Of a stretch of 64,000 nucleotides of DNA, positions 1 to 64,000 are shown one piece after another. Source of the stretch: Rhodococcus triatomae BKS 15-14. Lineage in GTDB: Bacteria > Actinomycetota > Actinomycetes > Mycobacteriales > Mycobacteriaceae. Under the pieces are notes generated by a model, which was not told the origin of the DNA, made no database searches, and saw only the letters and a list, made by a program, of their open reading frames with translations. The DNA lies in the NCBI GenBank assembly GCA_000341795.1, contig AODO01000010.1, positions 124,001 to 188,000 of the forward strand, written 5' to 3'. How positions within the stretch are numbered: the stretch's first letter is position 1; each line of letters opens with the position of its first letter. A program made the translations under genes and the position numbers.

Positions 1-131
1 GGCCGATCGGGCTCGATGCGGTGCGGCCGCAGCTGTTCCTGCCGCCCGGTGGAGATTTCGTGCGGCGGGCGCGGGCGGCGGGTTTGGCGGCGGTCGAACT
101 CGCTCCCGGCGAGGAGTACCGGACGGTCTGA
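1..131 (+). CDS. C-terminal end of an unidentified protein (partial)
   Basis: An open frame enters from the left edge and ends at the TGA at 129-131, encoding about 42 C-terminal residues (reading ...GLDAVRPQLFLPPGG... and ending ...EEYRTV). Base composition by codon position is that of a real gene, with strong G/C at third positions. The tail is too short to assign a family; it loosely resembles the C-terminal lobe of fold-type I PLP proteins, but I would not name it. If it were an aminotransferase it would fit the downstream operon, because converting 4-aminophenylpyruvate to 4-aminophenylalanine needs a transaminase and none is otherwise visible here. It ends about 195 bases before papB. 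Confidence 0.4.
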   Translation, partial: PIGLDAVRPQLFLPPGGDFVRRARAAGLAAVELAPGEEYRTV

Positions 132-326
132 CATGTTGAGCAATCGTGACCAGGGAGTAACGGAGAACGCCGTCCGCGCGACGCACCAGGTGGGACCATG
201 AGAAAAGTCGAGACCGCGGTTCGCCTGTGCGGGCCGCGCAGAGTGCAGGCAGGTAGCGCGGGTGGCGAGCGGGTCGGCCGATTCGCCGGATTGCACCTAT
301 TTCTGACAGCGCAAGGTGGTCGTACG

Positions 327-656
327 GTGAGCGAATCGACGAGAAGCGTCGCGGTCGATCCTGGTGAGGTCGAGCTCGCGGATCTGCGGGCCGAACTCGA
401 CGGGATCGACGATCGGTTGCTGGAACAGGTGCGGGCCCGGATCGAGGTGTGCACCCGGATCGCCCGGCTCAAGCGCAGGCACTCCATTCCGGTGATGCAG
501 CCGGGGCGGGTCGGCGCGGTGCACGAACACGCCCGTACGTACGCCCTCGACCACGACATGTCGCCGCAGTTCCTCCGCGACCTCTACGACCTGCTGATCG
601 CGGAGACGTGCCGGGTGGAGGACCTGATCGTCGAGGATCCACCCGATCCGATCTGA
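327..656 (+). CDS. papB: PapB-type 4-amino-4-deoxychorismate mutase
   Basis: This is a 109-residue AroQ-fold chorismate mutase homologue. The core starts near residue 14 with the pattern LRAELDGIDDRLLEQVRAR, followed by IARLKRRH and PGRVGAVHEHA, the usual helix-1 Arg and central Lys regions. In the Pap pathway this enzyme rearranges 4-amino-4-deoxychorismate to 4-amino-4-deoxyprephenate. Assignment to PapB rather than housekeeping chorismate mutase rests on context: papA follows after 10 bases, then papC and an arylamine oxygenase. I chose the GTG at 327 because AAGGTGG at 313-319 lies seven bases upstream and homology starts soon after. A longer in-frame ATG at 198 would add a 43-residue Arg/Gly-rich leader that looks non-coding. 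Confidence 0.85.
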   Translation: MSESTRSVAVDPGEVELADLRAELDGIDDRLLEQVRARIEVCTRIARLKRRHSIPVMQPGRVGAVHEHARTYALDHDMSPQFLRDLYDLLIAETCRVEDLIVEDPPDPI

Positions 657-666
657 GGGGTAAGTC

Positions 667-2739
667 GTGCGGACACTGCTGATCGACAACTACGACTCGT
701 TCACGTACAACCTGTACGCGCTGTTGACGGAGGTCAACGGGTGCACACCGATCGTGGTGGCGAACGACGAGCAGTGGTCGGCGGTGTCCCTGGCCGACGT
801 CGACAACGTGGTGGTCTCCCCCGGGCCGGGGCGTCCGGATCGGCACCGGGACTTCGGGATCAGCGCGCAGGCGTTGACCGACACCGGGTTGCCGGTGCTC
901 GGGGTCTGTCTGGGGCATCAGGGACTGTGCCACCTGTTCGGGAGTCCGGTCGTCACGGCGCCGGAGCCGCGGCACGGGCGGATCAGTCCGGTCCGTCACG
1001 ACGGCGAGGGCCTGTTCGCGGGCCTGCCGTCGCCGTTCGACGCGGTCCGCTACCACTCGCTCGCGGTGGAGGAGATCTCCGACGAGCTGGTCGCCCAGGC
1101 CTGGTCCGACGACGGGGTGCTGATGGCGGTGCGGCACCGGGAGCGGCCGCTGTGGGGTGTGCAGTTCCACCCGGAGTCGATCTGCACCGAGTACGGACGC
1201 GAGTTGCTCGCGAACTTCGCGGCGGCGACACCGGTCCGGGCGCGGCGACCGGCGCCGCCCCCGCCGCGTCCGCCCGCCGCGGAACCGAGCCACCGGTACC
1301 GGGTGCGGTCGGTGCGGGTGGATCGGGCCGCGGATCCGCAGAAGGTGTACGAGCGGTTGTTCGCGGGCGGGCCGAACGGATACTGGCTGGACGGGTCGGG
1401 GGCGGGCGAGTCCGACGGCAGGTTCTCGGTGATGGGTGACAGTTCGGGACCGCGTGCCGAGTACGTGACCTACCGGGTGCCGGAAACGACTGTGCGGGTG
1501 ACCCGTTCGGACGGCTCGGAGGACGAGATTCGCAGCACCCTGTTCGACTACCTGGACGCAAGGCTGCGGGAGCGGTCGGTGGCGGCGCGGCCGGATCTGC
1601 CGTTCGGGTTCTGCCTCGGCTACGTCGGCTACCTCGGGTACGAGCTGAAAGCCGACACGGTCGGTCAGTTGGCGCACGCGTCCGAACAGGCCGACGCCGC
1701 ACTGGTGTTCGCCGACCGCGCCGTCGTGATCGACCACGACGCCGGGTGCGCGTACCTGCTCGCGCTCGAACCGCACGACACCACCGACCCGGCCGCGACG
1801 CGGTGGCTGCAGGAGACCTCGACGGTGATCCGGGAACTCGACGACGATCACGGCGCCCCGCCCGCCGGCGCTCCCCCGCTGGTCCCGACCCCGCGGGACG
1901 TGCCGGTGACCTTCCGGCACGACCGGTCCACCTATCTGCGGTTGATCGAGCAGTGCCTGGCGGAGATCGGTTCGGGCGAATCGTACGAGGTGTGCCTGAC
2001 GAACGCCGCGACCGTGCACCGCAGCCTCGACCCGGTCTCGGGATACGAGTGTCTTCGCGAGATCAGTCCGATGCCGTACAGCGCGCTGCTGCAGTTCTCG
2101 GGGCTGTCGGTGCTCAGCGCCTCCCCGGAACGGTTCCTCAAGGTCGCCGCGGACCGGACGGTGGAGTCGAAACCGATCAAGGGCACCCGGCCACGCTCCA
2201 CCGATCCCGACGAGGACCGGGCGTTGCGGAGCGACCTGCTGATCAGTGAGAAGGATCGGGCGGAGAACCTGATGATCGTGGACCTGGTGCGCAACGACCT
2301 GTCACGGGTGTGTGTGCCGGGTTCGGTGCACGTGCCGGTGCTCTTCGACGTCGAGACGTACGCGCCGGTGCATCAGCTGGTGTCGACGGTGCGGGGCACG
2401 TTGCGGGAGGGGGTGTCGGCCGTCGACCTCGTGCGGGCCTCGTTCCCCGGCGGGTCGATGACCGGGGCGCCGAAGGTGCGGACGATGGAGATCATCGACA
2501 AGCTCGAGGCCGGGCCGCGGGGCGTGTACTCGGGCGCCATCGGATATTTCTCGTTGTCGGGGACCGCGGACCTGTCGATCGTGATCCGCACGATGGTCGC
2601 CACCAGCGACGAGGTGACGTTCGGGGTCGGGGGGGCGATCGTCGCGCTGTCCGATCCCGAGGCGGAGTTCGAGGAGACGATGGTCAAGGCGCTCGCGACG
2701 CGGCGCTGCCTGTCCGTCGCCGACGAGTGCGAGCCGTGA
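667..2739 (+). CDS. papA: PapA: fused 4-amino-4-deoxychorismate synthase (glutamine amidotransferase + chorismate-binding subunits)
   Basis: This 690-residue fusion makes 4-amino-4-deoxychorismate from chorismate and glutamine. The N-terminal class-I glutamine amidotransferase (about 1-190) begins LLIDNYDSFTYNLY and has the triad Cys81 (GVCLGHQG), His168 and Glu170 (FHPES). After a Pro-rich linker, the C-terminal PabB/TrpE-like chorismate-binding domain shows PIKGTRPRS, DLVRNDLSRVC, FPGGSMTGAPKV and GVYSGAIGYFS. PabA-PabB fusions of this kind serve either folate or secondary metabolism (PapA, CmlB). The tight coupling to papB and papC argues for the latter. The GTG start lies 10 bases after papB, and the stop overlaps the papC start by 4 bases, so the genes are almost certainly co-transcribed and translationally coupled. 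Confidence 0.92.
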   Translation: MRTLLIDNYDSFTYNLYALLTEVNGCTPIVVANDEQWSAVSLADVDNVVVSPGPGRPDRHRDFGISAQALTDTGLPVLGVCLGHQGLCHLFGSPVVTAPEPRHGRISPVRHDGEGLFAGLPSPFDAVRYHSLAVEEISDELVAQAWSDDGVLMAVRHRERPLWGVQFHPESICTEYGRELLANFAAATPVRARRPAPPPPRPPAAEPSHRYRVRSVRVDRAADPQKVYERLFAGGPNGYWLDGSGAGESDGRFSVMGDSSGPRAEYVTYRVPETTVRVTRSDGSEDEIRSTLFDYLDARLRERSVAARPDLPFGFCLGYVGYLGYELKADTVGQLAHASEQADAALVFADRAVVIDHDAGCAYLLALEPHDTTDPAATRWLQETSTVIRELDDDHGAPPAGAPPLVPTPRDVPVTFRHDRSTYLRLIEQCLAEIGSGESYEVCLTNAATVHRSLDPVSGYECLREISPMPYSALLQFSGLSVLSASPERFLKVAADRTVESKPIKGTRPRSTDPDEDRALRSDLLISEKDRAENLMIVDLVRNDLSRVCVPGSVHVPVLFDVETYAPVHQLVSTVRGTLREGVSAVDLVRASFPGGSMTGAPKVRTMEIIDKLEAGPRGVYSGAIGYFSLSGTADLSIVIRTMVATSDEVTFGVGGAIVALSDPEAEFEETMVKALATRRCLSVADECEP

Positions 2740-3587
2740 CCGGGTCGCAGACGCTGTCGGTGGTCGTGGTCGGTGGGGCCGGAGCGGTCGGGTCGATGCT
2801 GGCGGACCTGTGGCGAGCGGACGGTGCGTCCGTCGACGTCGTCGACCGCGCCGCGGGGGACGACGTCCGTGCCGCCGACGAGCGGGTGCGGGGTCTGCTG
2901 GCCGCCGCGGACGTCGTGGTGCTCGCGGTCCCCGAGGACGTGGCCCTTGCCGCGGTCGGGGCGGTGAGGGCCGTGATGCGGCCCGCGGCGGTGCTCGTGG
3001 AGACCCTGTCGGTGAAGTCGCGGTTCGCGGCGGCGGTGGCGGGCACCGACGGGCCGGTGGTCGGGGTGAATCCGATGTTCGCGCCGTCGCTCGGGTTGCC
3101 GGGTCGTGCCGTGGCGGTCGTCGTGCACCACGGCGGGCCCGCGGTGGACGGGTTCGTGGCGGACCTGAGGCGGTGGGGCGGTCGGGTGCAGACGACGTCG
3201 GCGGACCATCACGACCGGTTGTGCGCGGCCCTGCAGGCACTCACCCATGCGACCGTGCTGGCGTTCGGCTGGGCGCTGACCGATCTCGCTGTCGACCCGG
3301 ACGAGGCAGCTGCGCTGGCGACGCCGCCGTACGCGACGATGTCGGCGCTGCTCGCCCGGATCGCGGGGGGCACCCCCGAGGTGTATCGGGACGTGCAGAC
3401 CGCCAACCCGTACGCATCGGCGGCGCGGGATGCGTTGGTACGGGCGGTGTCCCGGGTGTCGGACGCCGCGACCGGTGACACGAGCGATTTCGCGGCGCTG
3501 CTCGCCCGCGCCCGCGTTCCGCTCGGCGACCGCGCCGACGAGTACGCGGCGCTGTGCGCCCGCCTGTTCGAGGACCCGGCGCGATGA
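2736..3587 (+). CDS. papC: PapC-type 4-amino-4-deoxyprephenate dehydrogenase
   Basis: This 283-residue TyrA-like prephenate dehydrogenase family protein begins with a Rossmann nucleotide-binding loop (GGAGAVGS, about residues 13-20). It has a VNPMFAPSLGL motif where TyrA enzymes usually carry H-P-M-F. In Pap pathways it oxidatively decarboxylates 4-amino-4-deoxyprephenate to 4-aminophenylpyruvate. An Asn instead of His in that motif agrees with a substrate bearing an amine rather than a hydroxyl, though this is my inference. The start is the GTG at 2736, which overlaps the papA stop (GTGA); an upstream open frame inside papA is a shadow. The 3' end overlaps the next start as ATGA. Confidence 0.87.
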   Translation: MTGSQTLSVVVVGGAGAVGSMLADLWRADGASVDVVDRAAGDDVRAADERVRGLLAAADVVVLAVPEDVALAAVGAVRAVMRPAAVLVETLSVKSRFAAAVAGTDGPVVGVNPMFAPSLGLPGRAVAVVVHHGGPAVDGFVADLRRWGGRVQTTSADHHDRLCAALQALTHATVLAFGWALTDLAVDPDEAAALATPPYATMSALLARIAGGTPEVYRDVQTANPYASAARDALVRAVSRVSDAATGDTSDFAALLARARVPLGDRADEYAALCARLFEDPAR

Positions 3588-4516
3588 CCGGTCGCCTGCC
3601 CGACCACGACCCGACCGACCCCGTCGAAACCGCGGTGATCCGGGGTCTGGTGCGTAGCTGGCCGCGGCGCGCCACCGTCCGGCGTGACGAACCGGACCTC
3701 GACGTCCCCACGATGGACGAGCTGTACGACCCGGCGCGCACGGACTATCCGGAGTCGCTGCTGCCGTTCACCGGGCACCCGACGTACGAGAACCTCGACG
3801 ACGACACCCGGTCACGGATCCGGGCGTGGGCGTGGATCGCCTACAACAAGAGCGTCGTCGACATCGAACAGGATCTGGTCACCCCGGCGTTCGGCCTGCT
3901 GTTCCGGGATACGTTCGGCACGGGATTCTCCGATGCGGCGCGGGCGGCGGTCGTGCAGGCGATGGTCGACGAGGAGTACCACACGCTGATGCACCTGAAC
4001 GGGTCCTCGTTGACCCGGCGTGCCCGCGGCTGGGCGTTGCCGGACGCGGCGTTGCCACCGGCGTGGACGGTGCGTGAACACCGGACCGCGGTGGGGCGGT
4101 GCGGGACGCCTCGAGAGGCGGCGCTCACGACGCTGGCACGGGCCACCGTCGCCGAGACGTCGATCGGTGACTACCTCGCCCTGATCGCCCGCGACCGGTC
4201 CGTTCAGCCGGTGCACCAGGCGACGGTCGCGCTGCACCGCCGCGACGAGACCGCGCACGCGTCGGTCGCCGCCGAGATGGTCGCGCTCGTCCACGACGCC
4301 CTCGACGAGCGGGACCGGCGCACCCTCGTCGACGAACTGCGCGCCGGCGTCGACGCGTTCACCGCGACGGATCTGTCGGTGTGGCGGGCCGTCCTGGACG
4401 TCGAGGGCGTGTCCGGTGGCGACGCGATGCTCCGCGAGGTCGCCGAGGATCCGGTGCGGCGCCGTTTCCTCCAGGACTGCAGTGCCGTCGATCGGCTGCT
4501 CGACCGATTCGAGTGA
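3584..4516 (+). CDS. AurF/CmlI-family di-iron arylamine N-oxygenase
   Basis: This 310-residue ferritin-like di-iron protein belongs to the p-aminobenzoate N-oxygenase (AurF) family, which oxidises arylamines to hydroxylamines and nitro groups (AurF in aureothin, CmlI in chloramphenicol, ObaC in obafluorin). Ligand candidates are Glu95 (DIEQD), Glu130 and His133 (EEYH), Glu191 (AETS), His218, Glu222 and His225 (HRRDETAH). Their spacing reproduces the AurF set E136/H139 and H223/E227/H230, including the seventh histidine. The ATG overlaps the papC stop by 4 bases, so this is the last gene of the pap operon. That placement makes 4-aminophenylalanine, its keto acid, or the peptide carrying it the likely substrate. 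Which of these is oxidised cannot be read from sequence. Confidence 0.88.
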   Translation: MTGRLPDHDPTDPVETAVIRGLVRSWPRRATVRRDEPDLDVPTMDELYDPARTDYPESLLPFTGHPTYENLDDDTRSRIRAWAWIAYNKSVVDIEQDLVTPAFGLLFRDTFGTGFSDAARAAVVQAMVDEEYHTLMHLNGSSLTRRARGWALPDAALPPAWTVREHRTAVGRCGTPREAALTTLARATVAETSIGDYLALIARDRSVQPVHQATVALHRRDETAHASVAAEMVALVHDALDERDRRTLVDELRAGVDAFTATDLSVWRAVLDVEGVSGGDAMLREVAEDPVRRRFLQDCSAVDRLLDRFE

Positions 4517-4535
4517 CCCCGCCGGTGAGGTGCGG

Positions 4536-5006
4536 TCACCGTCCGGCGATGTCGTCGCTGTTGCCGCGCTCGACGCAGTAGTCGAGGTCGCTGTGCGACG
4601 CGAGTTCCGCCCGCCGGGCCTCGACGGCGGCCCGCACGGTGGGATGGCAGCGGAAGTGGGTGGTGGGTCCGCCCGGGAGGTGCATGGCCTGCCGCCATGT
4701 CGCCTCGTCCGGCACGACCAGCATCGCCACGCCGCCCCGGTCCGCGCGGGCCTGCGCGTCCAGCAGGGTGTCGACCAGCGTGGCGGCGGCGGACGCGTCG
4801 ACGGTACCGATCCGGGACAGGTCGACCACGAGAGTGCGGACCGCGTCGTGGACCGCGAGGGCGAGGTCGGTCGCGAAGTCCTTGGCGTCGACGTCGTCGA
4901 TGTCTCCGGTGACCGCGAGCACGGTCGGCCCGCGGCGGGACGACTGGCCGCGGCGGTCACCGGACTCGACGAGTGGACGGTCCAGGCAGTGAATGTGGAT
5001 CCGCAC
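4536..5006 (-). CDS. STAS-domain protein (anti-sigma factor antagonist-like)
   Basis: This 156-residue protein carries a central STAS fold: TVLAVTGDIDDVDAKDF, then LVVDLSRIGTVDASAAATLV with a Ser where phosphorylatable antagonists have their target residue. A charged C-terminal tail of about 50 residues follows. Such proteins normally sequester anti-sigma factors in partner-switching systems; no anti-sigma kinase or sigma factor lies next to it. The GTG at 5004-5006 is preferred because a GGGAGG ribosome binding site precedes it by five bases. Longer frames up to 5120 lack this. The gene runs head-on into the pap operon, with only 19 bases separating the two stops. Confidence 0.72.
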   Translation of the reverse strand: MRIHIHCLDRPLVESGDRRGQSSRRGPTVLAVTGDIDDVDAKDFATDLALAVHDAVRTLVVDLSRIGTVDASAAATLVDTLLDAQARADRGGVAMLVVPDEATWRQAMHLPGGPTTHFRCHPTVRAAVEARRAELASHSDLDYCVERGNSDDIAGR

Positions 5007-5140
5007 GAGAACCTCCCGATGAAGCAGTTCGCCTGGATACCCCGCGGCCGTCGATCGGAAACGTCCCGCCGGGTCACGCGTCGAGAGGGTTGGCGGCCGC
5101 GTGGTCCGGGCATCCGGCACCGGACGGAGGGAGCCCGGAC

Positions 5141-6205
5141 GTGCGTGTGGTGGTCACCGGTGCCAGCGGCAGTGTGGGTACGGCACTGCTGACGCTGCTC
5201 GCGGCCCGCGGCGGGTACGAGGTGGTGGGGATCGCCCGCCGGACACCGCCGGTCGTCGAGCCCTACCGCACCGCGCGCTGGCATGCCGTCGACGTCGCCT
5301 CCGCCGGCGCCGTCCCGGTACTGCGGGACGTGATGACCGGGGCGGACGCGGTGATCCACCTGGCGTGGGGCTTTCAGCCGTCGCATCGTCCGGACCTGTT
5401 GCGGGGCACCGCGGTCCGCGGGACCGGCGCGGTCGTCGGTGCGGCACACGACGCCGGGGTGGGGCACGTGGTGCACATGTCGTCGGCGGCGGTGTACGCG
5501 CCCGGAGCAGCCGGCCGGGCCGTCGACGAGACGTGGCCGGCGACCGGCCAGCCGGCGTCCCGGTACAGCGTCGACAAGGTGGAGGCGGAACGGATCGTCA
5601 CCGAATCGTCCCGGCTCCCGGACGCCCCGGACGTCACCGTGGTGCGTCCCGGGCTCATCGGGCAGCGCATCGCGGGGGCAGCCCTGCGCCGGTACGCGTT
5701 GCCCGCGTGGGTGCCCGCGTCGGCGTTGCGCACGGTGCCGCTCGTCCCGATCGACGCGTCGCTCGCGATGCCCGCGGTGCACGCCGACGACGTCGCCGTC
5801 GCGCTGGAACGGACACTGCACACCCGCGTGGGGGTGCTGAACCTGGCGGCGCACGAACCCGTCGGCGCGCAGGACGTCGCGAAGTCGTTGCGGGGTCGTG
5901 CGATCCCGGTGCCGTGGCCCGTGCTGCGCTGGCTGGCGGAGGCGACGTGGCGCGCCCGTCTGCAGCCCGCCGCCGGCGGGTGGATCGATCTGGCGTACCT
6001 GACACCGATGCTGGACTGCTCCCGTGCCCGCGAGCTGCTCGGCTGGTCCCCGGCACACACCGGACCCGAGGTGTGGCGCGAGACCGTCGCGGGTATGCAG
6101 GACGGGAGCGCAGGGACAGGCCCCGTCCTGGGTGTCCGGTCCGTTCGCACCACCGTGCGGGTCACGACCCGGCAGGGCACCCTCGGTCGGCGGCGCCTGC
6201 CCTGA
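5141..6205 (+). CDS. NAD(P)-dependent epimerase/dehydratase (extended SDR)
   Basis: This 354-residue extended short-chain dehydrogenase begins with the nucleotide-binding motif VVVTGASGSVG and shows VIHLAWG, the HMSSAAVYA strand and the YSVDK catalytic Tyr/Lys pair. The C-terminal part ends with a SRARELLGWSPAHTG motif typical of NAD-dependent nucleotide-sugar epimerases. The substrate is unknown. GTG at 5141 is chosen because GGAGGGAG at 5126-5133 lies seven bases upstream and the Rossmann strand begins at once. It is the first gene of a three-gene unit with the SRPBCC and FAD-oxidoreductase genes. Its position between the pap operon and the NRPS gene raises the possibility of a tailoring role, but nothing in the protein shows that. 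Confidence 0.8.
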   Translation: MRVVVTGASGSVGTALLTLLAARGGYEVVGIARRTPPVVEPYRTARWHAVDVASAGAVPVLRDVMTGADAVIHLAWGFQPSHRPDLLRGTAVRGTGAVVGAAHDAGVGHVVHMSSAAVYAPGAAGRAVDETWPATGQPASRYSVDKVEAERIVTESSRLPDAPDVTVVRPGLIGQRIAGAALRRYALPAWVPASALRTVPLVPIDASLAMPAVHADDVAVALERTLHTRVGVLNLAAHEPVGAQDVAKSLRGRAIPVPWPVLRWLAEATWRARLQPAAGGWIDLAYLTPMLDCSRARELLGWSPAHTGPEVWRETVAGMQDGSAGTGPVLGVRSVRTTVRVTTRQGTLGRRRLP

Positions 6206-6221
6206 CAGGAAGGACGATCCG

Positions 6222-6674
6222 GTGACACACTCGGCCACCTGGGACACGGACGCACCACCCGGCGCGGTGTGGGGCATTCTCGCCGACGGCTGGACCTTCC
6301 CCGGGTGGGTGGTCGGCGCAGCGCGGATCCGCGCGGTCGACGACGGCTGGCCGGCGGTCGGGACGCGACTGCATCACTCGGTCGGCTGCTGGCCGTTGCT
6401 CCTCGACGACCGGACCGAGGTGCTGCGCTGCGTCCCGGGGTCCGCCCTGACGCTCCGGGCTCGTGCCGTGCCGTTCGGTCTCGCCGAGGTCGAGCTGTGT
6501 CTGGAATCCACCGAGCGGGGCTGCCACGTCGAGATGATCGAACACGTCGTGTCCTGGCCGGTGAAACTGCTCCCGGATGCGGTCCAGGAGTGGGCGGTGG
6601 CGCCGCGGAACCGGGAATGCCTGCGGCGGCTGGCGCTCATCGCGGAGCGGGCCACGGAACGGACGCGCGGATGA
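6222..6674 (+). CDS. SRPBCC (polyketide cyclase/START-like) family protein
   Basis: This 150-residue protein has the N-terminal signature of SRPBCC ligand-binding folds (DAPPGAVWGILADGWTFPGWV) and a helix-grip C-terminus. Members bind hydrophobic ligands, and many are annotated as polyketide cyclases/dehydratases; the specific ligand here is unknown. GTG at 6222 has AGGAAGGA at 6207-6214, seven bases upstream. The stop overlaps the start of the next gene (ATGA), so the two are translationally coupled. Frequent pairing of such proteins with CrtI-like oxidoreductases in actinobacteria suggests a shared substrate, which is inference only. Confidence 0.78.
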   Translation: MTHSATWDTDAPPGAVWGILADGWTFPGWVVGAARIRAVDDGWPAVGTRLHHSVGCWPLLLDDRTEVLRCVPGSALTLRARAVPFGLAEVELCLESTERGCHVEMIEHVVSWPVKLLPDAVQEWAVAPRNRECLRRLALIAERATERTRG

Positions 6675-8263
6675 CGGTGGACACGGTCGACGCCGTCGTG
6701 ATCGGTGCGGGCTCGAACGGGCTGACCTCGGCGGCGTTGCTGGCGGACGCGGGCATGGACGTGCTCGTCCTGGAGGCTCAGCCCGCGCCGGGAGGCGCGG
6801 TCCGGACGGAGGAACTGTTTCCGCGGTTCAAAGCCGACCTGTTCAGCGCGTTCCATCCGCTGGCGGCGGTGTCCCCCGTCTTCGCCGAGCTGGATCTGGC
6901 CGCGCACGGCCTCGCGTGGTCGCGTCCGGCATCCGCGTTCGGTCACCCCGCCGGCCCGGACGACGAGGACGCGGTCACGCTGGGCGCCACCGCGGAGGAC
7001 ACCGCCGAGGATCTCGAACGCCGGTTCCCCGGGGACGGTGCGGCGTGGATGCGGCTGCACGACCAGTGGTCGGCGGTGCGGGAACCGTTCCTGCGTACCG
7101 TCCTCGGCCCGTTTCCCCCGGTCACCGGACCCGTCGGGGTGCTCCGTGCTCTCGGCACGTCGGAGGGCTTGCGGTTCGCGCGGATGTGCCTGCTGCCCGC
7201 GCGGCGGCTGGTGGAGGAGCTGTTCGGCGGCGACGATGCCGGCCTGCTCCTGCTCGGCAGTGCCGCGCACGCCGACATCCCCGTCGACGCCGCCGGCAGC
7301 GGGCTGATGGGGTACCTGCTGACGATGGTCGCGCAGGATGTCGGTTTCCCCGTGCCGACCGGTGGCGCCGGGGTGCTGACCGATGCGCTCGTGCGGCGCG
7401 CGCAGGCGGCGGGCGCGCAGGTGCGCTGCGGGCAGGAGGTCACGGGCATCGAGGTCCGATCGGGCCGTGCGGCCGGGGTGGTGACGGCCGGAGGTGGTCG
7501 TGTGGAGGCGCGGTGCGCCGTCCTCGCCGACGTGTCGGCGCCCGCTCTGTACGGACGTCTGCTCCCCGCCGACGCGGTCCCGGCACGGACGCGCGACGAC
7601 CTGAGCCGGTTCGAATGGGACACGCCACTGGTCAAGGTCAATTACGCTCTCGCGGAACCTGTTCCGTGGCGTTCCTCGTCTCTGCGGAGGGTCGGGACGG
7701 TGCATCTCGGTGCGGACGCCGACGGCCTCGTGCGGTGGGGCGCGGACCTCGAGACCGGGACGGTGCCACGGAATCCGTTCGTCCTCGTCGGCCAGATGAC
7801 CACCGCGGACCCGACGAGGTCCCCCGCGGGAACGGAGAGCGCCTGGGCGTACAGCCATCTGCCCCGCGGGATCGCCGACGACGCGGCGGCGGACGTGCTC
7901 GCCGACCGCATCGACGACACGCTCGAGGCGCACGCTCCCGGTTTCCGGGGGACGGTGCGGCACCGCTGCGTTCAGCGCCCGGCGGATCTCGAGGCAGCCG
8001 ACGCCAACCTCGTCGGCGGCGCGGTCAACGGCGGCACGGTGCAACTCCACCAGCAGTTGCTGTTCCGGCCGGTACCGGGGGCGTCCGGGCCCCGGACGCC
8101 GGTCGAGCGGCTGTATCTCGCCGGTGCGGCCGCCCATCCCGGTGGTGGAGTGCACGGGATGTGCGGGGCCCATGCCGCGGCGGCCGTGCTCGCCGACCGG
8201 ACGACGCTGGGCCGGCTGCGTCGGCGCGCCGGCGGCGTTCTCGAACGTCGGTTGCGGGACTGA
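6671..8263 (+). CDS. Phytoene-desaturase-like FAD/NAD(P)-binding oxidoreductase
   Basis: This 530-residue flavoprotein opens with a canonical dinucleotide-binding motif (AVVIGAGSNGLTSAALLADAG) and an acidic ribose-binding position (VLEAQ). It then has GGAVRTEELFP typical of CrtI/phytoene dehydrogenase-related amine-oxidase-fold enzymes. A C-terminal FAD motif reads LYLAGAAAHPGGGVHGMCG. Family members desaturate, isomerise or saturate polyprenyl chains, but many bacterial paralogues have no known substrate. No phytoene synthase or other carotenoid gene is in this window, so I do not assign it to carotenoid synthesis. The ATG overlaps the preceding stop by 4 bases, and a hairpin follows the stop at 8269-8295. 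Confidence 0.82.
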   Translation: MTVDTVDAVVIGAGSNGLTSAALLADAGMDVLVLEAQPAPGGAVRTEELFPRFKADLFSAFHPLAAVSPVFAELDLAAHGLAWSRPASAFGHPAGPDDEDAVTLGATAEDTAEDLERRFPGDGAAWMRLHDQWSAVREPFLRTVLGPFPPVTGPVGVLRALGTSEGLRFARMCLLPARRLVEELFGGDDAGLLLLGSAAHADIPVDAAGSGLMGYLLTMVAQDVGFPVPTGGAGVLTDALVRRAQAAGAQVRCGQEVTGIEVRSGRAAGVVTAGGGRVEARCAVLADVSAPALYGRLLPADAVPARTRDDLSRFEWDTPLVKVNYALAEPVPWRSSSLRRVGTVHLGADADGLVRWGADLETGTVPRNPFVLVGQMTTADPTRSPAGTESAWAYSHLPRGIADDAAADVLADRIDDTLEAHAPGFRGTVRHRCVQRPADLEAADANLVGGAVNGGTVQLHQQLLFRPVPGASGPRTPVERLYLAGAAAHPGGGVHGMCGAHAAAAVLADRTTLGRLRRRAGGVLERRLRD

Positions 8264-8268
8264 CCGGT

Positions 8269-8295
8269 GCCCCGGTTCCGTGCGTGAACCGGGGC
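8269..8295 (+). terminator. Intrinsic-type terminator hairpin after the FAD oxidoreductase gene
   Basis: A perfect 10-base stem (GCCCCGGTTC pairing with GAACCGGGGC) with a 7-base loop begins six bases after the stop codon. There is no T-run, which is usual in G+C-rich actinobacteria. Confidence 0.6.
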
Positions 8296-8316
8296 GGACC
8301 GGGGTATCCGGGTGGC

Positions 8317-9414
8317 ATGCGACTCGCCGTGCTCGACATCGGATCCAACTCCGCACAACTGCAGGTCGTCGACGCCCAGCCGGGTGCGCCGCCGCTCCCC
8401 ATCCACGGGTTGCGCGTTCCGGTCAGGCTGAGCGAGGACATGGACGGGACCGGTTCGATCGGCGAGCGCGGTATCGGACGGGTGGTGGCCGCGGTCGCCG
8501 CGGCGGTGGAGGTGGCGCTGCAGCAGAACGTCGAGCAGTGGTATCCGTTCGTGACGGCCGCGATCCGCGATGCCGCCAACCGCGACGTCGTCCTGCGGCG
8601 GATCGAGGACGAGACCGGGGTGCAGCCGCAGTACCTGTCGGGCGAGCAGGAGGGCAGGCTCACGTACGTCGCGGTGCGGCGCTGGTACGGCTGGTCGGCG
8701 GGTCGCCTGCTCGACATCGACATCGGTGGGGGTTCGATGGAGATCGCCTACGGTCGCGATGCGGAACCCGACGTGGTGATCTCGATGTCGCTCGGCGCCG
8801 GCCGGCTGACCCGCGAGTTCTTCACCGCGGACCCGCCTCCGGCCTGCGAGGTCAAGGAACTGCACAGGCATGTGCGGACGGCGGTGCGCGAAGCGGCGGA
8901 CCGTCTTCGGTGGGAGGGCGAGCCGCGGCGTGTCATCGGGTCGTCGAAGACCTTCAAACAGCTCGCCCGCCTCGCGGGGGCGGCTCCGCAACGCGAGGGG
9001 CCGTTCGTGCATCGGAACGTCACCGCCAAGCAGATCACCCGCTGGATCCCCCGGCTGGCCGCGTTGACCGGCGCGCAGCGCGCCGCCCTGCCGGGCGTGT
9101 CCCGGCCGCGTGCGGCGCAGATCCTGGCCGGTGCGGTCGTGGCCGCCGAGACGATGCGGGCGTTGCAGATCGATGCGCTCGAGGTGAGCCCGTGGGCGTT
9201 GCGGGAGGGCGTGATGCTCGAGCATCTCGCCCGGGTCACCGACCCGGCGACGTCGCTACCCGCCTTTCCGCTGCGCCCGCGCGCTGCTGCACCCGGGAAC
9301 GACACGGCTGCACCAGGTTCCGTGGTGTACCAGCTGGATCGCCGTACCGGCTCGCCTGGTGCGGCGTCCTCGCCGGTCGGCGCAGGTGCGGCCCCGGACC
9401 GGGGGCGGCGGTGA
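8317..9414 (+). CDS. Ppx/GppA family phosphatase (exopolyphosphatase-like)
   Basis: This 365-residue member of the ASKHA-fold Ppx/GppA family hydrolyses inorganic polyphosphate or pppGpp in characterised relatives. The first phosphate loop reads LAVLDIGSNSAQLQVVD and the second DIDIGGGSMEIAYG, both intact. The domain-II motif GSSKTFKQLARL and C-terminal LEVSPWALREGVML are also family-typical. After about residue 310 a low-complexity Pro/Ala/Arg tail of about 50 residues is unlike the conserved core. The ATG at 8317 begins exactly at the conserved strand but has only a weak ribosome binding site. It stands alone, after a terminator and before a STAS gene. Confidence 0.85.
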   Translation: MRLAVLDIGSNSAQLQVVDAQPGAPPLPIHGLRVPVRLSEDMDGTGSIGERGIGRVVAAVAAAVEVALQQNVEQWYPFVTAAIRDAANRDVVLRRIEDETGVQPQYLSGEQEGRLTYVAVRRWYGWSAGRLLDIDIGGGSMEIAYGRDAEPDVVISMSLGAGRLTREFFTADPPPACEVKELHRHVRTAVREAADRLRWEGEPRRVIGSSKTFKQLARLAGAAPQREGPFVHRNVTAKQITRWIPRLAALTGAQRAALPGVSRPRAAQILAGAVVAAETMRALQIDALEVSPWALREGVMLEHLARVTDPATSLPAFPLRPRAAAPGNDTAAPGSVVYQLDRRTGSPGAASSPVGAGAAPDRGRR

Positions 9415-9626
9415 CACGTCACGTCGGCGGGTCCGCGGCGCGGGCTCGGGCCGCGGACCTGCGCTTGTCGCCCGGAACGCGATCGATTCCGCCGTCGGGA
9501 CCGGAAGTGGTCTAGGCTGGGAAGTGGTTGAGAGCACAGCCGAGGCATTTCCAGCCGGTCCTCCGTGATACTCGGCCCTCGTGCGCGGCGATTCCGGTTC
9601 CTTCATTCTTGAACGGAGCGTGCGCC

Positions 9627-10019
9627 ATGACCCGAATACCCGGTGCCCCCGGTCCCGACACCACGAGAATCCTCTCGGGCTGGCAATCGCAGGCCGACGA
9701 ACTCGCAATGACGACGGTCATCGACGGTGACGCCCCGCAGACGGGCTACCTGGTGATCCGCGTGGTCGGAGACCTGGACGTGGTGACCGCCCCCGATCTG
9801 GGGGCGTGCCTGGGCGACTGCGTGGCAGATCCACGTGTCGCGGTGCTCGACCTCCGGGCCGTCCCCTTCATCGGCTGCTCCGCCCTGGCGGTGATCGACG
9901 CCGCCGGCGAGTACCTCGCCGCCCGCGGCAAGCCGATGGTGGTGCTGTGTGGTCGTGAGATCCGTCGGTCACTGCAGGTCAGCGGTGTGGACCGCACGGT
10001 CACCGTGCTGACCGTCTGA
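9627..10019 (+). CDS. STAS-domain anti-anti-sigma factor-like protein
   Basis: This 130-residue protein has a complete STAS domain from about residue 35: GYLVIRVVGDLDVVTAPDL, then VAVLDLRAVPFIGCSALAVIDAA with a Ser at the switch position, then KPMVVLCGREIRRSLQVSGVD. Such proteins regulate sigma factors through anti-sigma kinases. It is only distantly like the STAS protein at 4536-5006. The ATG at 9627 has CGGAG nine bases upstream. The 212 bases before it hold no gene. A hairpin follows at 10038-10061. Confidence 0.78.
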   Translation: MTRIPGAPGPDTTRILSGWQSQADELAMTTVIDGDAPQTGYLVIRVVGDLDVVTAPDLGACLGDCVADPRVAVLDLRAVPFIGCSALAVIDAAGEYLAARGKPMVVLCGREIRRSLQVSGVDRTVTVLTV

Positions 10020-10037
10020 GGCGGCGTCGAGACGTGT

Positions 10038-10061
10038 GTCCCCGGGGACGCCCCCGGGGAC
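10038..10061. terminator. Bidirectional terminator hairpin between STAS gene and NRPS gene
   Basis: A perfect 10-base stem (GTCCCCGGGG with CCCCGGGGAC, 4-base loop) lies between two convergent genes and can serve both strands. It is followed by GTTTC on the plus strand. Confidence 0.7.
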
Positions 10062-10103
10062 GTTTCGCGGCCTCACGACGCTCTGCCGCGGTGAGCGCGG
10101 GGC

Positions 10104-13100
10104 TCAGTGGTCGACCAGGTACCGGTCGAGGACCGGCCCGACGACCGCGAGCACCTCCGGTTCGATCATCTGGTTGTGCTCGCAGTCGACGGCGATCTCG
10201 CGGATGCCGCCGGTGACGTTGCCGCGCCATTCCTGCGGCGTGTGGTGACCGTTGGCGCGGGTCGCCCGGAAGAACAGCATGTCGCCGTCGAACACGTCCG
10301 GGGTGAACTCGCGGAGGATCCGGGCGGAGTCGGTGAACCCGGCGTTGATGCGCCGCAGGTGCTCGGCGGTGAGCCCGGTGTCCTGACCGAAGGACTCGTC
10401 GAGCAGTTCCACCGCCCGCTCGTAGGTCAGTGAATCCTCCTCCGCGGCAGGCAATTCCAGTCCGAGTCCGTGGAGCAGCTCCCCCACGGTGAGACTGTCC
10501 GGGGTGTCGTCGTCGACACCGAGGTAGCTGTCCATGACCGCGAGGGTTTCGACCACCTCACCGCGGTCGCGCAGTTCGACGGCGATCGCGTGCGCGATGA
10601 CGCCGCCCAGCGACCAGCCCAGCAGGTGGTACGGCCCGTGCGGCCGGACCGCGACGATCTCCTGCACGTACCGGTGCGCGAGGTCCGCGACGGAGGTGAA
10701 ACTCGGTCCGCCGCTGATCACCGGCAACTGCAGCCCGTACGCGGGACGGTCCTGGGACAGGTGCTGGGCCAGTCCGGCGTAGCCCCACGACAGCCCGATG
10801 CCCGGGTGCACGCAGAACAGGGGTGCCTTGCTGCCCTGCGTGCGCAGCGGGATGAGCACGCTGAGCGCCCGGTCCACCGGCGCGGCGCCACCCGGTTCCG
10901 TCAACGCGAGTGCCAGCCCGCGCGGGGTCGGATCGAGGAACACCGCCTGCAGCGGCAACGTGCGGCCCAGCCGCGACGCCAGCGCCGTCACGAGCCGCGT
11001 CGCGACGATGGAGTTGCCGCCGAGATCGAAGAAGCTGTCCATGACACCGACCCGGTCGACCTCGAGGACCTCCTCGAACACCGCCACGACGGCGTGCTCG
11101 GTGGGATTGCTCGGCGGCTGGTACAGATCGGAGCGGGACCCGAACTGCGGCGCGGGCAGCGCGCGCCGGTCGAGCTTGCCGACCGGCGTCATCGGGGCCT
11201 TGTCGAGAATCGTGACGGCGGCGGGCACCATGTGGGCGGGCAGGCGGGCGGCGACGTACGCGCGCAGCTCCCCCGGGTCGGGGGCGAGTCCCTCGGCTCC
11301 GACGACGTAGGCGGCGAGCAGGGTGCCGCCCGCGGGAGCTGTGTAGCCGATGGTCGCGGCGAACGAGACGGCCGGATGTCCGGCGAGGACCGTGTCGATC
11401 TCGCCGAGTTCGATACGGAACCCGCGCACCTTCACCTGGAAGTCGCTGCGTCCCACGTACTCCACCGTGAAGGTTCCGTCCGGGATACGGCGCCACCGCA
11501 CCACGTCACCGGTCCGGTACATGCGGGTGCCGGGTGCGCCGAACGGGTTCGCGACGAACCGGCCGGCGGTCAGGCCGGTGCGGTGGTGGTACCCGCGGGC
11601 CAGACCCGGGCCCGCGATGTACAGCTCGCCGGGCACCCCGACCGGCACCGGCTGCAGCCTCCTGTCGAGGATCATCTCCTCGAAACCGATCGCGGGTCGG
11701 CCGATGTCGACGGGCCGGTCCGCGGCCATCGGGTCGCTGACGCTGGCCTGGATGGTGGTCTCGGTCGGGCCGTAGCCGTTGAACATGCGGCGACCGCGGG
11801 ACCAGACGGCGACCAGCTCGGGTGGGCACGCCTCACCGGCGACGGCGAGCACCGCCAGCTCGTCGAGTCCCTCGTCGGTCATCGACGACAGCGCGGTCGG
11901 GGTGATGAAGGCGTGGGTGACCCGCTCGCGCCGGAGCAGGTCGGTCAGCTCGCCGCCGCCGAACACGGTCGGTGGGACGATCACCACGCGGGCACCGGCA
12001 CCGAACGCCATCATCAGCTCGAACACCGACGCGTCGAAGCTCGGTGACGCGAGATGCGACACCCGGGAGGTGGGCGTCACCCGGAACCGGTCGTGTTCCT
12101 CGGCGGTGAGGTTCGCGATGCCCTGGTGGGTGATGATCACGCCCTTCGGCATACCCGTCGAACCGGAGGTGTAGATCAGGTAGGCCGGATGCTGCAGGTG
12201 CAGCGGCGCGCGCCGGTCGGCGTCGGTGATCGGTGCCGCGGACCGGGATTCGAGGTCGCGTCGCGTCTCGTCGTCGAGGACGAGCCAGGGTACGGCGGCG
12301 GGCAGGGCGTCCACCCGGTCGGGGACGGTGACACCCAGGACGGCGGCGGAATCCGCGAGCATGTACTCGATCCGTTCCGCCGGGTACGTCGGGTCGACGG
12401 GCACGAACCCGGCGCCGGCCTTCGCGACCGCCCAGATCGCGACGACCTCCTCGACGGAGCGGGACAGGCCGAGCGCCACGAACGTCTCCGGGCCGACACC
12501 GCGCGCGACGAGGGCCCGCGCCAACCGGTTCGATTCCTCGTCGAGGTCCCGGTAGCTGACCTGCCGGTCCTCGAAGCGCAGCGCGACGGCGTCCGGGTCG
12601 ACCTGCGCGGCGGCGGAGAGCAGGTCCGGCCACAACTCCGGGGTGCGGGAGCTGCCTCCCTGGGCGGGCGCGAACTGGGTGAGTTCGGTGGCGCCGAGGA
12701 TGCCGATGTCGCCGACGGCGCGGTCCGGGTCGGCGGTGACGGCGCGCAGGATCCGCACGAACCGGTCGGCGAGGCCGCGCACCGTGCCCGGATCGAACAG
12801 GTCGGTGGCGAAGTCGAGTGCCGCGGTCATTCCGGCCGGGGTGCCGTCGTCGTCGAACCGTTCGGCGAGGATCAGCTCGAGGTCCTCCTTCGCGACGTGC
12901 GTGGAGATGTCGACGGCGGCCGCGGTCAGGCCCGGCAGCTCCAGGTGCGGGGTCTGCGTGTTCTGGAATTCGAGGGACACCTGGAACAGCGGCGAGTAGG
13001 CGGTCGACCGCGGCGGGTTGAGCTTCTCGACGAGCAGTTCGAACGGCAGGTCCGCGTGCGCGAACGCGTCGAGGTCGCGGTCGCGGACCTCGCCGAGCAG

Positions 13101-14049
13101 TGCGGTGAAGGACACGGCGGGGTCGATTCGGGTGCGCAGGACGAGGGTGCCGACGAACATGCCGATCATCTCGTCGAGCGCGGGGTCGCCGCGACCGGCG
13201 ATCGGGGTGCCGATGGCGATGTCGTCGGTGTCGGCGATGCGGGCGAGCATCACCGCGTACGCGGCGTGCACGGCCATGAACACCGTCGACCCGGTCGCGT
13301 GGGCGAGATCGGTGACCGCGCGGTGCACCTCACCGGGCACCGCGAACTCGACCCGGTCGCCGCGCATCGTCTGCTGCAGTGGCCGCGGCCGGTCGGTGGG
13401 CAGGGTCAGGACGTCGGGCAGGCCGGCGAGGGTGTCCCGCCAGTACCGCCACTGCCTGCTGATCAGGGAGTGCTCGTCGGCGTCGGAGCCGAGGACGCGG
13501 TGCTGCCACAGGGTGTAGTCGGCGTACTGGACGGGCAGCGGAGCCCAGTGCGGCGGGTGGCCCTCCGTGCGGGCGAGGTAGGCGGCCATCACGTCGCGGG
13601 CGAGGGTGGCCAGGGAGAACCCGTCGGCGCTGATGTGGTGGACGACCACCACGAGCGCGTGCTCGTCGGCGCGCAGCGTGAACAGGGCGGCGCGGACGGG
13701 GACGGCGGCGCTGACGTCGAAGCCGGCGGCGGCGAACGCCGTGACCCGGTCCGTCAGCTCGGCCTCGGTGACGGCTTCCTCGGTGAACTCCGTCAGCGCG
13801 TCGGCGGTGTCGACGATGCGCTGGGTCGGCGATCCGTCGACCACCGGGAACATCGTGCGCAGCGACTCGTGCCGGTCGAGGACGTCGCCGACGGCGGCGT
13901 GCAGCGCGGGCATGTCGAGTGTGCCGGTGAGCCGGACCGCGAGCGGGATGTTGTACGCCGGGGAGGAGGTGTCGAACTGGTTGAGGAACCACATCCGTTG
14001 CTGGGCGAGGGAGATCGGGATGTGCCGGGGCCGGGGGCCGGCGGTGAGT
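10104..14049 (-). other. NRPS module 5 and release: C (L-to-L type) - A5 - PCP - TE
   Basis: The C domain has [10 protein letters not shown] and MWFLNQF, as in module 3. The A5 pocket reads D-A-F-I-A-A-G-I-Q-K, with no match I recognise. The PCP has [10 protein letters not shown]. The type-I thioesterase covers about 10104-10870 ([26 protein letters not shown] Asp, CEHNQM His), giving a complete Ser-Asp-His triad for release. Confidence 0.75.
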
Positions 14050-17000
14050 GCCGGTCGTGGCTCGCCGCCGTCGGCGGTGACGTGGTCGGCCTCGTCGAGG
14101 GCGCGGGCCAGGCTGCGCACCGTGGGCGACTCGAACAGTGCCCGCACACCGACGGTGACACCGAGGACGGCGCCGAGGCGGGCGGTGACGCGGGTCGCGA
14201 CGAGCGAGTTGCCGCCGACCTCGAAGAAGTCGTCGAGGACGCCGACCCGGTCCCGGCCGAGGACGTCGGCGAACACGTCGGCGACGATCCGTTCCCGGTC
14301 CGTCGCGGGTGCCTCGTAATCCGATGCGGCAAGGTCGAATCGGGGTTCGGGCAGGGCGCGGCGGTCGAGCTTCCCGACCGGGGTCAGCGGGATCTCGTCG
14401 AGGACGGTGATCGCGGCGGGCACCATGTGGCCGGGCAGGTGCCGGGCGAGGCCGGCGGTGAGGTCACCGGGATCGACCCGGTGCCCGGTGGCGGGCAGCA
14501 CGTAGGCGGCGATCGCGGTGTCGCCGGCGGGTCCGGGGACGGCGAGGGTGACGGCGAACCCGACGCCCGGCTGCGCCATCAGCGCCGCGTCGATCTCGCC
14601 GAGTTCGATGCGGAACCCGCGGATCTTGACCTGGAAGTCGGTGCGGCCCAGGTATTCGAGGGCGTACCCGGTCTCGTCGGAGCGCGTCCAGCGGACCAGG
14701 TCGCCGGTGCGGTACATCCGCTCCCCCGGCGCGTACGGGTTGCCCACGAATCGGCCGGCGGTGAACCCGGGCCGGGCGTGGTAGCCGCGGGCCAGCCCGA
14801 CACCGCAGATGTACAGCTCGCCGGGGGCACCGACGGGGACCGGTTGCAGGTGTTCGCCGAGGACGAGTTCCTGGACGCCGCGGATGGGGCCGCCGAGGGT
14901 GATGGGGCGGTCCGGTGACATCGGCGCGCTGATGTTCGTCATCACCGTCGTCTCGGTCGGCCCGTACGCGTTGTACAGGCGCCGCGCCCCGGGTGCGCCG
15001 GGATCCGGTGCCGCCCACCGGGTCACCAGGTCGGGCGGGCAGGCCTCGCCGCCGAACGCGACGTCGGTGAACGCGTCGAGGCCGGCGGGGTCGACGGTCG
15101 CGAGCGCGGCGGTGGTGACGAACGCGTGGGTGACGTGTTCGGACTTGACGAGCTGTGCGAGTTCGGTGCCGCCGTAGACGGTGGTCGGGGCGATCACCAT
15201 CGTCGCGCCCGCCCCGAACGCCTGCAGGTACTCGAACACGGCGCCGTCGAAGCTGGGTGTGGAGAAGTGCAGGGTCCGGGAACCGGGTGCGGCGCCGAAC
15301 CGGGCGAGCTGGTCGCGGGCGAAGTTGTCGAGTCCGGTGTGGGTGACGACGACCCCCTTCGGGGTGCCCGTCGACCCCGACGTGTAGACGAGGTAGGCGG
15401 CGTTGGTGAGGGCGATCGGTGCCGCCCGGTCGGCGTCGGTGACCGGGGCCGCGGACTCGCGCTCACACCGGTCGGCGAACGCGGGGTCGTCCAGGAGCAG
15501 CCACGGCACCGAGTCGGGCAACCGGTCGCGGTGACCGCTGGTGGTGAGCCCGACGGTGGCGCCGGAATCGGTCAGCATGTGGGCGATCCGGTCCGCCGGA
15601 TAGCTCGGGTCGACGGGGACGAAGGCGGCGCCCGTCTTGGCGATCGCCCACATGCACAGCACCGACGCCTCGGAGCGGACGATGCCGACCGCGACGAACG
15701 ATTCGGGTCCCGCGCCGAGCCCGATCAGGACCCGGGCGAGGCGACTGGACCGTTCGTCGAGTTCGCGGTAGCTGACGTCGCCGCCGGCGGACGTCAGCGC
15801 GATCGCGTCGGGGTCGAGGGCGGCGCCGTCGGCGAGGACCTCGGGCAGCGTCCGGGTCGAGTGGCCGGCCGGGCCGGTGACGGGCAGCAGGTCGGTGGCC
15901 TCGTCGTCGCGCAGGGCGTGTGTGTGGGCGATGCGGGTGTCGGGGGCGTCGGCGAACAGCCGCAGCATCCGCTGCACCCGGTCGGCGACGACCGCCACCT
16001 CGCCGCGCCCGAACGCCTCCGAGTACTCGAACTTCAGGTTCAGTGCGCCGGCGTCGGAGGCGACCAGCGCGAGCGGGTAGTGCGCGGAGTCGCGGCCGTG
16101 GACGTCGGTGACGCGCATGCCGGCGATGTCGGTCTCGGCGGTGAGCCCGGCCCGGTCGACGGGATAGGACTCGAACACCGTCAGGGTGTCGAACACGGAG
16201 CCGGGACCGGCGGCCTGCTGGATCGCGGGCAGCCCCAGCAGGTGGTGGTCGAGCAGCGCGGCCTGTTCCGCCTGCAGCCGGTCCAGGAGCCCGCCGAGGG
16301 TCTCGGTGGGGTCGAGGACCACCCGGACGGGGATGGTGGTGATGAACAGTCCGACCATCGACTCGATCCCCGGGATCTGCGGAGGCCGGCCCGACACGGT
16401 GGCACCGAAGACGACGTCGTTGCGGCCGGTGAGCGCGCCGAGGACGAACGCCCATGCCGCCTGCACGACGGTGTTCACGGTCAGCCCGCGGGACCGGGCG
16501 AGCGCCCGCACCCGCTCGGCGGTGTCGTCGGGCAGCGTCGTCTCGTACTCGCGGGATCCGCCCGGCGCGGGCTGTCCGGGCGCGCTCGGCGCGAGCAGCG
16601 TCGGTTCGCCGGCGTCGGCGAACAGGTCCCGCCACACCGCGGTGGACGCGGCCGGGTCCTGCCCGGCGAGCCAGGCCAGGTAGTCCCGGTACGGCCGCAC
16701 CCGCGGCAGCACGCGACGATCCCCGTCGGTGGCGTACAGGGTGAGCAGGTCCCGCAGGATCAGCGGCGTCGACCAGCCGTCGAGGAGGATGTGGTGGTTG
16801 GTGAGCACCAGCCGGTGCTCACCGGGGCCCATCGTGACCAGCTGCATCCGCAGCAGCGGCGGCGCGGTCATGTCGAATCCGGCGCCGCGGTCGGCGTCGA
16901 GCAACACGGTGAACCGGGTCTCGGCGGTGGCGGGGTCGGCGCCGCTCAGATCGGCGACCGTCCACGGCACCTCGGCGCGCGCGGGGATCACCTGCGCGGC

Positions 17001-20000
17001 GTGGCCGGCGTCGTCGACGACGAACCCGGCCCGCAGGTTCGGATGCCGGTCCACCAGCGCCTGCCCGGCGCGGCGCAGCCGGTCCGCGTCGACGTCACCG
17101 CGCAGGTCCAGCGTCAGCTGCACGACGTACGGGTCGGTCGCGTCCTCCGACAGCCGGGACTGGAACAGCAACCCCGCCTGCAGCGGCCCCAGCGGCCACA
17201 CGTCCGCCAGTCCCGGGAAGCGCAGCTCCAGGTCGTCGATGGCGTCCTGATCGAGGTCCACCAGATCGAGGTCGGACGGGGTGAGTCCCCCGGCCGCCGG
17301 GTCGGTGGCGTGCCGGGCGACGGCGGTCAGCGCCTGCACCCACAGCTCCGCGAGCAGGGTGACCTCCTCCGCGGACAGCACACCGGTCGGGAAGTCCCAC
17401 GTGGCGCGCAACCGGGGACCGTCCGACCCGCCGAGGGTGACCGCGTTCACGTCGAGGACGGCGGTGACCGGCAGGTCCGGTGGCGGCGCGTCGTCGAGGG
17501 CGACGTCGGTGACGGGCATCCAGGTCGCGTCCGCGTCGTCGGCGCCGCCGGTGAGCCGACCCAGGTAGTTGAAGCTGACCTGCGGATCGGGGGTGTCGCC
17601 GAGCGGCGCGTCACCGGTCGCCGGGTACCGCAGCAACCCGAAACCGATGCCGTGGTCCGGGGCGGCGAGGACCTGTTCCTTGACGGCCTTGATCGCGGCG
17701 CCGGCGGCGGGGCCCGCGTCGAACGCCTCGTCGACGTCGATGCCGGTGAGATCGAGGCGGACCGGATGCATCGTGGTGAACCAGCCGACGGTTCGGGACA
17801 GGTCGACACTGCCCGACCCGGCCCGCTCGACGACCGCGGGTTCGCGGCCGTGCCCCTCGACGGTGACCAGGGTGTCGGTGTGCGCCTGCCCGCGGTCGGC
17901 GCGCCACCGGGTCACGGCCAGGGCCAGCGCGGTGAGCAGACCGTCGCCGACACCGCCGTGGAACGCGTCGGGGACCGCGGTCAGCAGCGCCTCGGTGACC
18001 TCCGGTGGCACCTCGACGCGGACACGGTCCAGTGTGCCGGCGACGTCGACGGCCGGATCGAGGCGGCGGGCCCCGATCGCCGGGTCGGGTGCGGCGAGAA
18101 CACCACGCCAGTGGTCGATCTCGTCGGTGCGGTCCGCGGCGGCGAGGGCGTGCGCCCACCGTCGCATCGAGGTGCCCACCGGCGGCAGGTCGACGGGGCG
18201 ATCCTCGCCGAGTTGTGCCCACGCGATCGCCAGGTCGGGCACGAGGATCCGCCACGACACGCCGTCGACGGCGAGGTGGTGCACGACCAGCAGGAGTCGG
18301 CCCGCGCCGGTGGGCGGGTCGAACCGGACGGCCTGCAGCAGCACCCCGGCTTCGGGATCGAGTCGGCCCGCGGCGTCGGCGAGCGCGGTGTCGGCGACCG
18401 CCTCGAACCGTGGGCCGGTGACGGTGTCGACGGGCACCCGCGTCAGCAGGGACGCCGCGTCGACGGTGCCGGGCGCGGTGACCGTGACCGTCCGGTTGGT
18501 GCGGTCGAGGCGGGCGCGCAGCATGTCGTGCCGGTCGACGACCGCGCCGAGGGCGGCGGCGAGTCGGTCGTCGGTGGCGACGACGGGGAGAGTGAGCAAC
18601 GCGGTCTGCGTGTACCGGGCCAGGCCCGCCGCGCCTGCGTCGGCGCGGTCGAGGAGCCACCGGACGATCGGGGTGACGGGGAACGATCCGACACCGCCGC
18701 CGGGCAGTTCGTCGAGGACCGGCACCGCCGTGTCCGCGGATTCGGCGACCGCGGCCAGCGCGGCGACCGTCTTGTGCTCGAACACCTGCCGCGGCGTCAG
18801 GTGCAGTCCGCCGTCCTTCGCGCGGGCGACGAGCTGGATGGACATGATGCTGTCGCCGCCGAGCGCGAAGAACGAGTCGTCGACACCGACCCGGTCCAGG
18901 CCGAGGACCTCGGCGAACAGGGCGCCGAGGGTCGACTCGGTTTCGGTGGCCGGTTCGCGTCCCGCGCCCGCGGCGGCCCCGAAGTCCGGCTCCGGCAACG
19001 CCTTCCGGTCCAGCTTGCCGTTGACGGTCAGCGGCAGCGCATCGAGCTCGATCAGTGCGGCGGGCACCATGTGCGCCGCGAGTTCCCCGGCGAGGAACTC
19101 GCGCAGACCGTCGCGGTCGAGGACCGTGCCGGGCTCGGCCACCAGGTACTCGACCAGCCGGACGCGACCGGCGCCGTCGTCGTGGGCGACGGCGACGGCG
19201 GCGGAGACGCCGGGGAATCGCAGTGCGGCCGACTCGATCTCGCCGAGCTCGATGCGGAAACCTCGGATCTTGACCTGCAGGTCGCTGCGACCGAGGTACT
19301 CGAGGCGGCCGCTGCGGTTCCACCGGGCGAGGTCACCGGTGCGGTACATCCGCTGCCCCGGACCGCCGGACGGGTCCGCGACGAAGCGGGCCGCGGTCAG
19401 GTCGGGGCGACCGAGGTAGCCGCGGGTGACCTGGTCGCCGGAGACGTACATCTCCCCCACCACGCCGGGCGGTACCGGCCGCAGCCGTCGGTCGAGGACG
19501 CTGACCCGCAGCGCCGGCACCGCGCGCCCGACGACACTCGCCGACGAGGACGACGCGAGGTCCGCGGTGAGCGGCAGCCGGGTGACGTGCACGGTCGTCT
19601 CGGTGATGCCGTACATGTTCACCAGTTCGGGTGCGGCCCCGCCGACATACCCGGCCGCCGCGCTCGCCCCGGTCACATACCCCGTCGCTGCGCTCGCCCC
19701 GCCGTGCCGCTCGTACCAGCGCCGCAGCTGCGCGAAGTCCAGCGCTTCGCCACCGAAGATCACGTACCGCAGCGCGGTGAGCAGTTCGGGGCCCTCCGTC
19801 GCCGAGGAGAGGGCCGCGCGTTCCGCCTCCGCGAGCTGGTAGAACGCGGTCGGCGTCTGGTTGAGGACGGTGACGTGCTCGCGTTCGAGGAGGTCGAGGA
19901 ACAGCTCCGGTGACCGGGACGTGTCGTGATCGACGACAACGAGACGCCCGCCGTGAAGCAGCGGACCCCACAGCTCCCAGACGGAGAAGTCGAACGCCGC

Positions 20001-23000
20001 CGAATGGAACATCGTCCACACGTCGGTCCCGTCGAATCCGAAGGTGTCGCGGGTGTTCTCGAACAGGGTGAGCACGTTGCGGTGCGGCACCAGCACACCC
20101 TTGGGGCGGCCGGTGGACCCGGATGTGTAGATGACGTACGCGATCGTCTCCGGGGTGAGGGACGCGCGGCGGTCGAGATCGGTGAGCGGCTGGTCCGAGG
20201 CGTCCCGCAGCGCGGCGGTCACGGCCGGATCGTCGAGCGCGACGACGGGCACCGCGGAGGCGGGGAGCCGGTCGGCGTCGAGAACGGTCGTCACCGTGCA
20301 CACCGGTGCGGCGTCGGCGAGGGTGAACGCGTGCCGCTCCGCCGGATGACCGATGTCGAGGGGCAGGTAGCCGGCACCGGATTCGACGACGGCGAGGAGC
20401 GCGACGACGAGGTCCACACCCCGCGGCAGAGCCACTGCGACGAGGGTTTCCGGTGTGGCGCCCGCATCGATCAGGACCCGCGCGAGACGGTTGGCGCGGG
20501 CGGCGATCTCGGCGTAGGTCAGGGTCACGTCCCCGCAGGTCACCGCGGGCGCGTCCGGGTGCCGCCGGACCGTGTCCGCGAACGCGGCGGCGAGGGTGGT
20601 GTCCGGGGCGCGGCGCCCGGGCGGGTTCCACTCCCCCGCCATCGCGTCGAGTTCGGCGGCGGTGCACAGGTCGACGTCACCGACGGGCCGGTCGGGATGC
20701 GCCTCGAGGTCGGTGAGCAGCCTGGTGAAGCGGTCTGTGATCGCGATCGCGGTGACCTCGTCGACGACGTCCGTCGCGTAGGTGAGGGTGCCGGTGATCC
20801 CGGCGGGTGCACCGTCGTCGCCGAACGTCTCGGCGAGCGTGAACTGCAGGTCGAACTTCGCCACCGGCAGGTCCGGTTCGACGGGGGCGACGGTCAGGCC
20901 CGGCAGCGCCAGTGTCGGCAGTTCGTTGTTCTGGAATTCGATGAGCACCTGGAACAGCGGGGTGTGGCTGGTGGAGCGGTCCGGGGCGATGGCGTCGACG
21001 AGCACCTCGAACGGCAGGTCGGTGTTCTCGAAGGCGGCGATGTCGCGGGCCCGCATGTCCCCGATCAGGTCCCGGAACGTCGACGCGGGCGGGACGGGGC
21101 TGTGCAGCACCAGGGTGCCGACGAACATTCCGACCATCTCGTCGAGCGCGGCGGCGCCGCGTCCGGCGACCGGGGTGCCGATCGCGAGGTCGTCGCTGCC
21201 GGAGATCTTCGACAGCAGCAACGCCAGCGCCGCGTGCATCGTCATGAACATCGTCGCGCCGCGGCTGCGTGACAGCTCGGCCAGCGCCCGGTGCGTGTCC
21301 GTGTCGACCCGCAACGGAACCCGGGCACCGACCATGTCCCGTCGGGTGGGCCGCGGGCGGTCGAGCGGAAGCTCCAGCACCTCGGGGAGGCCGGCGAGTT
21401 CCCGGGTCCAGAACGCGAGCTCGGCGGCGTGCCGCGACGACGGGTCGTCGGGGTCGCCGAGGAGGTCCCGCTGCCACAACGCGAAGTCGGCGAACTGCAC
21501 GGGCAGCGGGTCCCGGTCGTGCGGGTCGTGGCCCTCGATGCGGGACCGGTAGGCGGCCATCACGTCGCGGGCCAGTGGCGCCATCGAGAACCCGTCCGCG
21601 CAGATGTGGTGCACCACGATCGCGAGGACCGCGTCCCGGGGCCCGGTGACGAACAGTGCCACCCGGACCGGGACCTCGGCGGTGACGTCGAACCCGGCGC
21701 CGACGAAGTCGGCGAGCAGGGCGGGAAGGTCGGCGTCGGTGGCGCCCCGGACGTCCAGGTCGGTCGGATCCGGTTCGAGGACGACCTGCTCGGGTTCGCC
21801 GTCGTCGCCCATGGGATACACGGTGCGCAGCGACTCGTGCCGCGCCTGGACGTCCCGGAGTGCCGCGGACAGGGTCGCGACGTCGAGGTCGCCGGTGAGC
21901 CGGACGGCGAGCGGAATGTTGTAGGCCGGTGAGGTGGTGTCGAACTGGTTGAGGAACCACATCCGCTGCTGGGCCGGGGACAGGGGCAGGTGCGCGGGAC
22001 GCGGCTGCGCGACCAGCGGCGGGCGGGCACCGGACCCGGCGGTGGCGTCGGAGGCGAGGACCTCGGCGACGGCGCGGACGGTGCGCGCGTCGAACAGGGT
22101 CCGCACCCCGATCGTGGCGCCGCGCGTCGCGGTCAGGCGTGCCGCGGCACGGGTCGCGATCAGCGAGTTGCCGCCGAGGTCGAAGAAGTCGTCGTCCGCG
22201 CCGACCCGGTCCACGCCGAGAACGTCGGCGAACACGTCCGCGACCGTCTGCTCCAGCGGGGTCGACGGCGGAACGTACCGGGCCACGGCGAAATCGGGTT
22301 CGGGCAGGGCGCGGCGGTCGAGTTTGCCGACCGGGGTCAGGGGGATCCGGTCGAGGAAGGTGACCGATTCGGGGACCATGTGCGCGGGCAGCCGGCCGCG
22401 GACGAACTCGCGGACCTCGGACGCGGTCGGCGTGTGCCCGCCGGTGGTGACGTAGGCGGCCAGGTGGGTGTCGTCACCGACCTGGTGGGCGACGGTGACC
22501 GCGAAGGTGACGTCGGAGTGCGCGGCGACCGCGGAGTCGATCTCGCCGAGCTCGATGCGGAACCCGCGGATCTTCACCTGGAAGTCGCTGCGGCCCAGGT
22601 ATTCGAGGGTCGGGGTGTCGCCGTCGTCGAGGCGCCACCGCACCAGGTCGCCGGTGCGGTACATCCGCTCGCCCGGCGCGTACGGGTTCGCGACGAACCG
22701 GCCCGCGGTGAGTCCCGGACGGCCGTGGTAGCCGCGGGCCAGGCCGGGGCCGCACAGGTACAGCTCGCCGGGGGCGCCGGCGGGCACCGGCTGCAACCGC
22801 GACCCGAGGACCACCTGGTGGGCGCCGAGCACCGGGCCGCCGATCCCGACCGGTTCCCCGGCCCGCAGCGGCGCGCTGATGTCCGCCATGATCGTCGCCT
22901 CGGTCGGGCCGTAGCCGTTGAAGAAGCGCCTGGTCTCCGGTGCCGCGCCGACCCAGCGGGCGACCAGTTCCGGCGGGCACGCCTCCCCGCCGACCAGGAC

Positions 23001-26000
23001 GGCCGCGAACTCGTCGAGTCCGTCCGGGTCCACCGTCTCGAGTCCGGCGGTGGTGACGAAGGAATGGGTGACGTGTTCGGCGGCGATCAGGTCGGCGAGT
23101 TCGGTGCCGCCGTAGACGCCGGGCGGGGCGATCACCATCGTGGCACCCGGACCGAACGCGAGGAGGTAGTCGAGGACCGCCCCGTCGAAGCTGGGTGACG
23201 CGAAGTGCAGTGTGCGACTGCGGTCGTCGGCGCCCATCCGCTGCTGCAGTTCGTGGGTGAAGGCGTCGAGTCCGCGATGGGTGACCACGACACCCTTGGG
23301 GGTGCCGGTGGATCCGGAGGTGTAGATGACGTACGCGGCGTCGTCGACCCGCAACGGTGAACGCCGATCGGTGTCGGTGACGGCGGCGTCCGACACGGAG
23401 GCGAGCATCTCGGCGGTGTCCCGCCCGTCGAGGCACAGCCAGATCACGTCCTCCGGCAGCCGGGTCTCGGTGTCGGCGAGGGTGATCCCGAGCACCGCCC
23501 CGGAGTCGGTGAGCATGTGCGCGACCCGGTCGGGCGGGTAGTTCGGGTCCACCGGGACGAACGCGGCCCCGGTCTTGGCGACCGCCCACATCGCGGTCAC
23601 CGACTCGGCGGACCGGGCCAGGCACAGCGCGACCGCCGTGCCCGGTCCCGCGCCGCGTGCGATCAGGGCCCGCGCCAACCTGTTCGACGTCTCGTCGAGC
23701 TCCCCGTAGGTCACCGACCGCCGCGGCCCGGTCGGGTCGGGCTGGTGCCGCAACGCGATCGCCTCGGGCCGGGCGACCGCGGCGTCGGTGAGGATCTGCG
23801 GCAGGGTCCGGTGGGCGTCGGTGGGCCGGCCCCGGGCCGGTGTGAGAAGGGACTCCTCGCCGCCGGTGAGCAGGCGCAGCCGCGGCAGCGGCAGGTCGGG
23901 GTCGTCGACGAGGGTGCGCAGCACCCGCGCGACCTGACCGCCGAGGCGTTCGACGAGAGCGTGGTCGAACACGTCCGGGAAGTACTCGAGGTCGAGGGTC
24001 AGGTGCTCGTCGTCGGCGGCGATCAGGGCGAGGGGGTAGTGCGCGGCGTCGGCGGTGTCGTGGATGTCGAGCACGCGCATGCCCGCGATGTCGGTGTCCG
24101 CGGTCAACGCGTCGCGGTCGATCGGGTACGACTCGAACACCGTCAGCGAGTCGAACACGGCGCCCGGGCCGGCGACGTCGACGATGTCGGAGAGGCCGAC
24201 ATGGTGGTGGTCGAGCAGGGCGGCCTGCTCGGCCTGCAGGCGTTCGCCTGCCTCGACGAGGGTGTCGTTCGGATCGAGGGTCACCCGGACGGGCAGCGTG
24301 TTGATGAACAGGCCGACCATCGACTCGATCCCCGGGATCTGCGGGGGCCTGCCGGCTACGGTGCCACCGAAGACGATGTCGTCGCGTCCGGTCAGTTCGC
24401 CCAGGGTGATTCCCCAGGCGAGGCGGATCATCGTGGACAGGGTGATACCGCGGTCGCGGGCGAGCGCCCGCAGTCCCGCCGCGACCTCGGTGCCGAGGTC
24501 GACGCGCACCTGCCGGGACGGCTCCGCGGAGGCGCCGCCGTGATCGAGGAGCGTCGGGTCGGTGGCGCCGGCGAGCGCGTCGCGCCACGCGGTCAGCGAC
24601 TCCGCGCTGTCCCGGCCGGCCAGCCAGCTCAGGTAGTCGCGGTACGGCTGCACGCGCGGCAGGTCGGTGTCGTCGCCGCCGGTGGCGTACAGGGTCAACA
24701 GGTCTCGCAACACGAGCGGCATCGACCAGCCGTCGAGCAGGATGTGATGGTTGGTGAGCACGATGTGGTGCTCGTCCGCTGCCGTGCGGATCATCGTCAA
24801 CCGCAGCAGCGGTGCGGTGGCCATGTCGAACCCGCGGGCCCGGTCCTCGGTCATCAGCCCGTCCAGGGCCGCGGACCGGTCCTCGTCCGGGAGGCCGCTG
24901 AGATCGACCTCCGCCCAGGGGAGTTCGACGTGGCGGTGCACCACCTGCACGGGCCTGCCGGTGTCGTCGGGGACGAACGCGGCCCTCAGGTTGGGGTGCC
25001 GGTCCAGCAGGGCCTGCCCGGCGCGGCGCACCCGCTGCGGGTCGGCTCCGCGTGCCACGATCGTCAACTGCACCGTGTACGAGTCGACGGACCGCTTCCC
25101 CGGCACCACGCCCGAGGCGGCGGCCTGCGCGTGGTACAGCAGACCGGACTGCAGCGGCGTCAGCGGCCAGATGTCCTGCAGGCCCGGGTGCCGGGCCTCG
25201 ATGCGGTCGATCGCCGGCTGCCGCAGGTCCACGAGGTCGAGGTCGGACGGGGTCAGTCCGCCGGCGTCCGGACCCGCGACGTGCCGGGCCAGTGCGGCCA
25301 GCGCTGAGGTCCACAGTCCGGCGATCTCGGTCACCTCGGCGGCCGTCAGCACACCCGCCGGGAACGCCCAGGTGGCACGCAGCACGGGCCGCTCGCCGCG
25401 CATCGTGGTCACGGCGTTCACGTCGAGGGCGGAGGCCAGCGGCATGTCCCGGTCCTGGACGCGCTGCATGTCCACCTCGCCCGCGGGCGTCCAGTCCGCG
25501 TCGGCGCCGCCGGCGGCCAGGTCGGTCGCGAACCGGCCGAGGTAGTTGAAGGTGATCTGCGGTGCGGGATGCCCGGCGAGTTCGCGGCCCGCCTCGGGAT
25601 CCAGATAGCGCAGCAGTCCGTAGCCGACGCCGCTGTCGGGGATCGCCAGCAGCTGTTCCTTGACGGCCTTGATCGCGGCGCCGGCGGACCGTCCACCGGC
25701 GAACGCGTCGTCGAGGTCGATGTCGGGCAGGTGCAGCCGCAGCGGATGCAGCGAGGTGAACCAGCCGACGGTGCGGGACAGGTCCGCGCGTCCCCCGCGG
25801 GCGGTGCCCCCGGCATCCGTTGCGACGACGTGTTCCTCGCGGCCGTGGCCCTCGAGTCCGAGGAGAGTACCGCCGGAGGTGTCCTGTCCGTGGTCGTGAC
25901 GCCACCGCGTCACCGCGAGTGCCAGCGCCGCCAGCAGCCCGTCGGCGACGCTGCCGCGGTACGTCTCGGGCACCGCGGTCAGGACGGCGTCACTGATCTC

Positions 26001-29000
26001 GGCGGGCACCTCGACCGTCACCCGCTCGGCCGTGGACTCTGTGTCGACCGCCGGGTCCAGGGGACGGGACCCGATCACCGGGTCGGGTCCGGTGTGCACG
26101 GCCCGCCACAGGTCCAGTTCGTCGCGCCGCGATCCGGCGGCGTCGACCAGCGCGTGCGCCCACCGCCGCATCGACGTCCCCACCGGCGCGAGCGCGGGTT
26201 CCTGCCCGGCGGTCACGTGCGCCCACGCGATCGCCAGGTCCGGCACCAGCACCCGCCACGACACACCGTCGACCACGAGGTGGTGCACGACCACCATCAG
26301 CCGGTCCTCGCCGGTCGCCGAGTCCAGCCACACGACCTGCAGCATCACCCCGTTCACCGGGTCCAGGCGGTCCTGGGCGGCGTCGAGGACCGCGAGCGCC
26401 GCCGACTCGTACTCGGGGGTGCCGGGTGCCGATCGGACGGCGACGCGTCGCACGCAGGAGGCGGCGTCGACGGCGCCGACGGGTCGCACCTCCATCACCG
26501 GGCCCGTCGCCGGGTCGTCGATCCGCAGCCGCGCGCGCAGCATGTCGTGCCGGTCGAGTACCGCCTGCACGGTCGCCACCAGTGGGTCGAGGGAGGTCAG
26601 GTCGCGCGGGGCGCGCAGCAGCGTCGGCTGCGACATCCGGTCGAATCGGCCACCGGGGTGCTCGGGGCGGCCGCTGCGCTCGATCAGCCACCGCACGATC
26701 GGGGTGGGCGGCATGTCGCCGACACCGCCGCCGGGCAGTTCCTCCAACGTCGGCGCCGGTGCGTCCCCGGCCTCGGCGACGCCGGCGAGCGCGGCGATCG
26801 TCTTGTGCTCGAACACCTGCCGCGGGGTCAGCGCGAGCCCCGCGTCCTTGGCGCGGGCGACGAGCTGAATGGACATGATGCTGTCGCCGCCGAGTGCGAA
26901 GAACGAATCGTCCACACCGAAGTCGGCGACGTCGACGCCGAGCACCTCGGCGTACAGGCTCACCAGGGTGTCCTCGACGGGGCCGCTCGCCGCCCGGCGG
27001 GTGGCGGTGCGCGCGGTGAAGTCCGGCTCGGGCAGCGCGCGGCGGTCCAGCTTCCCGACCGGCGTCAGGGGCAGGTCGTCGAGGACGACCAGCGCGGACG
27101 GCACCATGTACGGGGCGAGTTGCGTGGCGGCGAAGGTGAGCAGTTCGTCGATGTCGACGTCGACACCGGCGGCCGGGGGGACCACGTACCCGACCAGGCG
27201 CGGTCGCCCGGCGTTGTCGGGGTGGGCGACGACGACGGCGCGCGCGACCGAGTCGTGCCGGGTCAGTGCCGACTCCACCTCGCCGAGCTCGATGCGGAAG
27301 CCTCGGATCTTGACCTGGAAGTCGCTGCGCCCCAGGTACTCCAGCTCCCCCGTCCCTCCGGTCGGGTCGCCCGTCCAGCGCACCAGGTCGCCGGTCCGGT
27401 ACATCCGGCCGCCGGTGAACGGATCCGCGACGAACCGCTCCGCCGTCGTCCCGGGCCGGTTCCGGTAGCCGCGGGCCACGCTCGGACCCGTCACGTACAG
27501 CTCCCCCACCACACCCACCGGCACCGGGTGCAGCCGTTCGTCGAGGACCAGCGATCCGCTGCCGGTGGACGGTCCGCCGATGGTGACCGGGCGGTCCGGC
27601 GTCAGGGGGGCGCTGATCCCGGCCACGACCGTCGTCTCGGTCGGCCCGTAGGCGTTGAACAGGTCCCGGCCCCCGCCCGCCCACTGCCGCACCAGCTCGG
27701 GCGGGCAGACGTCGCCGCCGGTGACGACGCACCGGAGATCGTCCAGTCCCGTCGCGTCGACCGATGCCAGCGCGGCCGGGGTGACGAAACCGTGCGTGAC
27801 CGTCCGCAGGATCGCGCGCAGTTCCTCGCCGCCGTACACGGTCGGTGGCGCGATCACCATCGTCGCGGCCGATCCCAGTGCGAGCAGCAACTCCAGGATG
27901 GACGCGTCGAAGCTCGGCGAGGAGAAGTGCAGGGTGCGGCTGTCCGCGGTCACGCCGAACCGGTCCCGCGCCTCCTGCATCAGGTTCGCCAGGCCTCGGT
28001 GACCGACGATCACCCCCTTGGGCAGACCCGTCGATCCGGAGGTGTAGATGAGGTAGGCGGCATCGTCGAGGCGGGCCCGCGGCGCGGGCACGCCGTCCCG
28101 GTCGACGGCGGGGGCGTCCCAGTCGACCTCGTCGACGTCGAACCAGTCGACCAGGTCCGGGACCTGCTCACGATGCGCACGGACGGTCAGCCCCAGCGTG
28201 GCGCCGGAGTCGCGCAGCATGTGCTCGATCCGGTCCGCCGGATAGTTCGGATCCACCGGCACGAACGCCGCACCGCATCGCACGACGGCCCACAGCGCGG
28301 TCACCGATTCGACGGACCGCGCGATCGACAGGGCCACGACGGTGCCGGGCCCGGCGCCGTGCCCGGCCAGGATCGCGGCCAGGACGTCGGCCCTGGCAGC
28401 GAGTTCTCGGTAGGTCAGGCTCCGATCGCCGTCGACGATCGCCGTCCGGTCCCCGCCGGCCGCGACGGCGTCCGCCACGATCTCCGCGAGGGTCCGCGGC
28501 TCGGGAGGCGGCGGCCCCCACACCGGGCACAGGGCGTCCGATTCGGCGGTGGACAGGACCGGGATGTCTCCGGTGGCGCGCGCCGGGTCGGCGACGACGG
28601 CGGCGAGGACGCGTTCGAGGCGAGCGACCACGGCCGCGACCGCTTCCGCCGCGAACACGTCGTTGGCCTCGTGCGCGATGAGGGCGGGAGTCGGGCCGGG
28701 ACGGTACTGGAGCACCAGATCGGCGTCGCGTGGATCGGTGTCCGGGGCGGTGACGGCGACGGCCGGTGCGGGAAGGTCGAGTGTCGCGGCGAGACGCGAG
28801 AGCGGTGTCGCGGCGTGCTCGGCGGCGCGGCGCACGGTGTCGGCGGTGCGGCGGACCTGCTCGGCGAAGGGGGTGGAGGGATCGAGACGTGAGCGGATGG
28901 GAAGCGGTTCGGGCGGGGTGGATGCGGTGGCACCGTCCGGTGGCTTGTCGGCGCCGTAGGGGGGCCCGGCCACGTCGGTGGCGACCGCGAGATCGTCCGC

Positions 29001-30689
29001 GCCGGTGAGCCGGCCGACGAGGACCGCGAGGGCGGTGTGCAGGATCGTGACGGCGTCCACCCCGAGGCGGGTGGCCAGGCCAGCAATCCCGTTCGTCACG
29101 GCCGTGTCGAGGACGAATTCGGTTGTGGTGTAGCCGGGTTGGCGTGCCTCGGGCCGGGCACCGGGCAGCGTGGGTGCGGCGGGCATCCCGGCGAGCTCGG
29201 CCTGCCAGTGGTCCAGGTCTGCGGCGGTCCGCAGTCGTCGGGCGCCGATCGCGGCGGATTCGGCGTGCACCGACTCGACACGGGTGTCCGGCGCAGCGGC
29301 GACGAACTCCTCGACGAGCGCGACGCAGCGCCGGTGGTGCTCGCGCAGGTCGTCCGCACCGTAGCGGTTCGGGTTGCCACGGAAGTCCACGAGTGTCTTT
29401 GCCGGGGAACCGCTCTGGTAGATGTTCACCAAGAGGTCCTGTACGGGACCGGAGGTGACGATGTGGTACTCGCCGACCACCGAGCCGAGGGTGATCTCCT
29501 GACGGAACAGCATCACGTTGACCATCGGCCCGGCCAGCCCCTGCCGGGCGCCGGTCAGTCCCGCGTCGCGGCGGATGTCCTCGATGCTGCACCGCTGGTG
29601 CCGCAGCGCGCCCATCAGCTCCAGTTGCACGCGCTGCACCAGCGATCCGACGGTGTCGTCGGCGTCGACGGTGATCTTCAGCGGCGCGACGTTGACGAGC
29701 ATGCCGCCGGAACGTTGCAGCGGCGCGGTGGTGCGGGCGGACACGGGCAGGTTCACCAGCACGTCGCGGCGACCGGTCATGCGCGAGAGATAGCAGGCGA
29801 AACCGGCGATGAGCACGGCTGCGGACGTGCCCCCGAACAGGTCGTCGGAGCCGGCGAGGCGATCCAGGGTGGTTTGGGAGAGGACGGCGCTCTCGAGCCT
29901 GCTGCGGGCAGCGACGGGACCCTCGCGTTCGGCGAGGGTGGACCCGGACTCGATGCCGCGGATGTGCTCGGCCCAGTATTCCCGATCCGCGACGAACCTG
30001 CTCGACTCGCGGTACTTGACGTCGAGGTCGTACACGCGCCGAAGATCCAGTGCCCGACTCGGTTCCGGCTCGACACCCTTCGCTGCCGCCGTGTACAGCG
30101 CGGCGATCCGGTTCACCATCGTCATGCCGCTGTAGCCGTCGAGCGCGACGTGATGAATTCGGGTGTACCACAGGTAGTCTCGATCCCCGACCTGGAGGAT
30201 GGTCATCTCCACCAGCCGGTCCCGGGTGATCCGGATCGGCGTGACGTAGTCGGTGTCGATCCAGGCGTGCGCGGCGGCCATCGGGTCGCGTTCACCCCGG
30301 AAGTCGAAGAACCCGATGCTGGTGTCGATGGACGGGTCCACGATCTGCCGCGGTTCGCCGTCGAGCTCGACCAGCGTGAGGAACGGCGACTGGAACTCGT
30401 GTGCCGCCGTCAGGGCGGCCTCCCGCAGCAGCGGAATGTCGATGTCGCCGTGCAACTCGACGTACTGCGCGATGAACGTCGGGACGGTCGGGTTGAGCTG
30501 CTGGGAGAACCACATCGTCCGCTGCACGGCGGACAGCGGGAACGATCCGGTCGCCGCCTGCGCGGCTCGGGACTCGGTGTCCTGCCTGCCCTCCGGGGGG
30601 CTGGTCGGTGTGGGGTCTGGTCGGCCTGGCTGTGGATCCCGCGTCTGTGAGGCGCCTCGGCTGGGATCTACAGAGGAAGAATCCTTCAT
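10104..30689 (-). CDS. Five-module nonribosomal peptide synthetase with starter C, two E domains and terminal thioesterase
   Basis: This single 6861-residue megasynthase has the order C-(half C)-A-PCP-E / C-A-PCP / C-A-PCP-E / C-A-PCP / C-A-PCP-TE. All C and E domains keep HHxxxDG (first pair His179-His180). PCP serines are 1270, 2842, 3947, 5495 and 6560 (LGGDS or [LV]GGNS). The thioesterase nucleophile is Ser6693 in GWSLGG. Each A domain has YTSGSTG...PKG and the C-terminal GKLDR(R/K)AL lysine. Expected product: an N-acylated pentapeptide, D at residues 1 and 3, released by hydrolysis or cyclisation. I start it at the ATG ending at 30689 because GTGAGG lies six bases upstream; a GTG four codons earlier lacks a site. 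No MbtH-like protein, acyl-ligase or exporter gene adjoins it in this window. Confidence 0.95.
14050..17289 (-). other. NRPS module 4: C (D-to-L type) - A4 - PCP
   Basis: The C domain ([23 protein letters not shown]) follows an E domain and matches that of module 2 closely. The A4 pocket reads D-G-F-V-A-G-A-V-M-K, related to A2 but not identical; the substrate is unassigned. The PCP serine is in [10 protein letters not shown]. Confidence 0.7.
17290..22029 (-). other. NRPS module 3: C (L-to-L type) - A3 (threonine) - PCP - E
   Basis: The A3 pocket reads D-F-W-N-I-G-M-V-H-K, the standard threonine code, supported by the Thr-typical [14 protein letters not shown] stretch. The PCP is the LGGDS type and the following E domain is intact ([15 protein letters not shown]), so a D-allo-threonine residue is predicted. 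A short Gly/Ala/Tyr-rich tandem duplication lies inside A3 just before its A5 motif (see the repeat at 19645-19704). Confidence 0.82.
19645..19704 (-). repeat. Two 30-base tandem copies inside the A3 domain
   Basis: Copies at 19645-19674 and 19675-19704 both contain ACATACCC...GCTCGCCCCG with a few differences. They encode the near-identical decapeptides [10 protein letters not shown] and [10 protein letters not shown] in the loop before the NMYGITE motif. The length keeps frame, so the synthetase stays intact. Confidence 0.85.
22030..25259 (-). other. NRPS module 2: C (D-to-L type) - A2 - PCP
   Basis: The C domain motif [10 protein letters not shown] and the [11 protein letters not shown] start are of the type found directly after E domains, which accept a D donor. 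The A2 pocket reads D-G-L-V-L-G-G-I-M-K. I do not recognise a matching substrate; a small or aliphatic residue is plausible. The PCP serine is in [10 protein letters not shown]. Module edges are approximate. Confidence 0.7.
25260..30689 (-). other. NRPS module 1: starter C - half C - A1 (Tyr-like pocket) - PCP - E
   Basis: The N-terminal C domain follows about 50 residues of Pro/Ser-rich leader with no preceding carrier protein, the position of lipo-initiation C domains. The A1 pocket, read by aligning A4-A5 motifs to the GrsA phenylalanine domain, is D-A-L-V-V-G-A-V-V-K. This is close to codes reported for tyrosine (for example DALVTGAVVK), so an aromatic residue such as Tyr or a para-substituted phenylalanine is likely. 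The PCP is the LGGDS type that precedes E domains, and the E domain ([21 protein letters not shown]) should give a D residue. Boundaries are approximate. Confidence 0.75.
28540..29222 (-). other. Orphan C-terminal half of a condensation domain between C1 and A1
   Basis: After the complete starter C domain, about 225 residues align with only the second lobe of the other C domains of this protein. Matching stretches are [20 protein letters not shown] (compare [20 protein letters not shown] in C5), [27 protein letters not shown], and [13 protein letters not shown]. It has no HHxxxDG and no first lobe, so it cannot catalyse condensation. A Pro/Thr-rich stretch replaces the conserved GMFVNTL region. 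It looks like a remnant of a C domain displaced by, or fused to, the starter C domain. Confidence 0.75.
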
Positions 30690-30860
30690 CGTAATCCTCA
30701 CGCAAGGGACTGTTACGGTGCGATCGCGGCGTGTCGTGAACTGTTCTCCCAGACTAGTGGCCGCTGTGCCCGCCGTCTCTGTAATTTGTCGGTCTGTGGC
30801 TTTGTCGAGACCCAGCGGTCGGACGTTACCGGGCGATCCGGCGGCCCGATTCTCTTACGG

Positions 30861-30897
30861 GGCACGAAATCCGCTCGTCAGGACGAATTTCGGTGCC
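30861..30897 (-). terminator. Hairpin after the small zinc-finger-like gene
   Basis: GGCACGAAAT (30861-30870) pairs with ATTTC-G-GTGCC (30887-30897) with one bulged base and a 16-base loop. It lies about ten bases past the stop of the minus-strand gene 30908-31249, upstream of the NRPS. The remaining bases to the NRPS start (30690-30860) hold no gene and must carry its promoter; I see no convincing -35/-10 pair. Confidence 0.5.
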
Positions 30898-30907
30898 GCG
30901 TCGGTGG

Positions 30908-31249
30908 TCAGCGCAATCGTTCGGCGTCACGCGCCAACCGGACCAGCGCCGCGCACAGTTCCGCGATCTCGGCCGGATCGGCGCCTTCGGTGACCGCCGT
31001 CGCGACGTCCTCCGCCGCGCAGCGCACCTCGAACATGCGGTCCATCGCCGACTCCGCTTCGGCCGCGGTGAGAATGGTGGAGTCCGCGGCGATCGCCGTT
31101 CCCTTCACCGCGGACCGCTGCTCGTACGCCCGCTGACGGCAGGACTGTTTGCAATAGCGTCTGCGCCGGCCCACGCCGGCGTCCGCGACCTCTCGGCCAC
31201 ACCACACGCACGATTGCTGTCTGCGCGTCGGGCCCGTCACCGGGCCCAC
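30908..31249 (-). CDS. Small conserved protein with a CxxC...CxxxC zinc-finger-like motif (Rv2049c-like)
   Basis: This is a 113-residue protein. An N-terminal metal-site pattern CVWCGREV...RRYCKQSCRQRAYEQR is followed by an acidic alpha-helical segment (AESAMDRMFEVRCAAEDVATAV). Small proteins with the same CVWCG/CRQRAYE signature lie divergent from rbpA in mycobacteria (Rv2049c); that relation is from memory and fits the location here, 153 bases from rbpA on the opposite strand. The function is unknown. The start is uncertain: GTG at 31249 or GTG four codons later, neither with a clear ribosome binding site. Confidence 0.65.
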   Translation of the reverse strand: MGPVTGPTRRQQSCVWCGREVADAGVGRRRRYCKQSCRQRAYEQRSAVKGTAIAADSTILTAAEAESAMDRMFEVRCAAEDVATAVTEGADPAEIAELCAALVRLARDAERLR

Positions 31250-31336
31250 GATACGTGGGTGCCCGGCCCGCCGACCGACGGGTCACGGGCAGGTCCCGCC
31301 CACCCGGTAGAATCTGTGTGACTTTGCGCTGCATGC

Positions 31337-31363
31337 GGGAACGATCCCCGGATCCGTGACGTT
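31337..31363 (+). promoter_or_regulatory. Sigma-R/sigma-H-type promoter for rbpA
   Basis: GGGAAC (31337-31342) and GTT (31361-31363) are separated by exactly 18 bases, matching the GGGAAY-N18-GTT consensus of thiol-oxidative-stress ECF sigma factors. rbpA is a known sigma-R target in Streptomyces, which supports the call. The site lies 40 bases upstream of the rbpA start. Confidence 0.65.
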
Positions 31364-31402
31364 GAGATCAGTGAGAACGGCTGAGGAGAGGACACCACCA
31401 CC

Positions 31403-31741
31403 ATGGCAGATCGCGTACTTCGAGGGAGCCGCCTCGGAGCGGTGAGCTACGAGACGGACCGTGACCACGACCTCGCACCCCGGCGGATCGCCCGCTACCG
31501 CTGCGACAACGGCGAGGAGTTCGACGTCCCGTTCGCCGACGATGCCGAGATCCCCGGCACCTGGCTGTGCAAGAACGGTCTCGAAGGCACCCTGCTCGAG
31601 GGCGCCGCACCCGAGGTCAAGAAGGTCAAGCCGCCGCGCACCCACTGGGACATGCTGCTCGAGCGCCGCTCCATCGAGGAACTCGAAGAGCTGCTCAAGG
31701 AGCGCCTGGACCTGCTGAAGACCAAGCGGCGCGGCGCATAG
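31403..31741 (+). CDS. rbpA: RNA polymerase-binding protein RbpA
   Basis: RbpA is a 112-residue actinobacterial transcription factor that binds RNA polymerase and the group-1/2 sigma factor and stabilises the open complex. The protein begins MADRVLRGSRLGAVSYETDR and has the Cys-containing core (RYRCDNGEEFDVPF...WLCKNG). A basic linker (KKVKPPRTHWDMLLERRS) and a C-terminal sigma-interacting helix (IEELEELLKERLDLLK) follow. Length and sequence are standard for Corynebacteriales. GAGGAGAGG precedes the ATG by 11 bases. A sigma-R-like promoter lies upstream and a strong hairpin downstream, so it is monocistronic. Confidence 0.97.
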   Translation: MADRVLRGSRLGAVSYETDRDHDLAPRRIARYRCDNGEEFDVPFADDAEIPGTWLCKNGLEGTLLEGAAPEVKKVKPPRTHWDMLLERRSIEELEELLKERLDLLKTKRRGA

Positions 31742-31789
31742 CGGAGCGCGCCGCAGCGGTCACACCGCGGAGCGTGGCGAAGCCCGTAT

Positions 31790-31838
31790 ACGACGCGAGG
31801 GGCCCCGGAGATTCGATCTCCGGGGCCCCTCGCGTCGT
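31790..31838. terminator. Strong bidirectional terminator between rbpA and ppm1
   Basis: A perfect 22-base stem (arms 31790-31811 and 31817-31838, core GGGGCCCCGGAGA with its complement) with a TTCGA loop lies between two convergent genes. It is the longest hairpin in the window. Confidence 0.85.
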
Positions 31839-31843
31839 GTCGG

Positions 31844-32620
31844 CTACCTGCCGACGAGGCCGCGCAGCTTCCGCCAGCGGTTCGCCATGCCCCAACCGAG
31901 GACCTTCGTGAACGCCTCGGTGATGATGTTGCCGGACATCTTCGACTCGCCGAACTCGCGTTCGGTGAAGGTGATCGGCACCTCGACCATGGTGAACCCG
32001 GCCTGCAGCGCCCGCCAGCCCATGTCGATCTGGAAGCAGTAGCCGGCGGATTCGATGGCCCCGAGGTCGAGTGTCTCGAGGACCACGCGCCGGTAGGCGC
32101 GGTAGCCGCCGGTGATGTCCTTGATCTTCACCCCGAGCGCGAGCTGGGAGTAGATGTTGCCGCCGCGGGAGAGGATCTCGCGGCGCCGCGGCCAGTTCAC
32201 GACACTGCCACCGGGCACGTAGCGGGATCCGGCGACGACGTCGGCGCCCTCGTCGATCTTGTCGAGCAGGCGATGCAGCTGCTCGGGTGCGTGGCTGCCG
32301 TCGGCGTCCATCTCGACGACCACCTGGTAGTCGCGTTCGAGTGCCCACTGGAAGCCGGCGATGTAGGCCGCGCCGAGTCCGTTCTTCTCGGTGCGGTGCA
32401 TCACGTGGATGCGTCCCTCGGTGTCGTCGGCGGCGAGCTTGTCGGCGATGTCGCCGGTGCCGTCGGGGCTGCCGTCGTCGGCGACGAGGACGTGCGCACC
32501 GGGCACGGCCGCGTGCAGCCGCCCGATGATCAGCGCAATGTTCTCGCTCTCGTTGTACGTCGGAATGATGACCAGCGTGCTGGAGCTCGGCTTGTCCCCG
32601 CTCGGCTTACCCGCGCTCAT
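31844..32620 (-). CDS. ppm1: Polyprenol monophosphomannose synthase (GT2)
   Basis: This 258-residue GT2 glycosyltransferase transfers mannose from GDP-mannose to polyprenyl phosphate, the donor for lipoglycan assembly and protein O-mannosylation. Motifs are [12 protein letters not shown], the nucleotide-binding DDGSPDGTG, the metal-binding DADGSH, and GSRYVPGG. It is the single-domain form without membrane segments; in M. tuberculosis the catalytic domain is fused to an Lnt-like domain. Here the lnt gene lies immediately upstream with a 4-base overlap, so the two act as a split version. It is the last gene of the fxsA-amidohydrolase-lnt-ppm1 operon. Confidence 0.93.
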
Positions 32621-34290
32621 TCGATCCTCTCCCCCAGCCGAGGCTGGTCCGTTCCGTGAACATCCGCACCGTCAGTTGAGGGCACGGCCGGCCGACGTCG
32701 CCGTGCTGCGGTCTGCAGGGCTGCGGCGATCACGGCCAGTGCGGCTGCGGCGGCCAGAGCGAACTCCGGAATCGAACCGAGCCGAGTAGCCAGCGTAATG
32801 GAGGTCCGAAGCGGAACCTGCGCCACCAGCGTGGTGGGCTCGAAAAGTGCGGACGAATCGGTCACAGTTCCGTCGGGTGCGACGATCGCGCTGACCCCCG
32901 ACGTGGCCGCGACGACCACCGCCCGCCCCTGCTCGACGGCCCGCAGGCGCGACATCGCGAGCTGCTGGTACGTCATCTCGGTGTCACCGAAGGTGGCGTT
33001 GTTCGTGGGCACGGCGATCAGTTCCGCGCCGGCGCGGACGGCCTCGGTGAGCGCCCGATCGAAAGCGACCTCGTAGCAGGTGGCGACACCGACCGGGATG
33101 CCGGCCGCGCGCACCACACCGTCGCCGGACCCGGGTGAGAAGTTGCCGGCCCGGTCGGCGTACTCGGAGAAGTGGCGGAAGAAGTCGCGGTACGGCAGGT
33201 ACTCGCCGAACGGCTGGATGATCTTCTTGTCGTGTTCGTCACCGGGTCCGCTGTCCGGATCCCAGACGACGACGGTGTTCGTCGTGCTGCCGTCGGCGCG
33301 CACCAGGACCGTCCCGACCAGGATCGGCGCGTCCACCGCCCGGGCCGCCGCGGTGATGGAGGCAGCGGCGTCGGCGTTGCGGAACGGGTCGATGTCGGAC
33401 GCGTTCTCCGGCCAGATGACCAGGTCGGGCTGCGGGACGGTGCCGGCGTCCACATCTGTCGCCAGCTCGAGGGTCTGCCGGACGTGGTTGTCGAGCACGG
33501 CGCGCCGCTGCGCGTTGAAGTCGAGGCCGAGTCGCGGCACCCCACCCTGGACGGCGGCGACGGTGACGGTGCCCGACTCGGCATCGGCCATGCCCGGGAC
33601 GGTCGGGGCGAGCGCGATCGCGACCAGCGGCAGCACCGCCGCCGTGGCGGCGGGCGCCAGCCAGCGCAGCACCGCCGCCGTGGCGGCGGGCGCCAGCCAG
33701 CGCAGCATCGGCCGACGGGTGTCGAGCACCGCGACCACCAGCGCGGCCAGCCCGGTACCGGTCAGCGCGACGGCGAAGCTGACGAGCGGCGCCCCGCCGA
33801 TGCTCGCGAGCGGAAGCAGCACTCCCTCGCTCTGACCGAAGGCGAGCCGACCCCAGGGGAATCCGCCGAACGGGACGGTCGAGCGGAGCCACTCCGTCAG
33901 CGACCACACGCACGCGATCCACAGCGGCGCGGCCCGGAACCGTGCCACCGCGACGGCGAGGAGCCCGAACAGACCGACGAACAGCGCCTCGACTCCGGAC
34001 AGCGCGAGCCACGGCACCGGACCGACGTACTCGCCGACCCACGGCAGCAGCGGCAGCAGGAACCCGAGCCCGGCGAGGAAGCCGTACCCGAACCCGGCGC
34101 GCAGGCGCCGCGGTCCGCGGCCCCGGTCGGTGAGCACCACAACCAGCAGCGCGATCCCGACCGGGGCGAGGAACCACAGCGGCCGGGGCGGGAAGCTCGC
34201 GAACAGCAGCAGACCCGCAACGATCGCGGCCACCGAGTTGCCCAGGACACGCAGTGCCCGCCCGCTGCGGGTGGCGGGGTCAGCGTTCAT
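32617..34290 (-). CDS. lnt: Apolipoprotein N-acyltransferase
   Basis: This 557-residue membrane enzyme N-acylates the lipoprotein N-terminal cysteine. About six transmembrane helices occupy residues 15-230. The nitrilase-like periplasmic domain follows with the triad in VIWPENASD (Glu), [15 protein letters not shown] (Lys) and VATCYEVAF (Cys), and a last helix near residue 520 anchors the C-terminus. The ATG at 34290 overlaps the amidohydrolase stop by 11 bases; a longer open frame to 34497 is a shadow. A perfect 36-base tandem repeat duplicates [12 protein letters not shown] in a membrane segment (see 33631-33702). In mycobacteria this protein interacts with or is fused to Ppm1. Confidence 0.93.
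33631..33702 (-). repeat. Perfect 36-base tandem duplication inside lnt
   Basis: Copies at 33631-33666 and 33667-33702 are identical and are followed by a partial third start (CAGCA). The repeat is in frame and duplicates 12 residues ([12 protein letters not shown]) in a membrane segment before the catalytic domain. Identity at the DNA level points to a recent slippage event, or to an assembly artefact. Confidence 0.95.
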
Positions 34291-35857
34291 GAATGGTGAC
34301 GCCACGGTGCACCGTGCGCAGGCACACCGGGTTGGGCGCGTCGTCGTCGAGACGCGGCATCGCCGGGACCCGCGACCGCGGGTCCGTCGACCAGCGCTGC
34401 ACGGTGTCCTTCGCGGCGGTGACGACGAGTTCGCCGGCATCCCACACCGCGTAGGAGGCGGGCGCGCCGGGAACGAGGGTGCCGGCCAGACCGTCACGGA
34501 CCCCGCCGGCGCGCCAGGCGCCGCGCGTGGCCGCGGCGTAGGCGGCGCGCGGGGAGATACCGCTGCCGTCGGTGCGGTGGTGCGCGGCGGCGCGCAGACT
34601 GTCCCACGGGTTCAGCGGGGTGACGGGTGCGTCCGAGCCGATGGCGAGGGACACACCCGCCGAGGCCATCGCCGCGAACGGGTTCATCGCCAGCGCCCGC
34701 TCGGCGCCGAGCGCGCGGGCGTACATGCCGTCGGGGCCACCCCAGAGCGCGTCGAAGCCCGGCTGCACGCTGGCGACGACTCCCCAGGCGGCGAGTTTCG
34801 CGGACTGTTCGGCGTCGATCATCTCGACGTGCTCGAGCCGGTGCCCGCAGGCCGCGACCGCGGGACCGCCGAGTTCCGCGACGATCCGTTCGAAGCCGGC
34901 GACGGCGGCGGCGACGGCGGCGTCACCGATGACGTGGAAGCCGGCCTGGATGCCGGCGATCGTGCAGGCCCGCAGGTGTGCGGCGACGGCGTCGACGTCC
35001 AGATAGCCGGTGCCGGTGTGCGGGCGGTCCGCGTACGGCTGCGACAGCCACGCGGTGCGAGAGCCGATCGACCCGTCGACGAACAGGTCGCCACCGAGCG
35101 CGTGGGCGCCGGTGTCGGCGAGTAGGGCGGTGGCCTCGTCGGCGTCGGAGACGGCCTGCCCCCAGAACGCGCGAACCTGCACGCCGTGGTCGGTGGCGAG
35201 CAGTTCGGCGAGATCGGTGCGGCCCGCGATGTCCGGGCCGGAGCATTCGTGGACGGCGACGACGCCGTTGGCGGCGGCGCGGTCGAGTGCCGCGGCCCGG
35301 GCCCGGGCCCGCTGTTCGGTGGTGAGCAGGTCACGGGCGGCGGCGCGGATCCGATGGTGCTCGTCGGCGGTGACGGGAGCGTCACCGGGCAGCGCGGCCC
35401 GCGCGCGCAACGGGGTCGAGCAGGCCGCCGAGTGTGCGTCGATCCGGGCGAGGTACACCGCCCGACCGGGCGCCGCCTCGTCGAGTTCGGTGGTGGTCGG
35501 GCCGCGGTCCGCGTCGGGCCAGCCGGTCTCGTCCCAGCCCTGGCCCCAGACGACCGCGTCGTCGTGGCTGGCGGCGTACGCGCGGACCAGGTCGAGACAT
35601 TCGCGCAGCGACCGCGCGCCCGCCACGTCCAGGCCGGTCAGCGTGAGTCCGAGCGAGGTGGTGTGGACGTGGGTGTCGACGAACCCGGGCCCGACGAACG
35701 CGCCGTCCAGGTCGACGATCTCCGCGTCCGGGTGCAGGGCGCGGCCGGGCCGGTCCTCCCCCACCCAGACGACGGTGCCGTCGGTGATCGCCATCGAAGT
35801 CGCGTCCGGTGCCGCCGGGCTGTAGATCCTGCCGCCGACCAACAGTTGGGTACTCAC
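34280..35857 (-). CDS. YtcJ-like metal-dependent amidohydrolase
   Basis: This 525-residue amidohydrolase of the YtcJ/amidohydrolase-3 type has the first metal motif GPGFVDTHVHTTSLG, a central GFHVIGDAAV, HRLEHVEM with metal-ligand histidines, and a late IGSDAPV aspartate motif. The substrate is unknown for nearly all such proteins. It sits in a tight operon: fxsA ends six bases upstream and lnt begins inside its 3' end. Mycobacteria carry a related hypothetical gene in the same interval between ppm1 and fxsA, so its presence here is syntenic rather than acquired; that comparison is from memory. Confidence 0.82.
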   Translation of the reverse strand: MSTQLLVGGRIYSPAAPDATSMAITDGTVVWVGEDRPGRALHPDAEIVDLDGAFVGPGFVDTHVHTTSLGLTLTGLDVAGARSLRECLDLVRAYAASHDDAVVWGQGWDETGWPDADRGPTTTELDEAAPGRAVYLARIDAHSAACSTPLRARAALPGDAPVTADEHHRIRAAARDLLTTEQRARARAAALDRAAANGVVAVHECSGPDIAGRTDLAELLATDHGVQVRAFWGQAVSDADEATALLADTGAHALGGDLFVDGSIGSRTAWLSQPYADRPHTGTGYLDVDAVAAHLRACTIAGIQAGFHVIGDAAVAAAVAGFERIVAELGGPAVAACGHRLEHVEMIDAEQSAKLAAWGVVASVQPGFDALWGGPDGMYARALGAERALAMNPFAAMASAGVSLAIGSDAPVTPLNPWDSLRAAAHHRTDGSGISPRAAYAAATRGAWRAGGVRDGLAGTLVPGAPASYAVWDAGELVVTAAKDTVQRWSTDPRSRVPAMPRLDDDAPNPVCLRTVHRGVTIHER

Positions 35858-35863
35858 GGGGCT

Positions 35864-36418
35864 TCAGTCTGCCCGGCCGCCGTCGGTGCGGTGCGCACCG
35901 GGATCGGGAAGCACGATCTCGCCCTCGATCGCCTGTGGCCCACCCCACATCGGCCGGGACGGAGCGTCGTCGACGACCACGTCCTCGACGACGACACCGT
36001 CGACGACGGTGGCGCGGGAGCGGGCGTACGCCCCGGCACCGGCGGCGCCGGCGGCGGACACGACGGCCATCCGGCGGCCGGCGACGAGCACGGCCAGCGG
36101 GCGCAGCAGCATCCGGGTGGGCGGTGCGAGCATCAGCAGACCCAGCACCCCCGTGACCAGCCCCGGCACGAGCAGCAGGACGGTGCCGGTGGTGACGAGA
36201 GCACCGTCCGCGACGGCGCCGCCGATCGACCCGCGGCCTTCACCCGCGCGTTGCAGCTGCTCGAACACCCGCCGGAACTGGGACCGCATCAGCCACAGCC
36301 CGACCGCCCAGGTGGCGAGGAACAGCAGGACGGTCCAGCCGACGCCGATGGCGCTGCCGAGCCACACCACCGCCGCGATCTCCACCACGAGGTACAGCAC
36401 GAACAGTGCGGGAATCAT
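35864..36418 (-). CDS. fxsA: FxsA family membrane protein
   Basis: This 184-residue FxsA-like cytoplasmic membrane protein has two N-terminal transmembrane helices (residues 3-20 and 25-43), a re-entrant hydrophobic stretch (TGTVLLLVPGLVTGVLGLLML, about 77-97) with the family's conserved PGLVTG, and an Asp/Val-rich C-terminal tail. In E. coli, overproduction of FxsA relieves phage T7 exclusion by the F plasmid; its native role is unknown. It is the first gene of the operon fxsA-amidohydrolase-lnt-ppm1. Confidence 0.88.
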   Translation of the reverse strand: MIPALFVLYLVVEIAAVVWLGSAIGVGWTVLLFLATWAVGLWLMRSQFRRVFEQLQRAGEGRGSIGGAVADGALVTTGTVLLLVPGLVTGVLGLLMLAPPTRMLLRPLAVLVAGRRMAVVSAAGAAGAGAYARSRATVVDGVVVEDVVVDDAPSRPMWGGPQAIEGEIVLPDPGAHRTDGGRAD

Positions 36419-36493
36419 GTCGGTCCTTTCGATCGGTGCTCTGCCCTGTCAACGACCGGGACGCCCGATTTTCTCCCGTACCCGCCGGGTGCG

Positions 36494-37705
36494 TCAGAAG
36501 GTGAATCCCGCGAACGCCGCCCGCGGCCACCAGAACAGGTCCTCGGCCACACCGAGCGCCGCGGGGTCGTGTACCCGGACGCGGCCGCTGTCGGCGAGCT
36601 GATGCCACCGCACCCCACCGAGCAGCACCGACCCGAGCGCGGACACGTCGAGTTCGATCTGCGCCTCGTCGTCCGTACGGGCGACCTCGCCGGTGTCGTC
36701 GCCGATCCGGTATCGGCCGCTGTTCTCGGGAAGCAGCGCATCCTCGACGTCGAGGACCACCGAACCGGCGCCACGGTACGTGCGGGCGGCCAGCGCCCGC
36801 GGCACGTCGAGGACCCGCAGCCACGTCTCGTCCTGCACCGACAGGATCCGGGCGGCACGGTGGTCGGTGAGCAGCCACGGCAGCGGGGAGTCGATCGGCA
36901 GCGCCGTGAACACGAAGCGGTCCACGAGGTCGAGGGTGAGCAGGAACTGCAGCAGCGCGACGGTGGTGTCGGCGTCGGCGGCGACGAGGTCCTCGACGAC
37001 CACGGTCCGCTGATCGGCACCGAACCAGGTGTCCGGGTTCCCGGGCCGGTACCGGACGTAGCCGGTCTCGCTGCCGGGTGATCCGCACACGGCCAGGTAT
37101 CCGGGATGCGCGGCGGACCGCTGCTGACGGCGCCGGCCGAACGCCCACCACTGCGGCGAGCGGTCGATGGCACCGGGCCGGTCCGATGCGGCGGCCTCGT
37201 GGATCCGGGCGCACAGCGCGGGATCCACGGCCACGAGCCGGACGGGACGATCCGACCCGGTCCGCAGCCGCGCCCGCCGCGTCGACAGTTCCCAGGACGC
37301 CGAGCTCCCCGCGATGCCGTAGCCGAACCGCTCGTAGATCGTGGCCTCGGAGGCCCGCAGCGTCGCGACGACGTCACCGCCGTCGCGGGCGGCACGCAGC
37401 TGGGCCGTGACCAGTGCCCGCAGGATCCCGCGGCGGGTGTGGGTCGGGACGACGCCGATGTGGGTGACGGCCGCGTGCGCGACACGTGCGTCGCCGGGGA
37501 GGGTGAGCTCTCCGCCGGTGGAGTCGGCGGTCCCGACCATCGTGCCGTCGACGAACGCGCCGAGGGTGCGGCCCGGTTCGAAAAGCTCGACGATGTCCGC
37601 GACGGTGGGGTCACCGAGATGCGGCAGCCCCACCATCGCGGTGCGGAAGATGTCGTAGGCGCGGAGCAGGTCCGTCTCGGCGCGCAGGATCCGGACGTCG
37701 GTCAT
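36494..37705 (-). CDS. Eis-like GNAT acetyltransferase
   Basis: This 403-residue protein follows the Eis layout: an N-terminal GNAT domain (VTHIGVVPTHTRRGILRALV acetyl-CoA loop, EATIYERFGYG with the catalytic Tyr), a second GNAT-like lobe and a C-terminal SCP-like domain. It ends in Phe (AAFAGFTF). In M. tuberculosis Eis the terminal Phe carboxylate takes part in catalysis, and the length (402) is nearly the same. Characterised members acetylate aminoglycosides and other amines; the native substrate is open. The start is the ATG at 37705, with an alternative three codons upstream at 37714. It lies between msrA and fxsA on the same strand. Confidence 0.88.
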   Translation of the reverse strand: MTDVRILRAETDLLRAYDIFRTAMVGLPHLGDPTVADIVELFEPGRTLGAFVDGTMVGTADSTGGELTLPGDARVAHAAVTHIGVVPTHTRRGILRALVTAQLRAARDGGDVVATLRASEATIYERFGYGIAGSSASWELSTRRARLRTGSDRPVRLVAVDPALCARIHEAAASDRPGAIDRSPQWWAFGRRRQQRSAAHPGYLAVCGSPGSETGYVRYRPGNPDTWFGADQRTVVVEDLVAADADTTVALLQFLLTLDLVDRFVFTALPIDSPLPWLLTDHRAARILSVQDETWLRVLDVPRALAARTYRGAGSVVLDVEDALLPENSGRYRIGDDTGEVARTDDEAQIELDVSALGSVLLGGVRWHQLADSGRVRVHDPAALGVAEDLFWWPRAAFAGFTF

Positions 37706-37740
37706 GGCGTCCATGGTCCCAGGCACGCCGAGGCACGGGC

Positions 37741-38253
37741 TCAGCTGGTCGCCCGACTGTTCGGCAGCTTCCACCCCGGGCGCGGGAAGTGGCACGTGTA
37801 GCCGTCCGGGTAGCGCTGCAGGTAGTTCTGGTGCTCGGGTTCCGCGTCCCAGAACGTGCTCGCCGGGGTCACCTCGGTCACGACCGTGCCGGGCCACAGA
37901 CCGGACGCGTCGACGTCGGCGATCGTGTCGACGGCGACCTGCTTCTGCTCGTCGTCGAGGTGGAAGATCGCGGAACGGTACGACGTGCCGACGTCGTTGC
38001 CCTGCCGGTTCACCGTCGTCGGATCGTGGATCTGGAAGAAGAACTCCAGCAGTGCCCGGTAGTCGGTCCGCGCGGGGTCGTAGACGATCTCGACCGCCTC
38101 GGCGTGCCCCGGATGATTGCGGTAGGTCGGGTGATCGTTCTGCCCGCCGGTGTAGCCGACGCGTGTGGACACCACACCCGGCTGGTTGCGGATCAGGTCC
38201 TCCATGCCCCAGAAGCATCCGCCCGCGAGGATCGCCCTGCGTGTGTCGGCCAT
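37741..38253 (-). CDS. msrA: Peptide-methionine (S)-S-oxide reductase MsrA
   Basis: This 170-residue cytoplasmic repair enzyme reduces methionine-S-sulfoxide. The active-site motif GGCFWGMED places the nucleophilic Cys at residue 13, followed by [19 protein letters not shown] and [26 protein letters not shown], all family hallmarks. The ATG at 38253 has AGGAAGG upstream; a longer frame to 38343 is not supported. It lies 35 bases upstream of the Eis-like gene on the same strand, possibly co-transcribed. Confidence 0.95.
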
Positions 38254-38368
38254 TCCGTGTTCCTTCCTGAACTGACGTTCCGAACCGAAAGCGACATCGG
38301 GGTCGACCCGTCGAGCGGGTCTCCCGGTGCCTGCTCGCAGCAACCGATCGGGACGCCGAGATGTTCCC

Positions 38369-39439
38369 TCATGTCGGTGGCCGCACCTGCGTCGTGTCCG
38401 ACGGCGGTGCCGCGCGCAACGCCGTCAGTTGATCACGGAGCGCGGCCGCGGCGGTGCGGGCCCGACCCTCCTCGACGCGCGAGCGTTCGAGTTCGTCACG
38501 AAGCGTGTCCACCCGCCGCCGCAGTTCGGCCGCGGCGGCGCGTTCGTGCTCGACGGCCCGTTCGAGCCGGGTGACGGTGTCGGCGGCAGCTGCCGCGGCG
38601 TTCTCGGCGGCCGACCGCAGGTCCGCGATCCGCTGCTCGGACACCGCGGTGACCTGCGCGAGGTGACGGGCCGCGGTCTCGGCCTCCTCGGCCGCACGCC
38701 GGTGTGCGGTCTCCGCGGCGGCCTCGGCGACCGCGGCGCGTTGCCGGGCGGCCTCGGTGCGGTTCTCCGACTCGCGCAGGTGGGTGCGGACCGACTTCGT
38801 CTCCGCGGCGGCCGCGGACAGTCGTGTGTCGCGGTCCGCCTCCAGCGCCGCGATCTGCTCGGCGGTCTCGGCTGTCCGGGTCCGGTGCGCCCGATCCAGG
38901 TCCTCGAGCGCCTTCCGGTGCTCGGCGGTGAGCCGATCGACCTCGTCGCGGTGCGATTGCAGTGCGGCCGAGAGTTCGGCGTCGACGGCGCGGACGGCCG
39001 CGTCCGCGTTGGCGCGGTCGTCGAGTGCGGCGTCGTGTCTCGCACGCAGGTCCGCCAACTCGGTGTCGTATGCGGCCTTGGTCTGGGCGAGCTCGACGCT
39101 CGCGCGGTGCAGCGCGCCGTCGAGGGCGGCGGGGTCGGCGAGCCGGTCGACCGCGGCCGTGATTTGACGTGCCGCGAGCGCGAACCGGTCGACGGCCGTG
39201 CCGGTGACCGCCCGGAGGTCGGTGAGGGTGCGTTCGAGGGTGCCGATCACCTCGACCGGGGTGGCGGTGTCGACGGCGTCGATGTCGCCCTGCTGTTCCC
39301 GCGCCTTCTGCCGGGCGCGGAAGGCGCGGACCCGGTCCGCGTCGCTGGCGTACTTGCGGGGCCGTCCGGGTCGGGGCCTGCTCTCGTCGGCGGGCGGGTC
39401 CGCCGACGGCGTATCGGTGTCGTTCGGCTCGGTCTGCAC
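38369..39439 (-). CDS. KfrA-like coiled-coil DNA-binding protein
   Basis: This 356-residue protein has an N-terminal basic DNA-binding segment ([30 protein letters not shown]), including an AT-hook-like GRPRK. About 260 residues of Ala/Arg/Glu-rich heptad repeats follow and should form a long coiled coil. This is the build of plasmid KfrA-type proteins, which bind inverted repeats upstream of their own gene. A GTG start at 39439 with GGGGGA upstream is preferred. The gene is divergent from the tyrosine recombinase gene and the intervening 119 bases contain the matching kind of palindromic repeats. The biological role on a chromosome is unknown. Confidence 0.75.
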
Positions 39440-39461
39440 GGCCGGTCCCCCATTCGTGTTC

Positions 39462-39507
39462 TGTAACGTTACGTGACAGGTTACGTTACGTAGTACGTAA
39501 TGTAACG
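39462..39507. promoter_or_regulatory. Cluster of GTAACG/CGTTAC palindromes: candidate operator of the KfrA-like/recombinase pair
   Basis: GTAACGTTAC (39463-39472) is a perfect palindrome. CGTTAC recurs at 39484-39489, overlapping GTTACG at 39480-39485, and GTAACG at 39502-39507, with TACGTA steps between. The stretch is far more A+T-rich than its surroundings and lies in the 119-base gap between two divergent genes, so it probably controls both. Confidence 0.7.
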
Positions 39508-39558
39508 CAGAATTTTGTTCGTCATAATTCCCACTTATGGTGAGTTAGAATTCGCCGC

Positions 39559-40683
39559 GTGAGCGAGCTGATCCCGGCCCCCGAACGCGCCCCGGCGACA
39601 CCCGTCCCCGAGGACGTCGCGGACGCGATGAACCGGCTGCGGCGCGCAGCGGTCCCCGAGAACACCCGCGCCGCCCAGATCAGCGACTGGTCGATCTTCG
39701 GCCGCTGGTGCGAGCGCGTCGGCCAGCCACCGCTGCCGGCGACACCGGAACTGATCGGCTGGTTCCTGACCGAGAAGTCGGCCGAGGTCCGTCCGGACGG
39801 CAGACCCGCCTACGCGCCCGCGACGATGACGCGGTGGGTGGCGTCGATCAACACCGTCCACTCCCTCGCCGGGCACCCGAAACCCGGCCGGGCACCGGCG
39901 GTCCGGGAGATCCTGCGCGGCATCGCACGCACCCGTGCCACGCCACCCGCCCGACGCGAACCGCTGCTCACCGACGACGTGCGGATCCTCGTGGAGACCA
40001 TGCGCGCGGCGGCGGCGACCTGGCCCGAACGCGCCGCCGAACGCCGCGACTCCGCCGTTCTCCTGGTCGGGCTGACCGGCGCGATGCGCCGCTCGGAGCT
40101 GTCGGGGCTGCTCGTCTCCGATGTCCGTCCGCACCGCGCCGACGGCCTGTACGTGACGATCCGGCGGTCGAAGACCGACCAGACCGCCGCCGGCCGCACG
40201 GTCACACTCCCCTACGGGTCGTCACCCGTGACCTGCCCGGTGTGCGCCCACCGCCGGTGGCGCGAGGTCGTCGACGCCTGGGACGAGGGCGGCCGCGAGG
40301 CGGTGTCCGCCCTGCTCGGTGGCCCGGACGACTCCCACACCGAGCATCGGTGCCGCGGACTGACCGCCGCACCCGCCGCCGCGCGGCCGCTGTTCCGCAG
40401 CGTGCACCGCACCGGCGGTCTCGGCGAGGGTCCGCTCTCGGGGCAGGCCATCGCCTCGATGATCCAGCGCCGCGCCCGACAGTCCGGATACGCGGAAGAG
40501 TTCGTCGCGATGCTCGGCGGGCACAGCCTGCGGGCCGGCTTCGTCACCCAGGCGGTCCGCAACGCCGCGAGCGCGGAACAGATCATGACGCAGAGCGGGC
40601 ACACCGATCAGCGGATGATCGCCCTCTACTCCCGCCAGCACGCCGGACTGCACGGCAACGCGGTCACCGCGCTCGGACTCTGA
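39559..40683 (+). CDS. Tyrosine recombinase/integrase
   Basis: This 374-residue site-specific recombinase has an N-terminal SAM-like core-binding domain (about 15-115) and a catalytic domain with Arg in TGAMRRSELSGL, Lys in IRRSKTD, His-x-x-Arg in GGHSLRAGF, and His plus Tyr in SGHTDQRMIALYSR. The full set is present, so it should be active. An unusual Cys-containing insertion (VTCPVCAHRRW...HRC) lies between the Lys and His-Arg motifs. GTG at 39559 is the start. There is no adjacent tRNA gene or visible att duplication, so it does not look like a simple phage integrase. The divergent KfrA-like gene suggests a plasmid-derived or domesticated module. Confidence 0.9.
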   Translation: MSELIPAPERAPATPVPEDVADAMNRLRRAAVPENTRAAQISDWSIFGRWCERVGQPPLPATPELIGWFLTEKSAEVRPDGRPAYAPATMTRWVASINTVHSLAGHPKPGRAPAVREILRGIARTRATPPARREPLLTDDVRILVETMRAAAATWPERAAERRDSAVLLVGLTGAMRRSELSGLLVSDVRPHRADGLYVTIRRSKTDQTAAGRTVTLPYGSSPVTCPVCAHRRWREVVDAWDEGGREAVSALLGGPDDSHTEHRCRGLTAAPAAARPLFRSVHRTGGLGEGPLSGQAIASMIQRRARQSGYAEEFVAMLGGHSLRAGFVTQAVRNAASAEQIMTQSGHTDQRMIALYSRQHAGLHGNAVTALGL

Positions 40684-40697
40684 CGCGGGGCGCCGAC

Positions 40698-40714
40698 TCT
40701 CACAGAGTTCTCAC
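40698..40714 (+). promoter_or_regulatory. Direct repeat TCTCAC with 11-base period upstream of the 40821 gene
   Basis: TCTCAC at 40698-40703 and 40709-40714 lie one helical turn apart, the arrangement bound by OmpR-family response regulators. Because a PrrA-like OmpR regulator is encoded just downstream, autoregulation is possible. This is suggestive only. Confidence 0.35.
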
Positions 40715-40747
40715 TCGCCCGCAATCGAACCCCCATCTTCCGTACCT

Positions 40748-40766
40748 AGCCTTGTGTCACAAGGCT
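40748..40766. promoter_or_regulatory. Perfect 19-base palindrome, candidate operator or hairpin
   Basis: AGCCTTGTG-T-CACAAGGCT is a perfect inverted repeat with a single central base. It ends 54 bases before the ATG at 40821. It may be a dimeric regulator site, or a short terminator for the recombinase gene ending at 40683. Confidence 0.45.
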
Positions 40767-40820
40767 CATCGGGGAATGAACTTCCTTGGAGAGCACGATG
40801 TTTCGAGGCCGGGAGGCGTC

Positions 40821-41120
40821 ATGTCGAACATACTGAAGGCGAGCCGGGACCGGCGCTGCATCACCGCGACGACCGCCGAGCTGCGCAGCCGCGGGCTGGC
40901 CGCGATCGTCGCCGACCGCGGTCCCTGCCTCGAGGTGCTCGTCACCGAGCCCGGTCACGCATGGATGGCCTCCGTGCTCCCCGGCGCCACCCCCGACACC
41001 GAGCTCGACGTCCAGGTCTACGCCACCGAGCCGGCGGAGCAGTGGACGGAGGACTTTCGCGACTGGGCCGATGCGGTCGAGTCCCTGCTGGCGCACCGGC
41101 CGGCGACGATGGCCGCATAA
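40821..41120 (+). CDS. Small uncharacterised protein
   Basis: This 99-residue protein of unknown family has a basic N-terminus (MSNILKASRDRRCITATTAELRSRG) and an acidic C-terminal half (EPAEQWTEDFRDWADAVESLL). It has no signal peptide or membrane segment. GGGAGG at 40811-40816 precedes the ATG by four bases, a good ribosome binding site; an in-frame ATG at 40776 is less likely. Third-position G/C bias is that of a real gene. It ends 36 bases upstream of the PrrA-like regulator gene on the same strand, so it may be co-transcribed with the two-component pair. Confidence 0.65.
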   Translation: MSNILKASRDRRCITATTAELRSRGLAAIVADRGPCLEVLVTEPGHAWMASVLPGATPDTELDVQVYATEPAEQWTEDFRDWADAVESLLAHRPATMAA

Positions 41121-41156
41121 CCGGCGCGCACGGGCGTGGCACTGCAAGATGAGGAC

Positions 41157-41852
41157 GTGGTAGCGGTCCACAAGGTACTGATCGTCGAGGACGACGCGGA
41201 CGTCCTGACCGCGCTGCGGCGCGGCCTCGAACTGTCCGACTTCGCCGTGCTCACCGCGATGGACGGGGCCGCGGCACTGCGGACCGTCGACGAGCACGAT
41301 CCGGACCTGGTCGTGCTCGACCTCAACCTGCCCGTCCTCGACGGGGTGGGCGTGGTCACCGCGTTGCGCGCGACGCACAACGACGTACCGGTGTGTGTGC
41401 TCAGCGCCCGCAGCGCGGTCGACGACCGGATCGCGGGTCTCGAGGCCGGTGCGGACGACTACATGGTCAAACCGTACGAGTTCGGCGAGCTCGTCGCCCG
41501 GATCCGCGCCCTCCTGCGGCGCCGCCCTGCACCCGCTCCCGAAGATGCGGGCGGGCCGGTCCGCGTCGGGCCCGTCACCGTCGACCTGCTGGGTCGCCGC
41601 GTCGACGTCGACGGCGTCGCCGTGCACCTGACCAAGCGGGAGTTCGACCTGCTCGCGGTGCTGGCCGAGAACCGCGGGATCGTGCTCAGCCGCCAGAACC
41701 TGCTCGAGACCGTGTGGGGCTACGACTTCGACACCGAGACGAACGTGGTGGACGTGTTCGTCAGCTACCTGCGGCGCAAGCTGGAACTCGACGGCGCTCC
41801 GCGGGTGCTGCACACTGTGCGCGGGGTCGGCTTCGTCCTCCGGGACGGATGA
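41157..41852 (+). CDS. prrA: PrrA-like OmpR-family response regulator
   Basis: This 231-residue regulator has a receiver domain with the acidic pocket (VEDDADV), the phospho-acceptor Asp in [13 protein letters not shown], the conserved Ser and Lys (CVLSARS, YMVKPYE), then a winged-helix output domain ([34 protein letters not shown]). Sequence and the paired kinase match mycobacterial PrrA-PrrB closely (for example [20 protein letters not shown]), as I recall that family. I start at GTG 41157 by homology; GTG 41136 is possible. The stop overlaps the kinase start. Confidence 0.87.
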
Positions 41853-43180
41853 CCGTGCATCGGGGACCGGTCTCGCTGCGCCTCCGGGTGACCGCGGCGG
41901 CAGCGCTGGGAACGGCGTTGGTCGTGCTGCTGCTCGGTGCGGTCGTCTGGGTCGGCATCGACCGCCAGGTCACGTCCCAGCTCGACGCCAAGCTGGATTC
42001 CGTCACCGAGGTGACGGCGGCGAACCTGACCAGTCTGCGGGTCCTGCAGGGACCGTTGCCACTGCCACCGGGTTACGCGGGCACGCTCCGCGCGGGCGGA
42101 CTGGTGGTGTCGACGACGGACGCGACGCTGCCCCAGACGCCGGAGGGCTGGAGCGACGCGACCGTGGACGGGACGGCCTACCGGGTGCGGACGGTCGAGG
42201 TGATCAGCGGACTCGGCGCCACGCTGTCGGTCGGCGCACCCACCGCCCCGGCCCGGTCGACGATCACCGGCCTGCACCGGTGGACGATCCTCGTCGGCGT
42301 CGTGGCGGTTCTCGTGGCGGCCGCGCTGGGATGGCTCTTCGCCCGGGTCGCGATCGCACCGCTGCGCAAGCTCACGGACCAGACTCGTCGACTCGGTGCC
42401 GATCCCGCCGCGCCGCCGCCGCAGGTGTCGGGCGCGCAGGAGGCGGTGGAGCTGGCCGGGGCGCTCCGGCAACTGCTCGACGCCAACGCGGACGAGCGCG
42501 CCCGCACGACCTCGGCGCTGGAGACGGCCCGCGACTTCGCGGCCGCCTCCGCTCACGAACTGCGGACCCCGCTGACGGCGATGCGCACGAATCTCGAGGT
42601 CGCGACGACGATGGACCTGCCCGCGGCCACCCGGGACGAGGTGCTGGCCGACACGCTGCGCGCGCAACGCCGGGCGGAGGCCACGCTCGGCGCACTGGAA
42701 CGGCTCGCGGCGGGTGACCTGACCGCGGATTCCGATTTCGTGCCGGTCGACCTCGCGGAGCTGCTGGACCGCGCCGCACAGGACGCCCGCCGAACCCACG
42801 GCGGCGTGGACATCCGGCTCGACGTGCCACCTACCCTGACGGTAATCGGCCTGCCCGCCGGGTTGCGGTTGGCGGTGGACAACGCCGTCTCCAACGCGGT
42901 CCGACACGGTGGCGCGCGGGTGATCGAGATCGGCGCCCGGGACGGCCGCGACGCGGTGTACGTCGCGGTCACCGACGACGGCGCCGGTGTCCCCGCGGCG
43001 GAGCGCGAAGCGCTCTTCGAACGATTCCGACGCGGCGCCGGCGCGGCGCCGGACGGATCCGGGCTCGGCCTGGCCCTGATCCGTCAGCAGGCGAAGTTGC
43101 ACGGGGGTACCGCCTGGTTCGAGGACAGTCCCCTCGGTGGCGTCCGGCTGGTGCTGCGGCTGCCGCGCACACCCGCCTGA
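41849..43180 (+). CDS. prrB: PrrB-like sensor histidine kinase
   Basis: This 443-residue membrane kinase has transmembrane helices near residues 15-35 and 145-165 flanking a periplasmic sensor of about 110 residues. A HAMP domain follows, then the H-box [17 protein letters not shown], the N-box [15 protein letters not shown] and G-boxes DDGAGVP and GSGLGLAL. Resemblance to mycobacterial PrrB is strong in the kinase core and around [13 protein letters not shown]. The ATG overlaps the regulator stop (ATGA), so the pair is translationally coupled. The signal sensed is unknown. Confidence 0.87.
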
Positions 43181-43245
43181 CGCGACCACCGGGACGGAGT
43201 GGGGGCCTCCCCGCCCCGCGACCGGGTCTGTGATTGGGTTGGCCG

Positions 43246-44013
43246 ATGGGCTGGGCCGACTGGGGTGTCCTCATGACCGCTGCGCTCGCGGCGGGCTGGG
43301 TCGACGCCGTCGTCGGGGGCGGCGGGCTGATCCTGCTGCCGGTGATCCTGCTGACGATGCCGCAGATGACGCCCCAGGAAGCCCTGGCCACCAACAAGCT
43401 GACCGCCGTCAACGGCACGGCGGCCGCGGTCGTCACCTTCGCCCGCAAGGTCCGCCTCGAATGGCGCCTGATGGTCCCGGCGGCGGTGCTCGCCGCGGTC
43501 TGCTCGGCGGCGGGCGCCGCGGTCGTGTCGTTGATCGACAAGGACCTGTTCATCCCGATCATCATGGTGCTGCTCGTCGCGGTCGCCGTGTTCGTCACCA
43601 TGCGGCCCACCATCGGGACGACGCTCGCCACGCACCGGCCGTCGCGGCTCAAGGTGGTCACGACCGTCCTCGTGGCAGGCGGGGCACTCGGCTTCTACGA
43701 CGGCCTCTTCGGGCCGGGTACCGGCACGTTCCTCATCATCACGTTCGCGGTGATGCTCGGCACCGAGTTCGTGCGCAGCGCCGCGATGGCGAAGGTGATC
43801 AACCTCGGTTCGAACGTCGGCGCCCTCGCCTACTTCGCCGCCACCGGGAACGTGTGGTGGGCACTCGGATTGGCGATGGCCGTGTGCAACGTCGCCGGCT
43901 CGGTCGTCGGGGCCCGGATGGCGCTGGCGAAGGGCGCCGGGTTCATCCGCGTCGTCCTGCTCGTCGTGGTCGTCGTCATGGTGATCCGACTCGGCTGGCA
44001 GCAGTTCGGATGA
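43246..44013 (+). CDS. TSUP (TauE/SafE) family membrane transporter
   Basis: This 255-residue protein has about eight transmembrane helices and the two TSUP repeat motifs: GWVDAVVGGGGLILLPVLL-like at the N-terminus with ATNKLTAVNGTAAA, and GFYDGLFGPGTGTFLI in the second half with KVINLGSNVGALAYF. The family exports or imports sulfite, sulfoacetate and other organic anions; the substrate is not predictable. The ATG at 43246 is preferred over an upstream TTG in frame. It lies 20 bases before tldD. Confidence 0.85.
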   Translation: MGWADWGVLMTAALAAGWVDAVVGGGGLILLPVILLTMPQMTPQEALATNKLTAVNGTAAAVVTFARKVRLEWRLMVPAAVLAAVCSAAGAAVVSLIDKDLFIPIIMVLLVAVAVFVTMRPTIGTTLATHRPSRLKVVTTVLVAGGALGFYDGLFGPGTGTFLIITFAVMLGTEFVRSAAMAKVINLGSNVGALAYFAATGNVWWALGLAMAVCNVAGSVVGARMALAKGAGFIRVVLLVVVVVMVIRLGWQQFG

Positions 44014-44033
44014 GAGTTCGTTAGGTTGGCCGG

Positions 44034-45548
44034 GTGGGAACACACGACGTCGACCCGGACTTCCTCGCACTGCCCCTGACGGCCCTCGCCGATGCGGCGC
44101 TGACCGCGGCCCGTGCCGCGGGCGCCGGCCATGCGGACCTGCGCGTGCACCGCCTCCGAACACAGTCGATCCGGCTGCGGGACGGCAAGGTGCAGGCCGT
44201 CGTCGACGGCGACGAACTGGGGTTGGCGGTCCGCGTGATCGTCGACGGCACCTGGGGTTTCGCCTCGCACGCCGAGCTGACCACCGAGTCCGCGGCCCGG
44301 ACCGCGGCCCGTGCCGTCGAGGTCGCCCGCGCGTTGCGGTCCCTGAACCGGGACCCGGTCGAGCTGGCCGCCGAACCCGTCCACCCCGGCGCCGTGTGGG
44401 TGTCCGAATACGCGGCCGACCCGTTCGCGGTCCCGACCGCGGACAAGGTGGGCCTCCTGGCCGAGTACTCGGGCCGGCTGTCCGCGGCGGACGGCGTCGA
44501 CCACGTCACCGCGAGCGTGCTGCAGGTCAAGGAGCAGACGTTCTACGCCGACCTCGACGGCTCACGGATCGTCCAGCAGCGGGTCCGGCTGCACCCCGAA
44601 CTGGAGGCCACCGCCGTCGACGCCGCCGCGGGCAGCTTCGAGACGATGCGGACCCTCGCGCCACCGGTCGGCCGCGGCTGGGAGTACCTGACCGGAACCG
44701 GCTGGGACTGGGACGACGAACTCGCCCGGATCCCCGAGTGGCTGGCGGAGAAGGCGAAGGCACCGTCCGTGGAAGCGGGGCCGACCGACCTGGTGATCGA
44801 CCCGACCAACCTGTGGCTGACGATCCACGAGTCCATCGGGCACGCAACCGAGTACGACCGGGCCATCGGGTACGAGGCCGCCTACGCGGGCACCTCCTTC
44901 GCGACGCCGGACAAGCTCGGCACGCTCCGGTACGGCACGCCGATCATGCACGTCACCGCGGACCGCACCGAGGCGCACGGACTCGCCAGCATCGGCTGGG
45001 ACGACGACGGCGTCGCCGCCCAACGCTGGGATCTCGTCCGCGACGGTCTGCTGGTGGGCTATCAGCTCGACCGGGTGTTCGCGCCCCGCCTGGGGCTGGA
45101 GCGTTCCAACGGGTGCTCCTACGCGGACTCCCCGCACCACGTCCCGATCCAGCGGATGGCGAACGTGTCCCTGCAACCGGACCCGACCTCCGACACCGCC
45201 ACCGCCGACCTGATCTCGCGGGTCGAGGACGGCATCTACGTCGTCGGTGACAAGAGCTGGTCGATCGACATGCAGCGCTACAACTTCCAGTTCACGGGGC
45301 AGCGCTTCTTCCGGATCCGGGACGGGAAACTCGACGGCCAGCTCCGCGACGTCGCCTATCAGGCGACGACGACGGACTTCTGGGGATCGATGGAGGCGGT
45401 CGGCGGGCCGTCGACGTGGCGCCTCGGCGGCGCGTTCAACTGCGGCAAGGCGCAACCCGCGCAGGTCGCCGCGGTCAGCCACGGTTGCCCCTCCGCCCTG
45501 TTCCGGGGCGTCAACGTTCTCAACACACGAAACGAGGGTGCCCGGTGA
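44034..45548 (+). CDS. tldD: TldD metalloprotease subunit
   Basis: This 504-residue TldD/PmbA family protein carries the zinc-binding HESIGH (HExxxH) motif. With TldE it forms a heterodimeric metalloprotease that trims unfolded peptides, with known roles in microcin B17 maturation and CcdA degradation in E. coli. The C-terminal GGAFNCGKAQPAQVAAVSHGCP motif is family-typical. The GTG start lies 20 bases after the TSUP gene, and the stop overlaps tldE. Confidence 0.93.
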   Translation: MGTHDVDPDFLALPLTALADAALTAARAAGAGHADLRVHRLRTQSIRLRDGKVQAVVDGDELGLAVRVIVDGTWGFASHAELTTESAARTAARAVEVARALRSLNRDPVELAAEPVHPGAVWVSEYAADPFAVPTADKVGLLAEYSGRLSAADGVDHVTASVLQVKEQTFYADLDGSRIVQQRVRLHPELEATAVDAAAGSFETMRTLAPPVGRGWEYLTGTGWDWDDELARIPEWLAEKAKAPSVEAGPTDLVIDPTNLWLTIHESIGHATEYDRAIGYEAAYAGTSFATPDKLGTLRYGTPIMHVTADRTEAHGLASIGWDDDGVAAQRWDLVRDGLLVGYQLDRVFAPRLGLERSNGCSYADSPHHVPIQRMANVSLQPDPTSDTATADLISRVEDGIYVVGDKSWSIDMQRYNFQFTGQRFFRIRDGKLDGQLRDVAYQATTTDFWGSMEAVGGPSTWRLGGAFNCGKAQPAQVAAVSHGCPSALFRGVNVLNTRNEGAR

Positions 45549-46909
45549 TCGCCGCACAGGAGCTGATCGAGCAGGCGCTGGCCCTCGTCACGGTCGACGA
45601 GGCCATGGTCGTCGTCACCGACGCCTCCGAGACCTCGCTGCGGTGGGCGGGCAATTCGATGACCACCAACGGGGACTCGCGGTCGCGGAGCTGGACGGTC
45701 GTGGCCGTCGTCCGGGACGGAGACGGCGCGCGGGTCGGGTCGGTGACGTCGTCGAGCGTCGACCCCGACGCCATCGCCGGTGTGGTGCGAGCCGCGGAGG
45801 ACGCCGCCCGCAGCGCGCGGCCCGCCGACGACGCGATGCCGCTGATCGAGCCCACCTCCGGCCCCGACTCCGGGTGGTCCGAGGGGCCCGCCGAGACCGG
45901 GGTCGAGGTGTTCGCCGGCATCACCGACGCACTGGCGGGTGGCTTCGACGGCGCCGATCGGCTCTACGGTTTCGCGCATCACCAACAACACAGCACCTGG
46001 CTCGGCACCAGCACCGGCCTGCGGCGCCGGTTCACCCAGCCGACCGGATCCGTCGAGATCAACGGCAAACGCGGCGACGCCAGCGCGTGGGTCGGCGCCG
46101 GCACGATCGACTTCGCCGACGTCGACGTCCCGGACCTGCTGGCGCAGTTGAGCACCCGCCTCGGCTGGGCGAGCCGGACCGTGGCACTGCCCGCCGGACG
46201 TCACGAGACGCTGCTGCCGCCGTCCGCGGTCGCGGACCTGATGATCTACCTCATGTGGACGATGGAGGGCCGCGGCGCCAACGAGGGGCACACCGCGTTG
46301 TCCCGGGCCGGCGGCACCCGGGTCGGCGAGACACTCACCGACCTCCCCCTGACGCTGTTCTCGGACCCGACGTCCCCCGGCCTCGAGTACGCGCCGTTCG
46401 TCGCGACCGCGGCGTCCAGCGAATCGGTGTCGGTCTTCGACAACGGTCTCACCACCGAACGTGTCGACTGGGTCCGCGACGGCCGGATCAACGCGCTGGC
46501 CTATCCCCGACACGCGGCGCACGAGTTCGCGGCACCCGTCGCCGTGCCGGGCGACAACCTGCTGCTCACCGGCGGCAGCGACGCGAGCATCGACCAGATG
46601 ATCGCCCGCACCGAGCGGGGACTGCTGTTGACGACACTGTGGTACATCCGCGAGGTGGATCCGGCGACGCTGCTGCTGACCGGTCTCACCCGCGACGGCG
46701 TCTATCTCGTCGAGGACGGCCGGGTCACCGCCGCAGTCAACAACTTCCGCTTCAACGAGTCGCCGTTGGACCTGCTCCGCCGGGTCACCGAGGTCGGTGC
46801 CACCGAACAGACGCTGCCGCGGGAATGGAAGGACTGGTTCACCCGCACCGCGATGCCTCCGCTGCGGATCCCGGACTTCCACATGTCGTCGGTGAGCGCG
46901 GCGCAGTGA
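45545..46909 (+). CDS. tldE: TldE/PmbA family protease subunit
   Basis: This 454-residue partner of TldD lacks the HExxxH motif, as expected for TldE. The N-terminal ligand-like region (MVVVTDASETSLRWAGNSMTTNG) and C-terminal LLTGLTRDGVYLVEDGRV plus NNFRFNESPL are characteristic. GTG at 45545 overlaps the tldD stop by 4 bases, so the subunits are made together; the stop in turn overlaps the next start. Confidence 0.92.
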   Translation: MIAAQELIEQALALVTVDEAMVVVTDASETSLRWAGNSMTTNGDSRSRSWTVVAVVRDGDGARVGSVTSSSVDPDAIAGVVRAAEDAARSARPADDAMPLIEPTSGPDSGWSEGPAETGVEVFAGITDALAGGFDGADRLYGFAHHQQHSTWLGTSTGLRRRFTQPTGSVEINGKRGDASAWVGAGTIDFADVDVPDLLAQLSTRLGWASRTVALPAGRHETLLPPSAVADLMIYLMWTMEGRGANEGHTALSRAGGTRVGETLTDLPLTLFSDPTSPGLEYAPFVATAASSESVSVFDNGLTTERVDWVRDGRINALAYPRHAAHEFAAPVAVPGDNLLLTGGSDASIDQMIARTERGLLLTTLWYIREVDPATLLLTGLTRDGVYLVEDGRVTAAVNNFRFNESPLDLLRRVTEVGATEQTLPREWKDWFTRTAMPPLRIPDFHMSSVSAAQ

Positions 46910-47307
46910 GCCTCGAGATCCGCCTCGCCGACGACGCCCGCTGTCCGTGCCTGAGCGGGGAGACATACGGCGCGTGCTGTGGCCGTTTCCACTCCGGCGC
47001 CGCGCAGGCACCCACAGCGGAGACGCTGATGCGATCGCGGTACTCGGCGTTCGCGGTGGGCGACGCGGAGTACCTGCTGCGCACCTGGCATCCGAGCACC
47101 CGACCGGCCGCCCTCGACCTCGACCCGGACCAGCGGTGGTTGCGCCTGGACATCCTGCACCGCACCGGCGGCAGCCTCCTCGAATCGGCGGGGACGGTCG
47201 AGTTCGTCGCCCACTACCGGTACGGCCGGGACCGCGGCTCACTGCACGAGCACAGCAGGTTCGTCCGCGAGCACGGACGGTGGCTGTACGTCGACGCGCT
47301 GGGCTGA
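46906..47307 (+). CDS. YchJ-like SEC-C-motif protein (UPF0225)
   Basis: This 133-residue protein starts with a SEC-C-type zinc motif (CPCLSGETYGACCGRFH), followed by the YchJ fold (AETLMRSRYSAFAVGDAEYLLRTWHPSTRP, SRFVREHGRWLYVDA). The molecular function of the family is unknown. GTG at 46906 overlaps the tldE stop, making a three-gene coupled unit tldD-tldE-ychJ-like. Confidence 0.87.
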   Translation: MSLEIRLADDARCPCLSGETYGACCGRFHSGAAQAPTAETLMRSRYSAFAVGDAEYLLRTWHPSTRPAALDLDPDQRWLRLDILHRTGGSLLESAGTVEFVAHYRYGRDRGSLHEHSRFVREHGRWLYVDALG

Positions 47308-47396
47308 CGACGATCACCGGGAAATTCGATGGACGGGATCGGTTGCCCGTTGCTAACGTGCGCGAGACCGTGACACCACACGAGGAGGTGAGACCC

Positions 47397-47459
47397 ATGA
47401 ACGCAGTAACCAGGTGGGTGCTCCCACTCGTGTTCACGGATCGGCGGCCGAACCAGTAG
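47397..47459 (+). CDS. 20-residue peptide with a very strong ribosome binding site
   Basis: A 20-codon frame starts ATGAACGCAGTAACC and encodes MNAVTRWVLPLV...RRPNQ, a short hydrophobic centre flanked by basic residues. GAGGAGGTGAG lies five bases before the ATG, nearly full complementarity to the 16S anti-Shine-Dalgarno and far better than most genes nearby. It ends 44 bases upstream of the hydrolase-fold gene, whose own site (GAAAGG) is weaker. It could be a small membrane-associated protein or a translated leader controlling the downstream gene. I recognise no family. Confidence 0.55.
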   Translation: MNAVTRWVLPLVFTDRRPNQ

Positions 47460-47503
47460 TCGCCGGGAGCGCCCGATTCGTAGGCACTCCGAAAGGCAAC
47501 ACA

Positions 47504-48265
47504 ATGCATTTCACCTCCGAGACATCGTCGAACGGTGTCCTCGAGCGCACATTCCTCGTCAACGACGTCCCGGGTGTGCTCTGGTCGCCGGAACCCGGTT
47601 CGGCCGTCACTCCCCTGCTGCTCCTCGGCCACTCGGGCGGCATGCACAAGCGGGCGCCGGGGCTCGTGGCCACCGCCCTGCACGGGGTCACCACGCACGG
47701 GTTCACCGTCGCCGCCGTCGACGCTCCCGGTCACGGTGACCGGGAGCGTTCCCGTGCCGACCGGCAGCAGGTCGAGGCGATCCAGCGCGCCAGGGTGGCG
47801 CGCGAACCGATCGCCCCGTTCGTGGCCGAGCATACGATGTCGGTGGCGGAGCGTGCGGTACCGGAATGGCGGGCCACCCTGGACGCGCTGCAGACACTGC
47901 CCGAGATCGACGCCGCGGCGCCGGTCGGCTACGGCGGCATGATGTTGGGCGTCACGACGGGGATGATGTTGACGGCGTCCGATTCCCGGATCGCCGCCGC
48001 CGGCTTCGGCGCGGTGTTCGTGAACGACGCGCTGATGGACGTGGCACGTCAGGTCACCGTCCCCGTCGAGTACCGCGTTCCCTGGGACGACGAGGATCTC
48101 GACCGCGGTGCCGCGCTGGCGCTGTTCGACGCCGTCGCGTCGGGAGAGAAGTCCCTGCACGCTCGTTCGGGGCGGTGCCATCCGGCACCCGACCACGAGC
48201 GCGCCGACTCGCTCCGGTTCTTCGCCCGACACCTGGGCCAGGGCATCGGTCAGGTGTTCTCCTGA
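47504..48265 (+). CDS. Alpha/beta-hydrolase-fold protein lacking the nucleophile
   Basis: This 253-residue protein of the dienelactone-hydrolase-like alpha/beta fold has LLLLGHSGGMHK at the oxyanion strand and DAPGHGDRERS. At the nucleophile elbow it reads VGYGGMMLGVTTG, where relatives have a G-x-S-x-G such as VGYWGLSMGT; the serine position is Met. The acid/histidine region is also weak. It is therefore probably not a hydrolase by the usual mechanism. A mycobacterial dienelactone-hydrolase-like gene lies in the same broad neighbourhood (Rv2054), from memory. It is preceded by the 20-codon peptide and followed by a hairpin. Confidence 0.72.
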   Translation: MHFTSETSSNGVLERTFLVNDVPGVLWSPEPGSAVTPLLLLGHSGGMHKRAPGLVATALHGVTTHGFTVAAVDAPGHGDRERSRADRQQVEAIQRARVAREPIAPFVAEHTMSVAERAVPEWRATLDALQTLPEIDAAAPVGYGGMMLGVTTGMMLTASDSRIAAAGFGAVFVNDALMDVARQVTVPVEYRVPWDDEDLDRGAALALFDAVASGEKSLHARSGRCHPAPDHERADSLRFFARHLGQGIGQVFS

Positions 48266-48273
48266 CATGAGCG

Positions 48274-48308
48274 GTGTCGGCGTCCGCCGGGACGGTGGAC
48301 GCCGACAC
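48274..48308 (+). terminator. Terminator hairpin after the hydrolase-fold gene
   Basis: A perfect 12-base stem (GTGTCGGCGTCC with GGACGCCGACAC) with an 11-base loop begins eight bases after the stop codon. Confidence 0.75.
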
Positions 48309-48386
48309 CGTTCCCCGGCCCGTGGCGGTGACGGCATCTGACGGCGACGGTTCGACGGAGTAGCGTCCGAATCGGCGGATGTGTCG

Positions 48387-49817
48387 ATGGACTGGTTCGA
48401 GGTGGGCGTTCTCGGCCGGTGGCTCTTCACGGAGGGGCTCGCGGCCCTGTACCTCGTTGCGTTCGTCGCGGCGGCCCGCCAGTTCCGTGCACTGCTCGGA
48501 TCGAACGGCATGCTGCCGATCCCCCGGTACCTGGAGTCCGCGTCGTTCCGGCGGTCTCCGAGCATCTTCCACCTGCACTATTCGGACCGGTTCTTCGCCG
48601 CCGTCGCGTGGTCGGGCGCGGCGCTGGCGGCGGCGACCGTCGCCGGGATGACGGCCCGGCTACCGCTCCCGCTGTGCATGCTCGTGTGGCTGGCGATGTG
48701 GGTGTTGTACCTGTCGATCGTGAACGTCGGTCAGCTCTGGTACGGCTTCGGTTGGGAGTCCCTGCTGCTCGAGGCCGGGTTCCTCGCCGTGTTCCTCGGT
48801 AACGCCGACACCGCGGTCCCGCTGACGATCATGGTGCTGCTGCGGTGGCTGCTGTTCCGGCTCGAGTTCGGCGCCGGGCTGATCAAGATCCGCGGAGACC
48901 CGTGCTGGCGGCACCTGACCTGCCTGTACTACCACCACGAGACGCAGCCCATGCCGGGACCGCTGAGCTGGTACTTCCATCACCTGCCACGGCCGTTGCA
49001 CCGGGTCGAGGCGGCGGGCAACCACGTCACACAGCTCGTGCTGCCGTTCCTGCTGTTCGCGCCGCAGCCGGTGGCGGGGTGGGTGGCCGCCGTGATGATC
49101 GTGACGCAACTCTGGCTGGTCGCGAGCGGCAACTTCTCCTGGCTGAACTGGCTGGCGATCGTGCTCGCCTGCTCGGTGCTTCCCGATTCGCTCGTGGAGC
49201 GGATCCCGGCGGTCTCCGTTGCCGAAGCCGCACCTGCCCCGGTGTGGTTCACGGTCACGACGTGGGCCGTCACCGCCGGTGTCGTCGTGCTCAGCTACTG
49301 GCCCGTGCGCAACATGGTCGGCCGTCATCAGCTGATGAACGCGTCGTTCAACCGCTGGCACCTGGTCAACACCTACGGGGCGTTCGGCACCGTCACCCGG
49401 ATCCGCACGGAGATCGTCGTCGAAGGTACCGACGACGACGAACCCGGCCCGCACTCCGAATGGCGCGCGTACGAATTCCGGGGCAAGCCGGGCGATCCGA
49501 CGCGACGACCGCGGCAGGTCGCCCCCTATCACCTGCGCCTGGACTGGCTGATGTGGTTCGCAGCGATCTCCCCCGGCTACGGCGACCGCTGGTTCGGCGG
49601 GTTCGTCCACCGACTGCTGGAGAACGATCGGGACACCCTGGCCCTGCTGCGGCACAACCCGTTTCCCGAGGCCCCGCCGCGGTGGGTCCAGGCCCGGCTC
49701 TTCGAGTACCGGTTCACGGAGCGCCGCACCCGACGTGCCACGGGGCGATGGTGGGACCGGGAGTTGATCGGTGTGTGCCTGCGTCCGGTGAATCTGGCCG
49801 GGTCGCGGCGCCGGTAG
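48387..49817 (+). CDS. Lipase maturation factor family membrane protein
   Basis: This 476-residue multi-pass membrane protein has about eight helices (for example residues 15-35, 75-125, 215-250 and 275-300). It has the family stretches MDWFEVGVLGRWLFTEGLAALYLVAF, GWESLLLEAGFLAVFLG, RLEFGAGLIKIRGDPCWR and VAPYHLRLDWLMWFAA of lipase maturation factor (LMF1-like) proteins. In animals LMF1 helps lipases fold in the ER; the bacterial role is undefined. The ATG at 48387 matches relatives that begin MDWF; GTG at 48381 is an alternative. It ends nine bases before the S4 gene. Confidence 0.85.
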   Translation: MDWFEVGVLGRWLFTEGLAALYLVAFVAAARQFRALLGSNGMLPIPRYLESASFRRSPSIFHLHYSDRFFAAVAWSGAALAAATVAGMTARLPLPLCMLVWLAMWVLYLSIVNVGQLWYGFGWESLLLEAGFLAVFLGNADTAVPLTIMVLLRWLLFRLEFGAGLIKIRGDPCWRHLTCLYYHHETQPMPGPLSWYFHHLPRPLHRVEAAGNHVTQLVLPFLLFAPQPVAGWVAAVMIVTQLWLVASGNFSWLNWLAIVLACSVLPDSLVERIPAVSVAEAAPAPVWFTVTTWAVTAGVVVLSYWPVRNMVGRHQLMNASFNRWHLVNTYGAFGTVTRIRTEIVVEGTDDDEPGPHSEWRAYEFRGKPGDPTRRPRQVAPYHLRLDWLMWFAAISPGYGDRWFGGFVHRLLENDRDTLALLRHNPFPEAPPRWVQARLFEYRFTERRTRRATGRWWDRELIGVCLRPVNLAGSRRR

Positions 49818-49826
49818 CCTGAGGTC

Positions 49827-50207
49827 GTGTCGGAATCCTCGGGTGTGCGCCTCGACAGCTGGGTCTGGTCGGTGCGGTTGTTCAAGACCCGCTCCGCGGC
49901 GGCCGCCGCCTGCCGGGCCGGCCACGTTCGCGTCAACGGCACGTCCGCGAAACCCGCTCAGGCACTGCGCATCGACGACGAGGTGCGGGTCCGGGTGGAC
50001 GGGCGTGAGCGGATCGTCGTCGTCGCCCGGTTGATCCGCAAACGAGTCGGTGCGCCGGAGGCGGCGCTGTGCCTGATCGACAAGACCCCGCCGCCGCCTC
50101 CGCGGGAGGTGCTGATGTCGGTGCCGCTGCGTGATCGCGGTTCCGGACGTCCGACGAAACGTGAACGGCGAGAACTGGATCGGCTCCGCGGTTTCAACGA
50201 GGACTAG
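49827..50207 (+). CDS. S4-domain RNA-binding protein (Hsp15/RqcP-like)
   Basis: This 126-residue protein has an N-terminal S4 domain (VRLDSWVWSVRLFKTRSAAAAACRAGHVRVNG) with the basic RNA-binding face, and a lysine/arginine-rich tail (RPTKRERRELDRLRGF). Hsp15/RqcP proteins bind stalled 50S subunits carrying peptidyl-tRNA and act in ribosome rescue. The GTG start is nine bases after the lipase-maturation-factor gene, suggesting co-transcription. Confidence 0.88.
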   Translation: MSESSGVRLDSWVWSVRLFKTRSAAAAACRAGHVRVNGTSAKPAQALRIDDEVRVRVDGRERIVVVARLIRKRVGAPEAALCLIDKTPPPPPREVLMSVPLRDRGSGRPTKRERRELDRLRGFNED

Positions 50208-50331
50208 TTGCCCGAACGAGACAGATCATCATCCCGAATCGGCCTCGTCTGGACCCTCGTCCATGTCATGCTTCCCGCCGCCGGTCGCGACTGCTCCGGC
50301 ACGGGCACGAGGGAACGGGGTGTGTGACGTG

Positions 50332-51177
50332 ATGGTTGGTCGGCTCGGCAGGCGGTCTGCGGGTGCGAACGGAATCCGGAGCGCGGCTCTCGCGGCGACG
50401 GCGGGATTGATCTGCGCGGGCGCCGGATTGGCGGGCGCAGGTGGTGCGTCGGCCCAGATCACGGTGGGCTGCGCGTCGACGGTTCAGCTCACGACGTGCA
50501 GCTATTCCGACATCGGGATCGACGAGTTCTACCTGGATGTTCCCGCGGGCGTGTCGAGCCTGCACGTCGTCGCCCGAGGTGGTGCCGGGTCGGGCTTTCA
50601 GGGCGGACGCGGAGCGATCGTCGAAGCCGACGTGCCGGTCACCCCCGGGAGCACCGTCTGGGTACAGGTCGGTGTCGGTGGCGGCAGCGGTCTGGCGGCC
50701 GGTGGCGGATATGCGGCCGTCAGCACCTCACCGCTCGAGGACGGTGTCGACGGTCTCACCGGGCGCCTGATCGTCGCGGGTGGTGGCGGCGGGTCCGGTC
50801 TCGGCGCGGGTGGCGACGCCGGGTCACCGGCGCCGGGTGGCGGCGGCGCGGGAACCGCGGTCGCGGGTGGGGCCCCCGGGTTCGGTGGACAGCCCGGCCA
50901 GTTGGGCCTCGGCGGCCCGAGTACGTTCGGCGCCGGCGGCGGTGGCGGTCTCTACGGCGGAGGCGGCGGAACCTCCGGTGGCGGAGGTGGGTCGTCGCTG
51001 GTACCGGCAGGCGGAACGGTCAGGCAGGCACCGAACGGAGCGGGGGCGAGTGTCGTGGTGTCCTTCGCGTCGAACTACGTGTCGGGAACCGGCAGCACCG
51101 ACGCCGGAAGCTCGGGCAGTTCGGGCAGCTCCGGCAGTTCCGGGAGCGCGGGCAGCAGCGGCAGCTCGGGTTCCTGA
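50332..51177 (+). CDS. Secreted glycine-rich protein 1
   Basis: This 281-residue exported protein has a basic N-terminus, a hydrophobic Ala/Gly core and an AXA site (GGASA-Q, cleavage near residue 41). A short domain with two Cys (VGCASTVQLTTCSYSDIGIDEFYLDVPAGVSS) follows. About 150 residues of Gly-rich beta repeats (GGGGGSGLGAGGDAG, GGGGGLYGGGGGTSGGGGGSS) come next, and a Gly-Ser tail ends the protein. The form F-x-V-P-x-GV followed by Gly-rich turns resembles bacterial glycine-rich domain proteins. The function is unknown; surface or matrix location is inferred. The ATG at 50332 is chosen from the signal peptide; GTG at 50329 is adjacent. Its paralogue follows at 51324. Confidence 0.78.
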   Translation: MVGRLGRRSAGANGIRSAALAATAGLICAGAGLAGAGGASAQITVGCASTVQLTTCSYSDIGIDEFYLDVPAGVSSLHVVARGGAGSGFQGGRGAIVEADVPVTPGSTVWVQVGVGGGSGLAAGGGYAAVSTSPLEDGVDGLTGRLIVAGGGGGSGLGAGGDAGSPAPGGGGAGTAVAGGAPGFGGQPGQLGLGGPSTFGAGGGGGLYGGGGGTSGGGGGSSLVPAGGTVRQAPNGAGASVVVSFASNYVSGTGSTDAGSSGSSGSSGSSGSAGSSGSSGS

Positions 51178-51323
51178 CCCCGCGTTTCCGCCGGTGGCGT
51201 GATTCCGGCCGTCGGGGTGGGAAATGTGGTCGATACCAGTCACTCCGACGCGCCGGTCATGGCATGCTACCTGCGCCGGTGGCATCCGCCGCCGGCACAG
51301 TGCGACTGAGCGAGGTTTCATTG

Positions 51324-52349
51324 ATGGACAAACGTCGGACACAGGCACGGTCGTGGCGACGGACGGTGAGCGCAGCTGCCGCGTTCGGCGTGACGGCGGC
51401 CGCAGCGGCAGCCGTGTCCACCGGTGCAGGAACCGCGACGGCCGCGACGACCATCGGATGCTCGCAGGCCTTCAACATCGTGACCTGTTCATTCGTCGGA
51501 ACCACGACGGAGCAGTACCTCCGCGTGCCCCGTGGCGTCAAGGTCATGAAGGTGACCGCCGTCGGTGGCCCCGGTGCCGGCGTCGTTCATCCCGGAGGAC
51601 GAGGCGGCTTCGTCGAGACGAACATCGATGTCGTCCCCGGCTCCATGCTGTACATCCGCGTCAACGCCGACGGCGTGGGCAACGGCGGCGGAGCGTCCAG
51701 TGTCGCCACGAAGTCGATCGACAACCGTGCGGCCGGTCTCGCGTCGCGGTTGGTCGTCGCTCCCGGTGGCGGCGGCGCCGCGGAGGGCGGATCCGGTGGC
51801 GACTCGGGACTGCTGGCTCCCGAGTACGCGAGCCGATTCGCCAAGCCGCTCGACAGCATCGACTCGCTCGAAGACCTCGGCCCCGGCCTCGCGGCCCGGA
51901 TCAAGGCGGCAGGTGACTTCGAGAGTGGCGACGAGGGCCTGAACCTGCCGGGCGCCGGTGGCCGCGGGGCGACCGTCACGGGCGGCGGCGCGGGCGGCAA
52001 GATCGAACAGGTTCTCGACGACGGCAGCATCCGCCTGGTCAGCGAGGGGGCGCCCGGCACGCTGGGCGTCGGTGGTGAGGGTGACGGCAACGGCGGCGCC
52101 GGCGGCGCCGGTTACTACGGCGGCGGCGGCGGCGCCGACGGTGCGGGCGGTGGCGGCGGCTCGTACCTGGTGCCCACCGGCGGAACCGCCCGCCCGGCGG
52201 AGATGGAGCGCCGCCCGTCCGTCGTGGTCGAGTTCACCATGGGTCTCGACGGCATGCTCGGCTCCTTCGGCAGCAGCGGCCACGGCACGATGTCGTCGGC
52301 GTGGGACAGCGCCTTCGAGACCACGACGAGTTCGGTCTTCGCGTCCTGA
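51324..52349 (+). CDS. Secreted glycine-rich protein 2
   Basis: This 341-residue exported paralogue of the preceding gene has a signal peptide with a cleavage site near GTATAA-TT (residue about 37). The same two-Cys domain reads IGCSQAFNIVTCSFVGTTTEQYLRVPRGVKVMKVTAVGGPG, followed by Gly-rich blocks (VVAPGGGGAAEGGSGGDSG, GGAGGAGYYGGGGGADGAGGGGG) separated by an acidic, non-repetitive insert (about 170-230). The C-terminus has no Gly-Ser tail but a Met/Ser-rich end. ATG at 51324 has GAGG upstream. The 146-base gap between the pair holds no gene. Confidence 0.78.
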   Translation: MDKRRTQARSWRRTVSAAAAFGVTAAAAAAVSTGAGTATAATTIGCSQAFNIVTCSFVGTTTEQYLRVPRGVKVMKVTAVGGPGAGVVHPGGRGGFVETNIDVVPGSMLYIRVNADGVGNGGGASSVATKSIDNRAAGLASRLVVAPGGGGAAEGGSGGDSGLLAPEYASRFAKPLDSIDSLEDLGPGLAARIKAAGDFESGDEGLNLPGAGGRGATVTGGGAGGKIEQVLDDGSIRLVSEGAPGTLGVGGEGDGNGGAGGAGYYGGGGGADGAGGGGGSYLVPTGGTARPAEMERRPSVVVEFTMGLDGMLGSFGSSGHGTMSSAWDSAFETTTSSVFAS

Positions 52350-52368
52350 ACCGGCGTGACCGGCACGG

Positions 52369-52746
52369 TCAGGGTGTGGTGATCGCCAACCCGACCGTGC
52401 CGGTCCGTCCGCGGCGCAGCAGGCTGCCCTTCATGGTCAGCCATCCGAGGACGCCGTAGCGTTTCGCGATCGCATCGCGCGCACGGTCGCTACCCGCGAG
52501 ATCGAGGATTTCGGCCCGCGCCTCGACCGCGTCCCCCTTCGCCTTCCCGCGGGCGTCGCACGGCGCCACCGTGACTCGCGGATCGCGCCGGATCCGCTTC
52601 ACCTTCCACGAGTCGGTCACCGTCCACATCAGCAGCCGATCGCCGTCCGACGCCGCCCACAGTGGGGTCGGCACAGCGGTTCCGTCCTTGCGGAAGGTGG
52701 TCAGCAGAACGTATTTCGCGGCGGCAACCTCGTCGAATGGGGTCAT
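52369..52746 (-). CDS. PPOX-class flavin-fold protein (F420/FMN-dependent oxidoreductase-like)
   Basis: This 125-residue split-barrel protein of the pyridoxamine-5'-phosphate-oxidase superfamily has KYVLLTTFRKDGTAVPTPLWAASDGDRLLMWT, SWKVKRIRRDPRVTVAPCDARGK and a short C-terminal helix. Members bind FMN, F420 or haem; the cofactor cannot be told from sequence. A related gene (Rv2061c) lies next to cobN in mycobacteria, as I recall, consistent with this position. The ATG at 52746 is divergent from the MFS gene. Confidence 0.82.
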   Translation of the reverse strand: MTPFDEVAAAKYVLLTTFRKDGTAVPTPLWAASDGDRLLMWTVTDSWKVKRIRRDPRVTVAPCDARGKAKGDAVEARAEILDLAGSDRARDAIAKRYGVLGWLTMKGSLLRRGRTGTVGLAITTP

Positions 52747-52826
52747 GGCACCAGCGTACGGGCAACGGTCCCGGTGACCGGGACATGCCGATGGGTGGGG
52801 CCCCGCTCTCCGTACGGTCGATCGGG

Positions 52827-52842
52827 CGTGACGTCTGTCACG
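52827..52842. promoter_or_regulatory. Palindrome in the PPOX/MFS divergent intergenic region
   Basis: CGTGAC-GTCT-GTCACG is a perfect inverted repeat 37 bases upstream of the MFS start. It is of the size bound by TetR- or MarR-like dimers, though no such regulator gene is adjacent. Confidence 0.4.
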
Positions 52843-52879
52843 TGGACAGATTTCGGGTCGAGCAGGACGGGCGTTACAC

Positions 52880-54322
52880 GTGACAACGACAGAGCACAAC
52901 AGGATCGAGGACGTCGGCACCCGGGGACGCGGTCGGTACAACCGCCGCCGGCCCGCATGGGTGATCGTCGCCGTCCTGGTCGCCGTCGAGATCATCAGCG
53001 CCTTCGAGACGTCCATGGTGTATGCCGCGATCCCGACGTTCATCGCCGAGTTCGACAGCAACGCTGCCACCGTGGGGTGGGCAGTGACGGCGTTCCTGCT
53101 GGTGGCAGCAGCCTCGGCTGCCGTCTGCGGCCGGCTCGGCGACATGTACGGACGCGAGCGGGTGCTGATCGTGCTGTTGCTCGCGGCGGCGGTCGGGTCC
53201 GTCATCAGCGCCGTCGGTGACAGCATCGGCAGCATCATCGTCGGCCGCGCCGTTCAGGGTGTCGCCGGCGCGATCCTGCCGCTGTGCATCGGTCTGGCAC
53301 GCGAACATCTGCCCGCGGCCAGAGTGCCGGTTGCGGTGGCGGTCATCTCCGGTTCCGCGGTGGCCGCCGGCTCCGCGTCGCTGCTCGTCGCCGGGGTGAT
53401 GCTCGATCACGCCAGCTGGCACATGATCTTCGTCGTCGCCGCCGTGTACGCGCTCGGTGCCGTGCTGCTGGTGGCGTTCGTCCTGCCGTGGCGCCCGCCG
53501 ACCGGGGTCCGCGAGCACGTCGACTACGTGGGCGCCGTCGCGTTCGTCCCGGCGATCGCCGCGGTCCTGTTGGGTGTCAACAAGTCCACCACCTGGGGGT
53601 GGACCGATTCGGCGACGCTGGGGCTGGTCGGCGGCGGTGTCGTCGTTCTCGTGTTCTGGGTGTGGTGGGAGCTGCGCACGACGTCCCCGATCGTGAACAT
53701 GCTGCAGTTCCGGGACCGCAAGTTCACGTTGACGATGCTCGCGACGTTCGCGATCTCCATCGGGCCGATCGGCGTGACCACGATGATCATCCCGATCGTC
53801 CTGCAGTCCCCCACCGAGGCACCGTTCGGACTGGGACTGACCCCGACGAACGCGGGCTGGCTGTCGTTCGCCGGTTCGATGTTCGGGTTCGTATGCACCC
53901 CGATCAGCGGCAGGATCGCCGCGGCGGTCGGAGCCCGCGTGTCGATGCTCGTCGGCAGCGTCCTGTTCCTGATCGGCAATGCGCTGCTCCTCCTGACGCA
54001 CGACTCCGTCGCCGGGATGATGGTCATGGTCGTCACGGTGTCGGTCGCGACGGCGTTCGCATACACGGCGATGCCGAACCTGCTCGTCGAGGCCGTGCCC
54101 GAGCACGCCACCAGCGAGGCCACCGGCGCCAATGCGGTGGTGCGGACGGGCGGCAGCGGGATCGGTGTGTCGATCGCGACGATGCTGCTGGCCAATACCG
54201 CCCTGGCCACGGGCCTGAACACGATCGCCGGACTGAACGCGGTCGTCGTGATGCTCACCGTGACGTCGCTCGCGGCGATCGGATTCACGGTGCTGATCCC
54301 GCGAGGCGCCAGCCGCGTCTGA
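52880..54322 (+). CDS. MFS drug:proton antiporter (DHA2-type, about 14 TM)
   Basis: This 480-residue major facilitator has about 14 predicted transmembrane helices. It has motif A (GRLGDMYGRERVLI), motif-C-like GSAVAAGSASLLVAGVML, and a DHA2-type ETSMVYAAIPTF in helix 1. It probably exports a hydrophobic compound; the substrate is unknown. The GTG start lies downstream of a palindrome shared with the divergent PPOX gene. It is 22 kb from the NRPS gene, so linkage to peptide export is not implied. Confidence 0.87.
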   Translation: MTTTEHNRIEDVGTRGRGRYNRRRPAWVIVAVLVAVEIISAFETSMVYAAIPTFIAEFDSNAATVGWAVTAFLLVAAASAAVCGRLGDMYGRERVLIVLLLAAAVGSVISAVGDSIGSIIVGRAVQGVAGAILPLCIGLAREHLPAARVPVAVAVISGSAVAAGSASLLVAGVMLDHASWHMIFVVAAVYALGAVLLVAFVLPWRPPTGVREHVDYVGAVAFVPAIAAVLLGVNKSTTWGWTDSATLGLVGGGVVVLVFWVWWELRTTSPIVNMLQFRDRKFTLTMLATFAISIGPIGVTTMIIPIVLQSPTEAPFGLGLTPTNAGWLSFAGSMFGFVCTPISGRIAAAVGARVSMLVGSVLFLIGNALLLLTHDSVAGMMVMVVTVSVATAFAYTAMPNLLVEAVPEHATSEATGANAVVRTGGSGIGVSIATMLLANTALATGLNTIAGLNAVVVMLTVTSLAAIGFTVLIPRGASRV

Positions 54323-54329
54323 CGGCACG

Positions 54330-54389
54330 CTCCGGCCACGGCCCGGGTGTGGTCCACCGTGTGGTGGTCCACCCGGGCCGTCGCCGGAG
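54330..54389. terminator. Bidirectional terminator between MFS gene and cobN
   Basis: A perfect 12-base stem (ACGGCCCGGGTG at 54338-54349 with CACCCGGGCCGT at 54370-54381) is extended by CTCCGGC/GCCGGAG after one mismatch, with a 20-base loop. It lies between convergent genes. Confidence 0.75.
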
Positions 54390-54413
54390 CCGAAGACGGG
54401 ATCGGGTGCGAAA

Positions 54414-57400
54414 CTACTCGCCCTCGAGCCTGCCCTCGGTCTCGAGGTACACCGACCGGAGCCCGTCCAGGACCTCCTGGCCGGGCTCTTCCCACATGTC
54501 CCGCTCGACGGCCTCGAGGAGACGCTCCGCGATACCGTGCAGCGCCCACGGATTCGACTTCTCCATGAACGCGCGATTCTGTTCGTCGAGCACGTAGGTC
54601 TCGGCGAGCTTCTCGTACATCCAGTCCGCCACGACGTTGGTGGTCGCGTCGTAGCCGAACAGGTAGTCGACGGTCGCCGCCATCTCGAAGGCGCCCTTGT
54701 ACCCGTGCCTGCGCATCGCCTCGAGCCAGCGCGGGTTCACCACCCGGGCCCGGAACACCCGCGACGTCTCCTCGGACAGGGTGCGGGTGCGCACCGCGTC
54801 CGGGCGGGTGCTGTCGCCGATGTACGCCTCCGGGTCCTTGCCGGTGAGCGCGCGGACCGTGGCGACCATGCCGCCGTGGAACTGGAAGTAGTCGTCGGAG
54901 TCGGCGATGTCGTGTTCGCGCGTGTCGGTGTTCTTGGCGGCCACCGCGATTCGCTTGTACGCGCTGCGCATGTCGTCCGCGGCGGGGGCGCCGTCGAGAC
55001 CGCGCCCGTACGCGTACCCACCCCAGGTGGTGTACACCTGCGCGAGGTCGGCGTCACCACGCCACGACTTCGAGTCGATCAGCTGCAACAGTCCGGCACC
55101 GTAGGTGCCCGGCTTCGACCCGAAGATCCGGGTGGTCGCACGACGTTCGTCACCGTGCTCGGCGAGGTCGGCCTGCGCGTGCGCGCGGACGAAGTTCCTG
55201 TCCTCGGGCTCGTCGAGGGCCGCGACCATCCGGACCGCGTCGTCGAGCAGCGCGAGCACGTGCGGGAAGGCGTCCCGGAAGAAGCCGGAGATGCGGACGG
55301 TGACGTCGACGCGGGGCCGGCCCAGTTCGGCGAGCTCGATCACCTCGAGTCGGGTCACGCGCCGCGACGCCTCGTCCCACACCGGCCGGACCCCGAGCAG
55401 CGCGAAGACCTCCGCGATGTCGTCGCCGGAGGTGCGCATCGCGGAGGTGCCCCACACGGACAGGCCGACGGACGTCGGGTATTCACCGTGATCGGCGACG
55501 TACCGCGCCAGCAGGGACTCGGCCATCGCCTGCCCCGTCTCCCAGGCCAGCCGCGACGGCACCGCCTTCGGATCGACGGAGTAGAAGTTGCGGCCGGTCG
55601 GCAGCACGTTGATCAGACCGCGCAAGGGCGACCCACTCGGGCCTGCCTCGATGAACCGGCCGTCGAGGGCGCGCAACACCTGGTCGATCTCGCGGCCCGT
55701 GCCGCGCAGTCGCGGCACCACCTCGGTCGCCGCGAACTCCAGCACCGCGACGACCTGATCGCCGTGCGCGCCGCCGATCCGCTTGGCGGCCACCGGATCC
55801 CAGTCGGCGCGCTGCAGCGCCGCGACGAGACCGTGTGCGATCTCCTCGATCTCGTCGACGCGGCCGCGGTTCTCGTCGCCGGCCTCGCTCAGGCCGAGCG
55901 CCTCCCGCAGCCCGGGAACGTTCCGTTCGCCGCCCCACATCTGCTTGGCGCGCAGCATCGCCAGGACCAGTTCGACCTCGGCGTCCCCGTCGGGTGCCCG
56001 CCCGAGCACGTGCAGGCCGTCGCGGATCTGCACGTCCTTGATCTCACACAGCCAGCCGTCGACGTGCAGCAGCATGTCGTCGAACACGTCCTCCTCCGGG
56101 CGTTCGGCGAGCCCGAGGTCGTGGTCCATCTTCGCGGCCCGCATCAGCGTCCAGATCTGCTGACGGATCGCGGGCAGCTTGGACGGGTCCAGCGTGGAGA
56201 TGTTCGAGTGCTCGTCGAGCAGCTGCTCGAGCCGCGAGATGTCTCCGTACGACTCCGCACGGGCCATCGGCGGGATCAGGTGGTCGACGAGGGTGGCGTG
56301 CGCGCGCCGCTTCGCCTGGGTGCCCTCGCCGGGGTCGTTGACGAGGAACGGGTAGATCAGCGGCAGATCGCCGAGGGCTGCGTCAGTTCCGCAGGACGCC
56401 GACATGCCGAGCGTCTTCCCGGGCAGCCACTCCAGGTTGCCGTGCTTGCCGAGGTGCACGATCGCGTCCGCGCCGAACCCGCCGTCCTCGGCGTCGGCGG
56501 CGAGCCACCGGTACGCGGCGAGGTAGTGGTGACTCGGCGGGAGGTCGGGATCGTGGTAGATCGCGACCGGGTTCTCGCCGAACCCGCGGGGCGGCTGCAC
56601 CATCAGCACGACGTTGCCGACCTGGAGTGCGGCGACGACGATCTCGCCGTCACGGTCCGCGGACCGGTCGACGTAGTGTTCGCCGGGCGCCGGCCCCCAG
56701 TGCTCCTCGACGCCCGCACGGAAGTCGGCGGGCAGAGTGTCGAACCACGCCCGATACCGCTCCGAAGAGATGCGGATCGGGTTGCCCTCCAACTGTTCCG
56801 CGGTCAGCCAGTCGGGGTCCTGACCACCGGCGGCGATGAGGGCGTGGATGAGTGCGTCGCCGTCCCCGGCCGCGAGACCGGGCAGCGCATCGTCGCCGTC
56901 CGCGGGACCGAGGTCGTAGCCGGACGCCCGCATCGCGGTCAGCAGCGCGATCGCGCTCGCGGGCGTGTCGAGACCGACCGCATTGCCGATGCGGGCGTGC
57001 TTCGTCGGATACGCGGACAGCATCAGCGCGATCCGCTTGTTCGGATTGGGGATGTGCCGCAGCCGGGCGTGCCGCACCGCGATGCCCGCGACCCGGGCTG
57101 CGCGCTCGGCGTCGGGGACGTACGTGGTGAGTCCGTCGCCGTCGATCTCCTTGAACGAGAACGGCACCGTGATCAGGCGGCCGTCGAACTCCGGCACCGC
57201 CACCTGGGTGGCGACGTCCAGCGGCGAGAGGCCGTCGTCGTTGGCCGCCCACGTCTCCCGGCTGCTGGTGAGGCACAGGCCCTGCAGGATCGGCACGTCC
57301 AGCGCCGCGAGCGCGGCGACATCCCACGACTCGTCGTCCTCGCCGGCGGACGCACCCGCCGGCTTGGTGCCACCGGCAGCGAGGACCGTCACGACCATCG

Positions 57401-58055
57401 CGTCCGTGCCGGCCAGGAGGTCGAGCAGTTCGGGTTCCGCGGTGCGCAGCGACGCGCAGAAGATCGGGAGAGGCTCGGCGCCACGGTCCTCGATGGCCCG
57501 GCACAGTGCCTCGACATAGGCGGTGTTCCCGGCCAGATGCTGTGCGCGGTAGTACAGCACCGCCACCGTGGGCCTCCCGAATGTCCCATCCGGCCGGTCC
57601 GACCGACCGGATGGGACATTCGGGACACCGGCACGCTCGAGGCGACCCCACGTGGGAGTGTGCACCGGCGGCTCGAACCCGACACCGGTGAGCAGGACGG
57701 TGTCGGACAGGAACCCGGACAGTTGCGCCAGGTTCGCCGATCCACCCTCCGCCAGATACGTGTGCGCTTGCGCGGCGACGTTCGCGGGGACCGTGGACAG
57801 TTCCATCAGCTCGGCGTCGGGTGCGAGCTCACCGCCGAGGACGACCGTCGGCACGCCGGCGGCGAGCACGGCGTCGAGACCGTCCTCCCACGCGCGCCGG
57901 CCACCGAGGATGCGGACCACGACGAGATCGACACCGTCCACCAGACCCGGGACGTCGTCGACGAGGATCCGCGCAGGGTTCGCCCAGCGGTAGTCGGCGC
58001 CGCTGGCCCGGGCACTGAGCAGATCGGTGTCGGACGTCGACAGCAGCAGGATCAC
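54414..58055 (-). CDS. cobN: Cobaltochelatase subunit CobN
   Basis: This 1213-residue large subunit of the aerobic, ATP-dependent cobaltochelatase inserts cobalt into hydrogenobyrinate a,c-diamide together with CobS and CobT-type subunits (not in this window). Family stretches include VLYYRAQHLAGNTAYVEAL, DAIVHLGKHGNLEWLPGK, VNVLPTGRNFYSVDPKAVPS, and the C-terminal GYKGAFEMAATVDYLFGYDATT. GTG at 58055 has GAGGAGG eight bases upstream; a longer frame to 58142 runs into the riboswitch. A cobalamin riboswitch precedes it. A perfect 18-base inverted repeat lies within the coding region near residue 150, in a variable loop. Confidence 0.96.
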   Translation of the reverse strand: MILLLSTSDTDLLSARASGADYRWANPARILVDDVPGLVDGVDLVVVRILGGRRAWEDGLDAVLAAGVPTVVLGGELAPDAELMELSTVPANVAAQAHTYLAEGGSANLAQLSGFLSDTVLLTGVGFEPPVHTPTWGRLERAGVPNVPSGRSDRPDGTFGRPTVAVLYYRAQHLAGNTAYVEALCRAIEDRGAEPLPIFCASLRTAEPELLDLLAGTDAMVVTVLAAGGTKPAGASAGEDDESWDVAALAALDVPILQGLCLTSSRETWAANDDGLSPLDVATQVAVPEFDGRLITVPFSFKEIDGDGLTTYVPDAERAARVAGIAVRHARLRHIPNPNKRIALMLSAYPTKHARIGNAVGLDTPASAIALLTAMRASGYDLGPADGDDALPGLAAGDGDALIHALIAAGGQDPDWLTAEQLEGNPIRISSERYRAWFDTLPADFRAGVEEHWGPAPGEHYVDRSADRDGEIVVAALQVGNVVLMVQPPRGFGENPVAIYHDPDLPPSHHYLAAYRWLAADAEDGGFGADAIVHLGKHGNLEWLPGKTLGMSASCGTDAALGDLPLIYPFLVNDPGEGTQAKRRAHATLVDHLIPPMARAESYGDISRLEQLLDEHSNISTLDPSKLPAIRQQIWTLMRAAKMDHDLGLAERPEEDVFDDMLLHVDGWLCEIKDVQIRDGLHVLGRAPDGDAEVELVLAMLRAKQMWGGERNVPGLREALGLSEAGDENRGRVDEIEEIAHGLVAALQRADWDPVAAKRIGGAHGDQVVAVLEFAATEVVPRLRGTGREIDQVLRALDGRFIEAGPSGSPLRGLINVLPTGRNFYSVDPKAVPSRLAWETGQAMAESLLARYVADHGEYPTSVGLSVWGTSAMRTSGDDIAEVFALLGVRPVWDEASRRVTRLEVIELAELGRPRVDVTVRISGFFRDAFPHVLALLDDAVRMVAALDEPEDRNFVRAHAQADLAEHGDERRATTRIFGSKPGTYGAGLLQLIDSKSWRGDADLAQVYTTWGGYAYGRGLDGAPAADDMRSAYKRIAVAAKNTDTREHDIADSDDYFQFHGGMVATVRALTGKDPEAYIGDSTRPDAVRTRTLSEETSRVFRARVVNPRWLEAMRRHGYKGAFEMAATVDYLFGYDATTNVVADWMYEKLAETYVLDEQNRAFMEKSNPWALHGIAERLLEAVERDMWEEPGQEVLDGLRSVYLETEGRLEGE
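57576..57624. repeat. Perfect 18-base inverted repeat inside cobN
   Basis: CCCGAATGTCCCATCCGG (57576-57593) and its exact complement (57607-57624) flank a 13-base centre. It encodes about 16 residues (VPNVPSGRSDRPDGTFG region) between two conserved CobN blocks (PPVHTPTWG and TVAVLYYRAQH). The form is that of a REP-like palindromic element inserted in frame. I did not find another copy in this window. Confidence 0.85.
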
Positions 58056-58096
58056 GTGACAGGCCTCCTCGGGGTTTCGCGCCCCACTTGGTCGGG

Positions 58097-58191
58097 ACGG
58101 CAGCGTCGGAGGGTCTGGCTTCCGGGGGAATCCCCCGGTCACAGTGGCGCGACCGCACCGGAATCACACCGGCTTCCTCTCGAGCTGCCGC
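58097..58191 (-). promoter_or_regulatory. Cobalamin (AdoCbl) riboswitch upstream of cobN
   Basis: Read on the minus strand, the leader has AGGAAGCCGGTGTGATTCCGG, then GCGGTCGCGCCACTGTGACC (the B12 box GCCACTGT at 58141-58148), then GGAAGCCAGACCC. These are the conserved core elements of cobalamin riboswitches, in order. Closing-stem arms GCGGCAGC and GCTGCCGT pair at the two ends. It ends about 40 bases before the cobN start, so cobN expression should be repressed by cobalamin. Confidence 0.9.
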
Positions 58192-58236
58192 AATGGCTGC
58201 TGATCGTACCGGGACAGCCCCCGTACCCTGGAGGCG

Positions 58237-59391
58237 ATGTCCGAGTTCACCCCATCCGACCGTTCCCGCCCCGACGCATGCCCGGGCGCGCTTCAGGTGC
58301 ACCAGGCAGCGGACGGCGCGCTGTCCCGGGCCCGGATCCCCGGCGGGGCGATCACCCCCGCACAGTTGCAGGCGCTCGCCGACGCGGCACGCGACCTCGC
58401 CGGCGGCGAGATCGAACTGACCTCACGCGGCAACGTGCAGGTGCGGGCCGTGACGGACCCGGCCGCGTTCGCCGCCCGCCTCACCGCCGCCGGCCTGCTG
58501 CCGTCCGCGACCCACGAGCGGGTCCGCAACATCGTCGCCACGCCGATGTCGGGGCGCTCCGGCGGATTCGTCGACGTCCGCGGCTGGGTGAACGAGGTCG
58601 ACACCGGCCTGTGCGCGGACCCGGATCTGGCGGACCTGCCCGGTCGGGTCCTGTTCACCCTCGACGACGGCCGCGGCGACGTCACCGCGCTGCGCGGCGA
58701 CATCGGACTGCACGCGGTCACCCCGACCGAGATCGCGCTGATCCTCGCCGGCGCCGACCACGGCGTGCGCCTGTCCCCCGACGACGGTGTCACCGCACTG
58801 CTCGACGCCGCTCGGGCACTCCGGGAGATCCGCGGCACGCAGTGGCGGCTGCACGAGATCGAGGACGGCCCCGCGATCCTGCTGCGCCGCCTCGGCATCA
58901 CCCCGGCCGCCGACGTCCTCGACCTGCCCGATGCGGTGACCACCGGACCGATCGGCTGGATCGACCAACCCGACGGAACCGTCACGCTCGCGGGCGGACT
59001 GCGGTTGGGAGTCCTGCCCGCCCGGCTCGCCGACTTCCTCGCCGCCGTCGACCGCCCCGTCACCGTCACCCCCTGGCGGTCGGTGCTGCTGCACGATCTC
59101 ACCGAGGACATGGCCGAACAGGTGGTCCGGGTGCTCGCACCGATGGGCCTGATCTTCGACGCGAACTCCCCGTGGCTGCAGGTCAGCGCCTGCGCCGGGC
59201 AACCCGGCTGCGCGAAGTCCCGCACCGATGTCCGCGCCGACGCGGCACGAGCCGTCGACACCGCGACACTGCCCGCCGACGGCCGTCAGCACTGGGCCGG
59301 ATGCGAGCGGCGGTGCGGACGTCCACGCGGCGCGGTCACCGATGTCGTCGCCACCGACGACGGCTACCGGGTGGACCCGCCCGCTCCCTGA
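58237..59391 (+). CDS. cobG: Precorrin-3B synthase CobG
   Basis: This 384-residue siroheme/nitrite-reductase-like iron-sulfur enzyme converts precorrin-3A to precorrin-3B in the aerobic pathway. The N-terminal ferredoxin-like half-domain has GGEIELTSRGNVQVRAV. The 4Fe-4S ligands are in ACAGQPGCAKS and GCERRCGRPRG near the C-terminus. The ATG at 58237 is divergent from cobN, with the riboswitch in the 181-base gap on the other strand. GGAGG sits only two bases upstream, so the ribosome spacing is tight. It is followed by cobH after 18 bases. Confidence 0.94.
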   Translation: MSEFTPSDRSRPDACPGALQVHQAADGALSRARIPGGAITPAQLQALADAARDLAGGEIELTSRGNVQVRAVTDPAAFAARLTAAGLLPSATHERVRNIVATPMSGRSGGFVDVRGWVNEVDTGLCADPDLADLPGRVLFTLDDGRGDVTALRGDIGLHAVTPTEIALILAGADHGVRLSPDDGVTALLDAARALREIRGTQWRLHEIEDGPAILLRRLGITPAADVLDLPDAVTTGPIGWIDQPDGTVTLAGGLRLGVLPARLADFLAAVDRPVTVTPWRSVLLHDLTEDMAEQVVRVLAPMGLIFDANSPWLQVSACAGQPGCAKSRTDVRADAARAVDTATLPADGRQHWAGCERRCGRPRGAVTDVVATDDGYRVDPPAP

Positions 59392-59409
59392 CCCCATATC
59401 GTGTGGGCC

Positions 59410-60036
59410 ATGAGCGACTACATCCGTGACGGTGCGGAGATCTACCGCCAGTCCTTCGCCACGATCCGGGCCGAATCGGACCTGGCGCGGTTCCCCGCGG
59501 ATGTCGCCCAGGTGGTCGTGCGGATGATCCACGCCTGCGGTCAGGTCGATCTCACCACCGACGTCGCGTACTCCCCGTCCGTGGTCACCGCCGCGCGGAG
59601 CGCCCTGCGGGACGGCGCCCCGATCTTCTGCGACGCGACCATGGTCGCCTCCGGTGTCACGCGAAAGCGGTTGCCCGCCAACAACGATGTCGTGTGCATG
59701 CTCGGAGATCCGCGAGTGCCGGTGATCGCGGAGAAACTCGGCAACACCCGGTCCGCCGCCGCTCTCGAACTGTGGGGTCCGAAACTCGAGGGCGCAATCG
59801 TCGCCATCGGCAACGCCCCGACGGCGCTGTTCCATCTGCTCGACATGATCGACCAGGGCGCACCGAAGCCGGCGGCGATCATCGGATGCCCGGTCGGTTT
59901 CATCGGTGCCGCCGAATCCAAGGAGGACCTCATCGTCCGCGCCGGCGACATCGACCACATCGTGGTCCGCGGCCGCCGCGGCGGCAGCGCGATCACCGCC
60001 GCCGCCCTCAACGCCATCGCGACGGAGGTCGAGTGA
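59410..60036 (+). CDS. cobH: Precorrin-8X methylmutase CobH
   Basis: This 208-residue enzyme migrates the C-11 methyl group to C-12, making hydrogenobyrinate. Catalytic His lies in [45 protein letters not shown] and [13 protein letters not shown] are family signatures. The ATG at 59410 begins at the conserved start ([16 protein letters not shown]); an in-frame GTG three codons upstream is possible. It overlaps cobIJ (TGATG). Confidence 0.96.
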
Positions 60037-61523
60037 TGACCGGCAAGCTCTGGGGTATCGGCCTCGGACCCGGCGACCCGGAACTGGTGACCGTCAAGGC
60101 CGCCCGGATCATCGCCGAGGCGGACGTGATCGCGTTCCACAGCGCCCGCCACGGACGCAGCATCTCCCGCGCGGTCGCCGCCCCGTACATGCGGGACGGA
60201 CAGATCGAGGAACACCTCGTCTACCCCGTCACCACCGAGGCGGTCGACCATCCCGGCGGCTATCAGGGCGCCATCGACGACTTCTACCTCGAGGCGTCCG
60301 ACACCCTCGCCGCGCATCTCGCCGCGGGGCGCAGCGTCGCCCTCCTCGCCGCCGGCGACCCGCTGTTCTACAGCTCGTACATGCACATGCACAAGCGGCT
60401 GTGCGACCGCTTCGACGCCGAGGTGGTCCCCGGCGTCACCTCGATCAGTGCCGCGTCCGCCGCGCTCGGTGTGCCACTCGTCGAACGCGACGAGGTCCTG
60501 ACCGTGCTGCCGGGAACGTTGCCCGCGGAGGAACTCACCCGCCGGCTGCGGGAAACGGATTCCGCCGCGATCCTCAAGCTCGGGCGCACCTTCCCGACCG
60601 TGCGCAAGGCACTCGCGGATTCCGGTCGCCTCGCGGAGGCGTCCTACGTCGAACGGGCCAGCACCGACCGGCAACGCGTCATCGCCGCCGCCGACGTGGA
60701 CGAGTCCGAGGTGCCGTACTTCTCGATCACCATCGTGCCGAGCCCGTCGAACAATCCCGCGGCGACCCCGGCCGCCGCGACCGGCCACGTCACCGTTGTC
60801 GGCCTGGGCCCCGGCGACGACGCGTGGACCACGCCGGAGGTGCGGGACGAACTGGCCCGCGCCACCGACATCGTCGGATACACCACCTACGTCAACCGAG
60901 TGGCGGCACGTCCCGGCCAGAAGGTGCACGCCAGCGACAACAAGGTCGAGTCCGAACGGGCCGCCATGGCACTGGACCTCGCCAAACGCGGCGGCCGCGT
61001 CGTTGTGGTGTCCTCGGGCGATCCCGGCGTGTTCGCCATGGCCGCCGCGGTCGTCGAGGTCGCGGCCGAGGAACAGTGGCGTGACGTTCCGGTGCGCGTA
61101 CTGCCCGGGCTGACGGCGGCACACGCCGTGGCCAGCCGCGTCGGCGCACCGCTCGGCCACGACTACGCGATGATCTCGCTGTCCGACCGACTCAAGCCGT
61201 GGGACGTGGTGGCCAAACGGATCTCCGCGATCGCCGCCGCGGACATGGCGGTCGCCGTGTACAACCCGGCATCGAAGTCACGCACCTGGCAGGTCGGGGC
61301 GATGAAGGACCTGCTGCTCGAACACCGCGCCCCGGAAACCCCCGTCGTCGTCGGGCGGGACGTCGCCGGACCGGAGGAGAGCGTACGGATCGTTCCGCTC
61401 GGCGACCTCGACCCGTCCGAGGTCGACATGCGAACCCTGCTCATCGTCGGCTCGTCGCAGACCACCGTCGTCGAATCCGGTGGTGAGCGGAAGGTCTTCA
61501 CACCGCGTCGATACCCGGGCTGA
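60036..61523 (+). CDS. cobIJ: Fused CobI-CobJ: precorrin-2 C20-methyltransferase / precorrin-3B C17-methyltransferase
   Basis: This 495-residue fusion of two SAM-dependent tetrapyrrole methylases has a first domain (1-245) reading GIGLGPGDPELVTVKAARII with LLAAGDPLFYSSYMHMHKRL. The second domain (250-495) reads TVVGLGPGDDAWTTPEV with VVVSSGDPGVFAMAAAV and AVYNPASKSR. The same fusion occurs in M. tuberculosis. The ATG at 60036 overlaps the cobH stop; a GTG one codon earlier is also in frame. The last codons run into a tandem GTCGATAC repeat tract, so the C-terminus (FTPRRYPG) is partly repeat-encoded. Confidence 0.95.
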   Translation: MTGKLWGIGLGPGDPELVTVKAARIIAEADVIAFHSARHGRSISRAVAAPYMRDGQIEEHLVYPVTTEAVDHPGGYQGAIDDFYLEASDTLAAHLAAGRSVALLAAGDPLFYSSYMHMHKRLCDRFDAEVVPGVTSISAASAALGVPLVERDEVLTVLPGTLPAEELTRRLRETDSAAILKLGRTFPTVRKALADSGRLAEASYVERASTDRQRVIAAADVDESEVPYFSITIVPSPSNNPAATPAAATGHVTVVGLGPGDDAWTTPEVRDELARATDIVGYTTYVNRVAARPGQKVHASDNKVESERAAMALDLAKRGGRVVVVSSGDPGVFAMAAAVVEVAAEEQWRDVPVRVLPGLTAAHAVASRVGAPLGHDYAMISLSDRLKPWDVVAKRISAIAAADMAVAVYNPASKSRTWQVGAMKDLLLEHRAPETPVVVGRDVAGPEESVRIVPLGDLDPSEVDMRTLLIVGSSQTTVVESGGERKVFTPRRYPG

Positions 61524-61613
61524 CGCCGGGAGGTCGATACCCGGGCTGACGCCCGGGGGGGGTCGATACCGGGGCCGACGCCCGGGGGTCGATACGCGGG
61601 TCGACGCAGCACG
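61507..61613 (+). repeat. Four tandem GTCGATAC...GACGC units overlapping the 3' end of cobIJ
   Basis: GTCGATAC begins at 61507, 61533, 61562 and 61588 (periods 26, 29, 26). Each unit has the form GTCGATACCCGGGCTGACGC with drift in the later copies, and short G-runs separate units. The first copy contains the cobIJ stop codon. Between cobIJ and the minus-strand His-rich gene it may act as a terminator region, since each unit has a CCCGGG core. Confidence 0.85.
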
Positions 61614-61624
61614 CGACAGCGGGA

Positions 61625-61924
61625 TCAGTGCTCGTCGTAGTGGTCGCCGTGTTCGGCGTGCCGATGCCCGTCGTGCACGTAGTCGACGTGGTCACCGTGC
61701 GGGACCGAGACGTGACCACAGCCCTCACCGTGATGGTGTTCGTGCGTGCCGTGCACACTGTGTCCCGCTGATTCACATTCGTCGACATGGTCGTCGTGAA
61801 CCCGGTGGAGGTGTCCGTCGTGCACGTAGTCGACGTGGTCACCGTGTGGAACGGACACGTGACCGCAGCCCGGTCCGTGTACGTGATCGTGATCGGTGTG
61901 CGGATGGTGCTCGAGGGTCGTCAC
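61625..61924 (-). CDS. Histidine-rich metal-binding protein with a perfect internal duplication
   Basis: This 99-residue protein has 29 histidines, many Asp, and three Cys (residues 20, 50, 69). Residues 19-38 and 68-87 are identical (GCGHVSVPHGDHVDYV...). They are separated by a His/Asp-rich spacer ending in HEHHHGEG. It has no signal peptide or membrane helix, so a cytoplasmic metal store or chaperone for Ni, Co, Zn or Cu is likely. GTG at 61924 has GGGAGGAG seven bases upstream and is preferred over the longer frame to 61996. The location beside cobalamin synthesis genes makes cobalt handling attractive but unproved; similar small proteins are often mislabelled as zinc transporter permease. 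Confidence 0.75.
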   Translation of the reverse strand: MTTLEHHPHTDHDHVHGPGCGHVSVPHGDHVDYVHDGHLHRVHDDHVDECESAGHSVHGTHEHHHGEGCGHVSVPHGDHVDYVHDGHRHAEHGDHYDEH

Positions 61925-62129
61925 GAGGGCACTCCTCCCGATTCGGGGTCCGGCTCGTCCGACTCCGACGGTAGACGCCCACGCAGGGGCCCACAACCGG
62001 GCGCCGACCGGCCGTGGGATCGAGCGCGAACAGGTATGCCCGAATCACCACCCACCTCCACCCAATCGAATCCATCGAACTTATGTTCGACTACGGTAGC
62101 CGACTTCGGGCCGAACGCGCGGGAAAACC

Positions 62130-62494
62130 GAGCACTGACCGACCGGACCATCCGTGCGCAGCACCGGCGGCCCCCCGCTGAGAGGGCACCGATTGGAGGG
62201 CGATCGCGGCGCATACGAGCGACTGCACGCACGGTGGCCGTCGCCGGTGATCGCCCTGAACCGCGCCGTCGCAGTGGCGAGATCCGACGGACCCGAGGCC
62301 GCGCTGTGATCGTCGACGCCCTCGCCGACGATCCCGCACTGCACGGCTGTCACCTGCTGCCGAGTGTCCGTGGCGATCTGCTGACCGAGCTCGGCCGCCA
62401 CGCGGACGCCCCCGCGGAGTTCACCCGGGCCGCGGAGCTGACACGGAACGCCCGCGAACGGGACCTGCTGCTGCGTCGTGCGGGCCTGAGCTGA
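62130..62494 (+). pseudogene. Decayed C-terminal remnant of an ECF sigma factor (ECF42-like, SnoaL/TPR-tail type)
   Basis: Pieces of one protein appear in successive frames: TIRAQHRRPPAE (frame of 62306), EGTDWRAIAA (about 62182-62211), YERLHARWPSPVIALNRAVAVARSDGPEAAL (62214-62306, ending at a TGA), then VIVDALADDPALHG...LPSVRGDLLTELGR...EFTRAAELTRNARERDLLLRRAGLS (62306-62494). Together they match, in order, the C-terminal region of large ECF sigma factors of the ECF42 type. At least three frameshifts and loss of the 5' part (the sigma2/sigma4 region is absent) show it is dead. The 200 bases upstream (61925-62129) hold no other gene. Confidence 0.75.
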
Positions 62495-62502
62495 CCGCCG
62501 GC

Positions 62503-63426
62503 TCACCCTCCGGCTTCGGCCAGCCGGTCCCTCAGGAACGTGTGCACCCCGGTCAGCGCGGCGCGGGCCACCGCGGTGGGGTGGCCGGTGAACCCGTGCG
62601 GCGACTCGGGGTAGACCCGCAGGTCGACGTCGTTGCCCGCGACGGCCAGTCGGCCCGCCATCGCGATGTTGTCGTCGAGCAGCACGTCGTCGCTCCCCAC
62701 CACGAGCAGCGTCGGGGGCAGACCGGACAGGTCCGCGTAGATCGGTGAGATGTCCGGCGCGGTGCGGTCCTCGACGTGTCCGAGATAGGCGTCGAGGAAG
62801 TACTCGTCCGCGATCCGGCGTCCGGCGGGCGTCTGCGCGCTCAGATCGTAGGTACCGAACTCGAGTGCGGCACCGGAGAATCCGTCGGCAGCTCCTCGAT
62901 CCCGCAACCGGAGCAGGGTCGCCACAGCAAGGGTCGCGCCTGCGGAGCTGCCGCCGATCGTCAACCGGGACGTGCCGAAACGTGTCTCGGACCGGTCCAG
63001 AAGCCACAGCGCGACCGCCTCGCAGTCGTCGGGCGCGGCGGGCCAGGGATGTTCGGGGGCCAGCCGATGGTCGACGCAGACGACCGCGACGCCGAGGGTG
63101 TCGGCCAGTGCCCGGTTTCGGACGTCGCGCTGGGCCGCGGAGCCCAGATAGAAGCCCCCGCCCGGGATGTCGAGGTGCACGCCCCGCACCAGCCCGGTGG
63201 TCGGGGTGAGGATCCGTACCGACACCCGTGATCCCCCGGTGCCGACGAGTTCGGGGTCGGCCGGAGGCTCGGCCCGGACCGGTTCGGGACGCCCGGCCCG
63301 CGCGGCGTTCAGTTCCCGCAGTCCCGTCGGCCCGCGCCCTGCCGGACGGGCGGCATAGAACCGGCGCGCCTCCTCGATCCCGCTGGCGGGCACCTCGACC
63401 AGCAGTGTGTCCAGCGTGAATCGCAT
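62503..63426 (-). CDS. HSL-type alpha/beta hydrolase (esterase/lipase)
   Basis: This 307-residue esterase of the hormone-sensitive-lipase-like family has nucleophile Ser in IGGSSAGATL (GxSxG), Asp in VGSDDVLLDDN and His in YPESPHGF, so the triad is complete. The oxyanion motif reads DIPGGGFYLG instead of the usual H-G-G-G-F, with Pro replacing the His. DHRLAPEHPWPAAPDD is a strong family marker. The substrate is unknown. The gene converges on the sigma-factor remnant and begins four bases after the DUF4287 stop, so those two probably form an operon. Confidence 0.87.
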   Translation of the reverse strand: MRFTLDTLLVEVPASGIEEARRFYAARPAGRGPTGLRELNAARAGRPEPVRAEPPADPELVGTGGSRVSVRILTPTTGLVRGVHLDIPGGGFYLGSAAQRDVRNRALADTLGVAVVCVDHRLAPEHPWPAAPDDCEAVALWLLDRSETRFGTSRLTIGGSSAGATLAVATLLRLRDRGAADGFSGAALEFGTYDLSAQTPAGRRIADEYFLDAYLGHVEDRTAPDISPIYADLSGLPPTLLVVGSDDVLLDDNIAMAGRLAVAGNDVDLRVYPESPHGFTGHPTAVARAALTGVHTFLRDRLAEAGG

Positions 63427-63430
63427 GTCG

Positions 63431-63643
63431 TCAGCCGGCTGCGTCCGCCTTCAGCGTGTGCGCGACGAGCGCGTTGGCGTGCCCGTGACCGACACCGTGT
63501 TCGCTCTTGAGCCAGGCGACCAGCTCCATGTGCTTGGTCAGCTCGGACGAACGAATCAGCTGTTCCCACTCGCTGATCGGTCTGCCGTACTTCTTCTCGA
63601 TCGACGGAAAGTACGACGCGGGACCTTTCACGGGTTCTGCCAT
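63431..63643 (-). CDS. DUF4287 domain-containing small protein
   Basis: This 70-residue protein reads MAEPVKGPASYFPSIEKKYG, then PISEWEQLIRSSELTKHMELVAWLKSEHGVGHGHANALVAHTLK, the DUF4287 signature. The function is unknown. ATG at 63643 is preferred over an in-frame start at 63706, because the longer version would extend towards cobK without conserved sequence. It lies four bases upstream of the esterase gene. Confidence 0.82.
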   Translation of the reverse strand: MAEPVKGPASYFPSIEKKYGRPISEWEQLIRSSELTKHMELVAWLKSEHGVGHGHANALVAHTLKADAAG

Positions 63644-63684
63644 GTGGAGGAGGCTAGTCGCGACCTCCGACACGTGCACCGGCG

Positions 63685-64000
63685 TCAGTCCGCGCGGGCC
63701 GCCCATGTCCGCGCCTGCTCGATGTCGGAGGTCACCGCAACCGATGCGGGGATCCCGGGGCGGGACACCATCACCACCGGCAGACCCAGTGTCCGGGCGG
63801 CCTCCAGCTTCGCCGCGGTCAGCGCTCCCCCGCTGTTCTTGGTCACCAGCACGTCGATCCGGTGCTGCCGCATTGTCGCGATCTCGTCGTCGACGGTGAA
63901 CGGCCCCCGCGCGAGCAGCACCTCGCTTCGCGGCGGAACCGCCACCGTCGGCGGGTCTATCGCCCGGATCAGGAACCAGGCGGAGCCCTCGGCGAACGCG
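63685..64000 (-). CDS. cobK: Precorrin-6A reductase CobK (C-terminal part)
   Basis: The frame enters from the right edge of the window, so the N-terminus is missing. About 104 residues are visible, including SAWFLIRAIDPP, LLARGPFTVDDEIATMRQHRIDVLVTKNSGG and AAKLEAARTLGLPVVMVSRP. These match the C-terminal half of CobK, which reduces precorrin-6A with NADPH. The stop at 63685-63687 is followed by DUF4287 after 41 bases. It extends the aerobic cobalamin set with cobG, cobH, cobIJ and cobN. Confidence 0.92.
   Translation of the reverse strand, partial: AFAEGSAWFLIRAIDPPTVAVPPRSEVLLARGPFTVDDEIATMRQHRIDVLVTKNSGGALTAAKLEAARTLGLPVVMVSRPGIPASVAVTSDIEQARTWAARAD

Follow-up and report, generated by a model that had tools for sequence, protein, structure and literature searches.

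The closest characterized relative of the oxygenase reported here is CmlI, the di-iron arylamine N-oxygenase of the chloramphenicol pathway, which acts late, on NH2-chloramphenicol (PMC10724926). AzoC, of azoxymycin biosynthesis, is 53% identical to CmlI and ends at the nitroso level (PMC6783550, PMC8840469). In the obafluorin beta-lactone pathway, which also involves an NRPS, ObaC (ObiL) has been proposed to oxidize 4-aminophenylpyruvate; it is a distant enzyme, about 19–25% identical to AurF and CmlI (PMC5490192). Corynecins have been reported from Rhodococcus sp. H-CA8f, and reviews credit them to Undabarrena et al. 2021 (PMC10819586, PMC9557007). Humimycin A (Tyr-Ser-dTyr-Phe-dThr-Val-Val) is known as a synthetic peptide, the design of which was based on the predicted codes of iupU of R. 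equi (PMC12024397), the cluster of which has been described as having amidohydrolase and N-acyltransferase neighbours (PMC5550956). Our literature search found no paper in which humimycin is connected to pap genes or to an N-oxygenase.

The window, that is, the whole 64,000-nucleotide stretch of Rhodococcus triatomae BKS 15-14 DNA which was analysed, opens with four genes on the plus strand in the order papB-papA-papC-oxygenase. The papB-like 4-amino-4-deoxychorismate mutase gene (327–656; start codon uncertain, the ORF being open from 198) matches PF01817 [CM_2, 61 bits] and lies above the cut-off of the chorismate mutase-like subfamily TIGR01803. The papA gene (667–2739) specifies a fused glutaminase/aminodeoxychorismate synthase with GATase, Anth_synt_I_N and Chorismate_bind domains, and scores 359.8 bits against TIGR00553 [pabB], above the cut-off of 328.4. 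Three more chorismate-binding genes lie elsewhere in the genome, so that papA is additional to these. The papC gene (2736–3587), specifying a 4-amino-4-deoxyprephenate dehydrogenase-like protein, is above the cut-off for PDH_C (38.7 bits) and slightly under that for PDH_N; prephenate dehydrogenase models also match it. The aminodeoxychorismate synthase, mutase and dehydrogenase of a PapABC set are thus present in one operon, and these profile matches bear out the initial annotation in placing a pap operon upstream of the oxygenase gene. No aminotransferase was recognized within the operon. Together PapA, PapB and PapC would lead from chorismate to 4-aminophenylpyruvate, which a general (housekeeping) aromatic aminotransferase is assumed to turn into 4-aminophenylalanine.

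The last gene of the operon (3584–4516) begins within papC, its ATG at 3584 and the papC TGA at 3585–3587 sharing the tetranucleotide ATGA (3584–3587); papA and papC overlap in the same manner (GTGA, 2736–2739). The oxygenase had been described as fused by overlap to the pap operon, whereas these are separate ORFs with a 4-bp overlap. In 24 of 25 loci (the window and 24 relatives) a start codon is found at -4 from the stop codon of papC; the sole exception (L054) reads as a frameshift. Because it recurs in this way the overlap is more than chance, and from its sequence we regard it as conserved translational coupling. That is all that an ATGA overlap indicates, and the proposal that the oxygenase is stoichiometric with PapC cannot be built upon it. 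Upstream of the operon are genes for an ABC-2 permease and a DrrA-like ATPase (L002:3012–4807) which are 91–96% identical in Rhodococcus RD6.2. Their inclusion in the cluster as an exporter is unsupported, the ATPase being 51–55% and the permease 22–25% identical to exporters at other loci.

The 310-aa product of the last gene was identified as a CmlI-type di-iron arylamine N-oxygenase. It matches PF11583 [AurF] with 161.4 bits against a cut-off of 29.6, and its only significant relatives in the PDB are CmlI [5hyg, 253 bits] and AurF [3chh/2jcd, 152 bits]. Against the AurF equivalog NF045603 [4-aminobenzoate N-oxygenase] it scores 186.6 bits, below the cut-off of 620; this and the relative identities (42–45% to CmlI, about 34% to AurF) rule out AurF proper. 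An AlphaFold2 model (pLDDT 86.8) shows the ferritin-like helical fold of AurF and CmlI, and Foldseek places CmlI [5hyh/5hyg] first and AurF next, with TM-scores of 0.76–0.81 by query. On these sequence and model comparisons its closest characterized relative is CmlI, not AurF. In the phylogenetic tree the rhodococcal oxygenases form a sister lineage set apart from CmlI (fork support a moderate 82/100), the window protein falling outside the CmlI clade, where CmlI pairs with a CmlA-linked copy from another genome of the family (G333).

All seven metal ligands predicted by the initial annotation (E95, E130, H133, E191, H218, E222 and H225) align with those of CmlI and AurF, and are present in nearly all relatives. 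Their spacing had been said to reproduce AurF exactly. It is instead identical to that of CmlI (gaps of 35, 3, 58, 27, 4 and 3), AurF having one residue fewer at the third gap, between H and the fourth ligand (35, 3, 57, 27, 4 and 3). AzoC, by its published residue numbers (102/137/140/198/225/229/232), also has 58 there. The position of AurF Arg96, which we take to be a carboxylate contact, is occupied by Ser in the window oxygenase and by Asn in CmlI and most relatives. In the Gordonia protein L041 one ligand aligns as Y, not H. Four more AurF-family matches occur in the R. triatomae genome (L003–L007), two of them at contig ends, and the three that were compared are less than 27% identical to the window oxygenase. 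Elsewhere in the family a second CmlI-like gene, 64% identical to CmlI, was found with no pap gene in the surrounding 60 kb (L083, G229:C1:3144548–3145435).

Relatives of the oxygenase at E≤1e-30 are encoded by 110 of 401 family genomes, and the complete operon was found in Rhodococcus, Prescottella, Antrihabitans and Gordonia. From 24 named loci which were fetched, 22 were long enough to be examined for a neighbouring NRPS, and at 16 of these NRPS sequence lies within 10 kb of the operon. None lies within that distance at the four Gordonia loci, Prescottella subtropica and A. stalactiti; in P. subtropica (G129) an NRPS is found about 15 kb away. Three arrangements recur: the NRPS lies downstream of the operon and on the other strand (window, RD6.2, Prescottella), it lies upstream and divergent (zopfii-type genomes, Antrihabitans), or, in several genomes of the g6/g23 set, it is of a second type and is found close to ribosomal-protein genes together with an ABC exporter. 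One member of this set (G303) has no NRPS in 60 kb. In the g6 genomes the locus consists of papC and the oxygenase only, and a papA relative (63–64% identical) occurs elsewhere in all four genomes tested; the pathway is thus split (L153–L156), with papA about 1 Mb from the papC-oxygenase locus in G292.

The NRPS beside the operon appears to be of the humimycin type in the window, RD6.2, Prescottella and Antrihabitans. That of P. equi (G039), 541 bp from the operon by ORF ends, has seven modules with the A-domain codes DALFVGAVVK, DVWHFSLVDK, DALFAGAVVK, DALFMGGVMK, DFWNVGMVHK, DGFFAGAIMK and DAFFAAGIQK, epimerization domains in modules 3 and 5, Ser and Thr codes at 2 and 5, and a terminal thioesterase recognized by motif. 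In its number of modules, its two epimerase positions and its Ser and Thr codes this enzyme matches published humimycin A, and Lnt and amidohydrolase genes beside NRPSs of the P. equi type fit the published description of the humimycin cluster. On its architecture and neighbours, rather than by accession, we regard it as the iupU locus.

In the window the corresponding gene (10104–30701, minus strand), assigned by its domain motifs, codes, thioesterase and module orthology, specifies a five-module protein of 6865 aa with the order C-A(DALFVGAVVK)-T-E, C-A(DGLFLGGIMK)-T, C-A(DFWNIGMVHK, Thr)-T-E, C-A(DGFFAGAVMK)-T and C-A(DAFFAAGIQK)-T-TE. In the A-domain tree its modules are collinear with modules 3–7 of the P. 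equi NRPS. It is likewise collinear with the RD6.2 protein (about 9,180 aa, seven modules) except that approximately 2,120 residues, that is, two modules, are missing. The junction lies inside an A domain (about residues 1000–1100), the N-terminal part following module 1 of RD6.2 and the remainder following its module 3, and the loss is either a real deletion by recombination or a collapse of the draft assembly.

The oxygenase and NRPS genes are 1.5 kb apart in RD6.2 and about 5.6 kb apart in the window, where non-conserved genes intervene. These (5141–9414) encode an epimerase, an SRPBCC protein, a FAD oxidoreductase and a Ppx/GppA-type protein; they are absent from this position in RD6.2 and were not counted as parts of the cluster. 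Beside the NRPS (31403–36418) are genes for RbpA, a GT2 glycosyltransferase, Lnt, an amidohydrolase and FxsA which look like core-genome neighbours, though the Lnt and amidohydrolase genes may be those described as humimycin cluster genes. A phage-integrase-family gene is present at 39559–40683.

Taken as a whole we consider it probable that the PapABC product is N-oxidized early, likely to the nitro level, and then used by the adjacent humimycin-type NRPS. The initial annotation held that N-oxidation should occur, and for a para-amino aromatic made by PapABC the family, ligands, fold and conserved operon give this good support. With O2 the oxygenase, a carboxylate-bridged di-iron enzyme, would oxidize the para-amino group, most likely to nitro, and its substrate would be a small intermediate: 4-aminophenylpyruvate, as proposed for ObaC and unlike the p-aminobenzoate of AurF, or 4-aminophenylalanine or a carrier-bound form. 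The resulting amino acid would be taken in by an A domain which reads as Tyr/Phe, in module 1 and possibly also module 2, the end product being an acylated peptide resembling a humimycin lipopeptide. The operon thus most likely supplies 4-nitrophenylalanine (or 4-aminophenylalanine) for its "Tyr/Phe" positions.

The first candidate for activation of either amino acid is the module-1 A domain (27462–28904, minus strand). A classical Tyr code, DALVTGAVVK, is close to its DALFVGAVVK. Such a code alone was rejected as proof of substrate, since codes differ between clusters and the CmlP-like A domain of G333, which belongs to a known arylamine pathway, has another (DASMQSAVCK). Relatives of the module-1 domain at E≤1e-130 occur in 42 of the 401 genomes and the oxygenase accompanies them in all 42, a co-occurrence which is real but confounded by genus and shared ancestry and was therefore not taken as proof.

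The overlap with papC had been offered as a reason for expecting a small pathway intermediate and not a finished peptide. An overlap does not reveal a substrate; the small intermediate is nevertheless favoured, because this oxygenase and papC have been retained together next to NRPSs of at least two unrelated types, for which a shared building block is a better explanation than any single finished peptide. Likewise, NRPSs that differ in architecture are served by a single oxygenase lineage, which argues for an early substrate. The strongest competitor is a late reaction, in which the NRPS takes 4-aminophenylalanine and the oxygenase acts in the manner of CmlI on the carrier-bound or released peptide. 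The late action of CmlI itself weighs against certainty on timing, and the Ser at the Arg96 position (Asn in CmlI and most relatives) suggests that the enzyme does not have to bind a free carboxylate. Occurrence of the lineage beside NRPSs with different module orders is better accommodated by a common small substrate, and we rate late oxidation as unlikely, although it retains more weight than the other alternatives.

Oxidation might also stop short of nitro. The ligands do not fix the end point of N-oxygenation, for AzoC has the same spacing and ends at nitroso, so that a hydroxylamine, nitroso or azoxy product could be envisaged here. Against this, both of the relatives for which structures have been solved, AurF and CmlI, proceed to nitro, and we hold an end point of the AzoC kind to be improbable.

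About equally doubtful is that the operon acts in trans for some other pathway, a different NRPS or a small nitroaromatic, its place near this NRPS being incidental. The genome has 47 A-domain matches from which such a user could come. Gordonia, the closest operon relatives after RD6.2 (L038–L041), retains the operon with no NRPS nearby, none being found in the 60 kb examined around that of G359, which suggests transfer of the operon. This counts against early oxidation for the adjacent NRPS as well, as do the erythropolis/opacus-like genomes, in which the humimycin-type NRPS and the operon are at different loci (5.18 Mb versus 0.95 Mb in G083), and the distance of about 5.6 kb, with non-conserved genes, in the window. 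However, adjacency to an NRPS recurs in differing arrangements, whether downstream, divergent upstream or at the ribosomal-protein locus, and the window NRPS is the likely user of the operon's product.

Finally, antiSMASH labels rhodococcal clusters as "corynecin", pap genes and a CmlI-like enzyme are shared with chloramphenicol biosynthesis, and corynecins were reported from Rhodococcus sp. H-CA8f, yet a nitrophenylserinol of the corynecin/chloramphenicol type is very improbable here and was rejected, since CmlA (PF18456) was not found in the window genome, the same profile search detects it in only one of 401 family genomes, and the neighbouring NRPS has a thioesterase as its last domain. 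The sole positive genome, G333, has a cmlI-cmlP-like-cmlA-papA-papC-papB cluster (L098–L099, G333:C15) whose CmlI is 71% identical to CmlI, and also a separate papC/oxygenase/exporter/NRPS locus of the window type. Because it carries both separately the two systems are distinct. The chloramphenicol system shares with the window family, fold, ligands and pap genes, and differs in having CmlP where the window has a giant multimodular NRPS with a thioesterase in a genome devoid of CmlA. With the H-CA8f corynecin cluster the window shares pap/N-oxygenase chemistry, whereas corynecins need chemistry not found here. That cluster is possibly related to the operon described here and may include one of its type.

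On these results a CmlI-like lineage that is widespread among rhodococci can be told apart from true chloramphenicol and corynecin clusters, which automatic labels may confuse. Humimycins were made synthetically from A-domain predictions, synthetic material being all that the reports consulted describe, and the conserved operon for supply of a nitro-phenyl unit offers a testable correction of their predicted structure. We tentatively suggest, at rather less than even confidence, that the true products of the humimycin/iupU NRPSs carry 4-nitro- (or 4-amino-)phenylalanine at one or more of the positions where the synthetic humimycins have Tyr or Phe, the source being the adjacent papBAC-cmlI operon. 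The mass signature to look for is +45 (nitro) or +15 (amino) over Phe. If this is true, the synthetic humimycins which have been tested would approximate members of a family of nitroaromatic lipopeptides.

Follow-up and report, generated by a model that had tools for sequence, protein, structure and literature searches.

Why would a synthetase that opens with a complete starter condensation (C) domain carry half of another C domain before its first adenylation (A) domain? The question is raised by an NRPS gene in a 64,000-nucleotide stretch of Rhodococcus triatomae BKS 15-14, here called the window. An initial annotation had singled out about 225 residues at 28540-29222, between the starter C domain (CS) and the first A domain (A1), that align with the C-terminal lobe of the protein's other C domains but have no first lobe and no HHxxxDG. 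Two readings had been offered for this segment (the half-C): a structural platform, or a scar left when the starter domain was acquired. Its description of the segment is borne out. As to its origin and use, the half-C is probably the product of a fusion between a starter domain and an acceptor-lobe-A unit, in which the lobe has been retained as a non-catalytic platform for A1.

Based on Pfam and in-house profiles, the domain order of the NRPS is CS - half-C - A1 - T1 - E - C - A2 - T - C - A3 - T, continuing after the thiolation (T) domain of the third module with E - C - A4 - T - C - A5 - T - TE. Judged by its N-terminal starter C domain, the 6,865-aa protein is a putative lipopeptide synthetase. 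The features relevant here are as follows.

10104..30701, minus strand: NRPS gene, 6,865 aa, with five A-T modules, the first and third followed by E, and a C-terminal thioesterase
29247..30560, minus strand: starter condensation domain CS, complete (residues 48-485), with HHVALDG at 183 and both floor and latch present
28542..29231, minus strand: half-C (residues 491-720), an orphan C-terminal (acceptor) lobe, probably LCL-like, without N-lobe and without HHxxxDG
28911..28970, minus strand: degenerated floor-loop region of the half-C (residues ~578-597, approximate boundaries), a low-confidence loop in both structural models
28719..28778, minus strand: shortened latch region of the half-C (residues ~642-661, approximate boundaries)
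28482..28541, minus strand: C-A linker from the half-C to A1 (residues 721-740)
27012..28481, minus strand: adenylation domain A1 (residues 741-1230)
26781..26969, minus strand: thiolation domain T1 (residues 1245-1307)

CS is related to RzmA-Cs (7c1h/7c1k, E about 5e-62), and acylation of the first residue is provisionally assigned to it by homology to RzmA-Cs only. Floor and latch are the crossovers defined in RzmA-Cs (PMC7804268); they were mapped via the CS alignment with a numbering offset of 3, anchored on the active-site histidine. The genes flanking the NRPS gene (window 667-10019 and 31844-38218) are of housekeeping type, with anthranilate/chorismate-binding, Ppx/GppA phosphatase and STAS genes on one side and glycosyltransferase 2, apolipoprotein N-acyltransferase, amidohydrolase, FxsA and GNAT/SCP2 genes on the other. 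Neither an acyl-CoA ligase nor a P450 was found among the ten scanned neighbors.

The half-C is the second (acceptor-side) lobe of a C domain. Searched alone, the stretch 28540-29252 matched PF00668 with 53.4 bits (cut-off 30.6, E 2.3e-14), and the match covered positions 193-341 of the 456 in the profile, which belong to the second lobe only; a complete C domain was thus tested for and not found. Among the homologous half-C stretches, 40 of 42 also matched PF00668, and neither they nor the window's half-C matched any other Pfam family. Toward its end, where the match to the in-house C profile is weak (positions 405-447), the segment extends to the C-A linker. A profile built from the 42 half-Cs aligned over its full length with the second lobe in many C domains of known structure, the best being DhbF (5u89, E 2.7e-62), while starter RzmA-Cs reached 1e-18 and heterocyclization domains were likewise weaker than DhbF. 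HHxxxDG occurs at seven sites in the NRPS (residues 183, 1473, 1985, 3031, 4141, 4636 and 5688), none of them inside the half-C, and there is no N-lobe between CS and A1 in the window. A displaced N-lobe upstream of CS was also considered and rejected, as the 47 preceding residues hold none and CS lies near the start of the open frame in relatives too. Within PF00668, the half-C is accordingly homologous to the C-terminal lobe while lacking the N-lobe with HHxxxDG and the two-lobe catalytic tunnel, and in the window copy the floor and latch crossovers are degenerate or partly deleted. At 227 aa this copy is a shortened lobe; ~255 aa are kept in many relatives.

The lobe is likely LCL-like. Outside the floor and latch, half-Cs keep 68% of the residues conserved in LCL lobes, versus 29-35% in starter and DCL lobes. 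In a tree of C-lobes most half-Cs fall beside LCL domains; the likely rather than certain assignment reflects 17 half-Cs, including the window copy, that have long branches and drift to the starter side. Half-Cs are not resolved as a single clade in that tree, with its long branches, and their gain is therefore read from the CS tree described below.

When the window half-C is compared as a single sequence, the solved structure that matches it best is that of the teicoplanin X domain (4tx2, E 9e-9), and the X domain of glycopeptide synthetases is likewise a non-catalytic relative of C domains, with weak similarity in the second lobe. The half-C could then be a degenerate C fold serving as the docking site of a tailoring enzyme, for example a P450. 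This is very improbable, given that the 42-half-C profile ranks LCL-type lobes higher (DhbF E 2.7e-62 versus 8.8e-53), that the X domain is two-lobed, sits near the end of the assembly line and recruits P450s, while the half-C is a single lobe in the first module, that the window's contig carries no P450, and that overall sequence conservation is low.

To place the arrangement in evolution, the CS sequence was used as the query over 401 genomes of the family, the DNA after each fetched match was read, and the spacing between CS and A1 was measured at ~100 loci. Two classes emerged: a direct class with 27-48 aa between the domains (21 in the locus L133), and a half-C class with 215-294 aa. In the latter, comprising about 70 loci, the inserted segment matches C-domain positions ~177-447 only, and the match nearly always starts at ~177-192 of 449 and never earlier. 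The initial annotation had called for a survey of other NRPSs, and the arrangement does recur, at >70 homologous loci in about ten genera, which rules out a deletion introduced by assembly or sequencing.

A maximum-likelihood tree of 93 CS domains (65 clade rows plus 28 from outside) places the CS-(C-lobe)-A1 proteins in one clade with support of 100/100. The half-C is present in 64 of the 65 clade rows, while the 28 more distant CS domains all have the direct CS-A arrangement without it. The half-C was thus gained once and lost once in the sampled clade, which covers about ten genera of one family. An earlier CS tree without L133 had given zero losses, and one appeared after loci were added; because loci were sampled by similarity to the window CS, in a search that scored some candidates only, both losses and copies may be more numerous than counted. 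In samples of 299 genomes from the order and 396 from the phylum, nothing outside the family scored comparably, and a half-C scan of genome contigs returned only an ordinary C domain, from Streptantibioticus. Named relatives of CS include plasmid records from Rhodococcus and Nocardia.

The sole sampled clade member without a half-C is L133 (G031:C100:13914-15182), in which CS reaches A after 21 aa. Here the lobe was removed by a clean natural deletion, which restored a short CS-A linker. As its frame is apparently unharmed, the half-C would not be strictly required.

A lobe that can be lost raises the possibility that the half-C is an inert leftover of starter acquisition, drifting away and tolerated because in-frame deletions are rare. 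Several observations fit. Half-Cs diverge faster than their neighbors, with 34-38% identity to most of the genus versus 75-80% for CS; the lobe has been shortened in several lineages (gap 215-253 aa), with the lowest domain scores at 14-50 bits; and L133 supplies one clean loss. Using the crude Nei-Gojobori (NG86) method on 20 related pairs, the half-C omega exceeds that of CS in every pair, by up to about five-fold; in the pair formed by the window and its nearest relative, the half-C has 0.31, CS 0.06 and the start of A1 0.18. However, omega for the half-C ranges from 0.12 to 0.64 and is below 1 in all 20 pairs, W16, R81, R120 and R211 are invariant among 42 half-Cs, and only 1 of 65 clade rows has lost the lobe. 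These sequence patterns indicate that the half-C is maintained as protein under relaxed purifying selection, with weaker constraint than on its neighbors. An inert scar is therefore unlikely, the more so as its decay is clustered in the N-lobe crossovers rather than evenly spread and the lobe was replaced together with A1 in one locus (L082), as set out below.

The distribution of that decay was scored at positions conserved in ≥80% of full LCL lobes. Half-Cs keep 22% of such positions in the floor and 11% in the latch, compared with 68% elsewhere (Mann-Whitney p 4e-7). Starter and DCL lobes, which belong to catalytic domains and have their N-lobe, show nothing comparable, and for the floor the bias is reversed: 47-49% of floor positions are kept, 24-41% of latch positions and 29-35% elsewhere. 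Floor occupancy is 1.00 in the starter and DCL groups and 0.55 in half-Cs, while by latch occupancy alone half-Cs (0.69) cannot be told from starters (0.70). The half-C has thus lost the parts that contact its missing N-lobe.

The same pattern bears on whether the half-C is one part of a split C domain, pairing with an N-lobe elsewhere, either in trans or that of CS, to form a second active site. The one point in favor is that engineering can recombine N- and C-lobes (XUC; PMC11546977). In the half-C the would-be N-lobe contacts are exactly what decayed, no N-lobe lies upstream of CS, and the C-lobe of CS itself is complete, floor and latch included; a split domain is very improbable, the least likely of the readings considered.

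Whether lobe and A domain also move together can be seen in L082 (L126/L127, G070:C4:19400-49000), a 2,663-aa open frame with two modules and CS ahead of the first. Its half-C and A1 (residues 471-1250) are 80% identical over 780 aa to the C-lobe and A2 of module 2 (1531-2310), and the identity profile rises from 22% to 80% at the start of the lobe and drops to 38% past A. The lobe and A domain were copied between modules as one unit, by natural duplication or conversion. Relative to its counterpart in module 2, the copy in module 1 differs in floor residues and lacks 10 aa of the latch, changes that repeat the clade-wide decay on a short time scale. The copy is of interest because natural recombination, as surveyed in PMC8097286, consists mostly of A-core swaps.

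Joint transfer in L082 is also compatible with the lobe tuning the amino acid choice of A1 beyond merely seating it, a role suggested for C-lobes where C and A domains meet and proposed for the truncated C* of ThdA (PMC7253712, citing Meyer et al. 2016). Against such a selectivity gate, the natural-recombination survey reports A-core swaps without C and disputes C-A co-evolution (PMC8097286), and we consider it improbable.

AlphaFold2 modeling of CS-half-A1 with 62 sequences gave pLDDT 88 and pTM 0.70, with half-C blocks at 82-98 and the floor region at 57; at this pTM the placement of CS relative to the rest is not fixed by the prediction. The half-C was predicted to have a C-lobe fold, and no unrelated fold was found. 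A Foldseek search with the three-domain model matched CS to C domains and A1 to A domains at ~20 Å rmsd, which is uninformative for a platform, and the platform comparison rests on a model of half-C+A1 (pLDDT 88, pTM 0.82). This model superposes as one rigid body on the C-lobe and A-core of Txo1 (628 residues, 2.7 Å), and also on LgrA (622-636 residues, 2.9-3.6 Å), McyB (625 residues, 3.3 Å) and FmoA3 (about 612 residues, 3.6 Å), the superposition starting at the first half-C residues and extending through the whole A-core. The half-C and A1 are thus predicted to adopt the canonical lobe-A platform geometry, a fit partly expected for any recognizable lobe+A as AlphaFold2 was trained on C-A structures.

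Given the above, the arrangement likely arose when a complete CS was joined, once and in the ancestry of the clade, to an elongation unit at the inter-lobe boundary, giving CS-(C-lobe)-A-T. This fusion would have stranded the acceptor lobe of an ordinary LCL-like elongation C domain. As a two-lobe active-site tunnel cannot form, the half-C would be non-catalytic, and catalysis would fall to CS: T1, loaded with an amino acid by A1, would deliver it to the acceptor site of CS for acylation. The lobe most likely persisted because A1 is built to sit on it, with lobe, C-A linker and A core forming a rigid platform as in C-A modules. The half-C may hold and orient A1 and space CS from A1. That a segment without an active site is yet kept across ~10 genera makes a structural seat for A1 its most likely role; both the fusion event and this role in vivo are what we infer from the comparisons. 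Of the two readings first proposed, the scar stands as a fusion junction, in view of the fixed lobe boundary, the single gain and the L082 copy. In the sense of inert debris it is disfavored by retention in 64 of 65 rows, omega <1, loss confined to the crossovers that face the N-lobe and the canonical lobe-A fit. The structural platform is the better reading, with evolution and prediction pointing to it. We hold with moderate confidence the broader joint reading that CS + acceptor lobe + A is a natural heritable format, cut at the lobe boundary, with lobe and A exchanged as a unit, the lobe kept as an autonomous A-domain platform and the donor-lobe contacts worn away.

Truncated C domains at the start of a synthetase have precedents, and ACV synthetases reportedly also begin with a truncated C*. 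Such domains are described in the first modules of ThdA of thermoactinoamide (PMC7253712) and the fumiquinazoline fmq synthetase (PMC10212144). Like the half-C, C* is a partial, presumably inactive C domain of the first module, and in ThdA it directly precedes A. However, the ThdA C* is N-terminal, while the half-C follows a complete CS and hence is not the first domain of its synthetase. The half-C is also strictly a C-lobe and conserved in its clade; C* of ThdA and fmq is likened to it by description. A closer parallel is the XUC exchange unit, CAsub-A-PCP-CDsub (Bozhueyuek et al. 2019, described in PMC11546977), in which the cut also falls between the lobes and the A domain keeps its acceptor lobe. 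XUC is engineered, though, and rebuilds a full C domain from two half-domains, while the half-C clade sets a whole CS before the acceptor lobe and omits the donor lobe. We found no report of a starter C domain followed by a lone acceptor lobe and A in the literature covered, which included few subscription papers, and a word search of the text of a Rhodococcus NRPS survey (PMC5550956), which describes many starter C domains, found no truncated or half domain.

Joint evolution and joint transfer of C and A domains are disputed: the natural-recombination survey argues against them (PMC8097286), and engineering at the lobe boundary with XUC works. The half-C clade may serve as a natural data set for this question, comprising an ancient fusion, numerous retained lobes, a single loss and a single copy of lobe+A, and it isolates what a C-lobe may contribute to A without catalysis. 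These loci also illustrate a possible natural route for splicing NRPS assembly lines and suggest a testable rule for lipopeptide engineering, namely to place a complete starter C domain ahead of an acceptor-lobe-A-T unit. For annotation they are a warning, as half-C loci may be recorded as having two C domains in tandem or one that is broken.

In the direct starter C-A arrangement, known from RzmA/HolA-type synthetases (PMC7804268) and many Rhodococcus NRPSs (PMC5550956), the CS domain is homologous (7c1h/7c1k) and holds the same position in the line; within the family it is joined to A by a linker of 27-48 aa, while in the half-C clade a C-lobe is interposed. The genome of the window (G000) encodes three further CS-led NRPSs, all of this direct type (contigs C55 and C14; L137, L141 and L143), with open frames of 6,248, 14,589 and 9,876 aa, respectively.
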